Shown: one piece after another, positions 1 to 64,000 of the stretch
How the letters are laid out: each line of letters starts with the position of its first letter
Numbering within the stretch: position 1 is the stretch's first letter
Assembly: GCA_007694945.1 (NCBI GenBank)
Contig: REER01000073.1
Span: 1-64,000, forward strand
Direction of reading: 5' to 3'
From: Paracoccaceae bacterium
Lineage (GTDB): Bacteria; Pseudomonadota; Alphaproteobacteria; Rhodobacterales; Rhodobacteraceae
Length of the DNA: 64,000 nucleotides
The notes under the pieces: generated by a model
The model's input: only the letters and a program-made list of their open reading frames with translations
The model's database searches: none
Told to the model about the DNA's origin: nothing
Program-made: the position numbers and the translations under genes

Positions 1-486
1 GCGGGCCCCGGCGGCATAGGCGGCGGTCACGCCCGAAGGGTCCACATTGCCGCCGTCCGGTTCGAACATGATACAGCGGATGCCGGTGAAATCGACCAGC
101 GGGTGCAGGCGCTCGGCCTCATCGCGCGAGAGTTCGTGGAAATCGATCCCGTAGCGGCGGCCCTTGGCCTCTTGCAGGCGCAGCTGATGCTCGCGCGCCT
201 CGGTCTGCGCCAGATAGAGCGATCCGGGCTGGAAGACGCCGCAGCCCTGACCGGTCTCGGCCTCCAGCTCCTTGTAGAGGGTCATCGTGTAGTGCTGCAT
301 GCGCGAGATGTTGGTGTTGTCATGGAGCCCGTGCAGGTTCGCCGCCGCATGCCAGGTGGAGCCCGAGGTCAGCTCGTCACGCTCCAGCAACACCACATCG
401 GTCCAGCCCAGCTTGGCGAGGTGATAGAGGATCGAGCAGCCGATCACGCCCCCGCCGATGACGACGGCCTGTGCATGCGATTTCAT
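1..486 (-). CDS. FAD-dependent oxidoreductase, dimethylglycine/sarcosine dehydrogenase-like (partial)
   Basis: The reading frame is open to the left edge, so only about 160 N-terminal residues are present. They begin MKSHAQAVVIGGGVIGCS, a Rossmann FAD-binding GxGxxG motif, followed by the ELTSGSTWHAAANLHG segment typical of the dimethylglycine/sarcosine dehydrogenase (DAO) family. Two ATGs lie in tandem; the second is better spaced from the GGAGGA ribosome binding site. It is the last visible gene of a minus-strand run after the TMAO demethylase and the GlxA-type regulator, so a role in N-demethylating a methylated amine is a reasonable inference. The C-terminal folate-binding half, if any, lies outside the window, so the substrate cannot be fixed. 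Confidence 0.8.
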   Translation of the reverse strand, partial: MKSHAQAVVIGGGVIGCSILYHLAKLGWTDVVLLERDELTSGSTWHAAANLHGLHDNTNISRMQHYTMTLYKELEAETGQGCGVFQPGSLYLAQTEAREHQLRLQEAKGRRYGIDFHELSRDEAERLHPLVDFTGIRCIMFEPDGGNVDPSGVTAAYAAGAR

Positions 487-577
487 CATATCCTCCGCTT
501 CGCGCGCCTGCTTCGATCTGACATGCAAGTCCTGCCCGTGACGAGTGGCGTTTGCGACTCAGGAGGCAACGAAGCCG

Positions 578-1609
578 TCACGCAGGCGTCCTTGCGCGCA
601 CGCGGAACAGATCGACATCGTCACGATCTTCATGCGGGGTCACGCCAAAGGCCGCGCGATAATGCCGCGACATGCCCGCAACGGTCGAATAGCCGACCGC
701 AAAGGCGACATCGCGCAGGGCCGTGTTCGAGAAGCGCACCATCTGGCGCGCCTCATCAAGGCGCATCTGGCGGTAATAAGCCAGCGGCCCAAGCCCCGTG
801 GCCTGCTTGAATATCCGCTCCAGATGCCGGACCGAGACTGCCGCCTCGCGCGCGACATCTCCTATGGGCATCGGGGTGTCGATATTGTCGCGAAAGACCG
901 CAATTGCGCGCGTCACCGGGGCGGGCAGCATGTCGCTGGCCGAGTCGCCCGTGGCCGAGGGGCGGCGCTGGATGACCGATTCCGAACGCACCATCGGGTG
1001 CTGAAACCAGCAAGCGACCTCGGTCATGATCTGCGTGTCGAGTTCCGCCCCGATCCGGCGCAACATCAGGTCGAAGACAGCATTCGCGCCCGAAGCCGTT
1101 TCCCGTCGCCGGTCGATGGTCATGACCGCGTCACCCGGAATCGCGCGTGGGAAGGCCGCGCGGAAGGCGGCCTCATAACACCAGTGAACGGAGACACGGT
1201 AACCATCGAGCAAGCCCGCCTGCGCCAGTGGAAACACGCCACCGCTGAACGCGCCCATCGTCACGCCTATCCGCTCCAGCCGTCGCAGCGCACCGAGCGT
1301 GCGCTTCGCGTCGACCATCTCCGCCTGCGGGCTGGAGATGACGTATAGCGTGTCCACGCGCTCCAGTGCGTCCAGTGGGGCATGGGCGGCGAACTCGATA
1401 TCGGCGCTGCAGGTGACCGGCGCGCCGGTCTCGGAAATGATCTGCCAATGATAGTGATCATGGCCTGAAATCTGGTTTGCCGCGCGCATCGCCTCAACCG
1501 CCGAGGAGAGGCAGCCCATTGGGAAACCCGGCATGATCAGCAAGGCGACCGTGCCGGCGCGCGAATGCGGTTCCACCCGTCTGCCGTTGAAATTGCTATG
1601 CTGTTTCAT
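578..1609 (-). CDS. GlxA-family (DJ-1/PfpI + AraC) transcriptional regulator
   Basis: A 343-residue protein with an N-terminal class-I glutamine-amidotransferase-like domain (about residues 20-190) and a C-terminal AraC/XylS DNA-binding domain (about 230-335) with two helix-turn-helix segments (PIGDVAREAAVSVRHLERIF and LRDVAFAVGYSTVAGMSRHY). Regulators of this architecture include GbdR, which controls glycine betaine and dimethylglycine catabolism in Pseudomonas. It sits 26 bases after tdm and just before an FAD demethylase-like gene on the same strand, so control of methylated-amine or betaine genes is likely. The ligand is unknown. The gene looks intact although the enzyme genes upstream are decaying. 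Confidence 0.85.
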   Translation of the reverse strand: MKQHSNFNGRRVEPHSRAGTVALLIMPGFPMGCLSSAVEAMRAANQISGHDHYHWQIISETGAPVTCSADIEFAAHAPLDALERVDTLYVISSPQAEMVDAKRTLGALRRLERIGVTMGAFSGGVFPLAQAGLLDGYRVSVHWCYEAAFRAAFPRAIPGDAVMTIDRRRETASGANAVFDLMLRRIGAELDTQIMTEVACWFQHPMVRSESVIQRRPSATGDSASDMLPAPVTRAIAVFRDNIDTPMPIGDVAREAAVSVRHLERIFKQATGLGPLAYYRQMRLDEARQMVRFSNTALRDVAFAVGYSTVAGMSRHYRAAFGVTPHEDRDDVDLFRVRARTPA

Positions 1610-1635
1610 GAAGTTGCATCCTTGCAGTGGAGGGC

Positions 1636-3777
1636 TCAGTCATAATTGCCCTTTACCCGTTCCTTGGTGGGGTCGAAATGCGGGCTCCGCACCACTTTAG
1701 CCGCCAGCCGCTTCTGCAAGCCATCAAGCTGGCCGACCTCCAACTCGGTGGCAATCTCGGCATGGGTCACATCCACCGGCGCCAGCGCGATGACCTTGCC
1801 CAGGATGGGCGATCGCATGGCCGAGGTGATCTCGCCCACCTGCGCGCGACCCCGCCGGATGCAATCGCCAGAGGCAGGCACGATCCCGCCCTCGATATCC
1901 AGCCCCACCAGCTTGCGCACCGGGTTCGCCTTGCGTCGCTCCAGCGCGGCTAGCCGTAAAGGGATCAGCCCATGCGGTTGCCCCGCTTCCCAGACGGCAT
2001 CGAACACGGTTTCGGCGTCCTTGGGCGCGCAGAAGATTTCAAACCCCAACTCGCCGGTGTACCCAGTGCGGCTCAGCACCAGCGGCGCCCCGTCATAATT
2101 CCCGATCCGCGCTATGGCGAAGCGGAAACCGCCTAATTCATCGACCGAGGGCTGTGTCGGCGGCGTCCAGATGATCTCGCGCAATAACTCGCGCGAATTC
2201 GGCCCCTGCACGGCGATATTACACAGATGGTCGGTGGCGCTGCGCACATGAACATTCAGACCCTTTTCCTGCGCCACCTCGCGCAGATGCAGCCCCGAGG
2301 CATCGGCGCTGCCTACCCAGCGGAAGTTCGAATCGCTCAGTCGGTAGACGATGCCGTCATCCATCATCCCTCCGTGCTCATGGCAAACAGCGGTATAGGC
2401 GCACTGCCCGACCGACAACTTGCGCATGTCGCTGGTCAAGCAGTATTGAAGCAGCGCCTCCGCATCAGGGCCCAGCACCTCGAACTTGCGCAGGGGCGAC
2501 AGGTCCATCACCACCGCACGCTCACGCCGGGCCCAGTATTCATCAATCGCGCGGTGGCCGGTCATGCCCTGCGCCAGCCAGAAGCCGTTATATTCGACGA
2601 AATTGCGCGTGTGGCGGGCAAAACATTGGTGGAAACCGGTCTCACGCGTCGGCTGCACGGGGCTGTCGGGGCTCATGCGATACCCTTTCGATGGTCTGAA
2701 ATCCTGCCCCTGATCATAGACCCGCACCTGTATGTCCGTAGGGTTCCAGCCATTGGCGGGGTCGATGTCACAGGGGCAGGCGGTGGAGACGCAGACCAGA
2801 TCTGTCAGCGCCTGCAGCGTCACATAGTCACCGGGGCGCGACCTTGGGTCATCCACACCGATGGCGTTGGCATCTTCCAGCATGGTATTGAAAAATATGT
2901 TTATCGCGGGCCAGCCCTTGCGCGGGCGCACATTCCAGCGGGCCAGATCGCGGGTGATATTGTCCGAGCAATTCACATGGCCGGGATAACCCATATCCTC
3001 GAAATACCGCGCGGTGCAGGGCAGCTCGAAGATGTCATGCCGCCCGCAAGTGTCCTGCACGATCTGCACCAGCGGCTCGTGATCCACGGTCAAGTATTTC
3101 GAGAAGATGCACGGTTCGGGATAGAGGCTCCCGATCAGCGTACGCTTGGTGGTGGGGTCGATGTCCCGCTCCAGCCCCTGATCCAGCGCGCGCAGGGAAA
3201 ACACCTGAAAATCCCCGCATTCGCGCCCCTGCACATCGAGGATCTGGATGAACTGGCCCTTGCGCACCTCATAGACCCTGGCCTCACCGGGCAGGATGTT
3301 GAGGTCGGTCAGCGGATCGGCCAGCGGCTCGGGCGGAGCCAGCCCGCCCTTGGCCACGCCGGGGTTGGCGCGGCGGATATAAAGCGCCAGTTCGGTGGGG
3401 GCGGTCTGGGCGGTGGGGTCCGGCACCGGGCCGGGGGCGCGGCCGACGTCGAAGCCTGCTGCCTCCAACCCGCGCAACACGCGGGGGCCCGAGGCATCGG
3501 CCATTAGCGCGTTCTGCAAGCCCCCCGGCGCCCCCTGACCCGCCGCGCCGATCGTGCCTGCATCGGAACGGTCCTGCGGGTCGAAGAAGGTCAGTTCCGC
3601 AAGCTGCATCCCCTCCCGATCTATGATCCAGATCTCGTCAACCGCTTCGATCCGCACTGCGCGCGAGCCGCCCCCCGGAACCGGGTGGCGTTCGGTCCCA
3701 GGCGGTAGGATCGGCAGGCCCGGAACCCGTGCCGCGCCCAGTTGTGTGACTCGTTCGAAGGGCAGAAACAGGCTCAT
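1636..3777 (-). CDS. tdm: Trimethylamine-N-oxide demethylase-like DUF1989-GcvT fusion, probable internal deletion
   Basis: The 713-residue product has an N-terminal DUF1989 domain (about 15-390, with the Cys-rich VCVSTACPCDID at ~328-339) joined to a GcvT folate-binding domain (about 410-700). This is the architecture of Tdm, which converts TMAO to dimethylamine and formaldehyde. The GcvT part keeps GGMMDDGIVY, equivalent to the catalytic Asp region, and SRTGYTGELGFE. From GLIPLRLAAL (~residue 604) it jumps directly to ERRKANPVRKLVG. About 45 residues that GcvT proteins carry here, including the R-x-E-A-G motif, are missing without loss of frame. A good GGAGG site precedes the ATG. It probably encodes an inactive or impaired enzyme; other DUF1989-GcvT substrates cannot be excluded. 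Confidence 0.8.
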   Translation of the reverse strand: MSLFLPFERVTQLGAARVPGLPILPPGTERHPVPGGGSRAVRIEAVDEIWIIDREGMQLAELTFFDPQDRSDAGTIGAAGQGAPGGLQNALMADASGPRVLRGLEAAGFDVGRAPGPVPDPTAQTAPTELALYIRRANPGVAKGGLAPPEPLADPLTDLNILPGEARVYEVRKGQFIQILDVQGRECGDFQVFSLRALDQGLERDIDPTTKRTLIGSLYPEPCIFSKYLTVDHEPLVQIVQDTCGRHDIFELPCTARYFEDMGYPGHVNCSDNITRDLARWNVRPRKGWPAINIFFNTMLEDANAIGVDDPRSRPGDYVTLQALTDLVCVSTACPCDIDPANGWNPTDIQVRVYDQGQDFRPSKGYRMSPDSPVQPTRETGFHQCFARHTRNFVEYNGFWLAQGMTGHRAIDEYWARRERAVVMDLSPLRKFEVLGPDAEALLQYCLTSDMRKLSVGQCAYTAVCHEHGGMMDDGIVYRLSDSNFRWVGSADASGLHLREVAQEKGLNVHVRSATDHLCNIAVQGPNSRELLREIIWTPPTQPSVDELGGFRFAIARIGNYDGAPLVLSRTGYTGELGFEIFCAPKDAETVFDAVWEAGQPHGLIPLRLAALERRKANPVRKLVGLDIEGGIVPASGDCIRRGRAQVGEITSAMRSPILGKVIALAPVDVTHAEIATELEVGQLDGLQKRLAAKVVRSPHFDPTKERVKGNYD

Positions 3778-3807
3778 TGTCGCCTCCGTAGTCCAGAGTG
3801 GGCGCGC

Positions 3808-4040
3808 TCAGTTGAACAGATAGGCTTCCATGCTGTCATCGAGCGCGTCAACCCATGGGGTATGGTGCTTCGGCGCCATACTGCCGGTCATCACGGATTT
3901 GTAGGAATTGTTGCGGAAGCCCATGATGTTTTCCTTCTTGCGCTTATTCTAATCGTAGAAGGCCGCAAAGGCACCGTCCACATCGAAGGATAGATAATCG
4001 GTTTCCGAAATCAGTTCGCGCACATACCGCCTGCATAGAT
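3808..4040 (-). pseudogene. tmm: C-terminal remnant of a flavin monooxygenase, probably trimethylamine monooxygenase
   Basis: In one frame the minus strand reads RELISETDYLSFDVDGAFAA, then FYD, an in-frame TAG (3949-3951), NKRKKENI and [20 protein letters not shown] with [18 protein letters not shown], ending at a TGA. The tail resembles, from memory, the C-terminus of bacterial trimethylamine monooxygenase (Tmm), an FAD/NADPH enzyme oxidising TMA to TMAO. The position directly upstream of tdm fits the usual tmm-tdm order. The FAD and NADPH motifs and most of the ~450-residue protein are missing. An ATG at 3924 could start a 38-residue peptide, but this looks like debris. Family assignment is moderate; the pseudogene call is stronger. 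Confidence 0.6.
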
Positions 4041-4130
4041 CAGGCTGATCTCGTCGCGCTTGCCCAGATCGTCGATCGCCTTGCGCGCCTTCCGGATCGC
4101 CGCCATGCCGGGCACGCCGGTAGACGAAGC
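4030..4130 (-). pseudogene. Short remnant resembling an FMN-binding glutamate-synthase-like domain
   Basis: About 30 codons on the minus strand read GVPGMAAIRKARKAIDDLGK followed by RDEISLIYAGG. This resembles the barrel segment of FMN-binding glutamate synthase-like proteins (GltB/GlxD type), some of which form N-methylglutamate synthase in methylamine pathways. The scrap is out of frame with both the glutamine-synthetase-like remnant before it and the flavin-monooxygenase tail after it, as expected if deletions joined pieces of different genes. The open stretch just upstream (about 4130-4270, containing ARDIGMTTEALTGRTQQVF) continues the frame of the glutamine-synthetase-like piece, but I do not recognise it. 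Confidence 0.4.
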
Positions 4131-4269
4131 GCTCTTCCTCGGAGGGCTGACAGAACACCTGTTGCGTGCGCCCGGTCAGCGCCTCGGTGGTCATGCCGAT
4201 GTCGCGGGCGCGCTGTTCCTGCCCGTCACCGCGGCTTTCGCGTTCACGCCTGCCATAGCGGATCGCCTG

Positions 4270-4860
4270 CATGGATACGGGGCGTAGGCTTTCGAACTGG
4301 TCGATGTGGTAGCAGAAGGGTTTGGAGAAGCCGTCGCGCGGCTTGCCATCCTCGTCGAATTTGAGCCACATCATCTCGGGCTCGGCGCCAACGCGCAACT
4401 GCAAGCCATTGTGTTTATTCTGGAGCTCCTGATGCAGGCGACGCAGGTTGCCGCGGCAATCGGCGGTCAGGAACGCGCCGGGATTGACCTTTTCTTCGCG
4501 GTTGCGGAACAGCGTGCAATAGAAGCAGCCAATTTCGGGCGCCCAAGGCAATTGCATGAAGGTTTCAGGCTCGGGAATGCCGATCAGCTCTGCGGCTTCC
4601 GGGCCATAACACAGATATTCGGCATCACGATTGAGGAAAAGGTTCATCGTGGCGCCGTAGACAAGCTGAAACCCCTTCTTGGCCATGCGCTCCCAATGGT
4701 CCGACGGGATGCCCTTGCCCATTATCTTCCCGGTTATGGACACGAATTGCAGGCAGAGATACTCGATTCCCAACTCGTCGATCCTCTTGCGAACTTCGCT
4801 GATCTTCTCGTCGCGGCCGTCGGCCTCTACAAAGGCTTCAATATCTGTTTTCCGGAATAT
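4270..4860 (-). pseudogene. N-terminal remnant of a glutamine synthetase family gene (GlnA/GMAS-like)
   Basis: The minus strand encodes about 195 residues of a glutamine synthetase-type beta-grasp and early catalytic region: GIEYLCLQFVSITGKIMGKG, the MQLPWAPEIGCFYCTLF segment, and GAEPEMMWLK with the first metal-binding Glu pair. The frame then leaves the family after QFESLRPV, where the rest of the enzyme (normally ~430-450 residues) should follow. A strong AGGAGG site (about 4864-4869) precedes it, but the codon three bases later is ATA and no ATG, GTG or TTG in frame lies near it. In methylamine users such proteins include gamma-glutamylmethylamide synthetase, so it fits the locus. Both start and C-terminus are gone. 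Confidence 0.7.
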
Positions 4861-4998
4861 GTCCCTCCTACTGTTCGCCCGGTACTTCCAAGCAAGTGAC
4901 GCGGTGCGAGCTTTGTCTGCTCCCCTATCCTTAGCTGGAACCACTTGTTTTAATTCTGACCTGACGCGAACCACTCCTCCCATATTGAAACGATAGCA

Positions 4999-5068
4999 TG
5001 CACCAAATACCAACCGATATGAAACCATTTTGTTCCCTATTTTGACCAGAAGTTTTAGATTTGGTGCA
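4999..5068. promoter_or_regulatory. Inverted repeat TGCACCAAAT/ATTTGGTGCA, candidate GntR operator
   Basis: Perfect 10-base arms at 4999-5008 and 5059-5068 are separated by 50 bases, in the gap between the broken amine genes and the divergent GntR-type regulator. FadR-subfamily regulators often bind TGGT/ACCA-type half-sites in their own divergent promoter region. The rest of 4861-5160 is AT-richer than its surroundings and holds no convincing gene. Confidence 0.4.
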
Positions 5069-5160
5069 AGAGAAAATGTCACTATATCCTGAGAGTGATC
5101 GTCAGTTATGCAGACGGGCGCGACATTGTGCTGTTCCAAATTGCTGGAGAGTTGCCAGGA

Positions 5161-5832
5161 ATGATGACCGTGAATGCTTCGGATATTGCGACCCATCTCA
5201 GGCAGCAAATCTCCTCGGGCCGATTCGCAGCGCAAGATCGCCTGCCGCCGGAACGGGTTCTGGCAGAACAGTATGGCGTGGCACGCGGGACCGTACGGCG
5301 GGCGCTGCGCCAGCTTGAGCAGTCGCAATTCGTCGAACGTCGGCCCGGGAGCGGAACCTATGTTACATTCTCCGATGGCGCGGCAGATCGGCCTATCTCG
5401 GAAATCACTCGTCCACGCGAACTTGTCGATGCCCGTTTCGCAGTCGAACCGCAGATGTGCCGGCTGGCGGTGCTGCATGCTACAGCCGCGGAACTGGACT
5501 CGCTGCGCGCCCATCTCGAACGGATGGAGGGTTGCGAGCATGACAGCGCAACTTTCGCGGATGTGGACGAAGAATTTCATATTGCCATCGCGCGTTGCAC
5601 ACAGAACCCGATGATCCTTTGTATGATGCGCCAGATTCATGAAACCCGCAGCCATGTCCAATGGGGGCGGATGCGCGAACTAACGCTGAACCCAGAAATC
5701 ATCCGCGTCTACAATCAGCAGCACCGTCAGATCATCTACTCCATCACGCAGCGCGACCCAGAAGGGGCGGCAGATGCAATGAAAAAACACCTCGCCACTG
5801 CGCGCCAAACCCTGGTCGGGTTGGCCGACTGA
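5161..5832 (+). CDS. GntR-family transcriptional regulator, FadR/FCD subgroup
   Basis: The product of 223 residues has an N-terminal winged helix (about 5-70) with the GntR signature LPPERVLAEQYGVARGTVRR, then an all-helical FCD ligand-binding domain with the metal-site pattern DEEFH (~D140/H144) and later histidines around QQHRQII and KKHLATA. The start at the ATG at 5161 has GGAGAG 10 bases upstream; an earlier ATG would add 22 residues that do not belong to the family. It is divergent from the eroded methylamine genes and probably once repressed them. The effector is unknown. The gene is intact. Confidence 0.85.
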   Translation: MMTVNASDIATHLRQQISSGRFAAQDRLPPERVLAEQYGVARGTVRRALRQLEQSQFVERRPGSGTYVTFSDGAADRPISEITRPRELVDARFAVEPQMCRLAVLHATAAELDSLRAHLERMEGCEHDSATFADVDEEFHIAIARCTQNPMILCMMRQIHETRSHVQWGRMRELTLNPEIIRVYNQQHRQIIYSITQRDPEGAADAMKKHLATARQTLVGLAD

Positions 5833-6070
5833 AACTGGCCGAGCCCAGGTGCCGCATTCAGCCGCGATCATGGGGCATCCTTGCGGGCAAGATTGATACG
5901 GCACCCGGGCCCTTTGACTGGTTGCAATGACCTCGAAGCTCAGGTCATCGCAAATCTGCGGCTGGATCCGCCCGAAGCGAAAAAAATCGAGCTGTGCCTT
6001 CTTCATGCAGAGTTCTCTAAAAGCCTGACTATTTTGGAATTGTGTTTAGGGACGCCCTGCCAATCTCATT

Positions 6071-6970
6071 TCAGAACAATCGCCCTGATGGTTCTGCAGA
6101 CGCCGCAAGGGCACGCAGATATGCGCCATAGGCCGTCTTGCCAAATAGCGCCGCGCGCCTGGCAAGTCCGGTCGCATCAATCCAGCCTTGCGCAAAGGCA
6201 ATCTCGTCGGGTGAGCCGATCTGCAAACCCTGGCGCTGCTCCAAAGTGCGCACAAAATTGCCGGCATCAAGCAGACTGTCATGCGTGCCCGTATCGAGCC
6301 AGGCATAGCCGCGGCCCATCGTCTCGACCGACAAACCGCCCTCTGCCAAATACATTTCCAGGAGTGAGGTGATCTCCAGTTCGCCGCGCGCTGAGGGCCG
6401 GACCTGTGCCGCCTTCTCGGGCGCCGTGCCGTCGAGGCAGTAGAGCCCGGTGACCGCGTAATTGGATGGTGGCACGGCAGGCTTCTCGATAATCGCGCGG
6501 GCCTGTCCATTATCGTCGAAATCGACCACACCATAGCGTTCCGGGTCGGCTACACGGTAGCCGAAGACTGTGCCGCCATTCAGCTTTTCATCGGCCCGCG
6601 CCAAAAGCTTGGGTAGTCCATGACCGAAAAAGATATTGTCGCCCAACACCATGAGCGATGGTGCACCCGCTAGGAAATCACGGGCCAGCAGATAGGCCTG
6701 CGCGAGTCCGTCGGGGCTGGCCTGCACGATCCAGTCGAAGCGTAGTCCCCATTGACTGCCATAGCCCAGCAGCCGCTGGAACTGCCCCTGATCCTCAGGC
6801 GTGGTGATGATCCCAATCTCGCGAATACCTGCCAGCATGAGCGCCGAGAGCGGATAATATATCATCGGCTTGTCGTAGAGAGGCAGCAGTTGCTTGCTGA
6901 CACCCATGGTGATCGGCCAGAGCCGTGTACCCGACCCGCCTGCCAGAATGATGCCCTTGCGCTGCGTCAT
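6071..6970 (-). CDS. rfbA: Glucose-1-phosphate thymidylyltransferase
   Basis: This 299-residue nucleotidyltransferase makes dTDP-glucose from glucose-1-phosphate and dTTP, the first step to dTDP-L-rhamnose. It shows the N-terminal GIILAGGSGTRLWPITMG signature, the KPMIYYPLS segment, LGDNIFFGHGLP with the metal-binding Asp, and the family's usual length. It is the last gene of a minus-strand rfbC-rfbB-rfbD-rfbA operon, overlapping rfbD by four bases. The 238-base gap to the GntR gene contains no recognisable gene or clear terminator. Confidence 0.95.
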   Translation of the reverse strand: MTQRKGIILAGGSGTRLWPITMGVSKQLLPLYDKPMIYYPLSALMLAGIREIGIITTPEDQGQFQRLLGYGSQWGLRFDWIVQASPDGLAQAYLLARDFLAGAPSLMVLGDNIFFGHGLPKLLARADEKLNGGTVFGYRVADPERYGVVDFDDNGQARAIIEKPAVPPSNYAVTGLYCLDGTAPEKAAQVRPSARGELEITSLLEMYLAEGGLSVETMGRGYAWLDTGTHDSLLDAGNFVRTLEQRQGLQIGSPDEIAFAQGWIDATGLARRAALFGKTAYGAYLRALAASAEPSGRLF

Positions 6971-7815
6971 GGCCGATCCTTCAGTTCTGCAACCACATCT
7001 TTCAAATCCGCGCGCCAGTCGGGCTGCGTCAGACCGAATTTTGCAAGCCCCACGCAGTCCAGCCGCGAGTTCAGCGGCCGCGGCGCGGGCGTGGGATAAG
7101 CCATGCTGGGAATATCCTCGATCCGGCAGGCAAGCCCGGCCTCAGAGATGATCGCGCGCGCAAAATCCGCCCAGCTGACGGCAGGCGCACCCGACAGGTG
7201 ATAGATGCCCGAAAGATCCGCGCGATCACGCAGCCCCTGTGCCATGCGCAGACTGGCCGCAGCAATCGCACGCGCGGGAGTCGGCCCACCGATCTGATCT
7301 GCCACCACGCGCAGGCTTTCGCGGTCCGCCCCGAGCCGCAGCATGGTGCGCACGAAATTCGTCCCATGGCGGGAAAAGACCCAGGAAGTGCGCAGGATCG
7401 CATGCACCCCGCCCGCCCTACCCACGCCTTCCTCACCCTTGAGTTTCGAGCGCCCATAGGCGTTGATCGGGGATGTGAGGTGGTCTGGCGCGAAATAGGC
7501 CTCACCTGCGCCGTCAAAGACATAATCCGTCGAAATCTGCACGAGGGGTATACCAAGCGCGGCACAGGCCTGCGCCATGGCGGCGGGGCTCGCACCATTG
7601 ATAACGCTCGCCGTGTCTTCCTCGGTCTCGGCCCGGTCCACGGCGGTCCAAGCAGCCGCATTGATCACGGCGTCTGGTCTCTGGGCCGTGATAGCCGCAG
7701 CGCAGGCGCCGGGGTCCAGAAGGTCTGCCTCAGCGCGGCTGAGATATCTGGCCTCAGGGGCCACACGCACAAGTTCACGGGCGACCTGGCCGGTCTGTCC
7801 GAATACGAGAATCAC
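6967..7815 (-). CDS. rfbD: dTDP-4-dehydrorhamnose reductase
   Basis: A 282-residue short-chain dehydrogenase of the extended type that reduces dTDP-4-keto-L-rhamnose to dTDP-L-rhamnose with NAD(P)H. Visible motifs are the N-terminal [15 protein letters not shown] nucleotide-binding loop, STDYVFDG, and the catalytic Tyr-x3-Lys in [10 protein letters not shown] place the start at a GTG overlapping the rfbB stop codon (GTGA), preceded by GGGGG; a longer upstream frame adds residues foreign to the family. Translational coupling with rfbB is likely. Confidence 0.93.
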
Positions 7816-8855
7816 GCTTTGACCCCCAGTCGTTGCCCTACGCCGCGTCGCGCCTGCAAGGGTCGCCACCACTCCTCATTTGCCAGATACCAGGCGACAG
7901 TGCGCCGTAGCCCTTCTTCGATGCTCACCGACGGCCGCCAGCCCAGTTCCTGCCGGATGCGGGTGGGGTCGATCGAATAGCGCGCATCATGGCCGGGCCG
8001 GTCTGGGACGAAGGTGATCTGATCCGCGTGAGAGCCCTGCACTTTCGGTCGCATCTCGTCCAGGATCGCACAGAGCATGCGCACCAGTTCGAGATTGCTG
8101 CGCTCATTCTCGCCGCCGATATTGTAGCTGCGTCCGATCCGGCCTTTTGCCAGCAGCAGCAGAAGCGCCTCCGCGTGATCCTCGACATAAAGCCAGTCGC
8201 GCACATTGGAGCCATCACCGTAAATCGGTAGAGGTTTGCCCGCCAGCGCATTGAGGATGATAACTGGCACCAGCTTTTCGGGAAAATGGTAGGGACCGTA
8301 ATTGTTTGAACAATTGCTCAGCACCACTGGCAGGCCATAGGTATGGTGCCAGGCGCGCACCAGATGGTCGCTGGCCGCCTTTGAGGCCGCATAGGGCGAA
8401 CGCGGGTCATAGGGCGTCGCTTCAGTGAACTGCCCCTTCGGCCCTAGCGAGCCGAAGACTTCATCGGTCGAGATATGATGGAAGCGGAAGCTCTTTGGCC
8501 GCCCCCTTCCCCGCCAATAAACACGTGCCGCCTCGAGAAGCTCATAGGTGCCCGTGACATTGGTCGAGATGAAATCTCCGGGTCCGTCGATCGAGCGGTC
8601 GACATGGCTCTCGGCGGCCAGATGCATGACCGAATCAGGCTGATGGGCCGCAAAGATGCGCGCAAGCGCTGCGCGGTCGCGGATATCGGCCCTCTCGAAG
8701 GCATAAAGCGGGCTTTCGGCCACGGGCGCCAGATTCTCCAGACAGGCTGCATAGGTCAAAGCGTCGAGATTGACCACTGCATGGCCCCGCGCCACCGCGA
8801 GCCGCACTACAGCCGAGCCTATGAACCCCGCACCCCCTGTAACCAGAAGTTTCAT
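7812..8855 (-). CDS. rfbB: dTDP-glucose 4,6-dehydratase
   Basis: The 347-residue enzyme converts dTDP-glucose to dTDP-4-keto-6-deoxyglucose using bound NAD. It has the N-terminal [12 protein letters not shown] Rossmann motif, [15 protein letters not shown], the [10 protein letters not shown] catalytic Asp-Glu pair, and [14 protein letters not shown] with the Tyr-x3-Lys pair, plus the [15 protein letters not shown] segment. It lies second in the rfbCBDA operon, three bases after rfbC. The product is inferred to feed rhamnose-containing surface polysaccharide made with nearby glycosyltransferases. Confidence 0.96.
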
Positions 8856-8858
8856 CCC

Positions 8859-9413
8859 TTACCCTTCAAATAGAAATGGGCTCTCAAAATCAGAAAAAAG
8901 CGGCGCTTTCGCGTCCTTCTCGGACAAAACCGGCACAACTGCCCCCCAGTCGATGCCGACCGAATCCCAGGCCACCGCCCCGTAACAGTCCGGCGCGTAG
9001 ATATCCGTGCACTTATACTGCACCTCGCAATCCTCGGTCAGTGTCAGAAACCCGTGCAGAAACCCTTTGGGCACATAAAGCTGCGTGCCGGTCTCGGCCG
9101 AGAGTTCCACTGCGACATGCTGACCATAGGTTGGCGAGCCTTTGCGCGCATCCACTGCCACATCGAGGATCATACCGCGCGTACACCGTACCAGCTTGTC
9201 CTGCGCATGGGGCGGGCGCTGGAAGTGCAGGCCCCGCAAAGTGTGGCGCGGCGCGGAATAGCTGTGATTGTCCTGCACGAATTCGGGCCATTCGAGCCCC
9301 GCCGCGGCCAAGGCCGCGCGGTTCCAGGTCTCGGAGAACCAGCCGCGCGCATCCCCAAAGCGGCGCGGTGTGACCAGAACGGGCCCAGACAGAGAAAATA
9401 TCTTGATATCCAT
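8859..9413 (-). CDS. rfbC: dTDP-4-dehydrorhamnose 3,5-epimerase
   Basis: A 184-residue cupin-type epimerase that inverts C3 and C5 of dTDP-4-keto-6-deoxyglucose. Key elements are DARGWFSETWN, QDNHSYSAPRHTLRGLHFQR with the catalytic His, and YVPKGFLHGFLTL. It is the first gene of the rfbCBDA operon, so the promoter should lie in the gap to its right, which also carries a transposase remnant. Length is normal for the family. Confidence 0.95.
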   Translation of the reverse strand: MDIKIFSLSGPVLVTPRRFGDARGWFSETWNRAALAAAGLEWPEFVQDNHSYSAPRHTLRGLHFQRPPHAQDKLVRCTRGMILDVAVDARKGSPTYGQHVAVELSAETGTQLYVPKGFLHGFLTLTEDCEVQYKCTDIYAPDCYGAVAWDSVGIDWGAVVPVLSEKDAKAPLFSDFESPFLFEG

Positions 9414-9899
9414 AGGCGCCTCTTGATGCCTTGACTACCGCTTACACCAATAAACCTCGATCGGAAATGTGTTCAGGGAGTTTGCCAGGTTCTGCTTCTG
9501 CTTGGTTCCGGCATTTAACGGAGATCACGAGGGCTGTTGTGGCGTTAACCTTAGCAACTGTATTTCTCAAGCGGTCTGGCTGCCCCTCTTTTGCCGAGAT
9601 TTACACAACGCGTTGGCGATTGCGACGAGTTTTCGGGCGATGGCAATGCTGACAACCTTTTGTGGTTTCCCAGCGGCGCGCAGACGGCCAGCTCAGGACG
9701 CTTTGTTTAAGCCGGCCAAAACCGGGTGGCTTCGTGATAGCAGGTGCCGTGCCGGACGAAAACGCTTGATCATGCCGTAGCGCTAGGACATCTTGCAGCT
9801 TATCGGCACCGATCGCGGCGGATGTCAGGTTGAGGTGCCAATAAGGCCAAGATCGATAGCACTGCGGTCTGCGATGGCACCGGATTTAGGGAGGCCGGC
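9414..9899. other. Intergenic region with IS debris upstream of rfbC
   Basis: This 486-base gap between the divergent rfbC and glycosyltransferase genes holds an IS110-type transposase tail (listed separately) and otherwise no coding region I can support. Short open frames on both strands here have no family resemblance. It must contain the promoter of the rfb operon, but I could not pick out convincing -35/-10 boxes. Confidence 0.6.
9567..9689 (-). mobile_element. Remnant of an IS110-family transposase C-terminus
   Basis: The minus strand reads GRLRAAGKPQKVVSIAIARK followed by LVAIANALCKSRQKRGSQTA and a stop. This matches the conserved C-terminal region of IS110/IS116-type transposases (R-L-R-x-x-G-K-P-x-K-V ... 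A-R-K-L ... A-N-A). The preceding transposase sequence, including its catalytic DEDD and Ser regions, is absent, and a stop codon lies just upstream, so the element is dead. It marks a past insertion or rearrangement at the edge of the polysaccharide genes. Confidence 0.6.
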
Positions 9900-10640
9900 T
9901 TGGCCGCAAACACTCAGGTTTCCGTCATCGTTCCGACATTTGGGCGCCAGAAGCTGTTCCCGCTGATTTATGACTGCTTTTTGAATCAGACAATCAAGAC
10001 AGCGGAGTTGCTGATCCATGACGACAGCCCCGAGCGGTCCAGTTTCTTTGATGGCCTTCCTGGTGTCCGTTATTTCCATTCACGAGAGAGGCTTTCGATT
10101 GGGAGAAAACGGAATTTCCTTATCGAGCAGGCCTCGTCCGAGGTAATCGCCCATTTCGATGACGACGATTACTATGCGCCTCGCTACCTCGCCACCATGC
10201 TTGGACATCTACAAGATTGTGACTTTGTCAATATTGGAGGGTGGTTTGCCTTTTGTGTAAGCGAACGCGCCTTCGGATACTGGGATACGACGCAACAGCC
10301 TCTCGTCCATTTTCTTTTTCAAACGAACAAGCCCGTTGGTCTCGTCAGAAGTCTTGGCGTTCAGGATGCATATATGCGGGGCTACGGGTTCAAGTATCTC
10401 TATCGGAAGAGCATCTGGAAGGCTTGCCGGTTTCCGGACAGAAACCATGGCGAGGATTATGAATGGGTAAAGAAACTACCTGAGACCGTGCGCATGAAGA
10501 CAATCATCGACGATGTCGGCTTAGTTCTGCATATCATCCACACCTCCAATTCTTCGAGGTGTTTTCCAACCCACCATCTGCCCATACGACTTCTAGGCAG
10601 GTTTTTCGGAGACGAGGTCCAGCGATATATCGAGACTTGA
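9900..10640 (+). CDS. Family 2 glycosyltransferase
   Basis: The 246-residue product starts with the GT-A fold pattern VSVIVPTFGRQKLFPLIYDC and has a DDSPER segment and the metal-binding DDDDYY motif (~residues 92-97), as in family 2 glycosyltransferases that move a sugar from a nucleotide donor to a glycan or lipid carrier. I start it at a TTG preceded at good distance by GGGAGG. No membrane segment is evident. It has lower GC than the neighbouring genes and lies beside an IS remnant and dTDP-rhamnose genes, suggesting an acquired polysaccharide gene. Donor and acceptor are unknown. Confidence 0.8.
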   Translation: MAANTQVSVIVPTFGRQKLFPLIYDCFLNQTIKTAELLIHDDSPERSSFFDGLPGVRYFHSRERLSIGRKRNFLIEQASSEVIAHFDDDDYYAPRYLATMLGHLQDCDFVNIGGWFAFCVSERAFGYWDTTQQPLVHFLFQTNKPVGLVRSLGVQDAYMRGYGFKYLYRKSIWKACRFPDRNHGEDYEWVKKLPETVRMKTIIDDVGLVLHIIHTSNSSRCFPTHHLPIRLLGRFFGDEVQRYIET

Positions 10641-10981
10641 CTTGCCGGCCTGTCGAGATCGGAGCAGCGACCCTGCCCGCTGCACAATGGTCGTTTTCAT
10701 CTGATGATTTAGGCAAAGTCGCCTTTGAACCCGCAATGACGAGACATTGCGATCAGTGTCAGCGAGGACAACGCAAGTTTCCGCATCACATCGACTCCAT
10801 TACCGGCCATGACTTAGACGTCTCGACCAGCACCGACACGCTGCTGGGCACCACAAAGCCTGGATCCACAGACCCAGATACGATCATTCAAGTTGCCAAG
10901 AACGTGCGAAGAGATGAGGCCCAAATCCAACGCTGAGAAGCTGTAGACAGGCCAAACAGGGCTGCGCACCGGTCGGTGCCA
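10641..10981. other. Intergenic region with no supported gene
   Basis: The 341 bases between the glycosyltransferase and the convergent Lrp-type gene contain open frames in several phases but none with a ribosome binding site plus family resemblance. Together with the preceding gene it may be part of the rearranged island. I see no terminator hairpin with a T-run. Confidence 0.5.
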
Positions 10982-11437
10982 TCATCGCATTGGAAACACC
11001 ATACTGTCCTTCACGGTGCCATAGGCGAAGCTTGAATCAATCGATCCGATGCCGCCGACGCGTTGCAGGCGCGCACGAATGAAGTGCTCGTAGGCTTCCA
11101 GCGATTCGACAACGACTCGTAACTGATAATCGGTCTGGCCGGTCATCACATGGCATTCCAACACCTCATCCATCCGCCCGACCTCACGTTCGAACGTCTG
11201 TACGGTGGTCTCGTCGTGGCGCTCCAGCCGGATGCGGACGAAAGCGGTGATCGGCAATCCATAAGCACGGGCATCTACCCGGGCCGCGTAACCGAGGATG
11301 ACACCACTCTTCTCGAGATTGCGCAAGCGCCGCAAGCAGGGTGAGGGCGAGAGTTTGACCGCAGTGGCCAGATCCTGATTCGACATGCGCCCGTCGCGTT
11401 GCAGGGCACGGATAATCTGGCGGTCCTTTTCATCCAT
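10982..11437 (-). CDS. mdeR: Lrp/AsnC-family regulator, probable MdeR
   Basis: This 151-residue regulator has an N-terminal helix-turn-helix (IIRALQRDGRMSNQDLATAV, LSPSPCLRRLRNLEKSG) and a C-terminal RAM/ligand-binding domain with HVMTGQTDYQLRVVVESL. It is divergent from a methionine gamma-lyase gene followed by an AceE-like E1, the same arrangement as mdeR-mdeA-mdeB of Pseudomonas putida, where the Lrp-type MdeR activates the lyase operon. By context it probably senses methionine or a related amino acid. Confidence 0.85.
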   Translation of the reverse strand: MDEKDRQIIRALQRDGRMSNQDLATAVKLSPSPCLRRLRNLEKSGVILGYAARVDARAYGLPITAFVRIRLERHDETTVQTFEREVGRMDEVLECHVMTGQTDYQLRVVVESLEAYEHFIRARLQRVGGIGSIDSSFAYGTVKDSMVFPMR

Positions 11438-11464
11438 CTTTTGGAGCCTATCGTGGCAGATTAT

Positions 11465-11485
11465 GCTAAAGTAATGCAGTTTAGC
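11465..11485. promoter_or_regulatory. Palindromic candidate operator GCTAAA-N9-TTTAGC
   Basis: A 21-base inverted repeat with perfect six-base arms lies in the 111-base divergent gap between the Lrp-type regulator and the methionine gamma-lyase. Lrp-family proteins bind such AT-rich interrupted palindromes. It is the only clear dyad in the gap. Confidence 0.45.
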
Positions 11486-11548
11486 GCCAAAGAACGCAAT
11501 CTTTTGGATAACATTCTTAGATATCCTGCTTCAAACAGGAGATCGCAC

Positions 11549-12751
11549 ATGACTCAATCCCAAGGCTTCGCAACCCGCGCCATCCACCTCGGCTACAATC
11601 CAATGGAGCACGAGGGTGCATTGACACCCCCGCTTCACCTGACATCGACCTTCTCTTTCGAGACTGCGGAAGCGGGTGGCGAGATCTTTGCCGGCGACCG
11701 ACCTGGCCACATTTATTCGCGTATCTCGAACCCCACGCTCGACTTGCTGGAGCGCCGCGTCGCCGATCTGGAGGGGGGCGAAGCAGGGCTGGCGCTGGCC
11801 TCGGGCATGGGAGCGATCACCGCAATACTCTGGACGCTGCTCTCACCGGGCGACGAGGTCATCGTCGACAAGACACTTTACGGCTGCACCTTTGCATTCA
11901 TGCATCATGGGCTCAGAAAGTTCGGCATCACCATCACCCATGTCGACCTGACCAACCCGGACAATCTGACTGCGGCCCTGAATGAGCGCACCCGTGTGGT
12001 CTATTTCGAGACGCCCGCCAACCCGAACATGCGGCTGGTGGATATCACCGCGGTCGCTGCCATCTCTCATGCCGGGGGCGCGCAGGTGGTTGTCGACAAC
12101 ACCTATGCCACCCCCTATCTGACAAAGCCCATCGCGCTTGGGGCCGACCTGGTGCTGCATTCGGCGACCAAGTATCTTGGTGGCCACGGCGATCTGGTGG
12201 CCGGCGTGGTGGTCGGCCGGGCTGGAGCTGTCAGTGAGATCCGTCTTGTCGGGATGAAAGACATGACGGGGGCGGTGATGGCCCCCTTCAACGCGATGCT
12301 GATCCTGCGCGGACTGAAAACCCTCGCGCTGCGGATGGAGCGGCACTGTGCCAGCGCGCAGGTGGTGGCTGAGTGGCTGGGGGCTCACCCCGAGGTCGCC
12401 AACGTCCACTACCCGGGTCTGGAAGGCTTCGGGCAGCACGCCCTCGCGCGCAGACAGATGGCGCTGCCCGGCGCGATGATCGCCTTCGAGTTGAAAGGCG
12501 GCCTTGAGGCGGGACGGCGCATGATGAACGGGTTGCGGATGATTGCGCGGGCGGTGTCGCTGGGCGATGCAGAAACCCTGATCCAGCATCCCGCCTCGAT
12601 GACCCATTCCACCTACACGCCTGAGGAACGCGCAATGCATGGCATCGGTGACGGGCTGATCCGGCTTTCCGTGGGGCTTGAAGATGTCGCCGACATCCTC
12701 AACGATCTGGACGATGCGCTGACGCCCCAACATGTAATGCGCAGCACCTGA
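11549..12751 (+). CDS. mdeA: Methionine gamma-lyase
   Basis: A 400-residue Cys/Met-metabolism PLP enzyme that would split L-methionine into methanethiol, ammonia and 2-oxobutyrate. It shows YSRISNPT, SGMGAITAILWTLLSPGD, the PLP-lysine motif SATKYLGGHGD (Lys at about 208) and the KDMTGAVMAPFNAMLILRGL block typical of methionine gamma-lyases rather than cystathionine lyases. The ATG at 11549 has AGGAG eight bases before it; a longer frame would run into the divergent regulator. A cystathionine gamma-lyase activity cannot be ruled out, but the downstream 2-oxoacid dehydrogenase supports the MdeA call. Confidence 0.9.
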   Translation: MTQSQGFATRAIHLGYNPMEHEGALTPPLHLTSTFSFETAEAGGEIFAGDRPGHIYSRISNPTLDLLERRVADLEGGEAGLALASGMGAITAILWTLLSPGDEVIVDKTLYGCTFAFMHHGLRKFGITITHVDLTNPDNLTAALNERTRVVYFETPANPNMRLVDITAVAAISHAGGAQVVVDNTYATPYLTKPIALGADLVLHSATKYLGGHGDLVAGVVVGRAGAVSEIRLVGMKDMTGAVMAPFNAMLILRGLKTLALRMERHCASAQVVAEWLGAHPEVANVHYPGLEGFGQHALARRQMALPGAMIAFELKGGLEAGRRMMNGLRMIARAVSLGDAETLIQHPASMTHSTYTPEERAMHGIGDGLIRLSVGLEDVADILNDLDDALTPQHVMRST

Positions 12752-12767
12752 CTCCTGCGGGGTCACT

Positions 12768-15134
12768 ATGAACCCGGACGCACACCACCTCAAGACCATC
12801 GAGCAGCGGCTGTTATGGTTGTCGCACTGGATGATCCATTACGCCAATCACATCCGACCCAAAGTGGACGGGATCAAGACCGGCGGGCATCAGGCATCCT
12901 CTGCCTCGATGGTGTCGATCATGACTGCGCTCTATTTCTCTGCGCTTCGCCCGGAGGATCGGGTCGCGGTCAAGCCCCATGCCGGCCCGGTGTTTCATGC
13001 CATGCAATATCTAATTGGCAACCTGGACCTTGCTCGGATGCAAGCCTTTCGCGGTCTTGGCGGGGTACAGAGCTACCCCTCGCGTACCAAGGATCTCGAT
13101 GATGTCGACTTCTCGACCGGTTCGGTCGGGCTGGGGGTGGCGATCACGAACTTCGCGTCACTGGTTCAGGATTACATCACGGCAAAGGACTGGGGCGGGA
13201 ACGTTCCGCTGGGCCGGATGGTGGCGCTGGTCGGCGATGCCGAACTCGACGAGGGCAATATCTACGAAGCCTTGCAAGAAGGCTGGAAGAACGATCTTCG
13301 CAATTGCTGGTGGATTATCGACTATAACCGTCAGTCTTTGGACGGGATCGTGCGCGAAGGGCTGTTCGAGCGGGTCGAGAAGATCTTCGACGCTTTCGGA
13401 TGGGATGTGGTGCGCATCAAATATGGCGCACTGCAACGCGCGGCCTTCGATGAACCCGGCGGCCATGCGCTGCGCGACTGGATCGACAGTTGCCCCAACG
13501 CCGAGTATTCGGCGCTGACCTATATGGGCGGCGCGGTATGGCGAAAGAGGTTGATGGATGATCTGGGCGATCAGGGTGATGTGAGCGCGCTGATTGACAG
13601 GCGCTCGGATGCGGAACTGGCCGCGCTGATGGAGAACCTGGGCGGCAATTGCGTGCAAACCATGGCCGAGAGCTTCGCTGCAATCGACCACGACCGACCG
13701 ACCTGTTTTCTGGCCTATACCGTCAAGGGATGGGGCACGCCGATCGCAGGGCACAAGGACAATCATGGCGGGTTGATGACCAAGGCGCAGATGGCCGAAT
13801 GGCAGCGCCATATGAGTGTTCCGGAAGGTCAGGAATGGGAACCCTTCGCAGGCGCCTCCGATCCGGAGGAACTGCGCGAATTCCTCTCGCGCGTGTCGTT
13901 CTTCGCTAAGGGCGTGCGACGTTTTTCGGATGCGCGTCTGGCAGTGCCGAAGATCGAATTCTCCACAGACCGTGAGATTTCCACCCAAATGGCCTTCGGA
14001 AAGATGCTGGACGATCTGGCCAAGGGCGAAAGCGAGCTGGCAGGGCGGATTGTAACCACCTCACCGGATGTCACCGGCACCACCGGGCTTGGGCCTTGGG
14101 TGAATCGACGCAAGCTATTCTCGCGCACCGCACAGAAGGACGCCTTTATCGAACATCGCATTCCCTCGACTGCGAGATGGGTGTTTGCCCCGGACGGCCA
14201 GCATATCGAACTGGGGATCGCGGAGATGAACCTCTTCCTGTTGCTGGGCGCGGCCGGGCTGTCGCATAGCCTGTTCGGAAAGCGGCTCATTACCATTGGC
14301 ACAGTCTATGACCCCTTCGTGCATCGCGGCCTCGATGCACTGAACTACGCCTGTTATCAGGATGCCCGTTTCATCATCGCGGGCACTCCCTCGGGTGTGA
14401 CACTGGCACCCGAGGGTGGCGCGCACCAGTCCGTCGGGACACCACTGACCGGCATGGCGCAGGACGGGCTGGCCAGTTTCGAGCCGGCGTTTGCGGATGA
14501 ACTGGCAGTGATCCTCGAATGGGCTTTTGATTATCTGCAGCGCGATGGCGAGGGCGACCCGGACGAGCGGACCTGGCTGCGCGACGAGACCGGCGGCTCA
14601 GTTTATCTGCGGCTAACCACGAAACCCCTGGAGCAGCCTGGCAAGCGGCATGACGACGCCTTCCGCCAAGGCGCCATCGACGGAGCCTACTGGCTCCGCA
14701 AACCGGGGGCGAATTGCGAGGTGGTGATCGCCTACCAGGGCGCCGTGGCCGATGAGGCCATCGCAGCGGCTGGTCGGATCGGCAGTTCACGGCGCGACAT
14801 CGGCGTGTTGGCGGTCACCTCTGCCGATCGGCTGAACGCGGGCTGGACGGCGGCACAACGCGAGCGCGCGCGCGGAAATCCCGCCGCACTCAGCCATATT
14901 GAACGGCTGTTGACCCCCTTGCCCCGCCACTGCTCGCTGGTCACAGTGCTGGATGGCCACCCTGCCACGCTGAGCTGGCTCGGGGCCGTGGCCGGACACC
15001 GCACCATCGCGCATGGCGTTGAGCATTTCGGGCAGACTGGCACCATCGGCGACCTCTATCGCCACTTCCGTATCGACCGCGACGCGCTGGTGGCTTCCGT
15101 GAATGGGCTGACAAGCGGAAATTGGTGCGAATGA
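12768..15134 (+). CDS. mdeB: Homodimeric 2-oxoacid dehydrogenase E1 (AceE-like), probable 2-oxobutyrate dehydrogenase MdeB
   Basis: The 788-residue thiamine-diphosphate enzyme resembles the AceE-type E1 of pyruvate dehydrogenase. It shows GHQASSASMVSIMTALYFSA, VDFSTGSVGLG, the ThDP motif GDAELDEGN...DYNRQSLDG (about 158-192), and the C-terminal transketolase domain with LGIAEMNLFLLLGAAG. It is about 100 residues shorter than E. coli AceE, mainly at the N-terminus, the part that in AceE binds the E2 core. It starts 16 bases after mdeA, so it probably oxidises the 2-oxobutyrate made by the lyase to propionyl-CoA. No E2 or E3 gene is nearby. Confidence 0.85.
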   Translation: MNPDAHHLKTIEQRLLWLSHWMIHYANHIRPKVDGIKTGGHQASSASMVSIMTALYFSALRPEDRVAVKPHAGPVFHAMQYLIGNLDLARMQAFRGLGGVQSYPSRTKDLDDVDFSTGSVGLGVAITNFASLVQDYITAKDWGGNVPLGRMVALVGDAELDEGNIYEALQEGWKNDLRNCWWIIDYNRQSLDGIVREGLFERVEKIFDAFGWDVVRIKYGALQRAAFDEPGGHALRDWIDSCPNAEYSALTYMGGAVWRKRLMDDLGDQGDVSALIDRRSDAELAALMENLGGNCVQTMAESFAAIDHDRPTCFLAYTVKGWGTPIAGHKDNHGGLMTKAQMAEWQRHMSVPEGQEWEPFAGASDPEELREFLSRVSFFAKGVRRFSDARLAVPKIEFSTDREISTQMAFGKMLDDLAKGESELAGRIVTTSPDVTGTTGLGPWVNRRKLFSRTAQKDAFIEHRIPSTARWVFAPDGQHIELGIAEMNLFLLLGAAGLSHSLFGKRLITIGTVYDPFVHRGLDALNYACYQDARFIIAGTPSGVTLAPEGGAHQSVGTPLTGMAQDGLASFEPAFADELAVILEWAFDYLQRDGEGDPDERTWLRDETGGSVYLRLTTKPLEQPGKRHDDAFRQGAIDGAYWLRKPGANCEVVIAYQGAVADEAIAAAGRIGSSRRDIGVLAVTSADRLNAGWTAAQRERARGNPAALSHIERLLTPLPRHCSLVTVLDGHPATLSWLGAVAGHRTIAHGVEHFGQTGTIGDLYRHFRIDRDALVASVNGLTSGNWCE

Positions 15135-15302
15135 ATAGATTGTTTATGGCTTTCGACCGCCTCGGCCCACGGGGCTGCCCATCCGGCCTGATTACCGAGT
15201 CACGCTGACTGCGGCGAGGGGCCAGTATTGGTTGGACACCCTACTCTATTCGAGCCGGGGTCCACCTGTGCTGCGACGCGCTGACCACGACGCGCCACCC
15301 GC

Positions 15303-16166
15303 TCAAATCGCCGCTTTGCGACTCTCTTCGATATAGATTTCGCGCAGACGGTTGGCGAGTGGCCCGGGTACACCCTCGCCGAGACGCACACCGTCTATCT
15401 CGACCACCGGCATCACAAAGGTGCTGGCGGAAGTCACGAACGCCTCATCCGCAGCTTTCGCCTCTTCCAGGGTAAACCCACGCTCCTCGACCGGCATCTG
15501 CGCCTCGCGCGCGAAACGCAGCACCGCCGCACGGGTGATCCCGTGCAGGATGTCATTCGAGAGCTTCCGCGTAATGATCCGACCCTCCTTGATGATATAG
15601 GCGTTGTTCGAAGTGCCCTCAGTTACTTCGCCGTCCTGCACCATCCAGGCATCATCAGCGCCCTGCTTCTGTGCCATCATCTTGCCCATGCTGGGGTAGA
15701 GCAACTGGACTGTCTTGATATCGCGCCGCCCCCAGCGGATGTCATCGATGCTGATGACCTTGATCCCCTTGCGCGCTTTCGGACTGTCCACCAGCGCCGG
15801 GTTCGACTGCGTGAACAGCACTACGGTCGGTGAAGTCGTCTCGGGATCGGGAAAGATGAAATCACGGTCCCCCGGCGCCCCGCGCGTCACCTGAAGATAG
15901 ATCATTCCCAGATCGAGCCCATTCCGCGCGACCAGTTCGCGATGCACCTCAAGCCACCGATCACGATCCATTGGGTTGCGGATATCCAGTTCGCTCAACG
16001 ACCTCTCCAGCCGTGTGAAATGTCCGTCGAAATCAATCAGCTTGCCGTCGATGACAGTTGTAACCTCATAGACGCCATCGGCCATGAGAAAGCCCCGATC
16101 AAAGATCGAGACCTGCGCCTCACCTTCAGGCAAATACTCACCGTTAACGTAGACAATCCGACTCAT
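15303..16166 (-). CDS. dat: D-amino-acid aminotransferase (class IV PLP fold)
   Basis: A 287-residue class-IV aminotransferase. It has the N-terminal VYVNGEYLPEGEAQVSIFDRG segment, YLQVTRG, the PLP lysine in DIKTVQLLYPSMGKM (Lys ~145) and EGTSNNAYIIK. These favour D-amino-acid aminotransferase, which swaps amino groups between D-Ala and 2-oxoglutarate to give D-Glu, over branched-chain transaminase. It starts three bases after the ilvD stop with GAAGGAA upstream, the end of a dgcN-dgcA-ilvD-dat run. Its D-Glu-forming chemistry fits the D-glutamate genes in the same run. Confidence 0.85.
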   Translation of the reverse strand: MSRIVYVNGEYLPEGEAQVSIFDRGFLMADGVYEVTTVIDGKLIDFDGHFTRLERSLSELDIRNPMDRDRWLEVHRELVARNGLDLGMIYLQVTRGAPGDRDFIFPDPETTSPTVVLFTQSNPALVDSPKARKGIKVISIDDIRWGRRDIKTVQLLYPSMGKMMAQKQGADDAWMVQDGEVTEGTSNNAYIIKEGRIITRKLSNDILHGITRAAVLRFAREAQMPVEERGFTLEEAKAADEAFVTSASTFVMPVVEIDGVRLGEGVPGPLANRLREIYIEESRKAAI

Positions 16167-16169
16167 GCG

Positions 16170-18011
16170 TTACATTCCTTCGGGTAGTTTTCGGACAGCC
16201 CCTTGCGCGGCAGATGTAGTTAGAGCGGCATAGGCCCTGAGCGCGGTCGTGATCTTGCGCGGGCGCGGTTTTGCGGGCTTCCAGCCCTTTGCATCCTGCG
16301 CCTCGCGGCGCTCGGCCAGCGTCGCCTCATCGACGGCCAGATGAATCGTCCGCTTCGGAATGTCGATCTCGATCCGGTCACCCTGCTCCACCAGTCCGAT
16401 CAACCCCCCTTCATCGGCCTCGGGGCTGACATGCCCGATCGAAAGCCCCGAAGTGCCTCCCGAGAACCGTCCATCCGTCACCAGCGCACAGGCCTTCCCA
16501 AGCCCCTTGGATTTCAGGTAGCTCGTTGGATAGAGCATCTCCTGCATCCCCGGCCCACCACGCGGCCCCTCATAGCGGATGATGACGACCTCGCCTTCCT
16601 TGACCTTGCCAGTCAGAATACCGCTCACGGCATCATCTTGGCTCTCGAACACGTGCGCAGGCCCGGAAAACTTCAGGATCGAGTCGTCCACGCCGGCGGT
16701 TTTGACGATACAGCCCTGCTCGGCCAGGTTCCCGAAGAGCACAGCCAGACCGCCATCTTCGCTGAAGGCGTGCTCCTTGGAGCGGATCACGCCGTTCTCG
16801 CGGTCCATGTCCAGCCCGTCATAGGCCCGCGACTGGCTGAACGCCTGCGTCGTGCGCACCCCGCCCGGAGCGGCCATGTAGAACTTGTGCACCTCCGGAT
16901 CCTCGGTGCGCATGATGTCCCACATGTCGATGGCCATGCCCATGGTCGGGCTGTGGACAGTCGGCAGATCACGATGCAACAGCCCAGCGCGATCGAGCTC
17001 ACCCAGAATCGCCATGATCCCGCCCGCGCGGTGCACATCTTCCATATGCACATCATCCTTGGCCGGGGCCACTTTCGACAGGCATGGGACGCGCCGCGAC
17101 AGCCGGTCGATATCGGTCATAGTGAAATCGATCCCGCCTTCATGCGCCGCCGCCAGCAAATGCAGCACGGTATTGGTCGATCCGCCCATCGCGATATCAA
17201 GCGACATGGCATTCTCGAACGCGTTGAAGCTCGCGATGTTGCGCGGCAGCACAGACGTATCATCCTGCTCGTAATAGCGCTTCGCCAGATCGACGACCAC
17301 ATGGCCTGCGCGCAGGAATAGTTGTTTGCGATAGGCGTGGGTGGCCAGTGTCGAGCCATTACCGGGCAACGACAGGCCCAGCGCCTCAGTGAGGCAATTC
17401 ATGGAGTTGGCGGTGAACATGCCCGAGCAGGAGCCACAGGTCGGGCAGGCCTCTTCCTCCATCGCCTGCACCTGAGCGTCGCTGTATTTGTCATCCGCTG
17501 CCACGACCATCGCATCGACCAGATCGACCGCCTTGGTCGTACCCTCCCACTCGACCTTCCCCGCCTCCATCGGTCCGCCAGAGACGAAGACGCAAGGAAT
17601 GTTCAGCCGCATGGCCGCCATCAGCATCCCGGGCGTGATCTTGTCGCAGTTCGAGATGCAGACCATCGCATCGGCGCAATGCGCATTGACCATGTATTCC
17701 ACCGAATCCGCGATCACCTCGCGCGAGGGCAGCGAATACAGCATCCCGTCATGCCCCATCGCGATGCCGTCATCCACAGCGATGGTATTGAACTCCTTGG
17801 CCACGCCCCCGGCCTTCTCGACCTCGCGCGCGACCATCTGGCCCAGATCCTTCAGGTGAACATGGCCTGGCACGAATTGCGTGAAAGAGTTGACAATCGC
17901 GATGATGGGCTTTCCGAAGTCGCTCTCCTTCATGCCAGTGGCGCGCCAGAGTCCCCGCGCGCCTGCCATGTTGCGTCCATGAGTCGTGGTGCGAGAGCGA
18001 TATCTGGGCAT
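16170..18011 (-). CDS. ilvD: Dihydroxy-acid dehydratase
   Basis: This 613-residue Fe-S enzyme dehydrates 2,3-dihydroxy-3-methylbutanoate and the pentanoate homologue in Val/Ile synthesis. The Fe-S cysteines are visible in [10 protein letters not shown] and [17 protein letters not shown], and the start [20 protein letters not shown] is typical. A strong AGGAGG precedes the ATG. It lies between dgcA (60 bases upstream) and dat (3 bases downstream) on the same strand, an unusual setting; it may be a housekeeping gene sharing a transcript with D-amino-acid genes. Confidence 0.97.
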
Positions 18012-18071
18012 GGGTTATCCTCCTGAATATGCGTCACCCTTAGCGCATGGGCGGTTTTGGGGGAAGAGGCG

Positions 18072-19037
18072 TCAACCCCATAGCTCCGGCAAGGGGGGAT
18101 GCACACCCTGGTCATCATAAAACAGCGGCGGCTTCCTGTCTTCGGCCAGCAGAAGCGGCCCGTCGAGATCGACAATTTCCGCCCCCTGCGCCACGAGCAC
18201 TGCCGGCGCCATGGCCAGCGAGGTCCCGACCATGCAGCCCACCATCACCTTGTAACCTTCCGACCGCGCCGCCGCATACAGCGCCAGCGCCTCGGTCAGA
18301 CCGCCGGTCTTGTCGAGCTTGATGTTAACCATGTCATACTTACCACGCAGCCCCGGCAGGCTGGCCCTGTCATGACAGCTCTCATCGGCACAGACCGGCA
18401 GCGGCCGCTCTATCTCGCCCAGCATGTCATCCGCCCCCGCAGGCAGTGGCTGCTCGACCATCGCCACCCCCAACCGCAACAGATGCGGCGCAAGTTCGGC
18501 ATAGACCTCGGCACTCCAGCCCTCATTCGCATCGATGATGATCCGCGTCTCGGGTGCGCCGCGCCGCACGGCCTCCAGCCGCGGCATGTCATCGGGTGTG
18601 CCGAGCTTGATCTTCAGCAACGGCCGGTGCGCATGCCTGCGCGCCGCCGCCTCCATCCTATCGGGCGTATCCAGCGACAGAGTGAAGGCCGTGATCGCTG
18701 GCGCTGGCGCGCCCAGCCCCGCCAGTTCCCAGACCCGGCAACCCGCGCGCTTCGCCTCCCAGTCCCAGAGCGCGCAATCGAACGCATTCCGCGCCGCACC
18801 TGCAGGCAGCGCCGCCTGCAGCTCGCTCCGGTCAATCCCCTCTGCCACGCTTTTGATCTGCGTACGAACCGAGGCCATTGTCTCATCGTAGCGGGTATAG
18901 GGCACACATTCACCCTGTCCGGTGACCTCGTCCCACGTCACCGCGACATGCAATACCTCGGCATGGGCCCGCGACCCGCGCGCGATGGTAAACAGCTCGG
19001 CCAGCGCAAACCGCTCCTCTGTGACCGTCAGCACCAC
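18072..19037 (-). CDS. dgcA: Enolase-superfamily racemase, N-acetyl-D-glutamate racemase DgcA / dipeptide epimerase family
   Basis: The 321-residue protein belongs to the muconate-lactonising subgroup of the enolase superfamily. It keeps both catalytic lysines (LKIKLGTPD and NIKLDKTGG) and the three metal ligands in IIIDANEGW, MVEQPLP and VCADESCHD. Alone it would be called an L-Ala-D/L-Glu epimerase, but the DUF1611 gene beside it matches the dgcN-dgcA pair described in marine Proteobacteria, where it racemises N-acetyl-D-glutamate. Two tandem GTG codons follow a GAAGGAG site; the first is used here. A copy of the window's dispersed motif runs straight into that site. Confidence 0.85.
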   Translation of the reverse strand: MVLTVTEERFALAELFTIARGSRAHAEVLHVAVTWDEVTGQGECVPYTRYDETMASVRTQIKSVAEGIDRSELQAALPAGAARNAFDCALWDWEAKRAGCRVWELAGLGAPAPAITAFTLSLDTPDRMEAAARRHAHRPLLKIKLGTPDDMPRLEAVRRGAPETRIIIDANEGWSAEVYAELAPHLLRLGVAMVEQPLPAGADDMLGEIERPLPVCADESCHDRASLPGLRGKYDMVNIKLDKTGGLTEALALYAAARSEGYKVMVGCMVGTSLAMAPAVLVAQGAEIVDLDGPLLLAEDRKPPLFYDDQGVHPPLPELWG

Positions 19038-19044
19038 CCTGCTC

Positions 19045-19064
19045 CTTCATCTTGCCAGAAATAC
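19045..19064 (-). repeat. Dispersed border motif copy 1
   Basis: Read on the minus strand this is GTATTTCTGGCAAGATGAAG, just before the GAAGGAG ribosome binding site of dgcA. It is one of five near-identical copies at gene borders in this window. Confidence 0.6.
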
Positions 19065-19117
19065 CCTGAGGTAGATTGGGGCGCAGGCCCAAAGGGGGCA
19101 ACGCCCCTCCTCCCCGC

Positions 19118-20119
19118 TCAGATCACAGCCAGCGCGTCAACCAGACGCCCTGCTCCATGGCGAAACGGATCAACGGTCGGCAGCTCCATCCGCGCCTCGA
19201 CCTCGGCACAGTAGGCGGTGGCCTCAGCATCCGACATGGCCGATGTGTTGATCGAAATCCCCACCACCTGAGCGGCTGAATTCGCCACGCGCGCCAGATG
19301 CAGTGACGTGTCGCGCAGGTCCTCCAACGAGGGCAGACTGTAACCGGGCAAGCCCCGCATGTGCGGGCGCGTCGGTTCATGGCTGAGGATCAGCGCATCG
19401 GGCTGGCCACCATGGATCAGCGCCATGGTGACCCCGGAATACGAGACATGAAACAGCGAACCCTGCCCCTCGATCAGATCCCAGTGGTCAGGGTCATTGT
19501 CTGGCGTTAGCCATTCGATCGACCCGGCCATGAAATCCGCGATCACGGCATCAAGCGGCACCCCGTCCCCGGTGATCAGAATACCGGTCTGACCGGTGGC
19601 GCGGAAGCTGGCCTTCATGCCGCGCGCGACCATCTCCCGCTCCATGCAGAGCGCGGTATACATCTTGCCGACCGAACAGTCCGTGCCCACGGCAAGACAG
19701 CGCTTGCCGCGGCGCTTCTCTCCGTTGGCAATTGGATATTTCACTGATGGCACCCGCACATCGTGCAGCATGCGACCCGTAGCGTCAGCCACGGCCTTCA
19801 GATCCGGTTCATCCCGCAGGAGGTTATGCAGCCCCGAGGCAAGGTCAAAGCCCTCTTCCAGCGCCATGACCAGGACTTTCTTCCAGGCGGCGGAGATCAC
19901 CCCACCCCGATTCGCCACACCGATGACCAGCGTCTTTGCCCCTGCCGCCTTGGCTTCGGCCAATGTCATGTCAGGCAGCCCCATATCCGCGCGACAGCCC
20001 TCCATGCGGAATTGACCCACGGCGAATTCGGGCCGCCAATCTTTGATCCCTTGAGCGACCTTGGCGGCCAGAGGGTCGGGCGCATCACCCAGAAACAGCA
20101 GGTAAGGGGTTTCGATCAT
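19118..20119 (-). CDS. dgcN: DUF1611 protein, probable D-glutamate N-acetyltransferase DgcN
   Basis: A 333-residue DUF1611 family protein with a P-loop-like GTDCSVGKMYTALCMEREM (about 151-169), an ANRGGVISAAW segment and LSHEPTRPHMRG. In marine Proteobacteria DgcN acetylates D-glutamate, which DgcA then racemises so that L-glutamate can be released. It is the first gene of the minus-strand run toward dgcA, ilvD and dat. The start at the ATG has only a weak ribosome site. Function is assigned by family and by the adjacent dgcA. Confidence 0.82.
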   Translation of the reverse strand: MIETPYLLFLGDAPDPLAAKVAQGIKDWRPEFAVGQFRMEGCRADMGLPDMTLAEAKAAGAKTLVIGVANRGGVISAAWKKVLVMALEEGFDLASGLHNLLRDEPDLKAVADATGRMLHDVRVPSVKYPIANGEKRRGKRCLAVGTDCSVGKMYTALCMEREMVARGMKASFRATGQTGILITGDGVPLDAVIADFMAGSIEWLTPDNDPDHWDLIEGQGSLFHVSYSGVTMALIHGGQPDALILSHEPTRPHMRGLPGYSLPSLEDLRDTSLHLARVANSAAQVVGISINTSAMSDAEATAYCAEVEARMELPTVDPFRHGAGRLVDALAVI

Positions 20120-20324
20120 GGCATGTTCCAGATGGCTGACGATGTTTCTGAATTAAATTCTAGCCAAACGTCACGCAAATTCATCGGAAATGCGAGGGGG
20201 CAGCGACGAAGATATAGGAAGTTCTGTCGCAAAGTCGTAGATTCGCACAAGAAATGCCCGCAAGGTAAATCGCGCTCTCGTGCCGCGTCGCGGCATCGCG
20301 TGCTTTGCGCGCGCAGAAAACAGC

Positions 20325-20342
20325 TTGCGCCGTCTTACGCAA
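20325..20342. promoter_or_regulatory. Inverted repeat TTGCG-N8-CGCAA upstream of malyl-CoA lyase
   Basis: Five-base arms with an eight-base spacer lie 57 bases before the mcl1 start, in the 279-base divergent gap with dgcN. It could be an operator for the acyl-CoA or ethylmalonyl-CoA regulators known to act near such genes, but short arms make chance likely. No gene is visible in this gap. Confidence 0.25.
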
Positions 20343-20398
20343 CATAATAACCCGCCAGCCAACCCAGACGACATTTCCTGACCCAAAGAGGTGCCCTA

Positions 20399-21355
20399 AT
20401 GAGCTTCCGCCTCCAGCCTGCCCCGCCTGCCCGTCCCAATCGCTGCCAACTCTTCGGCCCTGGTTCGCGCGTGGCGCTTTTCGGCAAGATGGCCGCCTCA
20501 GCAGCGGATGTGATCAATCTCGATCTGGAGGATTCCGTTGCACCCTCAGACAAGGACGATGCCCGCGCCAATGTGATCGCTGCGACGCATGAGGTTGACT
20601 GGGGCAACAAACTGCTCTCCGTGCGGATCAACGGGCTGGATACGCCCTTCTGGTATCGTGATGTGGTTGATCTGCTGGAACAGGCCAGTGAGCGGCTCGA
20701 TCAGATCATGATCCCGAAAGTGGGCTGCGCGGCGGATATCTATGCCGTCGATGCACTGGTCTCGGCCATCGAGGCCGCAAAGGGGCGCAGCAAGCGGATC
20801 AGTTTCGAGGTTATCATCGAATCAGCGGCAGGCATTGCTCATGTCGAGGAAATCGCCGCCGCCTCGCCCCGTTTGCAGGCAATGAGTCTAGGCGCAGCCG
20901 ATTTCGCAGCCTCGATGGGCATGGCAACCACTGGCATCGGCGGCACCCAGGAGAATTACTACATGCTGCGCGAGGGCGAAAAATACTGGTCCGATCCTTG
21001 GCACTGGGCGCAATCGGCGATTGTCGCGGCATGTCGTACGCATGGCGTTTTGCCAGTGGACGGTCCTTTCGGAGATTTCTCGGATGACGAAGGCTATCGC
21101 GCCCAGGCACTGCGCTCGGCAACACTGGGCATGGTCGGAAAGTGGGCAATCCACCCCAAGCAGGTCGCACTCGCCAATGAGGTCTTCACTCCGTCCGAGA
21201 CCGCAGTGACGGAAGCGCGGGAAATCCTTGCGGCGATGGAAGAGGCCAAGGCGCGCGGGGAGGGGGCGACTGTCTACAAGGGTCGGCTAGTGGATATTGC
21301 GTCGATCAAGCAGGCCGAGGTGATTGTCCGGCAAGCGGAAATGATCGCAGGCTGA
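20399..21355 (+). CDS. mcl1: L-malyl-CoA/beta-methylmalyl-CoA lyase
   Basis: The 318-residue CitE-like aldolase has VINLDLEDSVAPSDKDDAR with the Mg-binding acidic pair, LLSVRINGLDTPFWYRDV, MIPKVGCAADIY, FEVIIESAAGI and KWAIHPKQV. Length and sequence fit Mcl1 of Rhodobacter sphaeroides, which makes or cleaves malyl-CoA and beta-methylmalyl-CoA in the ethylmalonyl-CoA pathway and in C1/C2 carbon use. An AGAGGTG site precedes the ATG. It is divergent from dgcN and followed by a convergent amidase. Confidence 0.93.
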   Translation: MSFRLQPAPPARPNRCQLFGPGSRVALFGKMAASAADVINLDLEDSVAPSDKDDARANVIAATHEVDWGNKLLSVRINGLDTPFWYRDVVDLLEQASERLDQIMIPKVGCAADIYAVDALVSAIEAAKGRSKRISFEVIIESAAGIAHVEEIAAASPRLQAMSLGAADFAASMGMATTGIGGTQENYYMLREGEKYWSDPWHWAQSAIVAACRTHGVLPVDGPFGDFSDDEGYRAQALRSATLGMVGKWAIHPKQVALANEVFTPSETAVTEAREILAAMEEAKARGEGATVYKGRLVDIASIKQAEVIVRQAEMIAG

Positions 21356-21410
21356 GGTCTCTTTCTCGAAGATAGTGTGTATATGGAGGGGGCCATCACG
21401 GCTGGTGACC

Positions 21411-22739
21411 CTACACGAGTGCACGCTCTGCCGCGCTGCCAAGTCGCAAAAGGCGATCTTCCGCCATCGGCGCGGCCATGAAACTTATGCCGACTGACGG
21501 CGTCCCCGTTGGCAGGGTGAGTACGCAGAGTCCAAACAGGTTGCCAATCCTTGTATTGCGCAAGGTCAGCAAATTCTCGGTAGTGAAATAGGCAAGATCC
21601 TGGATCAGTTTCGCGGCATTGGGCGGCATGTTGGGGGCCGTTGGAAGGATCACGGCGTCGTAGCCCGCAGTCGCCGCCAGATATGCCGCGCGGAACTGCT
21701 CGAGCGAACGCCAGGCGTCAAGATGATCCGCCGCTGAGTGGTCGCGACCCGAGCGGAACCGCTCGAGAATGGGCCTGAACATCCCCTCAGGCCGGGCCTC
21801 GATCACTTCGCGCCATTGGGCATAGCATTCGGGCGTGTATATGATGCCCGAGAGCGCGAGGGCGGGAGCGATGATGTCAAGCTGTTTGCGCTCGAGCTGC
21901 GCGCCCTTTGCGGCGAGGCGCCCGACCGCCTCCTCGAAACCACGCAAAGGCTCGGGCCGGATATCCTCGAATGGCGCGCCTTCGAGTACCAGAAGGCGCC
22001 GTCCGTCGAGCTTTGCGCCACGCAGATCGGGCGCCTTGCGGTGCTCCATAACCGCAAGCGCGAGGGCACAATCCTCGACCGAGCGCGCAAGCGGGCCAAC
22101 CGTGTCGAAACGTGGTGCCAGAGGCACCACGCCCGTGAGCGACAGTCGCCCGGAGGTGGTCTTGAGCCCGACAAGGTCGTTCCATGCTGCCGGTATCCGC
22201 ACCGAGCCGCCAGTATCCGACCCGATAGCCAGCGCTGCCAGTCCGAAAGCAACTGATGCCGCCGCCCCCGAGGAGGAGCCTCCCGGAACGGCCGAGGGGT
22301 CATTGACGCAGGGCGGTGTGGCCGTCACCGGATTGAGCCCCAGCCCGGAGAAGGCGAGTTCGGTCATATGGGTCTTACCAAGACAAATGCTGCCGCCCTG
22401 CGCCATCGCCTGAAGTACATGCGCATCAGTCTGCGGCACACGGCCCTCGAGCAAGCGCGAGCCTGCCTCGGTGGCGACGCCCGCCGAGTCGAACAGGTCC
22501 TTCCACGAAATAGGCACCCCGTCGAGCGGCCCCCGCCGCAGCCCGGAGCGTGCACGCGTCCGCGCCGCCATCGCCTCGTCAAGCGCGCGCTGCTTGGTCA
22601 GCCGTGCGTAGATGGTCTCTTGCCCCAAATGCGCCTCAATCGCAGCCAGATAGGCTTCGGTGAGGGCCAAGGGGCAGACCCGTCCATCCTCAATCGCTCT
22701 GCCCTGTTCCGCCGCTGTCTCTCTGAGCATATGCTCCAT
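21411..22739 (-). CDS. Amidase signature family hydrolase
   Basis: A 442-residue amidase with the full Ser-cisSer-Lys triad: Lys in ISWKDLFD, cis-Ser in PGGSSSGAAASVA and nucleophile Ser in GSDTGGSVRIP. It resembles stand-alone amidases rather than GatA, since no gatB or gatC is adjacent. I start it at the ATG at 22739, which has AGAAGG seven bases upstream; the longer frame lacks a ribosome site and family similarity. It is divergent from the UbiH-like gene. The substrate amide is unknown. Confidence 0.88.
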   Translation of the reverse strand: MEHMLRETAAEQGRAIEDGRVCPLALTEAYLAAIEAHLGQETIYARLTKQRALDEAMAARTRARSGLRRGPLDGVPISWKDLFDSAGVATEAGSRLLEGRVPQTDAHVLQAMAQGGSICLGKTHMTELAFSGLGLNPVTATPPCVNDPSAVPGGSSSGAAASVAFGLAALAIGSDTGGSVRIPAAWNDLVGLKTTSGRLSLTGVVPLAPRFDTVGPLARSVEDCALALAVMEHRKAPDLRGAKLDGRRLLVLEGAPFEDIRPEPLRGFEEAVGRLAAKGAQLERKQLDIIAPALALSGIIYTPECYAQWREVIEARPEGMFRPILERFRSGRDHSAADHLDAWRSLEQFRAAYLAATAGYDAVILPTAPNMPPNAAKLIQDLAYFTTENLLTLRNTRIGNLFGLCVLTLPTGTPSVGISFMAAPMAEDRLLRLGSAAERALV

Positions 22740-22768
22740 CTGGCAACCTTCTTCGCCGCTTTCCGGTA

Positions 22769-22789
22769 GAGTATTTGGGGCAAGATGAA
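22769..22789 (+). repeat. Dispersed border motif copy 2
   Basis: Plus-strand GTATTTGGGGCAAGATGAA preceded by GA, in the divergent gap between the amidase and the UbiH-like gene. Confidence 0.6.
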
Positions 22790-22855
22790 TTGGGAATGGC
22801 AAAGTTACGGCTTTGCCGCATGGACAAGGGCGCGTTGCTGCGCATATTGGCAGAT

Positions 22856-24082
22856 ATGACACATGATGCAGATATCCTGATTGTTGGTGGCGGACTGAAC
22901 GGCCCGGCGCTGGCACTTGCGCTGGCCGGAGAGGGACTGCGCGTGACCATCGTCGATGCGCTGCCGCGCGACACCCGGGCGGACGCCGAATTCGACGGGC
23001 GGTCCTATGCGCTGGCGCTGGCCTCGACCCGCGTGCTCTCTGCGCTGGGCCTCTGGCAGGGGCTTGAACCCCAGGCGCAGCCGATCCTCGAGATCAAGGC
23101 CAGCGACGGGCGGGCGGGCGAAGGCGCGGCGCCGTTTTTCCTGCATTTCGATCATGCCGAGATCGAGGAAGGCCCGATGGGTCATATGCTGGAGGATCGT
23201 TTCCTGCGCCGTGCACTGCTGGACGCGATGGATGCCGTGCCGCAGATCACGCAGATCTCCGGCACGCGCGTAACTGCGCATGATGTCCAGCCGAACGGGG
23301 TTGAGGTCACTCTGGAGGGAGGCCGCGCCCTTCGGGCGCGGTTACTGATCGCTTGCGACGGGCGGGAAAGCCCGACAGCGGCACGCGCGGGCATTGGCCG
23401 CAGCGGGCGGGACTATGGCCAGACGGCGCTTGTCTGCGCTGTCGCGCATGAGAAACCCCATCATGGCTGTGCGCATCAGTTCTTCATGCCCGCCGGTCCG
23501 CTCGCTATCCTGCCACTTCCGGGCAACCGGTCTTCGATCGTCTGGAGCGAACAGACGGAGACCGCCGCGACCATCAACGGACTGGATGACGCAGGCTATC
23601 TCGACGCGCTCCGCCCACGCTTCGGCACATTCCTCGGCGAGATCAGCCTTGCAGGAAAGCGCTATGCCTATCCGTTGAAACTGACCATCGCCAACAGCTT
23701 TATCGCACCGCGTCTGGCGCTGGTCGGGGATTCGGCGCATGGGCTGCACCCGATTGCCGGGCAGGGCTTCAATTTTGGGCTGCGCGATGTGGCTGCGCTG
23801 GCCGAAATTCTGGTCGAGGCGCATCGGCGCGGCGAGGATATGGCCTCGGGAATCGTCTTGGAACGCTACCAGCGTTGGCGGCGGTTCGACACGATGATGA
23901 TGGCCATCGGGACGGACAGCGTGAACCGGCTGTTCTCAAATGACAACACGCTGCTGCGCGGTCTGCGTGACCTCGGCATGGGGGTTGTTTCATCGGTTCC
24001 GGCGTTGCGGCGGCGCTTCATCCGCGAGGCGGCTGGGTTGACCGGGGATTTGCCGCGCTTGAGTCAGGGCCGCCCAATCTGA
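22856..24082 (+). CDS. ubiH: UbiH/UbiF/COQ6-family FAD monooxygenase
   Basis: The 408-residue flavoprotein hydroxylase begins with the FAD motif ILIVGGGLNGPALALAL, has DGRESPTAARAGI and the second FAD motif RLALVGDSAHGLHPIAGQG with FNFGLRDV. Members hydroxylate the ubiquinone ring. I start at an ATG directly before the Rossmann strand; an upstream ATG at 22820 would add 12 residues. Which ring position it modifies cannot be told from sequence alone, so the symbol is provisional. Confidence 0.88.
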   Translation: MTHDADILIVGGGLNGPALALALAGEGLRVTIVDALPRDTRADAEFDGRSYALALASTRVLSALGLWQGLEPQAQPILEIKASDGRAGEGAAPFFLHFDHAEIEEGPMGHMLEDRFLRRALLDAMDAVPQITQISGTRVTAHDVQPNGVEVTLEGGRALRARLLIACDGRESPTAARAGIGRSGRDYGQTALVCAVAHEKPHHGCAHQFFMPAGPLAILPLPGNRSSIVWSEQTETAATINGLDDAGYLDALRPRFGTFLGEISLAGKRYAYPLKLTIANSFIAPRLALVGDSAHGLHPIAGQGFNFGLRDVAALAEILVEAHRRGEDMASGIVLERYQRWRRFDTMMMAIGTDSVNRLFSNDNTLLRGLRDLGMGVVSSVPALRRRFIREAAGLTGDLPRLSQGRPI

Positions 24083-24242
24083 CACTGACACGCGGGCGGC
24101 CCCCTGCAACCATAGAGCAAGCGTCGCCCCTCAGGAGCGCGCAGCGGGTGGGCAAGCGGCCCGTTCACTGCCTTGTGAAGCCTGAACTGACGCCGTCTTG
24201 ACAGAGTGTCCTAACTTTAAGTGTCCAGTGAAGGAGCACATC

Positions 24243-24878
24243 ATGTTCATCCGCACGCTTACCTTTTCGCTGCTTGCGCTGATTGCGACCAGCCTTCCCG
24301 GTATCGCACAGCAAACCCAGACCGCCCTCGTAGCCGGTGGCTGCTTCTGGTGCGTCGAATCCGATTTTCGCCGCGTTGAGGGTGTGACCGATGTGCGCGT
24401 GGGCTTCACTGGAGGGACAACGTCGAACCCGAGCTATGACGATGTCGTGCGCGGGCGCACGGAACATCTGGAGGCGGCGTTGATCACCTTTGACCCTGGT
24501 CAGATCAGCTATAACCGGATCCTGCATCTGTTCTTGCGCTCGATTGACGTGCTGGATGATGGCGGACAGTTCTGCGACCGCGGCGCGCATTACACCACGG
24601 CGATTTTCGCGACGCCTGCGCAGACCGCACAGGCAGAGGCAGCTGTCGAGGCAGCCGAGGAAGAGCTCGGCCAGAGCATCGTGACGCCTGTCCGCGCGGC
24701 GGGTGCCTTCTACGAGGCCGATGATTTCCACCAGAATTACGCCAATTCCACCGAGCGCACGCTCACGCGCTTCGGCTGGGTCGAGCGGCGCGATGCCTAC
24801 AAGCGCTACCGCGAAGGCTGCGGGCGTGACCGGCGCGTGCGCGAGTTATGGGGGGACTCAGCGCCTTTCGTCAATTAA
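24243..24878 (+). CDS. msrA: Peptide-methionine (S)-S-oxide reductase with signal peptide
   Basis: A 211-residue MsrA with the catalytic GGCFWCVESDF motif (Cys at ~35), GFTGGTTSNPSYDDV and DFHQNYA. In front is a typical Sec signal peptide (MFIRTLTFSLLALIATS then LPGIAQQ), so the enzyme should repair oxidised methionines in the periplasm, unlike the usual cytoplasmic MsrA. Its 3' end overlaps the convergent ribokinase-family gene by 21 bases. The AAGGAG site upstream supports the chosen start. Confidence 0.93.
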   Translation: MFIRTLTFSLLALIATSLPGIAQQTQTALVAGGCFWCVESDFRRVEGVTDVRVGFTGGTTSNPSYDDVVRGRTEHLEAALITFDPGQISYNRILHLFLRSIDVLDDGGQFCDRGAHYTTAIFATPAQTAQAEAAVEAAEEELGQSIVTPVRAAGAFYEADDFHQNYANSTERTLTRFGWVERRDAYKRYREGCGRDRRVRELWGDSAPFVN

Positions 24879-25736
24879 GGCGAGGATTTCCGCGCGTCGG
24901 GGCATGGCTCCCGCTGTGCCGACGCACCCAACCTGCAACGCAGCCGCTGCCGATGCAAAGCGCATGGCCTCTTCCGGCGCGGAACCCGCATCCAGAGCGG
25001 CGGCCAGCGCCCCTGTGAAACAGTCACCCGCTCCGGTCGTGTCCATCACATCCACTGGCTGCGCCGGGACGTGGATCTCGGGCTGACCGCGCGTGAGCCA
25101 GCTTGCGCCCTCGGACCCGCGCGTGATGACCAATGTCTCGACCGGGATCTCATCGAGCCCCAACCCGATCGCCGCCTGCAACTGCGCGGCCTCGACCTTG
25201 TTCATCACTAGAAGACTGAGGAAGGGCAGAACGGCCCTGACGGCCTCCATATCGAATGGCGCGGCGGAATAGATGACCTTCATCCCCTTGGCCATTGCGC
25301 CCTCGGCCACTTCGGCCTGATGCGCGGTCTCGTTCTGGACCAGCAGCACATCCCCGGTCTCAGAGTCGGAAAGCGCCTCCAAAACTGGCGCGAGGGTCAT
25401 TTCACGATTGGCCCCGGCATGGATGATGATGCTGTTCTCGCCCGCCTGATCGACCATGATCACGGCATGGCCCGTGGCACCCTCCAGCCGCTGGACAGCG
25501 TGACACTCCACGCCCGAAGCCTCCAGCTCGAAAAGCGCCTTGGCACCATCCGCCCCGACGGCGCCCAGATGGCGCACTGCGGCTCCTGCCCGTGCAGCCG
25601 CGACCGACTGGTTCGCGCCCTTGCCGCCCAGTTCAACCCGATAGGATTGCGCGGCCAGCGTCTCGCCCGGTGCGGGCAGACGCTCCAGCATGTAGAAATG
25701 ATCGATGTTGATCGAACCGAAACACCAGACCGCCAC
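24858..25736 (-). CDS. rbsK: Ribokinase-like PfkB-family sugar kinase
   Basis: This 292-residue kinase shows NIDHFYMLERLPAPGETL, the substrate motif VELGGKGANQSVAAARAGA and the catalytic DTTGAGDCFTGALAAAL, all characteristic of ribokinases. It starts with GTG after AGAGG, 11 bases downstream of maeB, so it is probably co-transcribed with the malic enzyme. No ribose transporter is present, so another pentose or nucleoside-derived sugar may be the substrate. Confidence 0.88.
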   Translation of the reverse strand: MAVWCFGSINIDHFYMLERLPAPGETLAAQSYRVELGGKGANQSVAAARAGAAVRHLGAVGADGAKALFELEASGVECHAVQRLEGATGHAVIMVDQAGENSIIIHAGANREMTLAPVLEALSDSETGDVLLVQNETAHQAEVAEGAMAKGMKVIYSAAPFDMEAVRAVLPFLSLLVMNKVEAAQLQAAIGLGLDEIPVETLVITRGSEGASWLTRGQPEIHVPAQPVDVMDTTGAGDCFTGALAAALDAGSAPEEAMRFASAAAALQVGCVGTAGAMPRRAEILALIDERR

Positions 25737-25747
25737 AGCTTTACCTC

Positions 25748-28003
25748 TCAGACAATCTCGCAGGCCGCCATAACGGCCATGTTGACAATGTCATTGACGG
25801 TCGAGCCTGTCGAGCAGATCTGTATGGGTTTGGGCACCCCGGCGAGGATAGGGCCAATGACGGTCGCACCGGCCATTTCCTGCAAAAGCTTGACCGAGAT
25901 GGAGGCGGAATGTCGCGCAGGCACCACGAGTACATTCGCCGGCCCCGACAGGCGCGAGAAGGGGTAATGCGTGGCAGCAACGGGGTTGAGGGCGACATCG
26001 ACCGTCATCTCTCCCTCATATTCGAAATCCACCCCGCGCGCATCAAGCACACGCGGCGCGAGGTGCATCTTTTCGGCCCGCTCCGAGACCGGATAGCCGA
26101 AGGTCGAGAAGCTGACAAATGCCACGCGAGGCTCCAACCCCAGATGCCGCGCAACCGAGGCCGCGCGGGTCGCGATATCGGCGAGGTCTTCTTCCAGCGG
26201 CCATTCATGCACCAACGTATCGGCGACCAGCAGGATCCGCCCTTTGTGAAGCAGCGCCGTCACCCCCACTGCGCCGTCCTCGGCGCGGGCATCGAATACA
26301 TGATTGATCTGCCCCAAGACATGCGCCGACTTGCGCGTAGCCCCGGTGACGAGCGCGTCGCCATGCCCATGCGCCAGCATGAGTGCGGCAAAGACATGGC
26401 GGTTGCGCGCCGCCATCCGGTGGACATCCTTCTGGTCATGGCCCTTGCGCTGCAACCGGGCATAGAGATACTCCTTGTACGTATCCAGATGCCGGGAATT
26501 GCCCGCATTCACGACGGTCAACTCACGCACCGCATCGGCCAACCCGGCGGCTTCCAGCTTCGCGCGCACATCCTCTTCCCGACCGACAACCAGCGACTGA
26601 CCGTAACCACCGCGCTGATACGCGACCGCCGCGCGTAAAACGCGCTCGTCATCACCCTCGGCGAAGATCATTTGCGACTGCTTCTGCCGCGCGCGGGCGT
26701 GGATCGATTGAAGAATGCTCGCGGTCGGGTCCATCCGCGCCTTCAGCGTCTGGATGTAGCCCTCCATATCGACAATCGGGCGGCGCGCAACCCCCGTAGC
26801 CATACCCGCCTTTGCGACAGCAGGCGGAACGGTATGTATCAGGCGTGGATCAAATGGCGTGGGAATGATGTAATCGCGCCCAAACGACAGCTTGCGCCCA
26901 TAGGCCATGGCGACCTCGTCAGGTACATCCTCACGCGCCAATTCTGCAAGTGCCCTCGCGCAGGCGATTTTCATCTCATCATTGATGGCGCGTGCGTTGA
27001 TATCCAGCGCGCCGCGAAACAGATACGGGAATCCTAGGACATTGTTGACCTGATTGGGATAATCGCTCCGCCCCGTCGCTACAATCGCATCAGCCCGCAC
27101 AGAATGCGCTTCTTCCGGGGTGATCTCTGGATCAGGGTTCGCCATGGCAAAGATGACCGGGTTGTCGGCCATCGAAACCACCATTTCGGGCGTCACCGCG
27201 CCCTTCGCCGAGACGCCAAGGAATACATCCGCGCCCACCATCGCCTCTTCCAGCGTGCGCGCCTGGGTCCGCGCGGCATGGGCCGATTTCCACTGGTTCA
27301 TTCCCTTGGTCCGACCCTGATAGATCACGCCCTTGGTGTCGCACATGATGCAATTATCATGCTGCGCGCCCATCGACTTGATCAGCTCCAGACAGGCGAT
27401 CCCCGCGGCGCCGGCGCCGTTCAGCACTATGCGGCAATCCTCGATCCGCTTGCCCGAAAGCTCCAGCGCATTGATCAGCCCCGCTGCGCAGATAACAGCC
27501 GTGCCGTGCTGATCATCATGGAACACGGGGATATCCATGATCTCTTTCAGACGACTTTCGATGATAAAACACTCGGGCGCCTTGATGTCTTCCAAATTGA
27601 CCCCGCCAAAGGTCGGCCCCATAAGCTTCACGGCCTGAATAATCTCATCTGGGTCTTCTGTATCGAGCAAAATGTCGATCGCATTCACGTCGGCAAAGCG
27701 CTTGAACAGGACGGCCTTACCCTCCATCACCGGCTTGGAAGCCAGCGCACCGAGATTGCCCATACCGAGGATCGCCGTCCCGTTCGAGACCACGGCGACC
27801 ATGTTGCCCTTGGTCGTGTAATCATAGGCTGCCTGCGGATCATCTGCGATGGCCCGCACCGGCACCGCCACACCCGGCGAATAGGCAAGCGACAGATCCG
27901 CCTGCGTCGCCATATGCTTCGAGGCTACAATTTCAAACTTCCCCGGTTGGGGCAGATGATGATACGCCAGCGCCTCTTCGATGGTGAATTTGTTGCGGGA
28001 CAT
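25748..28003 (-). CDS. maeB: NADP-dependent malic enzyme with phosphotransacetylase-like domain
   Basis: The 751-residue protein joins a malic enzyme domain (about 1-410; [44 protein letters not shown]) to a C-terminal phosphate acetyl/butyryltransferase-like domain (about 430-750; [13 protein letters not shown]). This is the MaeB form, which makes pyruvate and NADPH from malate; the C-terminal part is usually regulatory. GGAGGAG precedes the ATG. Malate arising via malyl-CoA chemistry could be a substrate source, though mcl1 lies some distance away. Confidence 0.95.
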
Positions 28004-28154
28004 TGATGCGCTCCTCCCAAGCTAACGCTTCTCATATGCGCCGCCATCCGGAGAAACAACATGACGCGACCCGGTGCTATCGCAAACAGAAGGGGCGTCA
28101 ACGGGACGGAACAGGCTGTAGGGTTAAACTCAGATGAACATGTAGGTGGGCGCC

Positions 28155-29525
28155 TCAGAAGCTTGAACGCACAAGCAGCGAAAGATTTGCCGCGCGGCGC
28201 TCACTGATGGGGATGTTCGACCAGGTTCGCGACAATTCGCCTTGAAGAACCGGACGAAAGCCCATGTAGTCCAGCCTCTCAAACTCGGCAAAGACGGTCA
28301 GGGTTCCAAGTCTGTCACGACGCCCGTCCGGCTGGAACCCGCCCGCCGGAAAGCGGCGCTGCTCCAACTCGACCGAACCGCTCAGACGCATTTTCAGGAT
28401 CGGCTCTGGCAGAGCATATCCCAGCCGCGTGCGCAGGCTGGTCTTGCGAACCTGGATCGAGTCGGCTTCGCTCCGCTGACCACCGACAAGAAAGGAAAAC
28501 TGGCCGCCGTTGTGAAAGCTATGGCGAAGTTCGGTAGACAGGCCGAAATGGGTGGCAGAGCGCGCCGAATCGTCATGTCGCCTCTGGCGTTGCACATGCG
28601 CCGCAAGCTGCAGACTGGTACGCGGTCGCACAATGGTCATCTGAGACAGCGAGAGGCGGATATTGTCGCTGAGCTTATCCCCTCCATACCAACTCCGCCC
28701 GACCCCATAGGACAGTTCATATAGGCTGCGACCCTGTTCCGGTACGAAGCGGTGCACAGCGCCCAGTTCAATCTGCTGAAATGCAAAATCACTCGCTCGC
28801 ACATCCGGGGCCTGTTCGCGCGCTTCGCTTGAGAGCCGGTAGCTTCGGGTCAAGACGTTCAGTGTCACCGCAGATTCCGATCGCGCAGACAGGGCGACCC
28901 GGTAGCGCAGGGAAAAATCTGCGCGTAGTTCGGTTCCAGACAGGGCGCGCGAAGAACCCTGCACCTGAAACGGCAGATTCATGAAGAATATCTCTTCCTT
29001 GCTGCTGCCGTCATTGATGTTGGACGTATTGGTCAGCCCCAGATTGAAGCCCAATTCCAGCGGGTTGAGGCGTCGGACCTGCCGAAAGTTGCGTTCTGCC
29101 AGCGCGCGGGCTTCGTGATCGGGGGCAACCTGCGCAGCCCGACGCAGCCAGAATTGCGCCCGCGTGTGCCGGTCCTGCTGGAACTCCGACCGCCCTGCCA
29201 GCATGGCGGCCTCGAAACGAGTCTGGGCTGTATCACCGCGCAGATGCGCACGTTGCGCCGTGCGACGCGCGCCTGCGAAATCGCCCTGCTGTTGCAGGGC
29301 AGCGGCCTTTAGCACCTGCGCGTCACTGTCGCGGGCGTCATGCTGCAGCAGCGCTCTTGCGATGGCGAGCGCCGGTTCTGACCTGCCCTGCGCCAGCAAT
29401 GCCCGCCCCATTTCGAGCGACTGAACCCGGTCAAGCTCCAATGCCTGCGCTGATGCAGCGGAAGGCCCGAGGGCAAAGTCGGAGAGTGCGACCAGCAGGC
29501 AGAAGATCTGGATCGCTTGCCGCAT
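28155..29525 (-). CDS. Slam (surface lipoprotein assembly modifier) outer-membrane protein
   Basis: A 456-residue protein with a signal peptide (to about residue 27), tetratricopeptide-like helices (about 30-145; SEPALAIARALLQHDARDSD and following repeats) and a C-terminal beta-barrel (about 160-456, DUF560/SLAM type) that ends in Phe (LLVRSSF), the usual BAM signal. Slam proteins move lipoproteins across the outer membrane to the cell surface. It begins eight bases after a lipoprotein gene, the expected substrate. Slam is best known in Neisseria and related Gram-negative genera. Confidence 0.82.
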   Translation of the reverse strand: MRQAIQIFCLLVALSDFALGPSAASAQALELDRVQSLEMGRALLAQGRSEPALAIARALLQHDARDSDAQVLKAAALQQQGDFAGARRTAQRAHLRGDTAQTRFEAAMLAGRSEFQQDRHTRAQFWLRRAAQVAPDHEARALAERNFRQVRRLNPLELGFNLGLTNTSNINDGSSKEEIFFMNLPFQVQGSSRALSGTELRADFSLRYRVALSARSESAVTLNVLTRSYRLSSEAREQAPDVRASDFAFQQIELGAVHRFVPEQGRSLYELSYGVGRSWYGGDKLSDNIRLSLSQMTIVRPRTSLQLAAHVQRQRRHDDSARSATHFGLSTELRHSFHNGGQFSFLVGGQRSEADSIQVRKTSLRTRLGYALPEPILKMRLSGSVELEQRRFPAGGFQPDGRRDRLGTLTVFAEFERLDYMGFRPVLQGELSRTWSNIPISERRAANLSLLVRSSF

Positions 29526-29533
29526 GAAGGGCC

Positions 29534-30430
29534 CTATTCACTCCCTGCGATGAACGCACCACGCTCCAATTCACCGCCCTCTACGATGATAACGTTCCCG
29601 GCGGAGGCAGCAGCATTGGTTCCGGCGATGAAGCCATCATAGACGCCTGCCGGGGCGCCGCGTACGTCGACAAGTCCAGAGAAATTCCCCTCTTCGTCAA
29701 TATCCGTGAAGCGCAGGACCATGTCCTCATACCTCACGGGCCGCTTCCTCCCGTCGATCTCGATCCTTTGATCGAGATTGCGGCGGTCGGTGATCACTCC
29801 TTCGATACCGGGTGCGCTGCGATCATCAAAGAAGTCAAGATCGAGGCGAACTGTTCCTTCAACACGTTGCAAGAACGAATTGGACATGTCAGCGCCGTCG
29901 TTCCGGCCAACATTTCGTACAGCCGCGTAGTCACCGATATGGGTGATTTCTCTATTTTGAGGCAGGGTCGGGGTCGCACTGCGTGCGATGAATGTACCGC
30001 CGATCTCATTGTCGAATCTAAATGGCGTGCCAATCACTCCGGCCGATACACCATTCGCCGTATCGGTGCGAACAAAAGCCAGATACCGCCGCGCACCACC
30101 GTCATTTTCAAAAGCGGCAAAGCCTCTGACGTCGCGACTTGGGGAACGACGGAACGTACCGGCGAGATCGAATGGATCTCCCGCGACAGTCAGGGTATCA
30201 GTAGATGCGTTGTAAGAGATAGCGACCAATTCATCTGTGGAGTCAGGCTTACCCCGCGTTTCTCCCTGCAATGTATCAATAAACACCCGCCCTTCCACAT
30301 TGTACCGCTGCTCTTGCGCTGGAATGGGCGCAACCTGTCCTGTATCCGCAAATTTGGTGGAAGTACTGCTGCCGCCGATACATGCAGCAAGCATGTAGCA
30401 GCTAGCGATTGAAATCGCTGTCATTCTCAT
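29534..30430 (-). CDS. Slam-associated surface lipoprotein
   Basis: The 298-residue product starts MRMTAISIASCYMLAACIGG, a lipoprotein signal with lipobox LAAC (Cys ~17). The mature part has a TbpB-like beta-rich pattern in which GTFIARSAT and FSGLVDVRGAPAGVYDGFIAG resemble the small-barrel repeats of Slam substrates. I start at the ATG at 30430, which follows GAGG; the longer frame lacks support. Being directly upstream of the Slam gene, it is probably displayed on the surface. There is no TonB receptor beside it, so a role in iron or haem capture is not shown. Confidence 0.75.
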   Translation of the reverse strand: MRMTAISIASCYMLAACIGGSSTSTKFADTGQVAPIPAQEQRYNVEGRVFIDTLQGETRGKPDSTDELVAISYNASTDTLTVAGDPFDLAGTFRRSPSRDVRGFAAFENDGGARRYLAFVRTDTANGVSAGVIGTPFRFDNEIGGTFIARSATPTLPQNREITHIGDYAAVRNVGRNDGADMSNSFLQRVEGTVRLDLDFFDDRSAPGIEGVITDRRNLDQRIEIDGRKRPVRYEDMVLRFTDIDEEGNFSGLVDVRGAPAGVYDGFIAGTNAAASAGNVIIVEGGELERGAFIAGSE

Positions 30431-30670
30431 CTGCTCTGCCTCATTATTTGCTCGAGGTTTTTTTGAAGAGTATCCGCAACTTGCAAATCTGCATAGCCAG
30501 GCGGTGCCTCTGCCCATCGCATGAGACAAATCTGCCACAGAGATCGCGTACTGCGTCAGGCTCGGCGAAACCCGCCAGCGGAGACCACATCGCGCAACCC
30601 CACGCGGCCCCTTCCCCCCGCTTGCCCCATTCGCTACCTTCCGCGCGAAAAGCAACAAGGGACGCGAAGC

Positions 30671-33286
30671 GTGAGCACCCCTACCCCGATGATGGCCCAG
30701 TATCTGGAGGTCAAGGCCAGCGCCCCGGACGCCTTGCTGTTTTACCGCATGGGCGATTTCTATGAGCTATTCTTCGATGATGCTGTCGCGGCCGCAAGCG
30801 CCCTTGACATCGCACTCACCAAACGTGGCCAGCATCTGGGCGAGGATATCCCGATGTGCGGTGTCCCCCATCATTCTGCCGAGGGCTATCTGCTCACGCT
30901 CATCCGCAAGGGCTTCCGCGTTGCCATCGCCGAGCAGATGGAAGCCCCCGAGGAGGCCAAGAAACGCGGCCACAAGGCCGTCGTGCGGCGCGAGATCACC
31001 CGCCTTGTCACCCCCGGCACCCTGACCGAAGAGTCGTTGCTCGATGCCCGCCGACATAATTTCCTCGCCGCATGGGCCGAGTTGCGGGATGACGGCGCTT
31101 TGGCCTGGGTTGATATCTCGACCGGCGAGATCCGCGTCACCGCGCTGTCTCGTGCCCGTCTCTCGCCCGAGCTGGCCCGCCTCGCCCCTCGCGAATTGCT
31201 GGTCAATGACAAACACACCGAGGAGATCCGCCCCATTACCGAAGACATGGGCATTGCCCTGACCGGGCTTGCGCCGACGAGCTTTGACAGCCAGTCCGCC
31301 GAAGCGCGGCTCTGCGCGCTCTATCAGGTCCAGACACTTGACGGGTTCGCGGCCTTCACCCGTCCAGAACGCGCGGCACTCGGGGCGCTGGTAGATTATC
31401 TTGACCTTACCCAGCGCGGCAAGCTGCCGCTCCTGCACCCGCCACAACGCGACAGCGGCGATGAACTGGTGCAGATCGACGCCACGACCCGTCGCAGCCT
31501 CGAACTCACGCTATCTCTCTCGGGCACGCGCGAGGGTAGTCTGCTGACCTGCATCGACCGGACGCTTACTGCGCCGGGCGCCCGCCTTCTCGAGCGCCGC
31601 CTCGCGGCACCGTCGCGGCGGATAGAGACCATCCTTGCCCGACAAGAGGCAGTCCAATTCCTGTATGACAACAGCCGCTTGCGTAATGAATTGCGCACCA
31701 CGCTGAAAGCCGTCCCCGATCTTGACCGCGCCCTTTCCCGCCTTGCCCTCGACCGTGCGGGCCCGCGCGACATGGCCGCTATCCGAAACGCACTGACGCA
31801 CGCCCTCACGATCGCGAAGCAATTCTCGCCCCACGACCCCCCGCCGCTGCTGAGCGAAACACAGTCTGCGCTAACAGGTTTCGAATCCCTGCTCGAGATG
31901 CTCGACGCCGCACTCATCGCCGAGCCCCCACTCCTTGCCCGCGATGGTGGCTTCATCGCCCCTGGCCACGATTCCGATCTCGACGAGGCCCGCGAACTCC
32001 GGGACGAAGGCCGCGCGATCATTGTCCGGCTGCAGGCCGAGTACCAGAACGACACCGGCATCTCGTCCCTGAAGATCAAGCACAACAATGTGCTGGGCTA
32101 TTTCATCGAGGTGACCGTCACGCATAGTGAGCGGATGCGAGCGCTGAAAGAGCGCTACATCCACCGCCAGACCACGGCCAACCAGCTGCGTTTCACCACG
32201 CTCCAGCTTTCCGAACTGGAGACAAAAATCCTCAATGCAGGCAGCCGGGCGCTCGAGATCGAGAAGCGCCTCTTCGAATACTTGCGTCAGGCAATACTCG
32301 ACGCGGCCCCAGATCTCTCGGAAACCGCAAGGGCGCTGGCCGAAATCGACCTTGCCGCCGCTCTTGCCGACCTCGCTCAGGATCGTAACTGGTCCCCCCC
32401 CAAGCTCGACACCTCGCGCGCCTTTGCCATCACCTCTGGCCGCCACCCGGTCGTAGAAGACGCCCTCAGACGCGAGGGCGAGAGCTTCATCGCCAATGAC
32501 TGCGACCTTTCGGCTTCGGAAAGCCCCGCCATATGGCTGCTGACCGGCCCCAACATGGCTGGCAAATCCACCTTCCTGCGCCAGAACGCGCTGATTGCCA
32601 TACTGGCGCAGATGGGCAGCTTCGTGCCCGCACAAGAGGCGCATATCGGGCTAGTGAGCCAGATTTTCAGCCGCGTGGGGGCCTCGGATGATCTGGCGCG
32701 AGGGCGTTCGACTTTCATGGTCGAAATGGTCGAGACGGCCGCGATCCTCAATCAAGCCGATGACCGCGCGCTGGTCATCCTTGACGAGATCGGGCGCGGC
32801 ACGGCCACTTACGACGGGCTCTCCATCGCATGGGCCACACTCGAACATCTGCATGACGTCAATCGCGCCCGCGCGCTCTTCGCCACGCATTACCACGAGA
32901 TGACCGCCCTTGCGGGACGGCTGAGAGGCGCTCTGAACGCCACTGTCACTGTAAAGGAGTGGGAAGGCGAGGTCATTTTCCTGCATGAGGTCCGTCGCGG
33001 CGCCGCTGATCGCAGCTATGGCGTGCAAGTCGCCCGCCTTGCCGGGCTCCCGGAGGCCGTCATCTCCCGCGCTCGGGAGATCCTCACGGCACTGGAACAG
33101 GGCAGTTCAGCGAGCCCCAAGGCCATCATCGACGACCTTCCCCTCTTCGCGGCCAATCCGCCCCAAGCGTCCCAACCCAAGCCCAACCCGGCCATGGAAA
33201 AGCTCGCCCAGATCTCCCCGGACGAGCTGACGCCGAAACAGGCTCTGGAGTTGGTCTACGAGCTGAAATCGCTTACCAAACCCTGA
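30671..33286 (+). CDS. mutS: DNA mismatch repair protein MutS
   Basis: An 871-residue MutS. It has the mismatch-reading N-terminal domain with the Phe-x-Glu motif (GDFYELFFDDA), the core and clamp domains, the Walker A GPNMAGKSTFLRQ (~629), the Walker B LVILDEIGRGTATYDGLS and the C-terminal dimerisation helix region. I use the GTG at 30671, preceded by AAGGGA; the longer open frame adds 50 residues without family support. The 240-base gap to the divergent lipoprotein gene shows no other gene or clear operator. Confidence 0.97.
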   Translation: MSTPTPMMAQYLEVKASAPDALLFYRMGDFYELFFDDAVAAASALDIALTKRGQHLGEDIPMCGVPHHSAEGYLLTLIRKGFRVAIAEQMEAPEEAKKRGHKAVVRREITRLVTPGTLTEESLLDARRHNFLAAWAELRDDGALAWVDISTGEIRVTALSRARLSPELARLAPRELLVNDKHTEEIRPITEDMGIALTGLAPTSFDSQSAEARLCALYQVQTLDGFAAFTRPERAALGALVDYLDLTQRGKLPLLHPPQRDSGDELVQIDATTRRSLELTLSLSGTREGSLLTCIDRTLTAPGARLLERRLAAPSRRIETILARQEAVQFLYDNSRLRNELRTTLKAVPDLDRALSRLALDRAGPRDMAAIRNALTHALTIAKQFSPHDPPPLLSETQSALTGFESLLEMLDAALIAEPPLLARDGGFIAPGHDSDLDEARELRDEGRAIIVRLQAEYQNDTGISSLKIKHNNVLGYFIEVTVTHSERMRALKERYIHRQTTANQLRFTTLQLSELETKILNAGSRALEIEKRLFEYLRQAILDAAPDLSETARALAEIDLAAALADLAQDRNWSPPKLDTSRAFAITSGRHPVVEDALRREGESFIANDCDLSASESPAIWLLTGPNMAGKSTFLRQNALIAILAQMGSFVPAQEAHIGLVSQIFSRVGASDDLARGRSTFMVEMVETAAILNQADDRALVILDEIGRGTATYDGLSIAWATLEHLHDVNRARALFATHYHEMTALAGRLRGALNATVTVKEWEGEVIFLHEVRRGAADRSYGVQVARLAGLPEAVISRAREILTALEQGSSASPKAIIDDLPLFAANPPQASQPKPNPAMEKLAQISPDELTPKQALELVYELKSLTKP

Positions 33287-33291
33287 TCATT

Positions 33292-33309
33292 TTCTTGCCA
33301 AAAATACTC
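33292..33309 (-). repeat. Dispersed border motif copy 3
   Basis: Minus-strand GAGTATTTTTGGCAAGAA overlaps the grpE stop codon in the 21-base convergent gap with mutS. Only the last bases differ from the other copies. Confidence 0.55.
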
Positions 33310-33871
33310 AATTCGACGCAGGCGTCGATGAAACTCCCACCTGCGCCGGGCGCAAGAGCTGGTCATGCAGCATGAACCCTTCGGCCATGACCTGAATTAT
33401 CTGGCCGGCGCGGGTTTCGGGAACGGGGGCCTCGAACATGGCCTGATGACGATGCGGATCGAACATGTCGCCGACCTCGGGACAAATCCGCTCGACACCA
33501 TGCTTTTGCAAGATATTGGTCAGTTCACGCAAAGTGAGATCAACACCCTCGACCAACCCCGCAGCGGCGGCGCGCGTCTCGTCATTGGCGGCATTCAACG
33601 CGCGGGCAAGATTGTCATAGACTGGCAGCATGTCGCGCGCGATACGAGCGCCACCATAAACCTGCGCGTCACGGCGATCTTTCTCGGCGCGTTTGCGACT
33701 GTTCTCGGCCTCAGCCAGAGCCCGCATCATTCGGTCTCGCATCTCGTCACGCTCGGCCTGCACTGCTGCCACTTGGCGCTCCATCAATTCCAGCGGATCA
33801 TCAACGCTCTCTTCTGGCGCGCTCATCTGCGGCTCCTGCTGCTCTTCAGTCTTCGGGTTTGCCTCGGCCAT
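33308..33871 (-). CDS. grpE: GrpE nucleotide exchange factor
   Basis: The 187-residue cochaperone releases ADP from DnaK. It has an acidic N-terminus, a long coiled coil (ERQVAAVQAERDEMRDRMMRALAEAEN around residues 30-60) and the C-terminal beta domain with HQAMFEAPVPETRAGQIIQV. A TTG start at 33892 overlapping hrcA is possible, but the ATG at 33871 sits behind AGAGGA. It lies directly downstream of hrcA on the minus strand, a common heat-shock pairing. Confidence 0.95.
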   Translation of the reverse strand: MAEANPKTEEQQEPQMSAPEESVDDPLELMERQVAAVQAERDEMRDRMMRALAEAENSRKRAEKDRRDAQVYGGARIARDMLPVYDNLARALNAANDETRAAAAGLVEGVDLTLRELTNILQKHGVERICPEVGDMFDPHRHQAMFEAPVPETRAGQIIQVMAEGFMLHDQLLRPAQVGVSSTPASN

Positions 33872-33888
33872 TCTATCCTCTTCGCTAT

Positions 33889-34968
33889 TCAATCCGTACG
33901 CCGGTCAGCTAACATGCGCCCAACCAATTGCGCCGTGTAATCCACGATCGGCACTATTCGCCCGTAGTTCAATCGAGTCGGCCCGATCACGCCGACGGCA
34001 CCTATCACCTTGCGTTCCGCGTTCATATAAGGAGAAACGACCAGAGTTGAACCCGTCAGCGAAAAAAGCCGGTTCTCGGCGCCGATAAAGATGCGCACCC
34101 CTTCGCCTGTTTCGGTCAGCTCCAGAAACTCGGCGATATCGCGCTTGCGCTCCAGATCATCGAAAAGACTTCGTATGCGCTCGATTTCCTCTTCCGCCGC
34201 CCCCTCACCGAGCAAATTTGCCCGCCCGCGCACGATCAGGCGCTCCTGCGGCTCGCCCTCGTTCTCCCAGATCGCAAGTCCCTGCTCGACCAGTTGCGTG
34301 GCGAGCACGTCAATCTCACGGCGGTTGCGCGTGATCTCGGCGCGGAAGCGCGCAAGCAGGGAAGAGACAGTCATCCCCTCGATCATCGAGTTGAGATAAT
34401 TCGCCGCCTCGCGCATGGCGGAAGGGGTCATTCCCCGCGGGGGCGAGAAGAGACGATTCTCGACGTGCCCATCGGCAAAAACCAGCACGACAAGCGCACG
34501 GTCAGGGCCTAGACTGACGAATTCAATATGTCGGATAGCAGCTTCATGCTTTGGCGAGAGAACCAAGGAGGCGCCCTGCGTCACACCGCTAAGTGCACCG
34601 CCAATCTGTTCGAGCAGCGAAGAGACGTCGCGCTCATTGCTCCCCAGCGTCTGATCAAGCTTTTCGCGGTCGCTGCCGTCGAGCGGGGACACCTCCAACA
34701 GCGAGTCCACAAAGAGGCGCAACCCCAGATTGGTCGGCACACGACCCGCAGAGATATGCGGACTGTCCAGAAGTCCCAGAAACTCGAGGTCTTGCATCAC
34801 ATTGCGCACCGTCGCAGCCGAAACCTTCTCGCTCATGTCGCGTGTCAATGTGCGCGAGCCCACTGGAGCACCCGAAGCCAGATAGCCCTCTACCACGCGC
34901 CGGAATACCTCGCGTGAGCGCGCGTTCATCTCTTCCAGCAATTTGCGACTGTCAGGAACCTCGCCCAT
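33889..34968 (-). CDS. hrcA: Heat-inducible transcription repressor HrcA
   Basis: A 359-residue repressor. It has the winged-helix N-terminus ([45 protein letters not shown]) and the C-terminal GAF-like domain ending with [20 protein letters not shown]. HrcA binds CIRCE elements upstream of groESL. I start at the ATG at 34968, which has GGAGA six bases ahead, rather than 11 codons upstream. I saw no CIRCE element in the gap to rph. Confidence 0.95.
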
Positions 34969-35090
34969 TTGCGTCTCCAACTGGACCGACCCGAAGAGCA
35001 CCGGAATTTCGCCGCGGGTTCAAGGGCAAACAGACTTGCAACGCCCGCGCCTGCCCCTGTATCGAAGCGGAAACCGAGAAAGGACTGCTC

Positions 35091-35804
35091 ATGCGCCCGT
35101 CAGGACGAGATTTAGACAAGATTCGAACGATTTCAATCGAGCCGCATGTTACCAAACATGCCGAAGGCTCCTGCATGATCTCGATGGGCGACACTAAAGT
35201 GCTCTGCACAGCGTCGCTCGAAGACCGCACACCCCCCTTCCTGCGCAACACGGGCCTCGGCTGGGTTACGGCCGAATACGGCATGCTGCCGCGCGCGACC
35301 AACACCCGCGTGCGGCGCGAGGCGACAGCGGGCAAACAGCAGGGAAGGACCGTGGAGATCCAGCGTCTGATCGGGCGGTCCCTCCGCGCTTGTGTGGACC
35401 GCTCGGCCCTCGGCGAGCGCCAGATCACGATCGACTGCGATGTGATCCAGGCCGATGGGGGCACGCGCTGCGCAGCCATTACAGGCGGCTGGGTGGCGCT
35501 GCGACTGGCGGTCAACAAGCTCCTTCAGGCTGGCGATGTGATCTCGGACCCGATCACCGACCACCTGGCAGCGGTCTCTTGCGGAATATATGCGGGGCAG
35601 CCAGTACTTGATCTGGATTACGCTGAGGACAGCACTGCAGGAGTGGACGGCAATTTCATCCTGCTGGGCTCAGGGCGTCTGGTCGAGGTGCAAATGAGCG
35701 CGGAAGGCTCGACTTTCTCGCGCGATGAGTTGACCCGCCTTGTCGATCTTGCAGAGAAAGGCGTGACAGAACTGGTTTCCGCCCAGAAGGCCGCCATCAC
35801 ATGA
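35091..35804 (+). CDS. rph: Ribonuclease PH
   Basis: A 237-residue phosphorolytic 3'-5' exonuclease that trims tRNA 3' ends. It begins [20 protein letters not shown] and has [40 protein letters not shown] and [18 protein letters not shown], matching the family in order and length. The ATG has GAGAAAGGA upstream. It is divergent from hrcA and overlaps rdgB by four bases (ATGA). Confidence 0.97.
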
Positions 35805-36409
35805 GGAAGTTTACAGAGCGGACATTGCTGGTAGCCACCCATAACGCGGGCAAACTCGATGAATTTCGCCAAATATTGGCGCCGTATGGTATCACCGTGA
35901 CCTCGGCGAAAGAGCATGATCTTCCCGAACCTGATGAGACAGGCACCACGTTTATTGAAAACGCATCGATCAAGGCACATGCCGCTGCAGGAGCGACGGG
36001 CCTTCCTGCGCTAGCAGATGACTCCGGGCTGGAGGTCGCGGCACTCGACGGCGCGCCCGGGGTCTATACTGCTGACTGGGCCGAGACTCCGACAGGGCGT
36101 GATTTCGTGATGGCGATGCAAAAGACGCACACCGCGCTCAAGGATAAGGGCGCCACCCAACCTTGGAAGGCGCGCTTCTGCTGCACACTGGTTCTTGCCT
36201 GGCCTGACGGGCACGAAGAGGTATTCGAGGGCCATGTGGCGGGGGAACTCGTTTGGCCGCGCCGCGGCGAGGATGGGCACGGTTACGATCCCATGTTCCA
36301 ACCCGAGGGAGAAAACCGAACTTTCGCGGAAATGACATCCGAAGAGAAGAACGCCCGTTCACATCGTGGAGCGGCGATTTCTGCGTTGCTTGAAGGGTGT
36401 TTTTCCTGA
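35801..36409 (+). CDS. rdgB: Non-canonical purine NTP pyrophosphatase (RdgB/HAM1)
   Basis: The 202-residue enzyme hydrolyses dITP, ITP and XTP to keep them out of DNA and RNA. It shows [18 protein letters not shown], the [20 protein letters not shown] motif, [12 protein letters not shown] and the terminal [10 protein letters not shown]. Its start overlaps the rph stop and its end is close to hemW, consistent with an rph-rdgB-hemW operon, a common order in alphaproteobacteria. Confidence 0.96.
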
Positions 36410-36468
36410 GCCGGTTTTCACCTTACCAAAAACAAACAGAGATCAGGGCTGATAAGGGGGCGGACCGC

Positions 36469-37623
36469 GTGGAAGACTGGCAGCATGGCGGGTTCGGGCT
36501 CTATCTTCACTGGCCGTTTTGCGCATCCAAATGCCCATATTGCGATTTCAATTCGCATGTCGCGAGCGAAATCGATCAGGATGCTTGGGCGAGCGCCTAT
36601 CTGACGGAAATCGACCGCATCGCTGTGGAAACCGAGGGTCGCGTCCTGAACACGGTATTTTTCGGAGGTGGCACACCGTCGTTGATGTCGCCAGATCTGG
36701 TTGCTGCACTGATTGAGCGGATCCACTCGAACTGGCGCGTGGCAAATGATCTGGAGATGACGCTGGAAGCAAACCCTGGCTCGGTTGAAGCTGAGCGCTT
36801 CAAGGGCTTTGCAGAAGCGGGCGTCAACCGTCTCTCGATGGGGATGCAGGCGCTAAACGACACTGACTTACGCCGCCTGGGACGGTTGCACAGCGCGGCC
36901 GAGGGCCGCGCCGCCTTTGATATTGCGCGAAGCGCGTTCGAACGTGTCAGCTTCGATCTGATCTATGCGAGACAATTTCAGACACTTTCTGCGTGGAAAG
37001 CCGAGTTGCGCGAGGCGCTTGGCATGGCGGTCGATCATCTCTCGCTCTATCAATTGACTATCGAACCAGGCACTGCCTTTGGTGCTCGGGCTGCCAAAGG
37101 TGGACTGAAAGGACTGCCGGAGGACGAGCTTTCAGCGGATATGTATCTGATAACGCAAGATATTTGTACAGATTACGGAATGGAAGGCTATGAAATTTCC
37201 AACCATGCGCGTGAGGATGCCGCTTCGCGTCATAACCTCATCTACTGGCGCGGGGGCGATTATGCCGGGATTGGGCCGGGTGCGCATGGGCGGCTGACGC
37301 TAGGCGGCAGACGCTTTGCGACCGAAACGCCCTTGAGCCCTGATCACTGGCTGCAACAGGTCAACTCGCTAGGCCATGGCGAATTCCCCCGAAGCGAGGT
37401 GCCGCGAGACGAACAGGCGATGGAATATCTGATGATGGGTCTGCGCCTCAGCGAGGGTATAGATTTACAACGATATCAAGATCTTGCCGGAGATCCGCTT
37501 GATGTAAACCGTGTCGGAGAATTGGACGAACAAGGGCTGCTTGCGCTGAGCGGCACCCGGTTGCGCGCGACCCGGCAGGGTCGCCCAGTGCTCAATGCTC
37601 TTCTCCGATCCCTCGTTTGCTGA
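36469..37623 (+). CDS. hemW: HemW, heme chaperone-like radical SAM protein
   Basis: A 384-residue radical SAM protein with the CX3CX2C cluster motif in CASKCPYCDFNSH, the FGGGTPSLM SAM-binding region and GAHGRL. It is related to the coproporphyrinogen oxidase HemN, but the HemW branch is thought to deliver heme. I prefer the GTG at 36469, preceded by AAGGGGG, over a start overlapping rdgB. Its last 32 bases overlap the 3' end of the convergent parB. Confidence 0.9.
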   Translation: MEDWQHGGFGLYLHWPFCASKCPYCDFNSHVASEIDQDAWASAYLTEIDRIAVETEGRVLNTVFFGGGTPSLMSPDLVAALIERIHSNWRVANDLEMTLEANPGSVEAERFKGFAEAGVNRLSMGMQALNDTDLRRLGRLHSAAEGRAAFDIARSAFERVSFDLIYARQFQTLSAWKAELREALGMAVDHLSLYQLTIEPGTAFGARAAKGGLKGLPEDELSADMYLITQDICTDYGMEGYEISNHAREDAASRHNLIYWRGGDYAGIGPGAHGRLTLGGRRFATETPLSPDHWLQQVNSLGHGEFPRSEVPRDEQAMEYLMMGLRLSEGIDLQRYQDLAGDPLDVNRVGELDEQGLLALSGTRLRATRQGRPVLNALLRSLVC

Positions 37624-38494
37624 ACGGTGTGCCAATGATCGCACAGAGCCGATCAAGCTGTTCCATTGAAAGATACCGGATGGTCATGGTGCCCTTGCCA
37701 TCGCTCCGATGATCGATCTCGACCTTCATGTCCAGCACTGCAGAGAGATCATTTTCCAGCCCGCGAGTATCAGCATCCTTCTCTGATCGGGGCTTCTTTT
37801 GTGCCGCAGGCTTTGAATTCGGTGCTTTGAGCAAAGCTTCTGTCTGGCGTACGGAAAGGCCTTCAAGCACAACCTTGCGGGCCAACATGGCCGGATCATC
37901 TGCCGTGATCAGGGCGCGGGCATGACCAGCACTGAGCTTGCCATCACGCAGCAGGACTTGGACTTCATCAGGCAAGCTCAACAGGCGCATCAGATTTGCG
38001 ATGTGGGAGCGGCTCTTGCCCATCGCTTCGGCGAGCTTTTCCTGCGTATGCCCGAAACGCTCGATCAAAGCACGGTAGCCGCTGGCCTCTTCTATAGGGT
38101 TCAGATCTGTGCGCTGGATATTCTCGATAATACCTATCTCGAGCACTTCGGTATCGGTGAAGTCGCGCACCACGACGGGCAATTCATGCACTTGCGCGCG
38201 CTGCGCTGCGCGCCAGCGGCGTTCACCGGCGACAATCTCAAATAGCTCACCTTTTGGCCGAACGATCAGAGGCTGGATGACGCCTTTCCCGCGGATCGAC
38301 GCGGCAAGTTCCGCGAGAGCGGTCTCGTCAAAATGGCGGCGTGGTTGGTCCGGATTCGGCACAAGCTGTTCGATGCCGATGCGTTCTACCTGCCCACGGG
38401 TCTGCACAGTGTCAGAGGGCGCAGCGGATACCTCAGCCATCAGGGCCGAAAGGCCGCGCCCCAAACCCCGGCGCTCAAGCTTCTTCTCGGTCAC
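37592..38494 (-). CDS. parB: Chromosome-partitioning protein ParB
   Basis: A 300-residue ParB/Spo0J CTPase. It has the ParB/Srx box (IVAGERRWRAAQRAQ), a helix-turn-helix (TQEKLAEAMGKSRSHIANLM) and a C-terminal dimerisation region (GTMTIRYLSMEQLDRLCAII). It loads at parS, and two perfect parS palindromes lie 1.4 and 3.3 kb away. It overlaps parA by four bases in the run mnmE-mnmG-rsmG-parA-parB. Confidence 0.97.
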   Translation of the reverse strand: MTEKKLERRGLGRGLSALMAEVSAAPSDTVQTRGQVERIGIEQLVPNPDQPRRHFDETALAELAASIRGKGVIQPLIVRPKGELFEIVAGERRWRAAQRAQVHELPVVVRDFTDTEVLEIGIIENIQRTDLNPIEEASGYRALIERFGHTQEKLAEAMGKSRSHIANLMRLLSLPDEVQVLLRDGKLSAGHARALITADDPAMLARKVVLEGLSVRQTEALLKAPNSKPAAQKKPRSEKDADTRGLENDLSAVLDMKVEIDHRSDGKGTMTIRYLSMEQLDRLCAIIGTPFSKRGIGEEH

Positions 38495-39306
38495 GTGACA
38501 GCCCCTTCGCTGATAAATCTGTCATGCTTTTCGAGAAGTTCTGACGCCAAATCTCGATAGGCGACTGCACCTTTCGATTCACTATCATACCGTAGAACCG
38601 GCACAGCAAAAGATGGGGCCTCGGACAGGCGTACATTGCGCGGAATAATGGTTCGGAAAACCATATCGCCCAGATTGGCGCGCGCGTCTGCTTCGACCTG
38701 CTGGGCGAGATTGTTGCGCCGGTCATACATGGTCAGGAGGACGCCCTCGATCCGAAGCTGAGGATTCGCTGTTTCGCGTAGGTTCCTCACTGTCAGCATA
38801 AGCTGTGAGAGACCTTCGAGCGCGAAAAACTCAGCCTGCAACGGCACCAGTATAGAGTGTGCAGCAACCATCGCATTGATTGTCAGAAGATTCAAAGACG
38901 GTGGACAATCTATCAGGATATAATCGAATTCAGCCTCAGCGATGTCACGCTGGCGTAGCGCATCCTGCAACAGATAGCTACGGCGCGCCCGCGACATCAG
39001 CTCGATATCTGCGGATGACAGATCGGTCGTTGCAGGGACGATCCAAAGTCCAGGCTGCTCTGTTTCGACAAAGATATTGCGTGCAGGCGTGTCGCCGAGG
39101 ATCAGATCATAGGTCGTGTATTTTCGTGCTCCCATCTCGAGCCCCAATCCTGTAGAGGCGTTGCCCTGGGGGTCGAGGTCGATCAAGAGAGTTCGCATAC
39201 CGCGCTCTGCAAGCGCGGCGGCGAGGTTGATCGCTGTGGTGGTTTTGCCAACACCGCCTTTCTGATTTGCAATTGCAATTGTTCGGGTCGAAAAACGATC
39301 AGGCAC
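38491..39306 (-). CDS. parA: Chromosome-partitioning ATPase ParA
   Basis: The 271-residue deviant-Walker ATPase has IAIANQKGGVGKTTTAINLA (signature Lys included), LLIDLDPQGNASTGLG and YILIDCPPSLNLLTINAM. It works with ParB to move origin regions apart. It overlaps rsmG by eight bases upstream and parB by four downstream. Confidence 0.97.
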   Translation of the reverse strand: MPDRFSTRTIAIANQKGGVGKTTTAINLAAALAERGMRTLLIDLDPQGNASTGLGLEMGARKYTTYDLILGDTPARNIFVETEQPGLWIVPATTDLSSADIELMSRARRSYLLQDALRQRDIAEAEFDYILIDCPPSLNLLTINAMVAAHSILVPLQAEFFALEGLSQLMLTVRNLRETANPQLRIEGVLLTMYDRRNNLAQQVEADARANLGDMVFRTIIPRNVRLSEAPSFAVPVLRYDSESKGAVAYRDLASELLEKHDRFISEGAVT

Positions 39307-39916
39307 GGCGGATTCCCTTTATCACAAGCAGCCGGGCGAGTGGGTCTGTCAGGCTGGGGTGCGATGCGAGGTCAAAGTGCCATTCCTGATGCACCGCCGC
39401 AAGCTCTTGCGCATGATTTTTCCCTTTTGGCAGAAGTGCCACACCATTCTCGGCTAGATGTCTTTCAACCAATGGAAGCAATTGCGTCAGCGGTGCCAAA
39501 GCACGCGCCGAGACGATGTCCGCGCCTTGTGGTGGCACCGCCTCTGCGCGATTCGGCAAGACCTTCACTGGCAAGCTGAGCGTGCGTGCCGCAGTCATCA
39601 GGAATGCAGATTTGCGATTATCACTTTCGATCAGAGTGAAACAACAGTCCGGCATGTGCTCATTTGCGAGGCTGGCACATACAATCCCTGGCAAACCACC
39701 GCCCGAGCCTAGATCGACCCAGGAGCAAGCGTTGCGCGGGGCGTGAGAAAAGAGCTGCGCCGAGTCGATAATGTGTCGCTTCCACAGGGCGGGGATGGTC
39801 GCAGGAGCCACCAGGTTGATCCGTTGCGTCCACTTCTTGAGAAGGTCGGCGAACGTTTCAAGCCGATCCAGTGTTTCACGTGAAACACTCACATCCGCGA
39901 TCTGGGTCCCAGTCAT
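39299..39916 (-). CDS. rsmG: 16S rRNA (guanine-527-N7)-methyltransferase
   Basis: A 205-residue SAM methyltransferase (GidB) with the SAM-binding [16 protein letters not shown] and [20 protein letters not shown]. It methylates G527 of 16S rRNA; loss often gives streptomycin resistance. A perfect parS palindrome is embedded near its 5' end, encoding the residues SVSRETLD. It overlaps mnmG by four bases. Confidence 0.96.
39872..39887. promoter_or_regulatory. parS site (within rsmG)
   Basis: The sequence is TGTTTCACGTGAAACA, a perfect 16-base match to the chromosomal parS consensus bound by ParB. It lies inside the rsmG coding start. Confidence 0.95.
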
Positions 39917-41784
39917 GCCGAGGCGCGGGTCCTGTCTGCCTGCAACCGCGCCAACAGAAGCACGAGCGCGGCCGGAGTCATACCGTCTATCCGCGCCGCC
40001 TGTGCCAAAGATTCGGGGCGCACCTTATTGAGTTTACTTGATATTTCCTTGGACAACCCGTTTACTGCAGCAAAGTCGAACCCTGGTGGAAAACGGCGCT
40101 CCTCATCGGCTTTCAGGGCACGAATTTGCGATTCCTGACGCTCAAGATAAGCGTGATACACTGTCTCTTTTTCGATTTGTGCCTTGCTTGCTGGGTCAAT
40201 GCCCATGAGTTCGGGTTGTAACCGTTCAAGCGATGCGAAGTCGAAGCCGGGCAAGCCCAAAAGCGTCAGCGCATCTCGGCGCGTGCCGTCTTCGCTGACT
40301 TTGAAGCCTGCGGCGTTGAGCACCCGTGGCGTATAGCTATAACTTCGAAGTTGTGACCGTGCATCTTCGAGCCGATCCATCTTCGTATGAAAAACCCTAG
40401 CACGCTCCTCGCCCACACAGCCCAAGGCGAGCGCAATAGGCGTGAGGCGCTGATCCGCGTTGTCAGAGCGGAGCGACAGCCGATATTCGGCACGGGAGGT
40501 GAACATTCGATAGGGTTCGGACACGCCGCGAAGGACGAGGTCATCGATCATCACCCCGATATAGGAGTCCGAGCGAGGGAAGCGAATCGGGTCGCGATTG
40601 AGTGCAAAAAGCGCTGCATTCAGGCCGGCAACAAGCCCCTGCGCAGCCGCCTCTTCATAACCGGTAGTGCCATTGATCTGGCCTGCCAGAAAGAAGCCGG
40701 CGACGTCTTTGAGTCGGAGCGACGAAGTCAGCGATCGTGGGTCGATATAATCGTATTCGATGGCATAGCCGGGTTGTAGAATGGCAACACTCTCAAGTCC
40801 GCGTATGGTACGAACGTAGGATTCCTGGATCTCGGCTGGAAGCGAGGTCGAAATGCCGTTCGGATAGACCGTATGGTCATCCAACCCCTCCGGCTCGAGG
40901 AATACCTGATGGGAATCCTTTTCGGCAAACCGGGTAATCTTGTCCTCGATCGAAGGGCAGTACCGCGGGCCGGCTCCTTCGATATGACCGCCGAACATTG
41001 CCGAGCGCGAAAGGTTCTCGCGCACTATGTCGTGTGTATGCGGATTGGTATGCGTAATCGCGCAGGCTACTTGCGGCGCTGCAACATCGGTTGTCATGAA
41101 TGATAGAAATTCTGGAGTCTCATCGCCCGGTTGCTGCTCAAGACTGTCCCAGTCGATGGTCCGACCATCAAGCCGTGGCGGCGTACCTGTCTTGAGGCGG
41201 CCCATCGGCAGTCCAAGCTCACGCATCTGGTTCGCCAATATGGTTGACGCAGGATTGCCCATACGACCAGCGGGAAAGCTCTTGTCACCAATGAAAACCT
41301 TACCGCCAAGAAAGGTCCCCGTCGTCAGGACCACGGCACGACCATAAAGCTCTTGGTCACCATTCACCGTGACGCCGCGAATTTCCTCGCCTGAGAGCAG
41401 GAGGCTAGTGACTTCCGCCTCGATCACCTCAAGCCCCTGTATTGCGCAGATCTGAGCGCCGACTATGTGACGGTACCGCGTCCGATCCGCCTGCACGCGA
41501 GGGCCTTGAACTGCTGGCCCCTTCGACCGATTCAGAAGACGGTATTGAATTGCTGCATAGTCACCTGCCCGACCCATCAGACCATCCAGGGCATCCACTT
41601 CGCGGACCAAATGCCCCTTTCCCAGCCCACCGATTGCAGGATTACAGGACATGACGCCAAGGTCATCCTTGCGAAAAGTCACCAGCGCTGTTGTCGCACC
41701 AAGCCGCGCCGACGCCAGCGCCGCTTCGACGCCTGAATGACCGCCACCAACCACAATGACATCATAATGTTTCACGTGAAACAC
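39913..41784 (-). CDS. mnmG: tRNA uridine-34 5-carboxymethylaminomethyl modification enzyme MnmG (GidA)
   Basis: A 623-residue FAD protein that with MnmE modifies U34 of tRNAs reading NNA/NNG codons. It shows [40 protein letters not shown] and [19 protein letters not shown]. The first residues MFHVKH are encoded by a parS palindrome, a conserved oddity of this gene in several bacteria. It lies just after mnmE on the same strand. Confidence 0.98.
41768..41783. promoter_or_regulatory. parS site (at the mnmG start codon)
   Basis: A second perfect TGTTTCACGTGAAACA covers codons 1-6 of mnmG, 1.9 kb from the other site and about 3 kb from the candidate origin. Confidence 0.95.
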
Positions 41785-41786
41785 TC

Positions 41787-43073
41787 CTACTTACCGATGC
41801 AGAATGACGCGAAGATATCACCCAACAAATCTTCTACATCTACCTTCCCGATCAATGAGTCGAGAGCCGTCAATGCCCTACGGATATCCGCTGCGACTAA
41901 CTCGGCGATATAGTCCCCAGCGCGAATTTTTTCAATCGCGTCAAGCAAAGCGGACTGGGCCTCCTCCATCGCCTGTATGTGCCGACGCCGCACCGTCACG
42001 CCGTCGCCAGCGACGCGCTTTGCCAATTCCTCTGCTATCTCACGCAGCAATGGCTCGATCCCCTCGCCGGTCAGTCCCGACACGCCACCTACTATACCAG
42101 GGTACAGATCTGCTTTGCCATGAAGCACGATATCACCTGACATGACCTCTACTGGTGGAGCCGAACCAGGGGCATCACACAATATAATGCGCATATCGGC
42201 GGCTCTGGCGCGTTTCTGACCGCGCGCGATTCCAATGTTCTCGATAGCCTCTTCAGTCTCACGCAACCCAGCCGTGTCGAGGATCGTCACTGCGAATCCG
42301 CCGATATCCATGCGTAATTCAATCACATCCCGTGTCGTTCCCGCCAATTCTGAGGTGATCGCTGCCTCTCGCCCGGCCAAGGCATTCAGCAACGTCGATT
42401 TCCCTGTATTCACGGAGCCAACCAACGCAATCTCAAAACCACTCTGCGCGCGTTCACGCCCGCCCTGCCCTGCAATTTCGCGGCGCAGTTGTTCGGAAAC
42501 ACTCTCCAGTTCTGCAAGAATCTGAGTGTCGAAATCCCCAATATCTTCCTCGACAAAATCGATCGAGGCCTCGACCATTGCCGCCGCCTTCACCAAATGA
42601 TCGCGCCACCCTGCAACCAGCTTGCCGATTGCCCCTTCGAGAACCCGCAAAGCCTGACGTCGCTGGCTCTCGGTCTCTGCATCGAGCAGGTCGCTCAACC
42701 CCTCGACTTGAGTCAGATCCAATACGCCCCTTTCCAGCGCTCTGCGAGTAAACTCCCCCGGTTCGGCGATTCGAAGGCCATGCTCCGTAGCCAAGCAATG
42801 CTCTACAGCCGTGATCGTTGCCAAGCTGCCATGGACCATCAATTCCACCACATCCTCGGAGGTGAAACTTGCACCCGCACCAAAGACAACCACCAGACCC
42901 GTATCCAGCAATTCCCCAGAGGGTCGCCTAATAGCGCGGAGCGACGCTTGTCTCAGAGTGGGCAATTCTCCAACCAGGGCTTGCGCTACAGTGTGAGCCT
43001 TTGGCCCCGAGATGCGAAACACCGCAACACCGGATTTCCCTCTCGCCGAGGCGAGCGCAAAGATCGTATCCAT
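41787..43073 (-). CDS. mnmE: tRNA modification GTPase MnmE (TrmE)
   Basis: The 428-residue protein has the N-terminal folate-binding domain ([20 protein letters not shown]), helical domain, an inserted G domain with [23 protein letters not shown] and LDTAGLRE, and the C-terminal FASFCIGK with the functional Cys. It partners MnmG, two bases downstream. It is slightly shorter than the ~450-residue norm, as in other alphaproteobacteria. Confidence 0.97.
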
Positions 43074-43077
43074 CGCC

Positions 43078-44397
43078 TCAGGCGTTCATCGAGTCAAAGA
43101 AGTCGCTATTGGTCTTGGTCTGTTTCAGCTTGGAGATCAGGAATTCGATAGCATCTGTTGTACCCATCGGATTCAGGATTCGCCGCAGCACGAAGGTCTT
43201 CTGCAGATCGGCCTTGTCGATCAGCAGATCTTCCTTGCGTGTCCCCGACTTCAGAATATCGATCGCTGGGAAGACCCGCTTGTCGGCAACCTTTCGATCG
43301 AGGATGATTTCGCTGTTACCCGTACCCTTGAACTCCTCGAAGATGACTTCATCCATGCGCGATCCGGTATCGATGAGAGCCGTCGCGATTATGGTGAGGG
43401 AACCGCCCTCCTCGATATTCCGCGCAGCCCCGAAAAACCGTTTCGGGCGCTGAAGCGCGTTGGCATCAACACCACCGGTCAAGACCTTGCCCGAGCTCGG
43501 GACAACCGTGTTGAACGCCCGCCCCAAGCGCGTGACCGAATCAAGCAGGATCACTACATCGCGCTTGTGTTCGACCAAGCGCTTCGCTTTCTCAATGACC
43601 ATTTCCGAAACAGCAACGTGTCGAGTCGCCGGCTCGTCGAAGGTTGACGCGATTACCTCGCCCTTCACAGAGCGCTGCATGTCGGTCACCTCTTCAGGTC
43701 GTTCGTCAATCAGCAGAACGATCAGATAGCACTCAGGATGGTTCTTCTCGATGCTATGCGCAATGTTTTGCAAGAGCACTGTCTTGCCGGTTCGCGGTGG
43801 CGCCACGATCAAGGCGCGTTGCCCCTTGCCTAGTGGCGTCACGATATCGATGATACGCGCCGAGCGGTCCTTCGTTGCCGGATCGCGCGTTTCCATCCAC
43901 AGACGCTCATCCGGATAAAGCGGTGTCAGGTTGTCGAAATGCACCTTATGGCGCGCCCGCTCGGGGCTATCAAAGTTGATCCGGGTCACCTTTGTGATCG
44001 CAAAGTAGCGCTCATTTTCCGACGGCGCCTGTATCTCACCTTCAATGGTATCACCCGTGCGCAAAGAGTATTGGCGGATCATATCGGGCGAGACGTATAT
44101 GTCGTCAGGCCCAGGCAGATAGTTCGCTTCAGGGGCGCGCAAAAATCCAAAGCCATCCTGCAGGACCTCAAGCACGCCCTCGCCAGAAATGCGCCACCCA
44201 TCTTCGGCGCGTTCCTTCAGGATCGAGAACATCATCTCGCCTTTGCGCATCGAAGGAGCGTTTTCGATTTCCAGATCTTCGGCCAGTGCCAGAAGTTCAG
44301 CCGGACTCTTGGCTTTCAGATCGGCCAAGTTCAGACTCTCAGAAGCCTCAGACTGGTCTTGGATATCAGGGCGGTCTGGCGAAAGCGTATCGGACAT
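43078..44397 (-). CDS. rho: Transcription termination factor Rho
   Basis: A 439-residue hexameric RNA helicase. It has the N-terminal helix bundle, the cold-shock-like RNA-binding fold ([20 protein letters not shown]), Walker [18 protein letters not shown], Walker [15 protein letters not shown] and the Q/R-loop region. I start at the ATG at 44397 with AAGGA seven bases upstream. Its 5' side faces the candidate origin. Confidence 0.96.
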
Positions 44398-44894
44398 GGG
44401 GAAATCCTTCATAACCGCTCGGATTGCGGGTGGGGCGGTCGGAGGCAACGAGAAATGCAGTCCACGGATTGTGGCGCAACTTGCGCTTTACACGAGATGC
44501 CGTCCTCAAGTCAATTCATCTAATTCTTCAGGGTTTCTGCTATTAATAAATAAGAAATTGAAAAGAAGATGTGGATTCTGATGAGTCTGTGGATATGGGG
44601 ATTGTTTTTTCCTACACAGAGTTACCCACAGACCAGCAAAATGTAAGCAGGGAACTAAAGTCGAAATTTCGTATATTTATCAATAGCCTAATTAGGAACG
44701 AAACAAGAATACAAGCCTAGTTTCCGAAAGCGTTCCACAGTTCGTGCCTTATCTTCCGACGGACTTATCTGTTGTGGATGAGGGGTCTTGAGGCTCCCGA
44801 AACTTGGGGGCAGACTGCACGCGGTTTAGGTCTACGGAGTTCTCCCGGCCCTGTCTTGTATCTTTCCCTGTGGTTTTCGACAGGCTTGTCCACA
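44398..44894. other. Candidate chromosomal replication origin (oriC)
   Basis: This 497-base gap has no gene and, from about 44510, is clearly AT-richer than its surroundings. It carries DnaA-box-like 9-mers at 44570-44578, 44588-44596 (ATATCCACA on the minus strand), 44622-44630 (TTACCCACA), 44773-44781 (TCATCCACA, minus) and 44886-44894 (TTGTCCACA); four differ from TTATCCACA by one base and the first by two. Transcription diverges here: rho and the par/gid genes leave to the left and maf to the right. Two parS sites lie within 5 kb. Origin function is inference from these signs. Confidence 0.7.
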
Positions 44895-45485
44895 ATGCTT
44901 ATACTCGCTTCGACGTCATCCATCCGTCAGCAGATGCTGCGCGCTGCTGCAGTCTCGTTCGAGGCTGCTCCCGCACGAGTGGACGAGGGGTCGATTCGAG
45001 CCACTCTACTCGCCGAGCAGGCACACCCACGTGATATTGCCGATGCTCTGGCAGAGGCCAAGGCGCGTAAACTGGCCAACCGCAGTCCCGGGCGCCTGGT
45101 CCTCGGTTGCGATCAGGTGCTGGGCTTCAAAGGCAAGGTGTTGGAAAAACCTGACAGTCAGGAAACCGCTTTGGCACAGCTGATAGCCTTGCGTGGGCAG
45201 ACGCATCAGCTTTATTCTGCTGCGGTGCTCTACGACGACGGAGAACCAGTCTGGCGGCATGTCGGTGTTGCCCGTCTGACCATGCGGCAGGTCACCGATG
45301 CCTATATCGCGGGTTATTTGGCCCGGAACTGGCCTGCGATTGGCGAATCGGTCGGCGGTTACAAGCTTGAGGAGGAAGGCGTACGATTGTTCGCGCAGAT
45401 ACAGGGTGATTATTTCACCATTCTTGGCATGCCTTTGCTTGAACTATTGAATTATCTAGTTTTGCGAGGGGAGATTGAAGGTTGA
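44895..45485 (+). CDS. maf: Maf-family nucleotide pyrophosphatase
   Basis: The 196-residue protein begins MLILASTSSIRQQMLRAA and has LVLGCDQVLGFKG, RGQTHQLYSAAVL and ESVGGYKLEEEG. Maf proteins hydrolyse modified or canonical dTTP/UTP/CTP. The usual ASxSPRR motif is ASTSSIR here, a small departure. The ATG directly abuts the last DnaA-like box. It is followed by aroE with a TTGA overlap. Confidence 0.88.
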   Translation: MLILASTSSIRQQMLRAAAVSFEAAPARVDEGSIRATLLAEQAHPRDIADALAEAKARKLANRSPGRLVLGCDQVLGFKGKVLEKPDSQETALAQLIALRGQTHQLYSAAVLYDDGEPVWRHVGVARLTMRQVTDAYIAGYLARNWPAIGESVGGYKLEEEGVRLFAQIQGDYFTILGMPLLELLNYLVLRGEIEG

Positions 45486-46306
45486 GGGTTCCACTCGCTG
45501 GAGTGATTGGCTGCCCGGTCGGGCATAGTCGTTCACCGCGCCTGCACGGCACATGGCTGCTCAGCTATGGCATCGCCGGGTATTATGTTCCGCTGCAGGT
45601 CGAGGTTTTGGATCTGGAGCGTGTTCTGCGTGCCATGCCTGCAATGGGTTTTGTCGGTGCGAATGTTACCATCCCCCACAAGGAGGCTGCTCTATCCTTT
45701 GCGGATCATGTGACCGAGAAAGCGCAAACCATTGGGGCTGCGAATACACTGTGCTTCTCTGATCGTGGTCTAGAAGCTGATAATACCGACGCTTACGGGT
45801 TTCTCGCAAATTTGCAGTCAGGTGCTCCCAGATGGCGTGGCGCCGATGGCCCTGCACTCGTTCTGGGTGCAGGCGGCGCCGCGCGCGCTGTTCTGGTCGC
45901 TTTGGCCGAAGCAGGGGTACCCGAGATTCGTCTGAGCAATCGCACCCGCCAGCGCGCCCATGCATTAGCTGCAGAGATTGCTGCACCGATAACGGTTGTG
46001 CCTTGGGAAGAGCGCGAAGCGGCGGCGGATGGTGCTGCGCTAATCGTGAACACGACTTCTCTTGGCATGGAGGGTCAGGCACCGCTCGACTTTGCGCCGG
46101 AAGCTCTGCGATCAGGAACAGTAGTCACGGATATTGTCTATACACCCCTCGAAACGCCGTTGTTGCGGGCAGCTCGCGCACAGGGATGCACAGTGGTCGA
46201 TGGTCTGGGGATGCTCTTGTATCAGGCGGTTCCGGGATTCGAGCGTTGGTTCGGACGGCGACCAGAAGTTACTCAAGCGTTACGTGATGCGGTGCTCGGA
46301 CCATGA
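45482..46306 (+). CDS. aroE: Shikimate dehydrogenase
   Basis: A 274-residue NADPH enzyme reducing 3-dehydroshikimate. It shows HSRSPRLHGTWL, GANVTIPHKEAAL with the catalytic Lys, ADNTDAYGFLANL with the catalytic Asp and the nucleotide motif LVLGAGGAARAVLVAL. The start is a TTG overlapping the maf stop, preceded by GGGGAGA, so translation is probably coupled to maf. Confidence 0.95.
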   Translation: MRVPLAGVIGCPVGHSRSPRLHGTWLLSYGIAGYYVPLQVEVLDLERVLRAMPAMGFVGANVTIPHKEAALSFADHVTEKAQTIGAANTLCFSDRGLEADNTDAYGFLANLQSGAPRWRGADGPALVLGAGGAARAVLVALAEAGVPEIRLSNRTRQRAHALAAEIAAPITVVPWEEREAAADGAALIVNTTSLGMEGQAPLDFAPEALRSGTVVTDIVYTPLETPLLRAARAQGCTVVDGLGMLLYQAVPGFERWFGRRPEVTQALRDAVLGP

Positions 46307-46884
46307 CCTTTCGTTTAGGACTCACCGGCTCCATAGGGATGGGTAAAAGCACGACTGCCGAGTTCTTTCGCGAGGTGGGTGTGCCAGTCTGGGACGCCGA
46401 TGCCGCTGTGCACCGCCTATATGCCTCAGGCGGTGCCGGAACGAAGGCAATCGCAGCGCTGTGTCCCGAGGCGGTGGGCCCGAATGGAGTTGATCGCGCC
46501 GCGCTGAAAACCTGGCTGGCGCGGGAACCGGGTCGGTTGGTGCAGTTGGAATCTGTTATTCATCCGCTGGTAGCCGCTGATCGCGAGCGTTTCATAGCTG
46601 AGACCGAGGCATCTCTCGTTGTGCTCGATATCCCACTCCTGTTCGAGACTGGCGCCGATGTGGATGCGGTTCTTGTTGTTACTGCTCCCGAAGAGGTGCA
46701 GCGCGCACGAGTTTTGGCGAGACCCGGGATGGATCGTGCACATCTTGAGCAGATTCTTGACCGGCAGATGCCAGATGCCGAGAAACGTGCGCGCGCCGAT
46801 TTTATTATTGAGACACTGAATATGGACACCACACGCCACGCAGTGCAAGATCTGGTGACAAAACTGGAGTCTGATAATGCGTGA
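46303..46884 (+). CDS. coaE: Dephospho-CoA kinase
   Basis: A 193-residue P-loop kinase for the last step of coenzyme A synthesis. It has FRLGLTGSIGMGKSTTAEFF, VPVWDADAAVHRLY and LVVLDIPLLFETGAD. It overlaps aroE by four bases (ATGA) and dnaQ by eight, so maf-aroE-coaE-dnaQ form one tight operon. Confidence 0.97.
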   Translation: MTFRLGLTGSIGMGKSTTAEFFREVGVPVWDADAAVHRLYASGGAGTKAIAALCPEAVGPNGVDRAALKTWLAREPGRLVQLESVIHPLVAADRERFIAETEASLVVLDIPLLFETGADVDAVLVVTAPEEVQRARVLARPGMDRAHLEQILDRQMPDAEKRARADFIIETLNMDTTRHAVQDLVTKLESDNA

Positions 46885-47572
46885 ACTGGTGCTCGATACC
46901 GAAACAACCGGTTTTGAGCCCGCGGAGGGCCATCGAATCGTCGAGATCGGCGCGGTTGAGTTAGTCAACCTTATGCCGACGGGGCGAACCTACCATCAAT
47001 ATATCAACCCGGAACGCGATATGCCGCAAGGTGCCTTTGAGGTTCATGGGCTGAGTGAGGAGTTTCTTCGCGACAAGCCGGTTTTTTCTGAGATAGTCGA
47101 TGCGTTTCTGGAATTCGTTGGTGCGGCGCGGCTTGTTATTCACAACGCGTCGTTTGATATAAAGTTCATCAACGCCGAGCTGGACTGGGTTTCCCGACCT
47201 CATCTCCCGCCCGAGCAAGCCTTTGACACATTGGCGCTCGCACGACAGAAATTCCCAGGTTCTCCGGCCTCGCTAGATGCATTATGCCGGCGTTTCGGCA
47301 TCGATAACTCGGCTCGTACGAAGCACGGTGCACTTTTGGACAGTGAAATCCTAGCTGAAGTTTACCTAGAGCTTCTTGGCGGTCAGCAGCCTGATTTCGC
47401 GCTCTCCTCAGAGCCTGACCGCGCTGGTGCTGGGAGTTTTACCCCCCGCATGCCGCTCCCGAAGCGAGGAAAGCCACTCCCGACGCGGCTGACAGAGGCA
47501 GAATCAGCGGCGCATCAGGCTTTCGTAGCAGAAATGGGTGACAGCGCGATCTGGCGCAAAGCAGGTTTGTGA
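46877..47572 (+). CDS. dnaQ: DNA polymerase III epsilon subunit (proofreading exonuclease)
   Basis: The 231-residue DEDDh exonuclease shows Exo I (VLDTETTGFEP), Exo II (VIHNASFDIKFINAEL) and Exo III (KHGALLDSEILAEVYLELLG), and a C-terminal tail that would bind the alpha subunit. It is the last gene of the maf-aroE-coaE-dnaQ operon and converges with secB across a terminator hairpin. Confidence 0.97.
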   Translation: MRELVLDTETTGFEPAEGHRIVEIGAVELVNLMPTGRTYHQYINPERDMPQGAFEVHGLSEEFLRDKPVFSEIVDAFLEFVGAARLVIHNASFDIKFINAELDWVSRPHLPPEQAFDTLALARQKFPGSPASLDALCRRFGIDNSARTKHGALLDSEILAEVYLELLGGQQPDFALSSEPDRAGAGSFTPRMPLPKRGKPLPTRLTEAESAAHQAFVAEMGDSAIWRKAGL

Positions 47573-47576
47573 CATG

Positions 47577-47599
47577 AAAACGCCCGGCGAAGCCGGACG
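47577..47599 (-). terminator. Intrinsic terminator after secB
   Basis: On the minus strand CGTCCGGC-TTC-GCCGGGCG forms a stable hairpin followed by TTTTC, 25 bases past the secB stop and in the convergent gap with dnaQ. Confidence 0.7.
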
Positions 47600-47623
47600 C
47601 TATCGGAAAAGCTCTGCAATGTT

Positions 47624-48151
47624 TCAGTTGGTTGCAGGTGCGGCGCCCTGTTGTGCCTTCAATGTTGCCTGGCGCTGAAGCTCCTGCTTATAGAGTGCCA
47701 GAAAATCGACTGTGTCGAGATTGAGCGGCGGGAAACCACCATCGCGGGAGACATCGGAAATGATGCGCCGGGCGAAGGGGAACAGCATTCGTGGGCATTC
47801 GATGAGCAGGAACGGGTGCAACTGCTCCTGTGGAACACCCTCAATCAGGAACAGACCGACATAATCCAATTCGATGATAAACAGGGTCTGCTCATCTGAT
47901 TTATTCTTCGAGGTGATCTTGAACTTGATGCCGACATCGTACTGGTTCTCGGTCTCGCGCTTGTTGGCATCAAGCGAAACCTGAACCTGGATGTCGGGTT
48001 GGACATTGCTGCCCTGAATTCTCTTCTGTGCGGCAACGTTTTCAAAGGACAGATCGCGCATGTATTGCGCGAGGATGCGCATGTTTACCTTGGGCGGTGT
48101 CGCGGCGGGGCCCGCAGTCGCGCCATTGCCTTGCTGGTCGGTGTCGCTCAT
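47624..48151 (-). CDS. secB: Protein-export chaperone SecB
   Basis: A 175-residue SecB with the conserved YMRDLSFENVAAQ, ENQYDVGIKFKI, VGLFLIEGVPQEQLHPFLLI and LFPFARRIISDVSRDGGFPP segments. It holds preproteins unfolded and passes them to SecA. It has short N- and C-terminal extensions rich in Ala, Thr and Gln. GGAGG precedes the ATG. The gene order dnaQ-secB-fxsA is usual in Rhodobacterales. Confidence 0.97.
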   Translation of the reverse strand: MSDTDQQGNGATAGPAATPPKVNMRILAQYMRDLSFENVAAQKRIQGSNVQPDIQVQVSLDANKRETENQYDVGIKFKITSKNKSDEQTLFIIELDYVGLFLIEGVPQEQLHPFLLIECPRMLFPFARRIISDVSRDGGFPPLNLDTVDFLALYKQELQRQATLKAQQGAAPATN

Positions 48152-48216
48152 CAGAGCCTCCTGTCGAATTTGTGATCAAACCTTGCGCGGGGTTTTACCA
48201 GTGTGGGGCAGTGGGC

Positions 48217-48696
48217 TCAATCCCGCTTTTGGGGCTGCTCCCGGGCCGGGGTATGCGCCCGCTCGATTTGCTTTTGCCGGGCAGGGCGGTCTGGTTCGGC
48301 AGTCTCGTATTCGCCGTCAATAACCGTAGACTCTGCGCGCAAATGCGTGTCTCGTAAGGTCTCGAAAAAGCGGCTGAGCAATACGGTTCGTACTGGCGGC
48401 AACAACAGAAGCAGACCAACCGCATCGGTGAAAAACCCGGGCAGGACCAGCAAGATACCCGCGAAAAGCCTGAGCGCAGAATGCGCGAGCGGGCTGGCCG
48501 GGCTCTGTTCTTGTGCCAACGCAACACGCAACTGTTCGGCATTGCGGTGTGGTTCAAGACGGATAAGCAGCACGCCAAGGGCGCCAGTCGCGAGGATTTC
48601 ACCGAGAGTGCCCAGAACTCCTAACGACGGGCCGAACTGCACGAAAAGCAGGATTTCGAGAATGGGGAGTGCGAGAATCGCTAGAAGAATCCACAT
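48217..48696 (-). CDS. fxsA: FxsA family membrane protein
   Basis: About 159 residues with several hydrophobic segments: MWILLAILALPILEILLFVQ, LGTLGEILATGALGVLLIRL and LFAGILLVLPGFFTDAVGLL. The LPGFFTD element is the family hallmark. FxsA affects phage F exclusion in E. coli; its general role is unclear. I choose the ATG of MWILL, preceded by AAAGG, though GTG/ATG codons six and five codons earlier are possible. The C-terminus is a polar tail. Confidence 0.88.
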   Translation of the reverse strand: MWILLAILALPILEILLFVQFGPSLGVLGTLGEILATGALGVLLIRLEPHRNAEQLRVALAQEQSPASPLAHSALRLFAGILLVLPGFFTDAVGLLLLLPPVRTVLLSRFFETLRDTHLRAESTVIDGEYETAEPDRPARQKQIERAHTPAREQPQKRD

Positions 48697-48803
48697 TGTT
48701 TTGCCTTTCATCACGGCATCATGGTCGCATATGGTGGACTCGCCCAGTCTGCCACCTTACATAGACATCTGAGCCGCCTTACCAACCCCGGGCCGAGGAA
48801 ACA

Positions 48804-49472
48804 ATGGAACCTGCCGTGATCCAGCTTCTGATACTTGCCGGCATAGCCGTCTTTCTTATCCTACGCCTGCGGGCGGTGTTGGGCTCTCGCGACGGGTTCG
48901 AAAGCAAACCCATGGCTCGTCAAGATGGGGCCGATCCTGTAGATCGCAAACCACGCTTTGAGGTGATTGAGGGCGGGCCAGATACAGATATTACCGATCA
49001 TGTACCCGAAGACTCGGCTGCAGCGAAAGCGCTGGCGAAGATGAAGGCCGCCGATCCGGCGTTCAGTGTCGACGAGTTCTTGCAAGGTGCGCGTGGCGCT
49101 TACGAGATGATCCTGATGGCATTCGAGTCTTCTGATCTCGACTCGATTTTGCCTTTCCTTTCGCGCGATGTCTTCAACAGTTTTGATGAGGTCGTTCAAT
49201 TGCGGGAGCGCGAAGGCTTGCGTGTCGAAGCGTCTTTCGTTGGCCTGCGCGAACTAGAAATCGTTGCAGCGACTTACGAAGATGAGACGCATGAGGGCGA
49301 GATCACCGTAAAATTCGTGTCCGAGCTGACCTCGGTGGTGCGTAAGGTCGATAGCGACGAGATCGTTGATGGTGATCCGAACGCGATCAAGCGCCAGAAG
49401 GATGTTTGGACCTTTGCCCGCGAGATGACATCGGACACCCCCAACTGGAAGCTGGTGGCTACAGACGGATGA
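48804..49472 (+). CDS. Tim44-like domain inner-membrane protein
   Basis: A 222-residue protein with an N-terminal membrane helix (VIQLLILAGIAVFLILRLRA), a charged linker and a Tim44-like domain (about 85-220; FLQGARGAYEMILMAFESSD, LRELEIVAATYEDETHEGEI). Bacterial TimA proteins are relatives of the mitochondrial import subunit and seem to act at the inner membrane. It is divergent from fxsA and overlaps the Smr gene by four bases. Confidence 0.88.
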   Translation: MEPAVIQLLILAGIAVFLILRLRAVLGSRDGFESKPMARQDGADPVDRKPRFEVIEGGPDTDITDHVPEDSAAAKALAKMKAADPAFSVDEFLQGARGAYEMILMAFESSDLDSILPFLSRDVFNSFDEVVQLREREGLRVEASFVGLRELEIVAATYEDETHEGEITVKFVSELTSVVRKVDSDEIVDGDPNAIKRQKDVWTFAREMTSDTPNWKLVATDG

Positions 49473-50068
49473 GCCGGAAGCGGCGATTGACCGACGAGGA
49501 CCGCGAGATTTGGGGCCGCGTGGCTAAGACCACGCGGCCCCTTGCGTCTGATCTTGCCTCAAACTTCTTCGAGCATGAGGCCCCGGAACAGCTAACGCAT
49601 CCTGTGCGGCTGAAACCTGCGAAGGCCCTCGGAGGTGCGACGTTGCGTCCCAACCCGTCCGGACCCCCACCCGGACATGACCTCGCGCATCCGCTCTCGG
49701 AAGCGCTGGCGCAGGTGCCTCTGCAGATGGACAAGCGTCAGTTCCAGCGTATGAGCCGGGGTAAGCTCATGCCTGAAGCGCGGCTGGACTTGCATGGCAT
49801 GACGCTGGCGCAGGCGCATGGAGCGCTCAACGGGTTCATTCTGCGCGCCCATGCGCAGGGTTTTAGGCTGGTGCTGGTGATCACGGGCAAGGGAAAGCGG
49901 GTCGAGGATGACGGTCCTATCCCGCGCCGGCCCGGTGCGCTCAAGCAGGATGTGCCGCGCTGGCTGCGAATGGCGCCGCTCGGTGCGCTGGTTTTGGAGA
50001 TTCGCGAAGCGCATATGCGGCATGGAGGTAGCGGTGCGTATTACGTCTACTTGCGACGGGCGCGGTAG
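49469..50068 (+). CDS. Smr domain protein
   Basis: A 199-residue protein with a basic, disordered N-terminal half and a C-terminal Smr domain (about 110-199; ARLDLHGMTLAQAHGALNGF, VLVITGKGKR, HGGSGAYYVYLRR). Smr domains are nicking nucleases or nucleic-acid binding modules. The start overlaps the Tim44-like stop codon (ATGA). In relatives I recall a lytic murein transglycosylase (mltA) between these two genes; here there is none. Confidence 0.85.
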   Translation: MSRKRRLTDEDREIWGRVAKTTRPLASDLASNFFEHEAPEQLTHPVRLKPAKALGGATLRPNPSGPPPGHDLAHPLSEALAQVPLQMDKRQFQRMSRGKLMPEARLDLHGMTLAQAHGALNGFILRAHAQGFRLVLVITGKGKRVEDDGPIPRRPGALKQDVPRWLRMAPLGALVLEIREAHMRHGGSGAYYVYLRRAR

Positions 50069-50100
50069 CGAGGTCGGGCGGGTAGGCGTAGCCACAGAGT

Positions 50101-50122
50101 GAGTATTTTTGGCAAGATGAAG
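50101..50122 (+). repeat. Dispersed border motif copy 4
   Basis: Plus-strand GTATTTTTGGCAAGATGAAG preceded by GA, in the 109-base gap between the Smr gene and tgt. Confidence 0.6.
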
Positions 50123-50177
50123 TAGCGGAGGTCTGGCGGGACTTGGCAGCGCGGCTGAATTGGGCCAAAGGGCGCCG

Positions 50178-51302
50178 ATGGGATTTAGATTTGATATAAA
50201 GTCGCGCGATGGGCGCGCGCGCGCCGGCGTGATCGAGACCCCGCGTGGCGAGATTCGCACACCGGCCTTTATGCCTGTCGGGACGGCGGCTACGGTGAAA
50301 GCGATGATGCCCGAATCCGTCCGTCAGACGGGTGCGGATATCCTATTGGGCAATACCTATCATCTGATGCTGCGCCCGACTGCTGAGCGGATTGCCGCGC
50401 TCGGTGGGTTGCACCGGTTCATGAACTGGGACCGCCCGATCCTTACGGATTCGGGAGGGTTCCAGGTGATGTCGCTGGCCAGTTTGCGCAAGCTGACGGA
50501 AGAGGGTGTGCGCTTCGCGAGCCATATCGACGGCTCCAGGCACTTGTTGACACCGGAACGGTCGATGGAGATCCAGAGTCTGCTAGGGTCGGATATCGTC
50601 ATGTGTTTCGACGAATGCCCTGCCCTGCCGGCCGACCGTGCAACAATCGCTGCCTCGATGGAGCTGTCCATGCGCTGGGCGCGGCGATCGCGCGATGCCT
50701 TTGGAGACAGGCGGGGGCATGCGCTGTTCGGGATCCAGCAGGGCGGGCTTGAACTTGATCTGCGCGCGGAATCAGCCGAGGCTCTGCATGCCATCGGCTT
50801 CGACGGCTATGCCATTGGCGGTCTGGCTGTAGGTGAAGGGCAGGAGGCGATGTTTGGCGTTCTGGATTATGCGCCCGGACAACTGCCCGAGGACAAGCCA
50901 CGCTATCTGATGGGGGTGGGCAAGCCGGATGATATCGTCGGCGCCGTGCAGCGGGGGGTGGACATGTTTGACTGCGTGCTGCCCTCGCGTTCGGGGCGCA
51001 CAGGCCAGGGCTGGACGGCGAGGGGGCCAGTTAACCTGCGCAATGCGCGGCACCGCGATGATCCGCGCCCGCTGGAAGAAGGCTGTCTCTGTCCGGCCTG
51101 CCGCAACTATTCCCGGGCCTATCTGCACCATGTCATCAAGTCGGATGAGATCATTGGCTCGATGCTGCTGACCTGGCACAATCTCACCTATTACCAGCGC
51201 CTGATGCAAGGGTTGCGAGAGGCTATTGCAGCGGGGACGCTTGACAGTTTCGTTACGCGCTTCCATGCCCTGCGTGCCCAGGGCGATGTTGCGCCGCTCT
51301 AA
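50178..51302 (+). CDS. tgt: tRNA-guanine (queuine) transglycosylase
   Basis: The 374-residue enzyme exchanges G34 for preQ1 in Asp, Asn, His and Tyr tRNAs. It has [18 protein letters not shown], the catalytic-Asp region [17 protein letters not shown] and the zinc site [16 protein letters not shown]. The ATG at 50178 follows AAGGG; an ATG-like start six codons earlier is less well spaced. A tRNA-Asp, one of its substrates, lies 1.5 kb downstream. Confidence 0.97.
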
Positions 51303-51322
51303 GGAACACGGGAAGGAGACCC

Positions 51323-52021
51323 ATGGCCTCTGACATGCTATCGACTGTCGTGAAGCCCATCCACAAGGAGGGTTACAAGTTCATTGCGTTATTCGCAGCG
51401 GTGACACTGGTGCTGTTCGTGATCTGGCAGCCGCTGGGCTGGATCGGGTTGGGTCTAACGATCTGGTGTTATTATTTCTTTCGCGACCCGGTGCGGCATG
51501 TGCCTGCGCGGGAGGGTCTGTTGGTCAGCCCGGCGGATGGCGTCATTTCGCTGATCGAGCCCGCCGTGCCGCCAGCAGAGCTGGGCATGGGCGAGACCGC
51601 ACTGACCCGCGTGTCGGTTTTCATGAATGTCTTCAACTGCCACGTGAACCGGGCGCCGATTGGTGGACAGATCGTCAAGATTGCCTATCGGCCCGGGAAA
51701 TTCCTCAATGCTTCGCTCGACAAGGCGAGCGATGATAACGAGCGTAATGGTTTGGTTGTACAGATGGCTGGTGGCCAGCAGGTCGGTGTTGTGCAGATTG
51801 CCGGGTTGGTGGCGCGGCGCATTCTCTGTGAGGTGCAGGAAGGCGAGATGCTGGGCACGGGCGAGCGCTTCGGAATGATCCGTTTCGGAAGCCGCGTCGA
51901 TGTCTATCTGCCCGAGGGTGCCGAGCCCTTGGTGTCACTTGGACAGGTGATGATATCGGGTGAAACCGTCATGGCCGATCTTGCCAGTAACGAGACGCGC
52001 CGCATGGCCGAGGCGATCTGA
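51323..52021 (+). CDS. psd: Phosphatidylserine decarboxylase
   Basis: A 232-residue short-form proenzyme that makes phosphatidylethanolamine. It has an N-terminal hydrophobic region with two membrane stretches, [19 protein letters not shown], and the self-cleavage site MIRFGSRVD, where Ser becomes the pyruvoyl group. GGAAGGAG precedes the ATG. It is followed one base later by pssA. Confidence 0.95.
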
Positions 52022-52022
52022 G

Positions 52023-52748
52023 ATGCCGCGCGAGCGGCTCTCGCTGCTGTCACTCGTGCCCAATCTGGTGACGATCCTGGGCATGTGTGCAGGGCTGAGC
52101 GCGATCCGCTTCACTTTTGACGAACGTTTCGAGATTGCTGCCGCGCTGATCATTTTTGCCGCCGTTATGGATGGCGTGGACGGCCTGATCGCACGTAAGC
52201 TCAATGCAGCCAGCAGTTTCGGCGCGGAGCTCGACAGCTTCGCTGATTTCGTCAGTTTCGGCGTCGCACCTGGGGTGCTGGTCTTCGGATATGCACTGGC
52301 CGGTCCGATGGCGGGTGTTGGCTGGGTGTTTGTCCTGATTTTCGCGGTCTGCGCCTGCCTTCGGCTGGCGCGCTTCAACATTAGCCGGGCGTCCAAGACG
52401 GGTCCGAGCCAGCGTCATTTCGTCGGCGTCCCCGCGCCGGCTGGGGCAATGCTTGGGTTGCTACCGGTTTATCTGGGGCTTTCAGAGCTTCTCGATGTGA
52501 CACAGGCGCCGTTGCTGGTCGCAGTATATCTCGGTGGTGTAGGCCTGTTGATGGTGTCCCGGCTGCCCACGCCCTCGTTAAAGGCTATTAGGATAGCGCG
52601 GCAAAATGCGATCTGGGTGCTGATCGGGATGAGTGCTTTCGCCGGGTTTCTGGTGTTGCGGACCTGGGCGACATTGGTGGTGGCAGACCTCGTTTATCTT
52701 GGGGTCTTGGCATGGCTTGCCGTGCGGCGACGTCGCGGGCTTGGCTAG
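52023..52748 (+). CDS. pssA: CDP-diacylglycerol-serine O-phosphatidyltransferase
   Basis: A 241-residue membrane CDP-alcohol phosphatidyltransferase that makes phosphatidylserine, the substrate of the adjacent Psd. The DG-x2-AR-x8-G-x3-D-x3-D motif is complete in DGLIARKLNAASSFGAELDS followed by FAD. About six to eight membrane segments are visible. I start at ATG 52023, right after the psd stop, since the family begins near RLSLLSLVPNLVT. Confidence 0.95.
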   Translation: MPRERLSLLSLVPNLVTILGMCAGLSAIRFTFDERFEIAAALIIFAAVMDGVDGLIARKLNAASSFGAELDSFADFVSFGVAPGVLVFGYALAGPMAGVGWVFVLIFAVCACLRLARFNISRASKTGPSQRHFVGVPAPAGAMLGLLPVYLGLSELLDVTQAPLLVAVYLGGVGLLMVSRLPTPSLKAIRIARQNAIWVLIGMSAFAGFLVLRTWATLVVADLVYLGVLAWLAVRRRRGLG

Positions 52749-52820
52749 TTGTTTTTCCGTAAACAGCGGTTCCTTTTGGCTTGACGGCTGCGCTACGAAC
52801 GAATATCCGGACACCGTTGC

Positions 52821-52897
52821 GCGGTTGTAGCTCAGTTGGTTAGAGTACCGGCCTGTCACGCCGGGGGTCGCGGGTTCGAGCCCCGTCAACCGCGCCA
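52821..52897 (+). tRNA. tRNA-Asp (GTC)
   Basis: A 77-base cloverleaf with acceptor GCGGTTG/CAACCGC, D-arm TAGCTCAGTTGGTTAGA, anticodon loop CTGTCAC with anticodon GTC, T-arm GGGTTCGAGCCCC and encoded CCA. It is followed at once by a terminator. Confidence 0.98.
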
Positions 52898-52903
52898 CTT
52901 CTC

Positions 52904-52934
52904 AAAAGGTCCCTGCCTCTGGCAGGGGCCTTTT
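52904..52934 (+). terminator. Intrinsic terminator of tRNA-Asp
   Basis: AAAAGG.CCCTGCC-TCT-GGCAGGG.CCTTTT forms a long stem with a T-rich 3' side directly after the tRNA. Confidence 0.85.
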
Positions 52935-53025
52935 GTGTTGGCTGGTCCTTCTTAAGCGGCTTTTCTGGCCTGCCAAGAGGCCTTGTCGCCCTCGACATTT
53001 TCGGATCGAGCGCCAATTCTGATGC

Positions 53026-54342
53026 ATGACTGAGCATAACCCATTCCCTCCACGCCCTGTACCGCGTAGTGTGTTTTCCCGCAATCTGCGCATGGGGCAG
53101 GTGGCGGGTGGTATATTTGGCGCTTCGCTTGGGGCGGTGCTGGGTGAGGTCTTGCGCGGACGCAGACCAGATCTCGCGCGCGCGGCCCTGGCGCCAGCGA
53201 ATGCAGTACGGCTGGCTGGCGGCCTCGCGCATTTGCGGGGGGCCGCGATGAAGCTCGGACAGATGCTCTCGTTGGAGAATGGGGCCGCCTTGCCGCCAGA
53301 GCTGACGGCCATCCTCGCGCAATTGCAGGCGAATGCACCAGCCATGCCGCCCCGGCAACTGCGTGATGTCCTGAATGCGGAGTGGGGCGCGGGTTGGCAG
53401 GCACGATTTGCGCGCTTTGAGGTGCGGCCGGTGGCAGCGGCGTCGATCGGGCAGGTGCATCGGGCGGTCACGCGCGAGGGTGACCTCTTGGCTGTGAAAG
53501 TTCAGTTTCCCGGTGTTGCACAGAGTATCGACAGTGATACCGCCACCTTGGCCCGCCTGCTGCGTGTACCGGGGGTCTTACCAGCAGGAATGGAGATTGA
53601 CCGCCTGCTGGATGATGCCCGCGCGCAGCTCCATGACGAGGCGGATTACGTCCGCGAGGCCGAGGCCCTTGTCGCATTTGGGACGCGACTTCAGGCGGAT
53701 AAGAGTTTCAAGGTCCCGAGCTTGCGCACGGATCTAAGCACAGGGCGCGTGCTTGCGATGGAGTTTGTCGAAAGCATGCCGATTGATGCTCTGGCTGAAG
53801 CGGAACAAGCAAGGCGCGATGCAGCCGTCAAGCAACTGGTTGATCTGACGCTGCGCGAGCTCTTCGAGTTCGGGCAGATGCAGACAGACCCCAATTTTGC
53901 GAACTATCGGCTTGCGCCAGATGGTCAGATTGTGTTGCTGGATTTCGGTGCAACAAGGTCGATTTCACCCGATACGGCGGCGCAATACCGCGCCCTATTG
54001 CGCGGGCTGCTCTCTGAAAATCAGGCTTCAGTCGCGGAACTCATGGCGGCGCTGGGGTACTTCAGCTTGCGAATGCCTCAGGCGCGGCGCGATCTACTGG
54101 TCGCTTTAGCTCTTCGGGCCAGCGCACCGCTGCGGCAAGCGGAGCCTTTTGATTTCGGGCGTTCAACCTTGATCGAGGATCTTGCGCGCGAAGGGCAGGC
54201 ATTGGGCCAGGCGCGCGACTTTTGGCATGTGCCGCCCGCCGACCTGCTTTTCCTGCATCGGAAAATTGGCGGTATGTTCCTGTTGGCCCAAAGAATGGGC
54301 GCACGGGTGGCTCTGAAGCCACTGGTCGCACGCTGGGCATGA
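53026..54342 (+). CDS. ABC1/AarF/UbiB-family kinase-like protein
   Basis: A 438-residue atypical kinase with the KxGQ motif in AAMKLGQMLSLENG (~residue 75), the Ala-rich loop region ASIGQVHRAV, the ATP lysine in AVKVQFPG, QTDPNFANY (catalytic loop) and LLDFGATR (metal site). UbiB relatives support ubiquinone synthesis or lipid-linked metabolism; this one is closer to stand-alone ABC1 proteins such as human ADCK3-type, so its role is uncertain. It converges with the RND permease across a terminator. Confidence 0.85.
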   Translation: MTEHNPFPPRPVPRSVFSRNLRMGQVAGGIFGASLGAVLGEVLRGRRPDLARAALAPANAVRLAGGLAHLRGAAMKLGQMLSLENGAALPPELTAILAQLQANAPAMPPRQLRDVLNAEWGAGWQARFARFEVRPVAAASIGQVHRAVTREGDLLAVKVQFPGVAQSIDSDTATLARLLRVPGVLPAGMEIDRLLDDARAQLHDEADYVREAEALVAFGTRLQADKSFKVPSLRTDLSTGRVLAMEFVESMPIDALAEAEQARRDAAVKQLVDLTLRELFEFGQMQTDPNFANYRLAPDGQIVLLDFGATRSISPDTAAQYRALLRGLLSENQASVAELMAALGYFSLRMPQARRDLLVALALRASAPLRQAEPFDFGRSTLIEDLAREGQALGQARDFWHVPPADLLFLHRKIGGMFLLAQRMGARVALKPLVARWA

Positions 54343-54362
54343 CGGGTTCAGGTTGCTCCTGA

Positions 54363-54394
54363 AAAGGGGCGCCGCCGTCGGCCTGCGCCCCTTT
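54363..54394. terminator. Bidirectional hairpin terminator
   Basis: Perfect ten-base arms AAAGGGGCGC and GCGCCCCTTT flank a 12-base loop in the 70-base convergent gap between the ABC1-type gene and the RND permease. Confidence 0.75.
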
Positions 54395-54412
54395 GCTTCA
54401 TGGAACATTTGG

Positions 54413-57400
54413 TCACTCTGCCGCACGCAACGGCATCTCGGGTGGCAGGGGATCGCCCAGTTGCAGTGGCAGTTGCTTCTCGCTCGCTGCTGGCGGGACA
54501 TCCCAGATCAGCTCCGCCTCGCGGATGGAGGAGAGCTTCTTCTCCAGCGCGCGGTCGCGGCGCGCCATAGAGTCGCGCCGCGAGAAGGTCCAGCGCAGGC
54601 CGAGCGCACCGCGATAGGCGCCTTTCTCGATCCAGACTCGCAGCGCGAGGAAGGCGGGTGTGACCATCAGGGTCAGCACAGTTGCCACACCTAGACCAAA
54701 AACCACGGCTGTGGCCAATTGCTTCCACCAGAGCGCGGTCGGGCTGTCGATCGAGAAGCCGCCATTGGCGAAATCGATCGAGAGGCCCAGCATCATGGGG
54801 GTCAGACCCGCCATGGTGGTGATGGTGGTCATCAGAACCGGGCGGATCCGTGCCTCGACCGTGCGGATGATCGCCTCGATCCGCGGCATGATCGCGGCAT
54901 AGTTTTGATAGGTATCAATCAGCACGATATTGTTGTTTACCACAATACCCGCCAGTGCCACGATTCCTGTCCCGGTCATGATGACCGAAAAAGTTTGGTC
55001 CATCACGATCATGCCAATTAGCACCCCGGCGGTGGAGAGTACGACTGCCAGGAGCACGAGCACCGAATTGTAGAGACTGTTGAACTGCGTCAGCAGGATG
55101 ACGAACATCAGCCCAAGCGCAGCAGCGAAGGCATAGGTCAGGAATTCGGTGCTTTCCTCCTGATCCTGCTGCTCACCTGTCCATTCCCAGGCCACTCCAT
55201 TAGGCAACGGGTCTTCCGTCGACAGCCACTCCGTCAGCGCATCGATGCGCTCGGTCGCGGTGATGGGCACCTGACGCCAGCCATTCTCGGAAATCTCGGC
55301 TAGATTGGCGCGCACGCGTTGATAGCCCTCCGATCCGGTCGCATGTTCTCGCGGAACGAGATCGGCACGAGTGGCCACGCGCACGGTATTTCCGTCACGG
55401 TCTACAACGCGGATCAAACCGGGGCGGACGTCGGCCAGCACATCGAAGAACCGCTGCTGGTTGACGCGGTCGATCTGCCCACGCGCCCGAACGGTTTCGG
55501 TGGTGACGAAATTTGATAGGGGGACCATGCCGAAATTGGTCTGCACACGCAGGGTCTCGAGTGTCGAGAGTAGGCGGTCGCTTTGGGGCAGACGCACGCG
55601 GATGTCGATCTCTTCTTCCGAAGTATCCACTCGCATCGTGTCAAGCAGGAGCCCCCGCGTGACAAGTTGCACCATGCCGCCAATGGTCGCGACATCGGCG
55701 CCGAAGCGACCGGCCATTTCGGTGTCGACATTGATTTGCCAGTCGATCCCCGGCACGGGGCGTGAATCCTCGAGGTCAAACAATCCGTCGGTTTCGCCGA
55801 AGCGCGCCCTGATTATCTCGACGGCTTCCTCCAGCTCGTCGAATTCCTCTCCAGTCAGGCGTAGATGCACGGGTTTGGCGCCTGCCGGGCCACCGGAGGA
55901 GATCAGAAATTCGGTCTGGATGCCGGGGATTTCATCGAATTTCGCCTCCAGTCGGTCCAGAACCGCGCGACCGCGCATCTCGGGATCACCCTGACGTTTT
56001 TGCCAATGAGTCAACTCGAACTGTATCTGCCCGATGGCGTCGCGCGGGGGACCTTGGCCTGCCGTGTTTGTGTTCAGCCCACCATCGCCCGCAAAGGCAA
56101 AGACTGAGGCTATGCCCGGTTCGGACATCGCTATGTCCTCGACCTGACGCACCAGCGCATCCTTTTCGGTCAGCGAGAGGTTGCCGCGCGCGCGCACATA
56201 AATGATCCCGTCTTCGGGTTCAGTCTCAACGAAGAACTCAACGCCGCGATTGTTCTCGCCGTAATACTGGAACACACCACCAACGAAGGCTGCGACACCG
56301 ATGATCAGCACGATGGGCATGATCGGGTTGCCGACGAACAGTTTCGCGACATGACCAGCGGGAGAGTAATGGCGCCGCGCGTCGATCTTGCCGGGCTTTT
56401 TTTCAGGCGCGAGTGTGGTGAACGTGGTCGAGATGCCGACAGCGCCGAGCATCATCAACAATGCACCGGGGACGAGTTCTCCAATGCTCTGCGCGGCTTG
56501 GGTGCCGCCAGTGAGAAATCCCGGGTTGAGCAGCATCATCGCGCCCAGAGCGAGGACTGCGACCGACACTGCAGCGAAGGGCAGGCGCAGGACCCAGGGC
56601 AGGCGACGCAGAGAATCGCTGACATAGCCCAGACGTTGCGCAAGCTGACCGCTGAGACCGCCCATCACGGGCAGAAAGATCAGCGCCACGATCAGCGAGG
56701 CCGACAGGACGAAAATGAGCGTGACTGGCAGAAGTCCCATGAACTCGCCTGCCACACCCGGCCAGAATAGCATCGGAAGAAAGGCGCAGAGCGTGGTTCC
56801 TGTCGAGGCGATGATGGGCCAGAACATGCGCTGGGCAGCCTTGACATAGGCCTCCATTGGGCGGTCGCCGAGTTTCAGCCGCTTGTCGGCATACTCGGTC
56901 ACGACGACCGCACCATCAACGAGCATCCCTACTGCAAGGATCAGCCCGAACATGACGATATTCGACACCGCCACGTCCATCAGCCCGAGGAGAATAAAGC
57001 AGAGCAGGAATGAGGTCGGGATAGCGAAGCCCACCAACAGCGCCGAGCGGGCGCCGAGGGCTGCCAGGACCACGATCATCACCAGCGCAACAGCCGTCAG
57101 AACCGAGCCCTCAAGTTGCGTCACCATCTCGCCAGTCTGGATGGATTTGTCGAGTGTCGGTGTCACCTGGATGGCCGATTGCAATTCTTCGGGCCAAGAA
57201 GCGCGTTCGACCTCGACAGCTTCGCGAACAGCTTGTGAGGCGTCGATGGCATTGAAGCCCTTGCGCATGACCACCTGAATCGCGAGATTGGTATCGCCAT
57301 TGAAACGGGCGGTGCCTTCGCGGTCGGCAAAGGTCATTCGGATTTCGGCCAGATCGCCCAGCGAAACGACCGAATCACCATTTACCTTTACTGGCAGGCG

Positions 57401-58120
57401 GTAGATATCCTCGACCGTGCTGAAGCTTGCAGGTACTGTGACCGAGAAAGCACCCGAGCTTGTCTCGACCTCTCCCGCAGCGACAAGCTGGTTGTTGCCA
57501 GTGACGACGTTGATCAATTCACCAGCGGTGACATTATAAGCTTCGAGCTTGAGCGGATCGATCAAGACCTCAACCATCTCATCCCGCGACCCGGCGATCT
57601 CGGCTTCCAGAACTGGTTCCAGCGCTTCAATTCGACTCTGGAGGTCGCGCGTAGCGCGCAGAAGCGCGCGTTCGGACACATCGCCAGAGACGGCAATAAT
57701 GATTATCGGGAATTCAGAGAAGTTGATTTCCGAGACCGAGTAATTCTGCGCGCCTTCGGGGAATTTACCTTCTGCACGACCCATGGCGTCGCGAATATCG
57801 GCCATCGTCGCGGTCTTGTCCCAGCCAAACTCGAATTCCAGAACAGCAGCCGCAAAACCCTCGGCTGAAAAGGCGCTGAGGTTCTGCAGAAGGTCGAGGT
57901 CGGAAAGTTCGGCCTCCATCGGTTTGACGAGCATCGACTCGCCATCGACGGCCGAGATCCCGGGGAAGGGCACCGTGATGATGACGGCAGGTACTTCGAT
58001 ATCCGGCTCACCCTCTTTCGGCAGGCCGATATAGGCGGCAGTCCCGGCCATCAGAACCATCGTCAGAATGGCCACGATCATCCGGGCGCGGGTGGCGGCC
58101 CATGAAACGATCCGGATCAT
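54413..58120 (-). CDS. RND-family efflux transporter permease
   Basis: A 1235-residue inner-membrane pump subunit, longer than the usual ~1040. It has the expected plan of one N-terminal helix, periplasmic porter domain and helix bundle in two repeats, with GLILAVGMLVDGAVVVTEYA in TM4; the usual second Asp of the proton relay is Gly here. Extra residues around the central junction (LVPGALLMMLGAVGIST, then PIVLIIGVAAFVGG) account for much of the length. The C-terminal ~90 residues are cytoplasmic. It overlaps the adaptor gene by four bases. Substrate is unknown. Confidence 0.88.
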   Translation of the reverse strand: MIRIVSWAATRARMIVAILTMVLMAGTAAYIGLPKEGEPDIEVPAVIITVPFPGISAVDGESMLVKPMEAELSDLDLLQNLSAFSAEGFAAAVLEFEFGWDKTATMADIRDAMGRAEGKFPEGAQNYSVSEINFSEFPIIIIAVSGDVSERALLRATRDLQSRIEALEPVLEAEIAGSRDEMVEVLIDPLKLEAYNVTAGELINVVTGNNQLVAAGEVETSSGAFSVTVPASFSTVEDIYRLPVKVNGDSVVSLGDLAEIRMTFADREGTARFNGDTNLAIQVVMRKGFNAIDASQAVREAVEVERASWPEELQSAIQVTPTLDKSIQTGEMVTQLEGSVLTAVALVMIVVLAALGARSALLVGFAIPTSFLLCFILLGLMDVAVSNIVMFGLILAVGMLVDGAVVVTEYADKRLKLGDRPMEAYVKAAQRMFWPIIASTGTTLCAFLPMLFWPGVAGEFMGLLPVTLIFVLSASLIVALIFLPVMGGLSGQLAQRLGYVSDSLRRLPWVLRLPFAAVSVAVLALGAMMLLNPGFLTGGTQAAQSIGELVPGALLMMLGAVGISTTFTTLAPEKKPGKIDARRHYSPAGHVAKLFVGNPIMPIVLIIGVAAFVGGVFQYYGENNRGVEFFVETEPEDGIIYVRARGNLSLTEKDALVRQVEDIAMSEPGIASVFAFAGDGGLNTNTAGQGPPRDAIGQIQFELTHWQKRQGDPEMRGRAVLDRLEAKFDEIPGIQTEFLISSGGPAGAKPVHLRLTGEEFDELEEAVEIIRARFGETDGLFDLEDSRPVPGIDWQINVDTEMAGRFGADVATIGGMVQLVTRGLLLDTMRVDTSEEEIDIRVRLPQSDRLLSTLETLRVQTNFGMVPLSNFVTTETVRARGQIDRVNQQRFFDVLADVRPGLIRVVDRDGNTVRVATRADLVPREHATGSEGYQRVRANLAEISENGWRQVPITATERIDALTEWLSTEDPLPNGVAWEWTGEQQDQEESTEFLTYAFAAALGLMFVILLTQFNSLYNSVLVLLAVVLSTAGVLIGMIVMDQTFSVIMTGTGIVALAGIVVNNNIVLIDTYQNYAAIMPRIEAIIRTVEARIRPVLMTTITTMAGLTPMMLGLSIDFANGGFSIDSPTALWWKQLATAVVFGLGVATVLTLMVTPAFLALRVWIEKGAYRGALGLRWTFSRRDSMARRDRALEKKLSSIREAELIWDVPPAASEKQLPLQLGDPLPPEMPLRAAE

Positions 58121-59205
58121 GGCGCCCCCTCATCGCGCCAGATCACATGCACACGTGCGCCTTCACGCGTGAATTCCTGACCGACGATGATCGCGCCGAT
58201 TTCGTCCGGCAGACCGGCCAGCCACATGCCCTCTTCCGTGTCGCGCAGGATGCGAACCGGTGCAAAACTCACCATGCCCTCATCATCGACAAGGCGCAGA
58301 CCCAGCTCGCCCGCGTCGTTGAGTGTGAGTGCAGAGCCTGGAATGAGATGGCCCTCCTGGGCCTGACCCGAGATCAGAATGTCAGCGCTCTGACCATCAC
58401 GGATGCGCCCGTCTGGGTTGGGAATCGTTACATCGACCCGGAAGGTACGAGTCTGGGGGTCGGCTGAGCGTGCGATGAAAGAGACCGTTCCCATCACCTC
58501 GCGTCCCGAAGCAAGGCGGGCGCCAGCCGGGGCCCCAAGTTCCAGAAGATCGATCTGTGCCTCGGTCGCAAAGCCTACCAGTTTCATCGGCTCAAGCTGG
58601 ATCAGTGTCGCGCAGAGCGCACCGGGTTGCAGCAAGGTGCCAAGTTCTGCCGTGTCGGTCTCCAGAAGCCCATCGAAAGGCGCGTGCATGACCAACCGCG
58701 CCATTTCCTCGACTGCACGATCAACCGCGGCTTGCGCTGATAGCCGGGCCGCGCGGGCATTGGCGACGCGTGTTTCGGAAGCGAAACCGCCTTCGGACAG
58801 CCCTTCGGCGGCGCGAAGATTGATCTCGGCTTCGGCGAGGCGCGCCTGCGCCTCGTCCAGCGCTGCTTTTCTTACCCCGGGCGCAATTTCGCAGAGCGGA
58901 TCGCCTGCCTTTACACTGGCGCCGCGCCGGATGGGGTCGGAAACAATCAGCCCAGAGGTTTCGGCACGGATCTCGACCTTTCGCATTGCCTCGGTACGCC
59001 CGCGCAATATGACGGTGCCAGGGACTGGTTCTGCCGTTGAACGCAGCCCCACGACACGCACCATCGGAGCGTCTTGCTCTTCGGCGATCTCTTCGGTCTC
59101 GGCAGCGATGACACCCGCAAAGCTCAGCAAAGCATCGCGTTCCATCACAAACAGATACATCACGACCGTCACCGTGAGCGCCGTGACCAGAGGAAATATC
59201 CGCAT
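58117..59205 (-). CDS. RND efflux periplasmic adaptor (HlyD/MFP family)
   Basis: A 362-residue adaptor with an N-terminal anchor helix (MRIFPLVTALTVTVVMYLFV), a biotinyl-lipoyl-like half (VEIRAETSGLIVSDPIRRGA, VKAGDPLCEI), a helical hairpin rich in Ala/Arg (~115-175) and beta-barrel and membrane-proximal domains. It links the RND permease to an outer-membrane channel not encoded here. A TolC-type partner would be supplied elsewhere. Confidence 0.9.
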   Translation of the reverse strand: MRIFPLVTALTVTVVMYLFVMERDALLSFAGVIAAETEEIAEEQDAPMVRVVGLRSTAEPVPGTVILRGRTEAMRKVEIRAETSGLIVSDPIRRGASVKAGDPLCEIAPGVRKAALDEAQARLAEAEINLRAAEGLSEGGFASETRVANARAARLSAQAAVDRAVEEMARLVMHAPFDGLLETDTAELGTLLQPGALCATLIQLEPMKLVGFATEAQIDLLELGAPAGARLASGREVMGTVSFIARSADPQTRTFRVDVTIPNPDGRIRDGQSADILISGQAQEGHLIPGSALTLNDAGELGLRLVDDEGMVSFAPVRILRDTEEGMWLAGLPDEIGAIIVGQEFTREGARVHVIWRDEGAP

Positions 59206-59301
59206 TCAGACCACCTTATTGTACGCGACACTCGCGTCAGATAAGAACTCTACGCTAAACTAACCAGTTCAGATTACTTTGCATACGCAGAATCTTCAAG
59301 C

Positions 59302-59322
59302 AATGTTACGACTGTTAACATT
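59302..59322. promoter_or_regulatory. Palindrome AATGTTA-N7-TAACATT upstream of the RND operon
   Basis: Perfect seven-base arms with a seven-base spacer lie 97 bases before the adaptor start in the 216-base divergent gap with the YfgM-like gene. It looks like an operator for a dimeric regulator, but no regulator gene is adjacent. Confidence 0.4.
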
Positions 59323-59421
59323 CGAAAGTCACAGTGTCCATGCGCGAATGTGAGGCAACAGGCTTGGCATTTTGACGTACTTCGCGCTAAGAGGGGGCGG
59401 ATCTGATGTAAGGTGGTAATT

Positions 59422-60072
59422 GTGAGCAATCCCGACAGTTTCATCAATGAGGTGACAGAAGAGCTGCGCCGCGACAAGATGATGAGCTATATGCGCCGCT
59501 ACGGCTGGATTGCAGCGCTTGCAGTGGTGCTGATCGTTGGTGGCGCTGCATGGAATGAATGGCGCAAGGCCAGCGAACGGGCGAGTGCCGAGGCCTTTGG
59601 TGACGCGGTCCTAGCTGCGTTGGAAAATAACGACAGTGCCGACCGTATCCGTGCGCTTGCTGCTATTGAGACTACGGGCGCGCAACGCGGTTTGCTGCAA
59701 CTGATGCGCGCAGGCGAATTGCTTGAGCAGGACCGTAGCGCGGCACTAACCGCTCTGCAGTCGGCAGCAGATGACGACGCACTGCCCGATGCCTATCGTC
59801 AGCTGGCCGCTTTGAAGCGCGTGATTGCCGGAGGCGCAGATATTCCGCTGGCCGATCGAGAAACTGTGCTCGCGAGCCTGTCGCAGCCTGGCCAGCCGCT
59901 GCGCCCGCTCGCACTGGAACAAGAGGCCCTGTTGCAACTGGAGCAGGGCAATCGCGAAAGAGCCATTGAAATTCTGACGGACTTGTTGTCACAATCCGAT
60001 GTGTCGGACACGTTGCGCCGCAGAACGTCGCAACTGTTGACGGCGCTGGGCGGCGAACTGGCGGCGGGCTGA
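59422..60072 (+). CDS. YfgM-like tetratricopeptide membrane protein
   Basis: A 216-residue protein with one N-terminal membrane helix (YGWIAALAVVLIVGGAAWNE, ~28-47) and periplasmic helical TPR-like repeats. The start is a GTG with AAGGTGG upstream, giving SNPDSFINEVTEELRRDKMM. The order yfgM-bamB-der is the same as in E. coli, where YfgM acts with the Sec translocon as a periplasmic ancillary factor. Confidence 0.85.
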   Translation: MSNPDSFINEVTEELRRDKMMSYMRRYGWIAALAVVLIVGGAAWNEWRKASERASAEAFGDAVLAALENNDSADRIRALAAIETTGAQRGLLQLMRAGELLEQDRSAALTALQSAADDDALPDAYRQLAALKRVIAGGADIPLADRETVLASLSQPGQPLRPLALEQEALLQLEQGNRERAIEILTDLLSQSDVSDTLRRRTSQLLTALGGELAAG

Positions 60073-60144
60073 CAAAATCCCCCGCATCGCGACCGGCGAT
60101 GTGCAAGCCCAGGAGACGCCGGGCAGAAGCGATAGGAGCTTGTG

Positions 60145-61458
60145 GTGAAACTCTGGAACGGCATCGCCATCCTCGCTCTGGCCGGGCTCGTCAGCGCCTG
60201 CGAACGCGAGTTCATCCTTGAAGGTGAGCGCTTTCCGCTCCGCGCGCCCTTTGCTGAAGATGCCGGTGAATCACCCGAAAATCGCGAGTTGCCCATTTCA
60301 CTGCCGCCAGCTTCGGCCAATGCCGATTGGACGCACCGGCTCGGCTCGCAGTCGACACGCCCTGTGCATCCGGCACTGGGCGGCGATCTGCGCCAAGCTT
60401 GGTCTGTTTCAATCGGGCAGGGCGAAGGGCGGCGGCATCGGATCACGGCAGAACCAGTTTCAAGCGGCGGGCTGATTTACACGCTCGACAGTCGTGCGCG
60501 GGTCACCGCTGTCACCACAGGCGGTGAGGTGGCCTGGACGCGCGATCTCACACCTCCGGGCACGCGCAACCCCGATGGTGCCTCAGGTGGCGGCTTGGCG
60601 ATTGCCAATGGCAGGCTCTATGTGACCTCGGCCTTCGCCATGCTCTCGGTGCTGGATTTGAACTCGGGTGAATTGATCTGGGACAAGCGTTTCGATGCGC
60701 CGCTTTCGGCAGCGCCCACGATCTCCGGCTCGCATGTTTATGTAGTGGCCAGCGACAGCACTGGCTGGGCGCTTGATGCCGATACCGGCCAGACCGATTG
60801 GCAGCTTTCTGGCGCGCCCTCGCCTTCTTCCATGGTCGGAGGCGCAGCTCCGGCAGTGGCTGGATCTCTGGTGCTCTTCCCGACGCCAGCGGGCGAGTTG
60901 ATCGCAGCTCGGCGGGATACGGGTCAGATAAAGTGGCGCCGCGCAGTTGCGGGCACACGGATCGGGATGGCCTATGCTTCGGTGACGGATGTGACCGGCG
61001 ACCCGGTGGTGCGCGGCAATACGATCTATGTCGGCAACCAGTCGGGTCGGGTCATGGCGCTGGATGTCGAGACGGGCCGTCCGAACTGGACTGCGGATGA
61101 GGCCGCTTATGGCCCGATCTGGCCGGTCAGTGATGCGTTGTTCCTGATGTCGGACCGCAATCGCGTCGTGCGGCTGGAGGCCGGGTCGGGTGCCTTTGTC
61201 TGGGGAGAAGCGCTGCCCCTCTTCACGCAAGCACGCGAACGCAGGCGCGCGGCCATCTACCCGCATTACGGCCCGGTTCTGGCCGGTGGGAGGCTGATTG
61301 TCGGCTCGGGCGACGGAGCGATTCGCAGCTTCGACCCTGTTTCGGGTGCGCCTGTGGGCCAGGTGGCGCTGAATGCGGGCGCGGCTGTCAGCCCGATAGT
61401 GGTCGGCGGCACGCTGTATGTTGTGTCGCGCGACGGTCAGTTGGTGGCCTTTCGCTGA
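60145..61458 (+). CDS. bamB: Outer-membrane assembly lipoprotein BamB-like beta-propeller
   Basis: A 437-residue lipoprotein with lipobox LVSAC (Cys near residue 19) and PQQ-type WD-like propeller repeats (VVASDSTGWALDADTGQTDW, GNTIYVGNQSGRVMALDVET). BamB assists the BAM complex in folding outer-membrane barrels. Two tandem GTGs follow AGGAG; the second is better spaced. It is flanked by the YfgM-like gene and der. Confidence 0.88.
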   Translation: MKLWNGIAILALAGLVSACEREFILEGERFPLRAPFAEDAGESPENRELPISLPPASANADWTHRLGSQSTRPVHPALGGDLRQAWSVSIGQGEGRRHRITAEPVSSGGLIYTLDSRARVTAVTTGGEVAWTRDLTPPGTRNPDGASGGGLAIANGRLYVTSAFAMLSVLDLNSGELIWDKRFDAPLSAAPTISGSHVYVVASDSTGWALDADTGQTDWQLSGAPSPSSMVGGAAPAVAGSLVLFPTPAGELIAARRDTGQIKWRRAVAGTRIGMAYASVTDVTGDPVVRGNTIYVGNQSGRVMALDVETGRPNWTADEAAYGPIWPVSDALFLMSDRNRVVRLEAGSGAFVWGEALPLFTQARERRRAAIYPHYGPVLAGGRLIVGSGDGAIRSFDPVSGAPVGQVALNAGAAVSPIVVGGTLYVVSRDGQLVAFR

Positions 61459-61480
61459 GATGAGAGAGGTGTTTGCGCGC

Positions 61481-61504
61481 ATGGCCCCGTCTCACCGGGG
61501 CCAT
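61481..61504. terminator. Hairpin between bamB and der
   Basis: ATGGCCCCG-N6-CGGGGCCAT gives nine perfect base pairs in the 69-base gap. It lacks a T-run, so it may attenuate or stabilise rather than terminate. Confidence 0.45.
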
Positions 61505-61527
61505 GTCTGCTTTCGAGAGGGTAAGAA

Positions 61528-62979
61528 ATGAGTTTCACGCTGGCCATTGTGGGCCGCCCCAATGTCGGCAAATCGACCCTGTTCAACCGACTGGTGGGCA
61601 AGCGTCTGGCGCTGGTCGATGATCAGCCCGGCGTAACCCGCGACCTGCGCGAAGGCGATGCGCGGGTAGGGGACCTGCGGTTTACCGTGATCGACACGGC
61701 GGGGCTGGAAGAGGTGACAGATGACAGCCTGCAAGGGCGGATGCGGCGCCTGACCGAGCGCGCGGTGGAAATGGCGGATGTGTGTCTGTTCCTAGTGGAT
61801 GCGCGGGCCGGGATCACCCCCGTGGATGAGGGTTTTGCCGAGATCCTTCGCAAGCGGGCGGATCATGTGATCCTGGGCGCGAACAAGGCCGAGGGGCGCG
61901 CAGGCGAGGCCGGGGTATTGGATGCCTATGCGCTGGGGCTGGGCGAACCGGTGCGGCTCTCGGCCGAGCATGGCGAGGGCATGGATGAGCTTTATCACCT
62001 CCTGCGCCCGATTGCGGATGCATTTGCCGGGCGGGCGCAGGCGGACGCGCCCGAGGTGGAGGTGGATGTCGCCGAGGGCGGGGAAGGTAATTTTGCGCCC
62101 ACGCATGCGAAGCCATTGCAGATTGCCGTGATCGGGCGCCCGAACGCCGGGAAATCGACCCTAATAAACCGGATCATCGGAGAAGATCGGCTGCTGACCG
62201 GCCCCGAGGCTGGAATTACGCGAGATTCAATCTCGGTCAGCGCTGACTGGATGGGCACGCCGGTGCGGATTTTCGACACGGCGGGGATGCGCAAGAAGGC
62301 TCGCGTGGTGGACAAGGTCGAGAAGCTCTCGGTCGCCGACGGATTGCGCGCAGTGCGCTTTGCCGAAGTGGTGGTGCTGCTGCTGGATGCGGCGATTCCC
62401 TTCGAGCAACAGGATTTGAGGATTGCCGATTTCGCCGAGACCGAGGGGCGGGCGGTGGTGGTCGCGGTCAATAAATGGGACCTGGAAGCGGAGAAACAGG
62501 AGAAGCTGCGCGCCCTGCGCGCGGGGTTCGAGAAACTGCTGCCGCAATTGCGCGGCGCACCGCTAGTGACGGTCTCGGCCACGACGGGCAAGGGGCTCGA
62601 CCGGCTGCATGCTGCCGTGCTTCGCGCGCATGAGGTGTGGAATCGGCGGGTGCCGACGGCGAAGCTCAACCAATGGCTAGGCGCGATGGTCGAGGCGCAC
62701 CCGCCCCCCGCGCCCAAGGGCCGGCGGATCCGGTTGCGGTACATGACCCAGGCCAAGACGCGGCCACCGGGCTTCGTTGTGATGTGCTCAAACCCGGAGG
62801 AACTTCCTGCGGCCTATACGCGCTATCTGGTCAATGGCTTGCGCGAGGCATTTGACATGCCGGGCACGCCGATTCGAGTGTTCATGCGTTCTCAGGGAGA
62901 GAAAAACCCCTATAGGGGGCGCAAGAAGGCGGCGCCGTCGAAGCTGCGCAAACATCTGGAAGGGCGGCGGGAGAAATAG
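61528..62979 (+). CDS. der: Ribosome assembly GTPase Der (EngA)
   Basis: A 483-residue protein with two tandem GTPase domains: first [16 protein letters not shown] and DTAGLEE, second [25 protein letters not shown] and NKWDLE, followed by the KH-like domain ([20 protein letters not shown]) and a basic tail. Der matures the 50S subunit. GAGAGGG precedes the ATG. Confidence 0.98.
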
Positions 62980-63018
62980 AGACGCGTTCGGGGTTAGCGC
63001 GCTTCGCGCGTACATTTC

Positions 63019-63039
63019 GAGTATTTGTGGCAAGATGAA
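63019..63039 (+). repeat. Dispersed border motif copy 5
   Basis: Plus-strand GTATTTGTGGCAAGATGAA preceded by GA, in the 80-base convergent gap between der and aroC. Confidence 0.6.
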
Positions 63040-63059
63040 ATCGCTTGATGGTCCAAGGT

Positions 63060-64000
63060 TTATGACTTTGGGCCAATCTCGCCGATGGGGCCGAGGGCGC
63101 CGGTCTGGGCGCGATGCAGGAGCAGATGGTCAAGCAACACACAGGCCATCATCGCTTCGGCCACAGGCACGGCGCGGATGCCGACGCAAGGGTCGTGGCG
63201 GCCCTTGGTAATGACTGTGTTAGGGCTGCCGTCGCGCAGGATCGAGTCGCGGGGGGTAGCGATGGAAGAGGTCGGCTTGACTGCGAAGCGAACAACGATT
63301 TCCTGCCCGGTGGAGATGCCGCCCAAGATGCCGCCCGCCTTGTTGCTGCGGTAAAGCGGGTCGCTCTCCCCCATCTCGATCTCATCGGCGTTTTCCGTTC
63401 CAGTGAGGGCGGCAGCCTGCAGGCCTGAACCGATCTCGACGCCTTTGACGGCGTTGATAGACATCATTGCGGCGGCGAGTTCGGTGTCGAGCTTGGCGTA
63501 TATGGGTGCGCCGAGGCCTGCAGGGACGCCGGAAGCGGTGACTTCGATCATGGCACCGATTGAGTTGCCTTCCTTGCGGATCTGGTCAAGAGCCTTGGCC
63601 CAGTCTTCGGCGGCTTGTGCATCAGGAACCCAGAACGGGTTGCGGTCGATCTCGGCGGCATTGAAGCGCGCGCGGTCGATATGGTGGGGGCCCATCTGGA
63701 CCATGTAGCCAGTGATGCGCAGCTCGGGGGTTAGCGTCTTGAGCACCTCGCGGGCAATCCCCCCAGCGGCCACGCGCGCGGCGGTTTCGCGCGCAGAAGA
63801 GCGACCACCGCCACGCGGGTCGCGCAACCCGTATTTCTGGTGATAGGTGATGTCGGCATGGCCGGGCCGGAAGGTGTCGGCGATATTGCCGTAATCCTTC
63901 GAACGCTGATCGACATTTCGTATCATGAGCTGGATCGGCGTCCCAGTGGTCTGGCCATCATAGACACCCGAGAGGATTTCTACCTCGTCAGGCTCGCGGC
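63060..64000 (-). CDS. aroC: Chorismate synthase (partial, N-terminus outside window)
   Basis: The frame is open to the right edge and encodes about 313 C-terminal residues of a ~365-residue enzyme that makes chorismate from EPSP. It has [56 protein letters not shown] and the C-terminal [19 protein letters not shown]. It converges with der. aroC and aroE in this window belong to the same pathway but are far apart. Confidence 0.97.

Follow-up and report, generated by a model that had tools for sequence, protein, structure and literature searches.

The minus strand between a divergent GntR-type regulator and tdm contains no intact gene when it is translated in three frames, and the locus is very probably the decayed remnant of a single operon that was intact in the ancestor shared with a relative from the same genus, referred to here as G004. 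The window, a stretch of 64,000 nucleotides from a Paracoccaceae bacterium that is related to the roseobacters (contig REER01000073.1 of assembly GCA_007694945.1), carries on the minus strand of positions 3808-4866 the collinear remnants of four genes, namely a glutamine-synthetase-like gene, an mgsB-like and an mgsC-like gene and tmm. The first of these is labelled GS493, for the 493-codon open frame that it forms in G004. The ancestral order would have been GS493, mgsA-like, mgsB-like, mgsC-like, a gene for a 136-aa protein, a gene of ~200 aa, tmm and tdm, with the GntR gene divergent; that tmm followed directly on the other genes is a step we infer, as the G004 sequence breaks there. On the window lineage at least five deletions, an in-frame stop, the loss of a start codon and a frame shift would then have left nothing intact of tmm, GS493 or any of the three glutamate-synthase-like genes, with damage to tdm as well.

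Trimethylamine (TMA) would no longer be oxidised by this route, and the demethylation of trimethylamine N-oxide (TMAO) is probably lost too, if tdm has lost its function. Only the TMA-to-TMAO-to-DMA end would have gone, since a different contig of the genome (C141) still has a canonical gmaS, mgsABC-type genes and some of an mgd-type operon in open form. The initial annotation, which read the locus as the erosion of trimethylamine degradation, thus stands for the breakdown of TMA itself but not for the later part of the pathway.

Remnants at the locus

Translation in the minus frames followed by a family search of each piece bears out the earlier proposal that several separate genes are present (Table 1). 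The glutamine-synthetase piece matches the N-terminal part of TIGR03105 (E 3.1e-15, 55.6 bits). The mgsB-like piece alone has no meaningful family match (best E 0.062) and is 90% identical over 40 aa to the GXGXG-domain gene of G004, while the mgsC-like piece has a weak match to Glu_synthase (PF01645, E 0.014; 15 bits, cut-off 20.4) and is 77.5% identical over 40 aa to the FMN-domain gene of G004. The tmm pieces on either side of the in-frame stop both match NF058570 (E 8.5e-4 and 4.8e-18), as expected from the C-terminus of tmm with an in-frame stop that had been recognised at the outset. The tmm stop codon starts at 3808 and the lost GS493 start aligns to ~4856-4858, and the limits first given to the region (3808-4866) are right; the GntR gene, described as intact, is indeed still open. 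It had been thought that two, probably three genes were involved; they are indeed multiple, but four leave remnants, and what was taken for one glutamate-synthase-like scrap comes from two genes. A single eroded glutamine-synthetase gene was rejected, since the pieces map to four G004 genes, and the idea that they all belong to one family likewise fails, the pieces matching separate, collinear genes in G004.

A minus-strand open frame of 570 codons, 3949-5661, starts antisense inside the GntR gene and spans GS493, the mgsB-like piece and part of tmm, and might be annotated as a protein by a gene finder. On the other side of tdm the AraC/DJ-1-type regulator has GbdR as its top NCBIfam match, under the cut-off of that family, and next to it, truncated by the contig start, is an FAD-oxidoreductase and GcvT-domain gene (window 1-486), named from the family matches of its G004 counterpart, whose product has 813 aa and which lies ahead of an ammonium transporter gene.

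Table 1. Genes, gene remnants and deletion junctions at the locus, in window coordinates
Feature	Position	Strand	Remarks
AraC/DJ-1-type regulator adjoining tdm	578..1609	-	open, without gap against G004
tdm (trimethylamine N-oxide demethylase family), 713-aa open frame	1636..3777	-	two internal in-frame deletions
D1, 138 bp missing, GcvT-type folate domain of tdm	1939..1941	-	2 bp exact microhomology
D2, 90 bp missing, N-terminal part of tdm	3435..3436	-	exact microhomology 0
tmm (trimethylamine monooxygenase), C-terminal remnant	3808..4026	-	in-frame stop 3949-3951
D3, mgsC-like/tmm junction	4023-4026	-	3 bp microhomology
FMN-domain glutamate-synthase-like (mgsC-like) remnant	4024..4122	-	frame differs from those of its neighbours
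D4, 1638 bp missing	~4120-4126	-	~2 bp shared; a few window bases match neither copy
GXGXG-domain gene (mgsB-like), N-terminal remnant	4123..4254	-	match to G004
D5, 1870 bp missing	4253-4257	-	4 bp microhomology
GS493 N-terminal remnant, ~200 of 493 codons	4255..4858	-	start codon lost, frame shift right after the start
GntR/FCD regulator	5095..5832	+	open full-length, divergent from GS493

Counterpart in the relative G004

Among the 35 other genomes of the genus that were searched, G004 has the sole close copy, to which the 193-aa glutamine-synthetase piece is 92% identical, and GS493 is present in 2 of 36 genus members. The GS493 protein of G004 is in turn 100% identical to a copy on SLJW01000051.1, a record of a Rhodobacteraceae bacterium assembled from a metagenome (isolate CSSed165cm_253); the label CSSed is met with in papers on a Siberian soda lake. 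In G004, too, the locus is interrupted, being divided between two contigs within the operon. The first contig has the same rml genes and GntR gene as the window, then GS493, the three glutamate-synthase-like genes, the 136-aa gene and the start of the ~200-aa gene, where it ends, and the second begins inside tmm and continues with tdm (789 aa) and the same AraC-type regulator. GS493, the glutamate-synthase-like genes and tdm are full-length in G004, with tmm open but truncated by the contig end.

Aligned to the DNA of G004, the pieces of the window keep their order; the aligned segments are 88.6 to 97% identical, and three long gaps separate them. No long gap interrupts the nearest flanks (window 4859-9110 and 2-1635), and further out the lengths agree closely, with 10629 against 10630 bases in G004 for window 10765-21393, 8607 against 8607 for 21383-29989 and 20000 against 20022 for 30001-50000; this comparison of ~39 kb is one of end-to-end lengths, with small internal gaps uncounted and window 9111-10764 and 50001-64000 left out. 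Within it, a stretch of ~25-43 bp at window 33278-33320 matches 20 further places in G004 besides the syntenic one at 88-100% identity, and looks like a short dispersed repeat.

The serial deletions and the loss of several kilobases that had been proposed are confirmed against G004, at 1870 bp, 1638 bp and an estimated ~2.6 kb. D5 takes the rest of GS493, the whole mgsA-like gene and the start of the mgsB-like gene, D4 takes the rest of the mgsB-like and the first part of the mgsC-like gene, and D3 runs from the mgsC-like gene through to about tmm codon 365. The size of D3 can only be estimated because G004 is broken there, and combines ~2.0 kb found on the two G004 contigs with a link of ~0.6 kb judged from another relative (L089). 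At D1 and D2 in tdm there is an imperfect 11-base overlap between the BLAST segments. Since no more than 0 to 4 bases are shared exactly at any junction, the deletions probably arose by slippage or end joining, a mechanism that, like the order of the events, we infer.

Pattern of substitution

Changes were polarised by an outgroup, and amino-acid and silent changes on each branch were compared by a one-sided Fisher test. In the GS493 piece, with two Roseovarius outgroups, the window branch has 12 amino-acid and 3 silent changes and the G004 branch has 1 and 6 (p 0.0066). With a third relative, L065, as outgroup the window has 13 and 2 and G004 has 0 and 13 (p given as 0.0), a test that is less clean because L065 may be the sister of G004, and when L065 replaces G004 the excess is weaker and only suggestive (12 and 13 in the window, 2 and 10 in L065, p 0.067). 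A similar excess is found in tdm, where the window has 21 amino-acid and 13 silent changes and G004 has 4 and 12 (three congeners as outgroup, p 0.016). In the tmm remnant the window has 6 and 6 changes and G004 has 0 and 2 when L089 is the outgroup; when three outgroups are used the window has 5 and 0 and G004 has none of either kind. For the GntR gene the counts are 4 and 2 against 1 and 6 (p 0.086), and it may or may not be decaying itself.

Eleven residues of the GS493 piece that are invariant in eight relatives are altered in the window, while the matching test of GS493 from G004 against seven relatives found no invariant residue altered. Pairwise dN/dS against G004 is 0.13 for tdm and 0.19 for the GS493 piece, with five neighbouring genes at 0.07 to 0.30, and is not telling alone. 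The locus combines two features of pseudogenes, disabling changes that are absent from a close relative and relaxed selection in this lineage. The case is strong for GS493 and tmm and weaker for tdm.

State of tdm

The initial annotation missed the damage to tdm, which has lost 46 and 30 codons and encodes 713 aa, against 789 aa in G004. Its score against NF053776 is 965.3 bits (main piece 803.4), under the cut-off of 1100, and that of the G004 protein is 1209.7. Ten tdm proteins were aligned, from nine congeners and one further locus (L137), and 36 of the 46 residues removed by D1 are invariant among them, which leaves the GcvT-type folate domain of the window protein incomplete; for D2 this holds for 5 of 30 residues. 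At the invariant positions that remain the window protein departs at 56 of 334 and that of G004 at 43 of 375, thus most of this divergence is shared and older than the decay.

Two positions of tdm are Asp in the solved chain 9q59 and Ala in 9q5a, and we read both as probably catalytic. All 15 sequences compared, that of the window included, keep Asp at the first. At the second, nine congeners and L087 have Asp, while a Cys is found in the window, G004, L137, L114 and L126; as the Cys is common to the window and G004 it is a trait of the lineage and does not count as damage to the window copy. Tdm may thus come in two kinds, and with a Cys in place of the Asp that is altered in 9q5a even the intact form in G004, L137, L114 and L126 may differ in substrate or chemistry from the TMAO demethylase known from earlier work. 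The Cys-type loci are window 1636-3777, L058 962-3331, L137, L114 and L126.

The function of the window Tdm is probably lost because of the deletion in the folate domain. It could be that the enzyme is shortened but active, since the frame is open, each deletion takes out a whole number of codons and the dN/dS between the window and G004 copies is low, and a broader form of this idea is that the whole locus has been trimmed and still works, with the long frame at 3949-5661, 570 codons without a stop, encoding a new protein. We consider such a working locus very unlikely. Most of the folate-domain residues that D1 removes are those that relatives keep without exception, and the excess of amino-acid changes extends to tdm. 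The long frame begins antisense in the GntR gene, GS493 has no start codon left and the frame of the mgsC-like piece is a different one. The GS493 piece breaks off near residue 204 of 493, short of both the HED motif (214) and the stretch 305-488 that is the best Pfam match of its catalytic domain. A tdm called from this genome by a loose search would be a damaged gene. Among the matches listed for the genome of the window there is no second tdm, the others being of 168 bits or less.

Assembly and origin of the locus

Decay of an operon once intact is also to be preferred to an error of assembly, in which false joins from co-assembled related strains would hide a real operon that is intact. 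The genome is certainly fragmented (3.18 Mb in 145 contigs, 95.4% completeness), and G004 breaks inside the same operon, which may mean that the stretch is hard to assemble. However, the five junctions have at most 4 exactly shared bases, with 11-bp imperfect overlaps at the two in tdm, both the in-frame stop and the loss of the start codon are at some distance from them, and the ~39 kb of flank are clean in length. So few shared bases are far below the usual word length of assemblers. A false assembly would, moreover, not explain the excess of amino-acid changes in the remnants, and we regard this explanation as highly improbable.

The origin of the operon is a separate matter. Among its 32 best matches the tdm of G004 is 62.5-70% identical to loci outside the genus and 54.5-58.9% to congeners, which suggests, without proving, that the operon may have been acquired by transfer, and for tmm the contrast is smaller (81.0% to L089, 76.7% to L122 and 72.8-75.2% to congeners). 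That the fragments arrived by horizontal transfer already broken, so that the operon was never complete here, would fit this foreign affinity and the scarcity of GS493 in the genus, but is the least probable of the explanations, as the corresponding site in G004, with the same rml genes next to it, has GS493, the glutamate-synthase-like genes and tdm at full length.

The GS493 operon in relatives

For a wider view of the operon, the 80 best of 588 GS493 relatives from named records were compared, and all of the following neighbourhood counts refer to these. Of the 71 loci with room upstream, 61 have a divergent GntR gene at a distance of up to 3.3 kb, and three glutamate-synthase-like genes follow GS493 in 62 of 68. 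There are 52 loci that have those genes and at least 9 kb downstream, and all 52 have the 136-aa gene, 17 have tmm and 9 have tdm; 25 have either, only L137 has both and 27 have neither. It had been claimed that the eroded genes are full-length neighbours in relatives, which is true of the block of GS493 and the glutamate-synthase-like genes and much less so of tmm and tdm. In many relatives the 136-aa and ~200-aa genes are separated by a gene for a carbon-nitrogen hydrolase, for which there is no room in G004. Two members of the 136-aa protein (e.g. L024 462-872) were searched and match no NCBIfam or Pfam family. The name 'flavin reductase' for the ~200-aa gene before tmm was dropped, as no Pfam or NCBIfam family was found for it.

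The glutamine-synthetase piece, at first counted in a trimethylamine degradation module, does not come from gmaS. GS493 of G004 reaches 316.2 bits against the type III family TIGR03105, below its cut-off of 469.6, and a canonical gmaS is open on C141, so that gmaS was rejected as the eroded gene in favour of a paralogue. In the libraries searched GS493 falls in the glutamine synthetase superfamily and has no named function. Its score is 193.5 bits to PDB 7cql, which we take to be RhGmaS (its table name is type III glutamate--ammonia ligase), and so no better than the 202 bits to the ordinary glutamine synthetase 8ool. GmaS of Rhodovulum (RhGmaS, 7cql; PMC7948447) is like GS493 in belonging to the glutamine synthetase superfamily and in its place beside three glutamate-synthase-like genes. 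The three mgs-type genes of G004 have the expected domains, a class II amidotransferase, GXGXG (PF01493) and an FMN-binding glutamate synthase (PF01645), with the last two over their cut-offs and the amidotransferase matches below the cut-offs of those families. The set on C141 and the set of the GS493 operon are 40% (mgsB) and 52% (mgsC) identical.

A tentative reading, which we hold to be possible but doubtful, is that GS493, the mgsABC-like genes and the 136-aa gene form a second, undescribed pathway of the gamma-glutamyl-amide type that would be tied to the TMA/TMAO end and not to methylamine. It draws on the constancy of the 136-aa gene, on the position of the block upstream of tmm or tdm in 25 of the 52 loci, on the frequent divergent GntR gene, and on the decay of the block together with tmm in a genome where gmaS-mgsABC stayed open. 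The 27 of 52 loci with neither tmm nor tdm downstream count against it.

Comparison with known systems

The TMA cluster of Ruegeria pomeroyi comprises tmm, tdm, dmmDABC, gmaS-mgsABC, mgdABCD, TmoR and TmaR (PMC13390433, PMC5520151), with TmoR a GntR protein that represses tmm (PMC13390433). The window locus resembles the cluster so described in that it combines tmm and tdm with a GntR gene nearby (TmoR there) and an AraC-type regulator (TmaR there), the likeness being one of family. It differs in that tmm is a remnant, tdm is damaged and the adjoining glutamine-synthetase-like and glutamate-synthase-like genes are paralogues of gmaS-mgsABC. The tdm of G004 matches the trimethylamine N-oxide demethylase structures 9q59 and 9q5a over residues 27-787 (928 bits), whereas the window copy is without 46 folate-domain and 30 N-terminal residues, and both have a Cys at one of the two Asp/Ala positions.

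Bacterial operons that have become pseudogenes or are partly deleted typically carry deletions between short homologies, stops and frame shifts and show relaxed selection, and the window locus is not different in kind. It is ordinary pseudogenisation, unusually well resolved. The eroded locus itself was not found described in a limited literature search. Its value is as a case of pathway loss in which undamaged counterparts at the same site (GS493, the glutamate-synthase-like genes and tdm), clean flanks and several separate deletions can all be seen.

Genes retained in the genome and tmm across the genus

Genes for other parts of methylamine metabolism are kept. The 10.2 kb contig C141 has an open gmaS of 439 aa (665 bits against TIGR03105 and 638.3 bits to 7cql) and open genes of 298, 227 and 447 aa with amidotransferase, GXGXG and glutamate-synthase domains, which are of the mgsABC type. 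It also has a sarcosine-oxidase-alpha-like gene that is truncated by the contig end, and the matching contig of G004 has alpha- and beta-type subunits. From position and family we take these genes as putative members of an mgd operon and, together with gmaS-mgsABC, this assignment suggests that the use of methylamine is probably retained.

Two further genes touch on amine and nitrogen metabolism. An NADP-type glutamate dehydrogenase gene (L146 4876-6261 on C141; 528.7 bits, just short of the cut-off of 536) separates gmaS from the helix-turn-helix/cupin regulator that follows, and is absent in G004, where its flanks are nearly adjacent. A gene like the haem-dependent oxidative N-demethylases (PF11927, L154 8948-9778 on contig C22) has no match in G004; its identification as dimethylamine monooxygenase was not adopted, as dmm neighbours were not established.

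In a search of the whole genome the tmm remnant covers positions 365-441 of 443 with one in-frame stop and scores 95.7 bits, far under the NF058570 cut-off of 675. The tmm of G004 is also under this cut-off (506.1 and 533.7 bits), because the contig end removes its N-terminus. No other full-length tmm is seen in the assembly, in which the family is otherwise matched by just one gene, of the flavin-monooxygenase-like kind, on contig C135 (75.3 bits), and G004 has such a gene too (75.8 bits). Given the 145 contigs and the estimated completeness, an intact tmm could lie in an unassembled part.

Across 37 genomes of the genus tmm is over the cut-off in 14, partial in 2 (G004 and G002) and a remnant in the window, with 20 genomes without it, 19 with no match and 1 with a weak one in a profile search by which small scraps could be missed. 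As tmm is so patchy in the genus, the window genome may show how its loss proceeds. A tdm over its cut-off is found in 14 of the 37 genomes, with a partial tdm in G023, and comparison of the two lists gives 12 genomes in which both tmm and tdm are over the cut-off. Matches over the cut-off of TIGR03105 are found in 30 of the 37.
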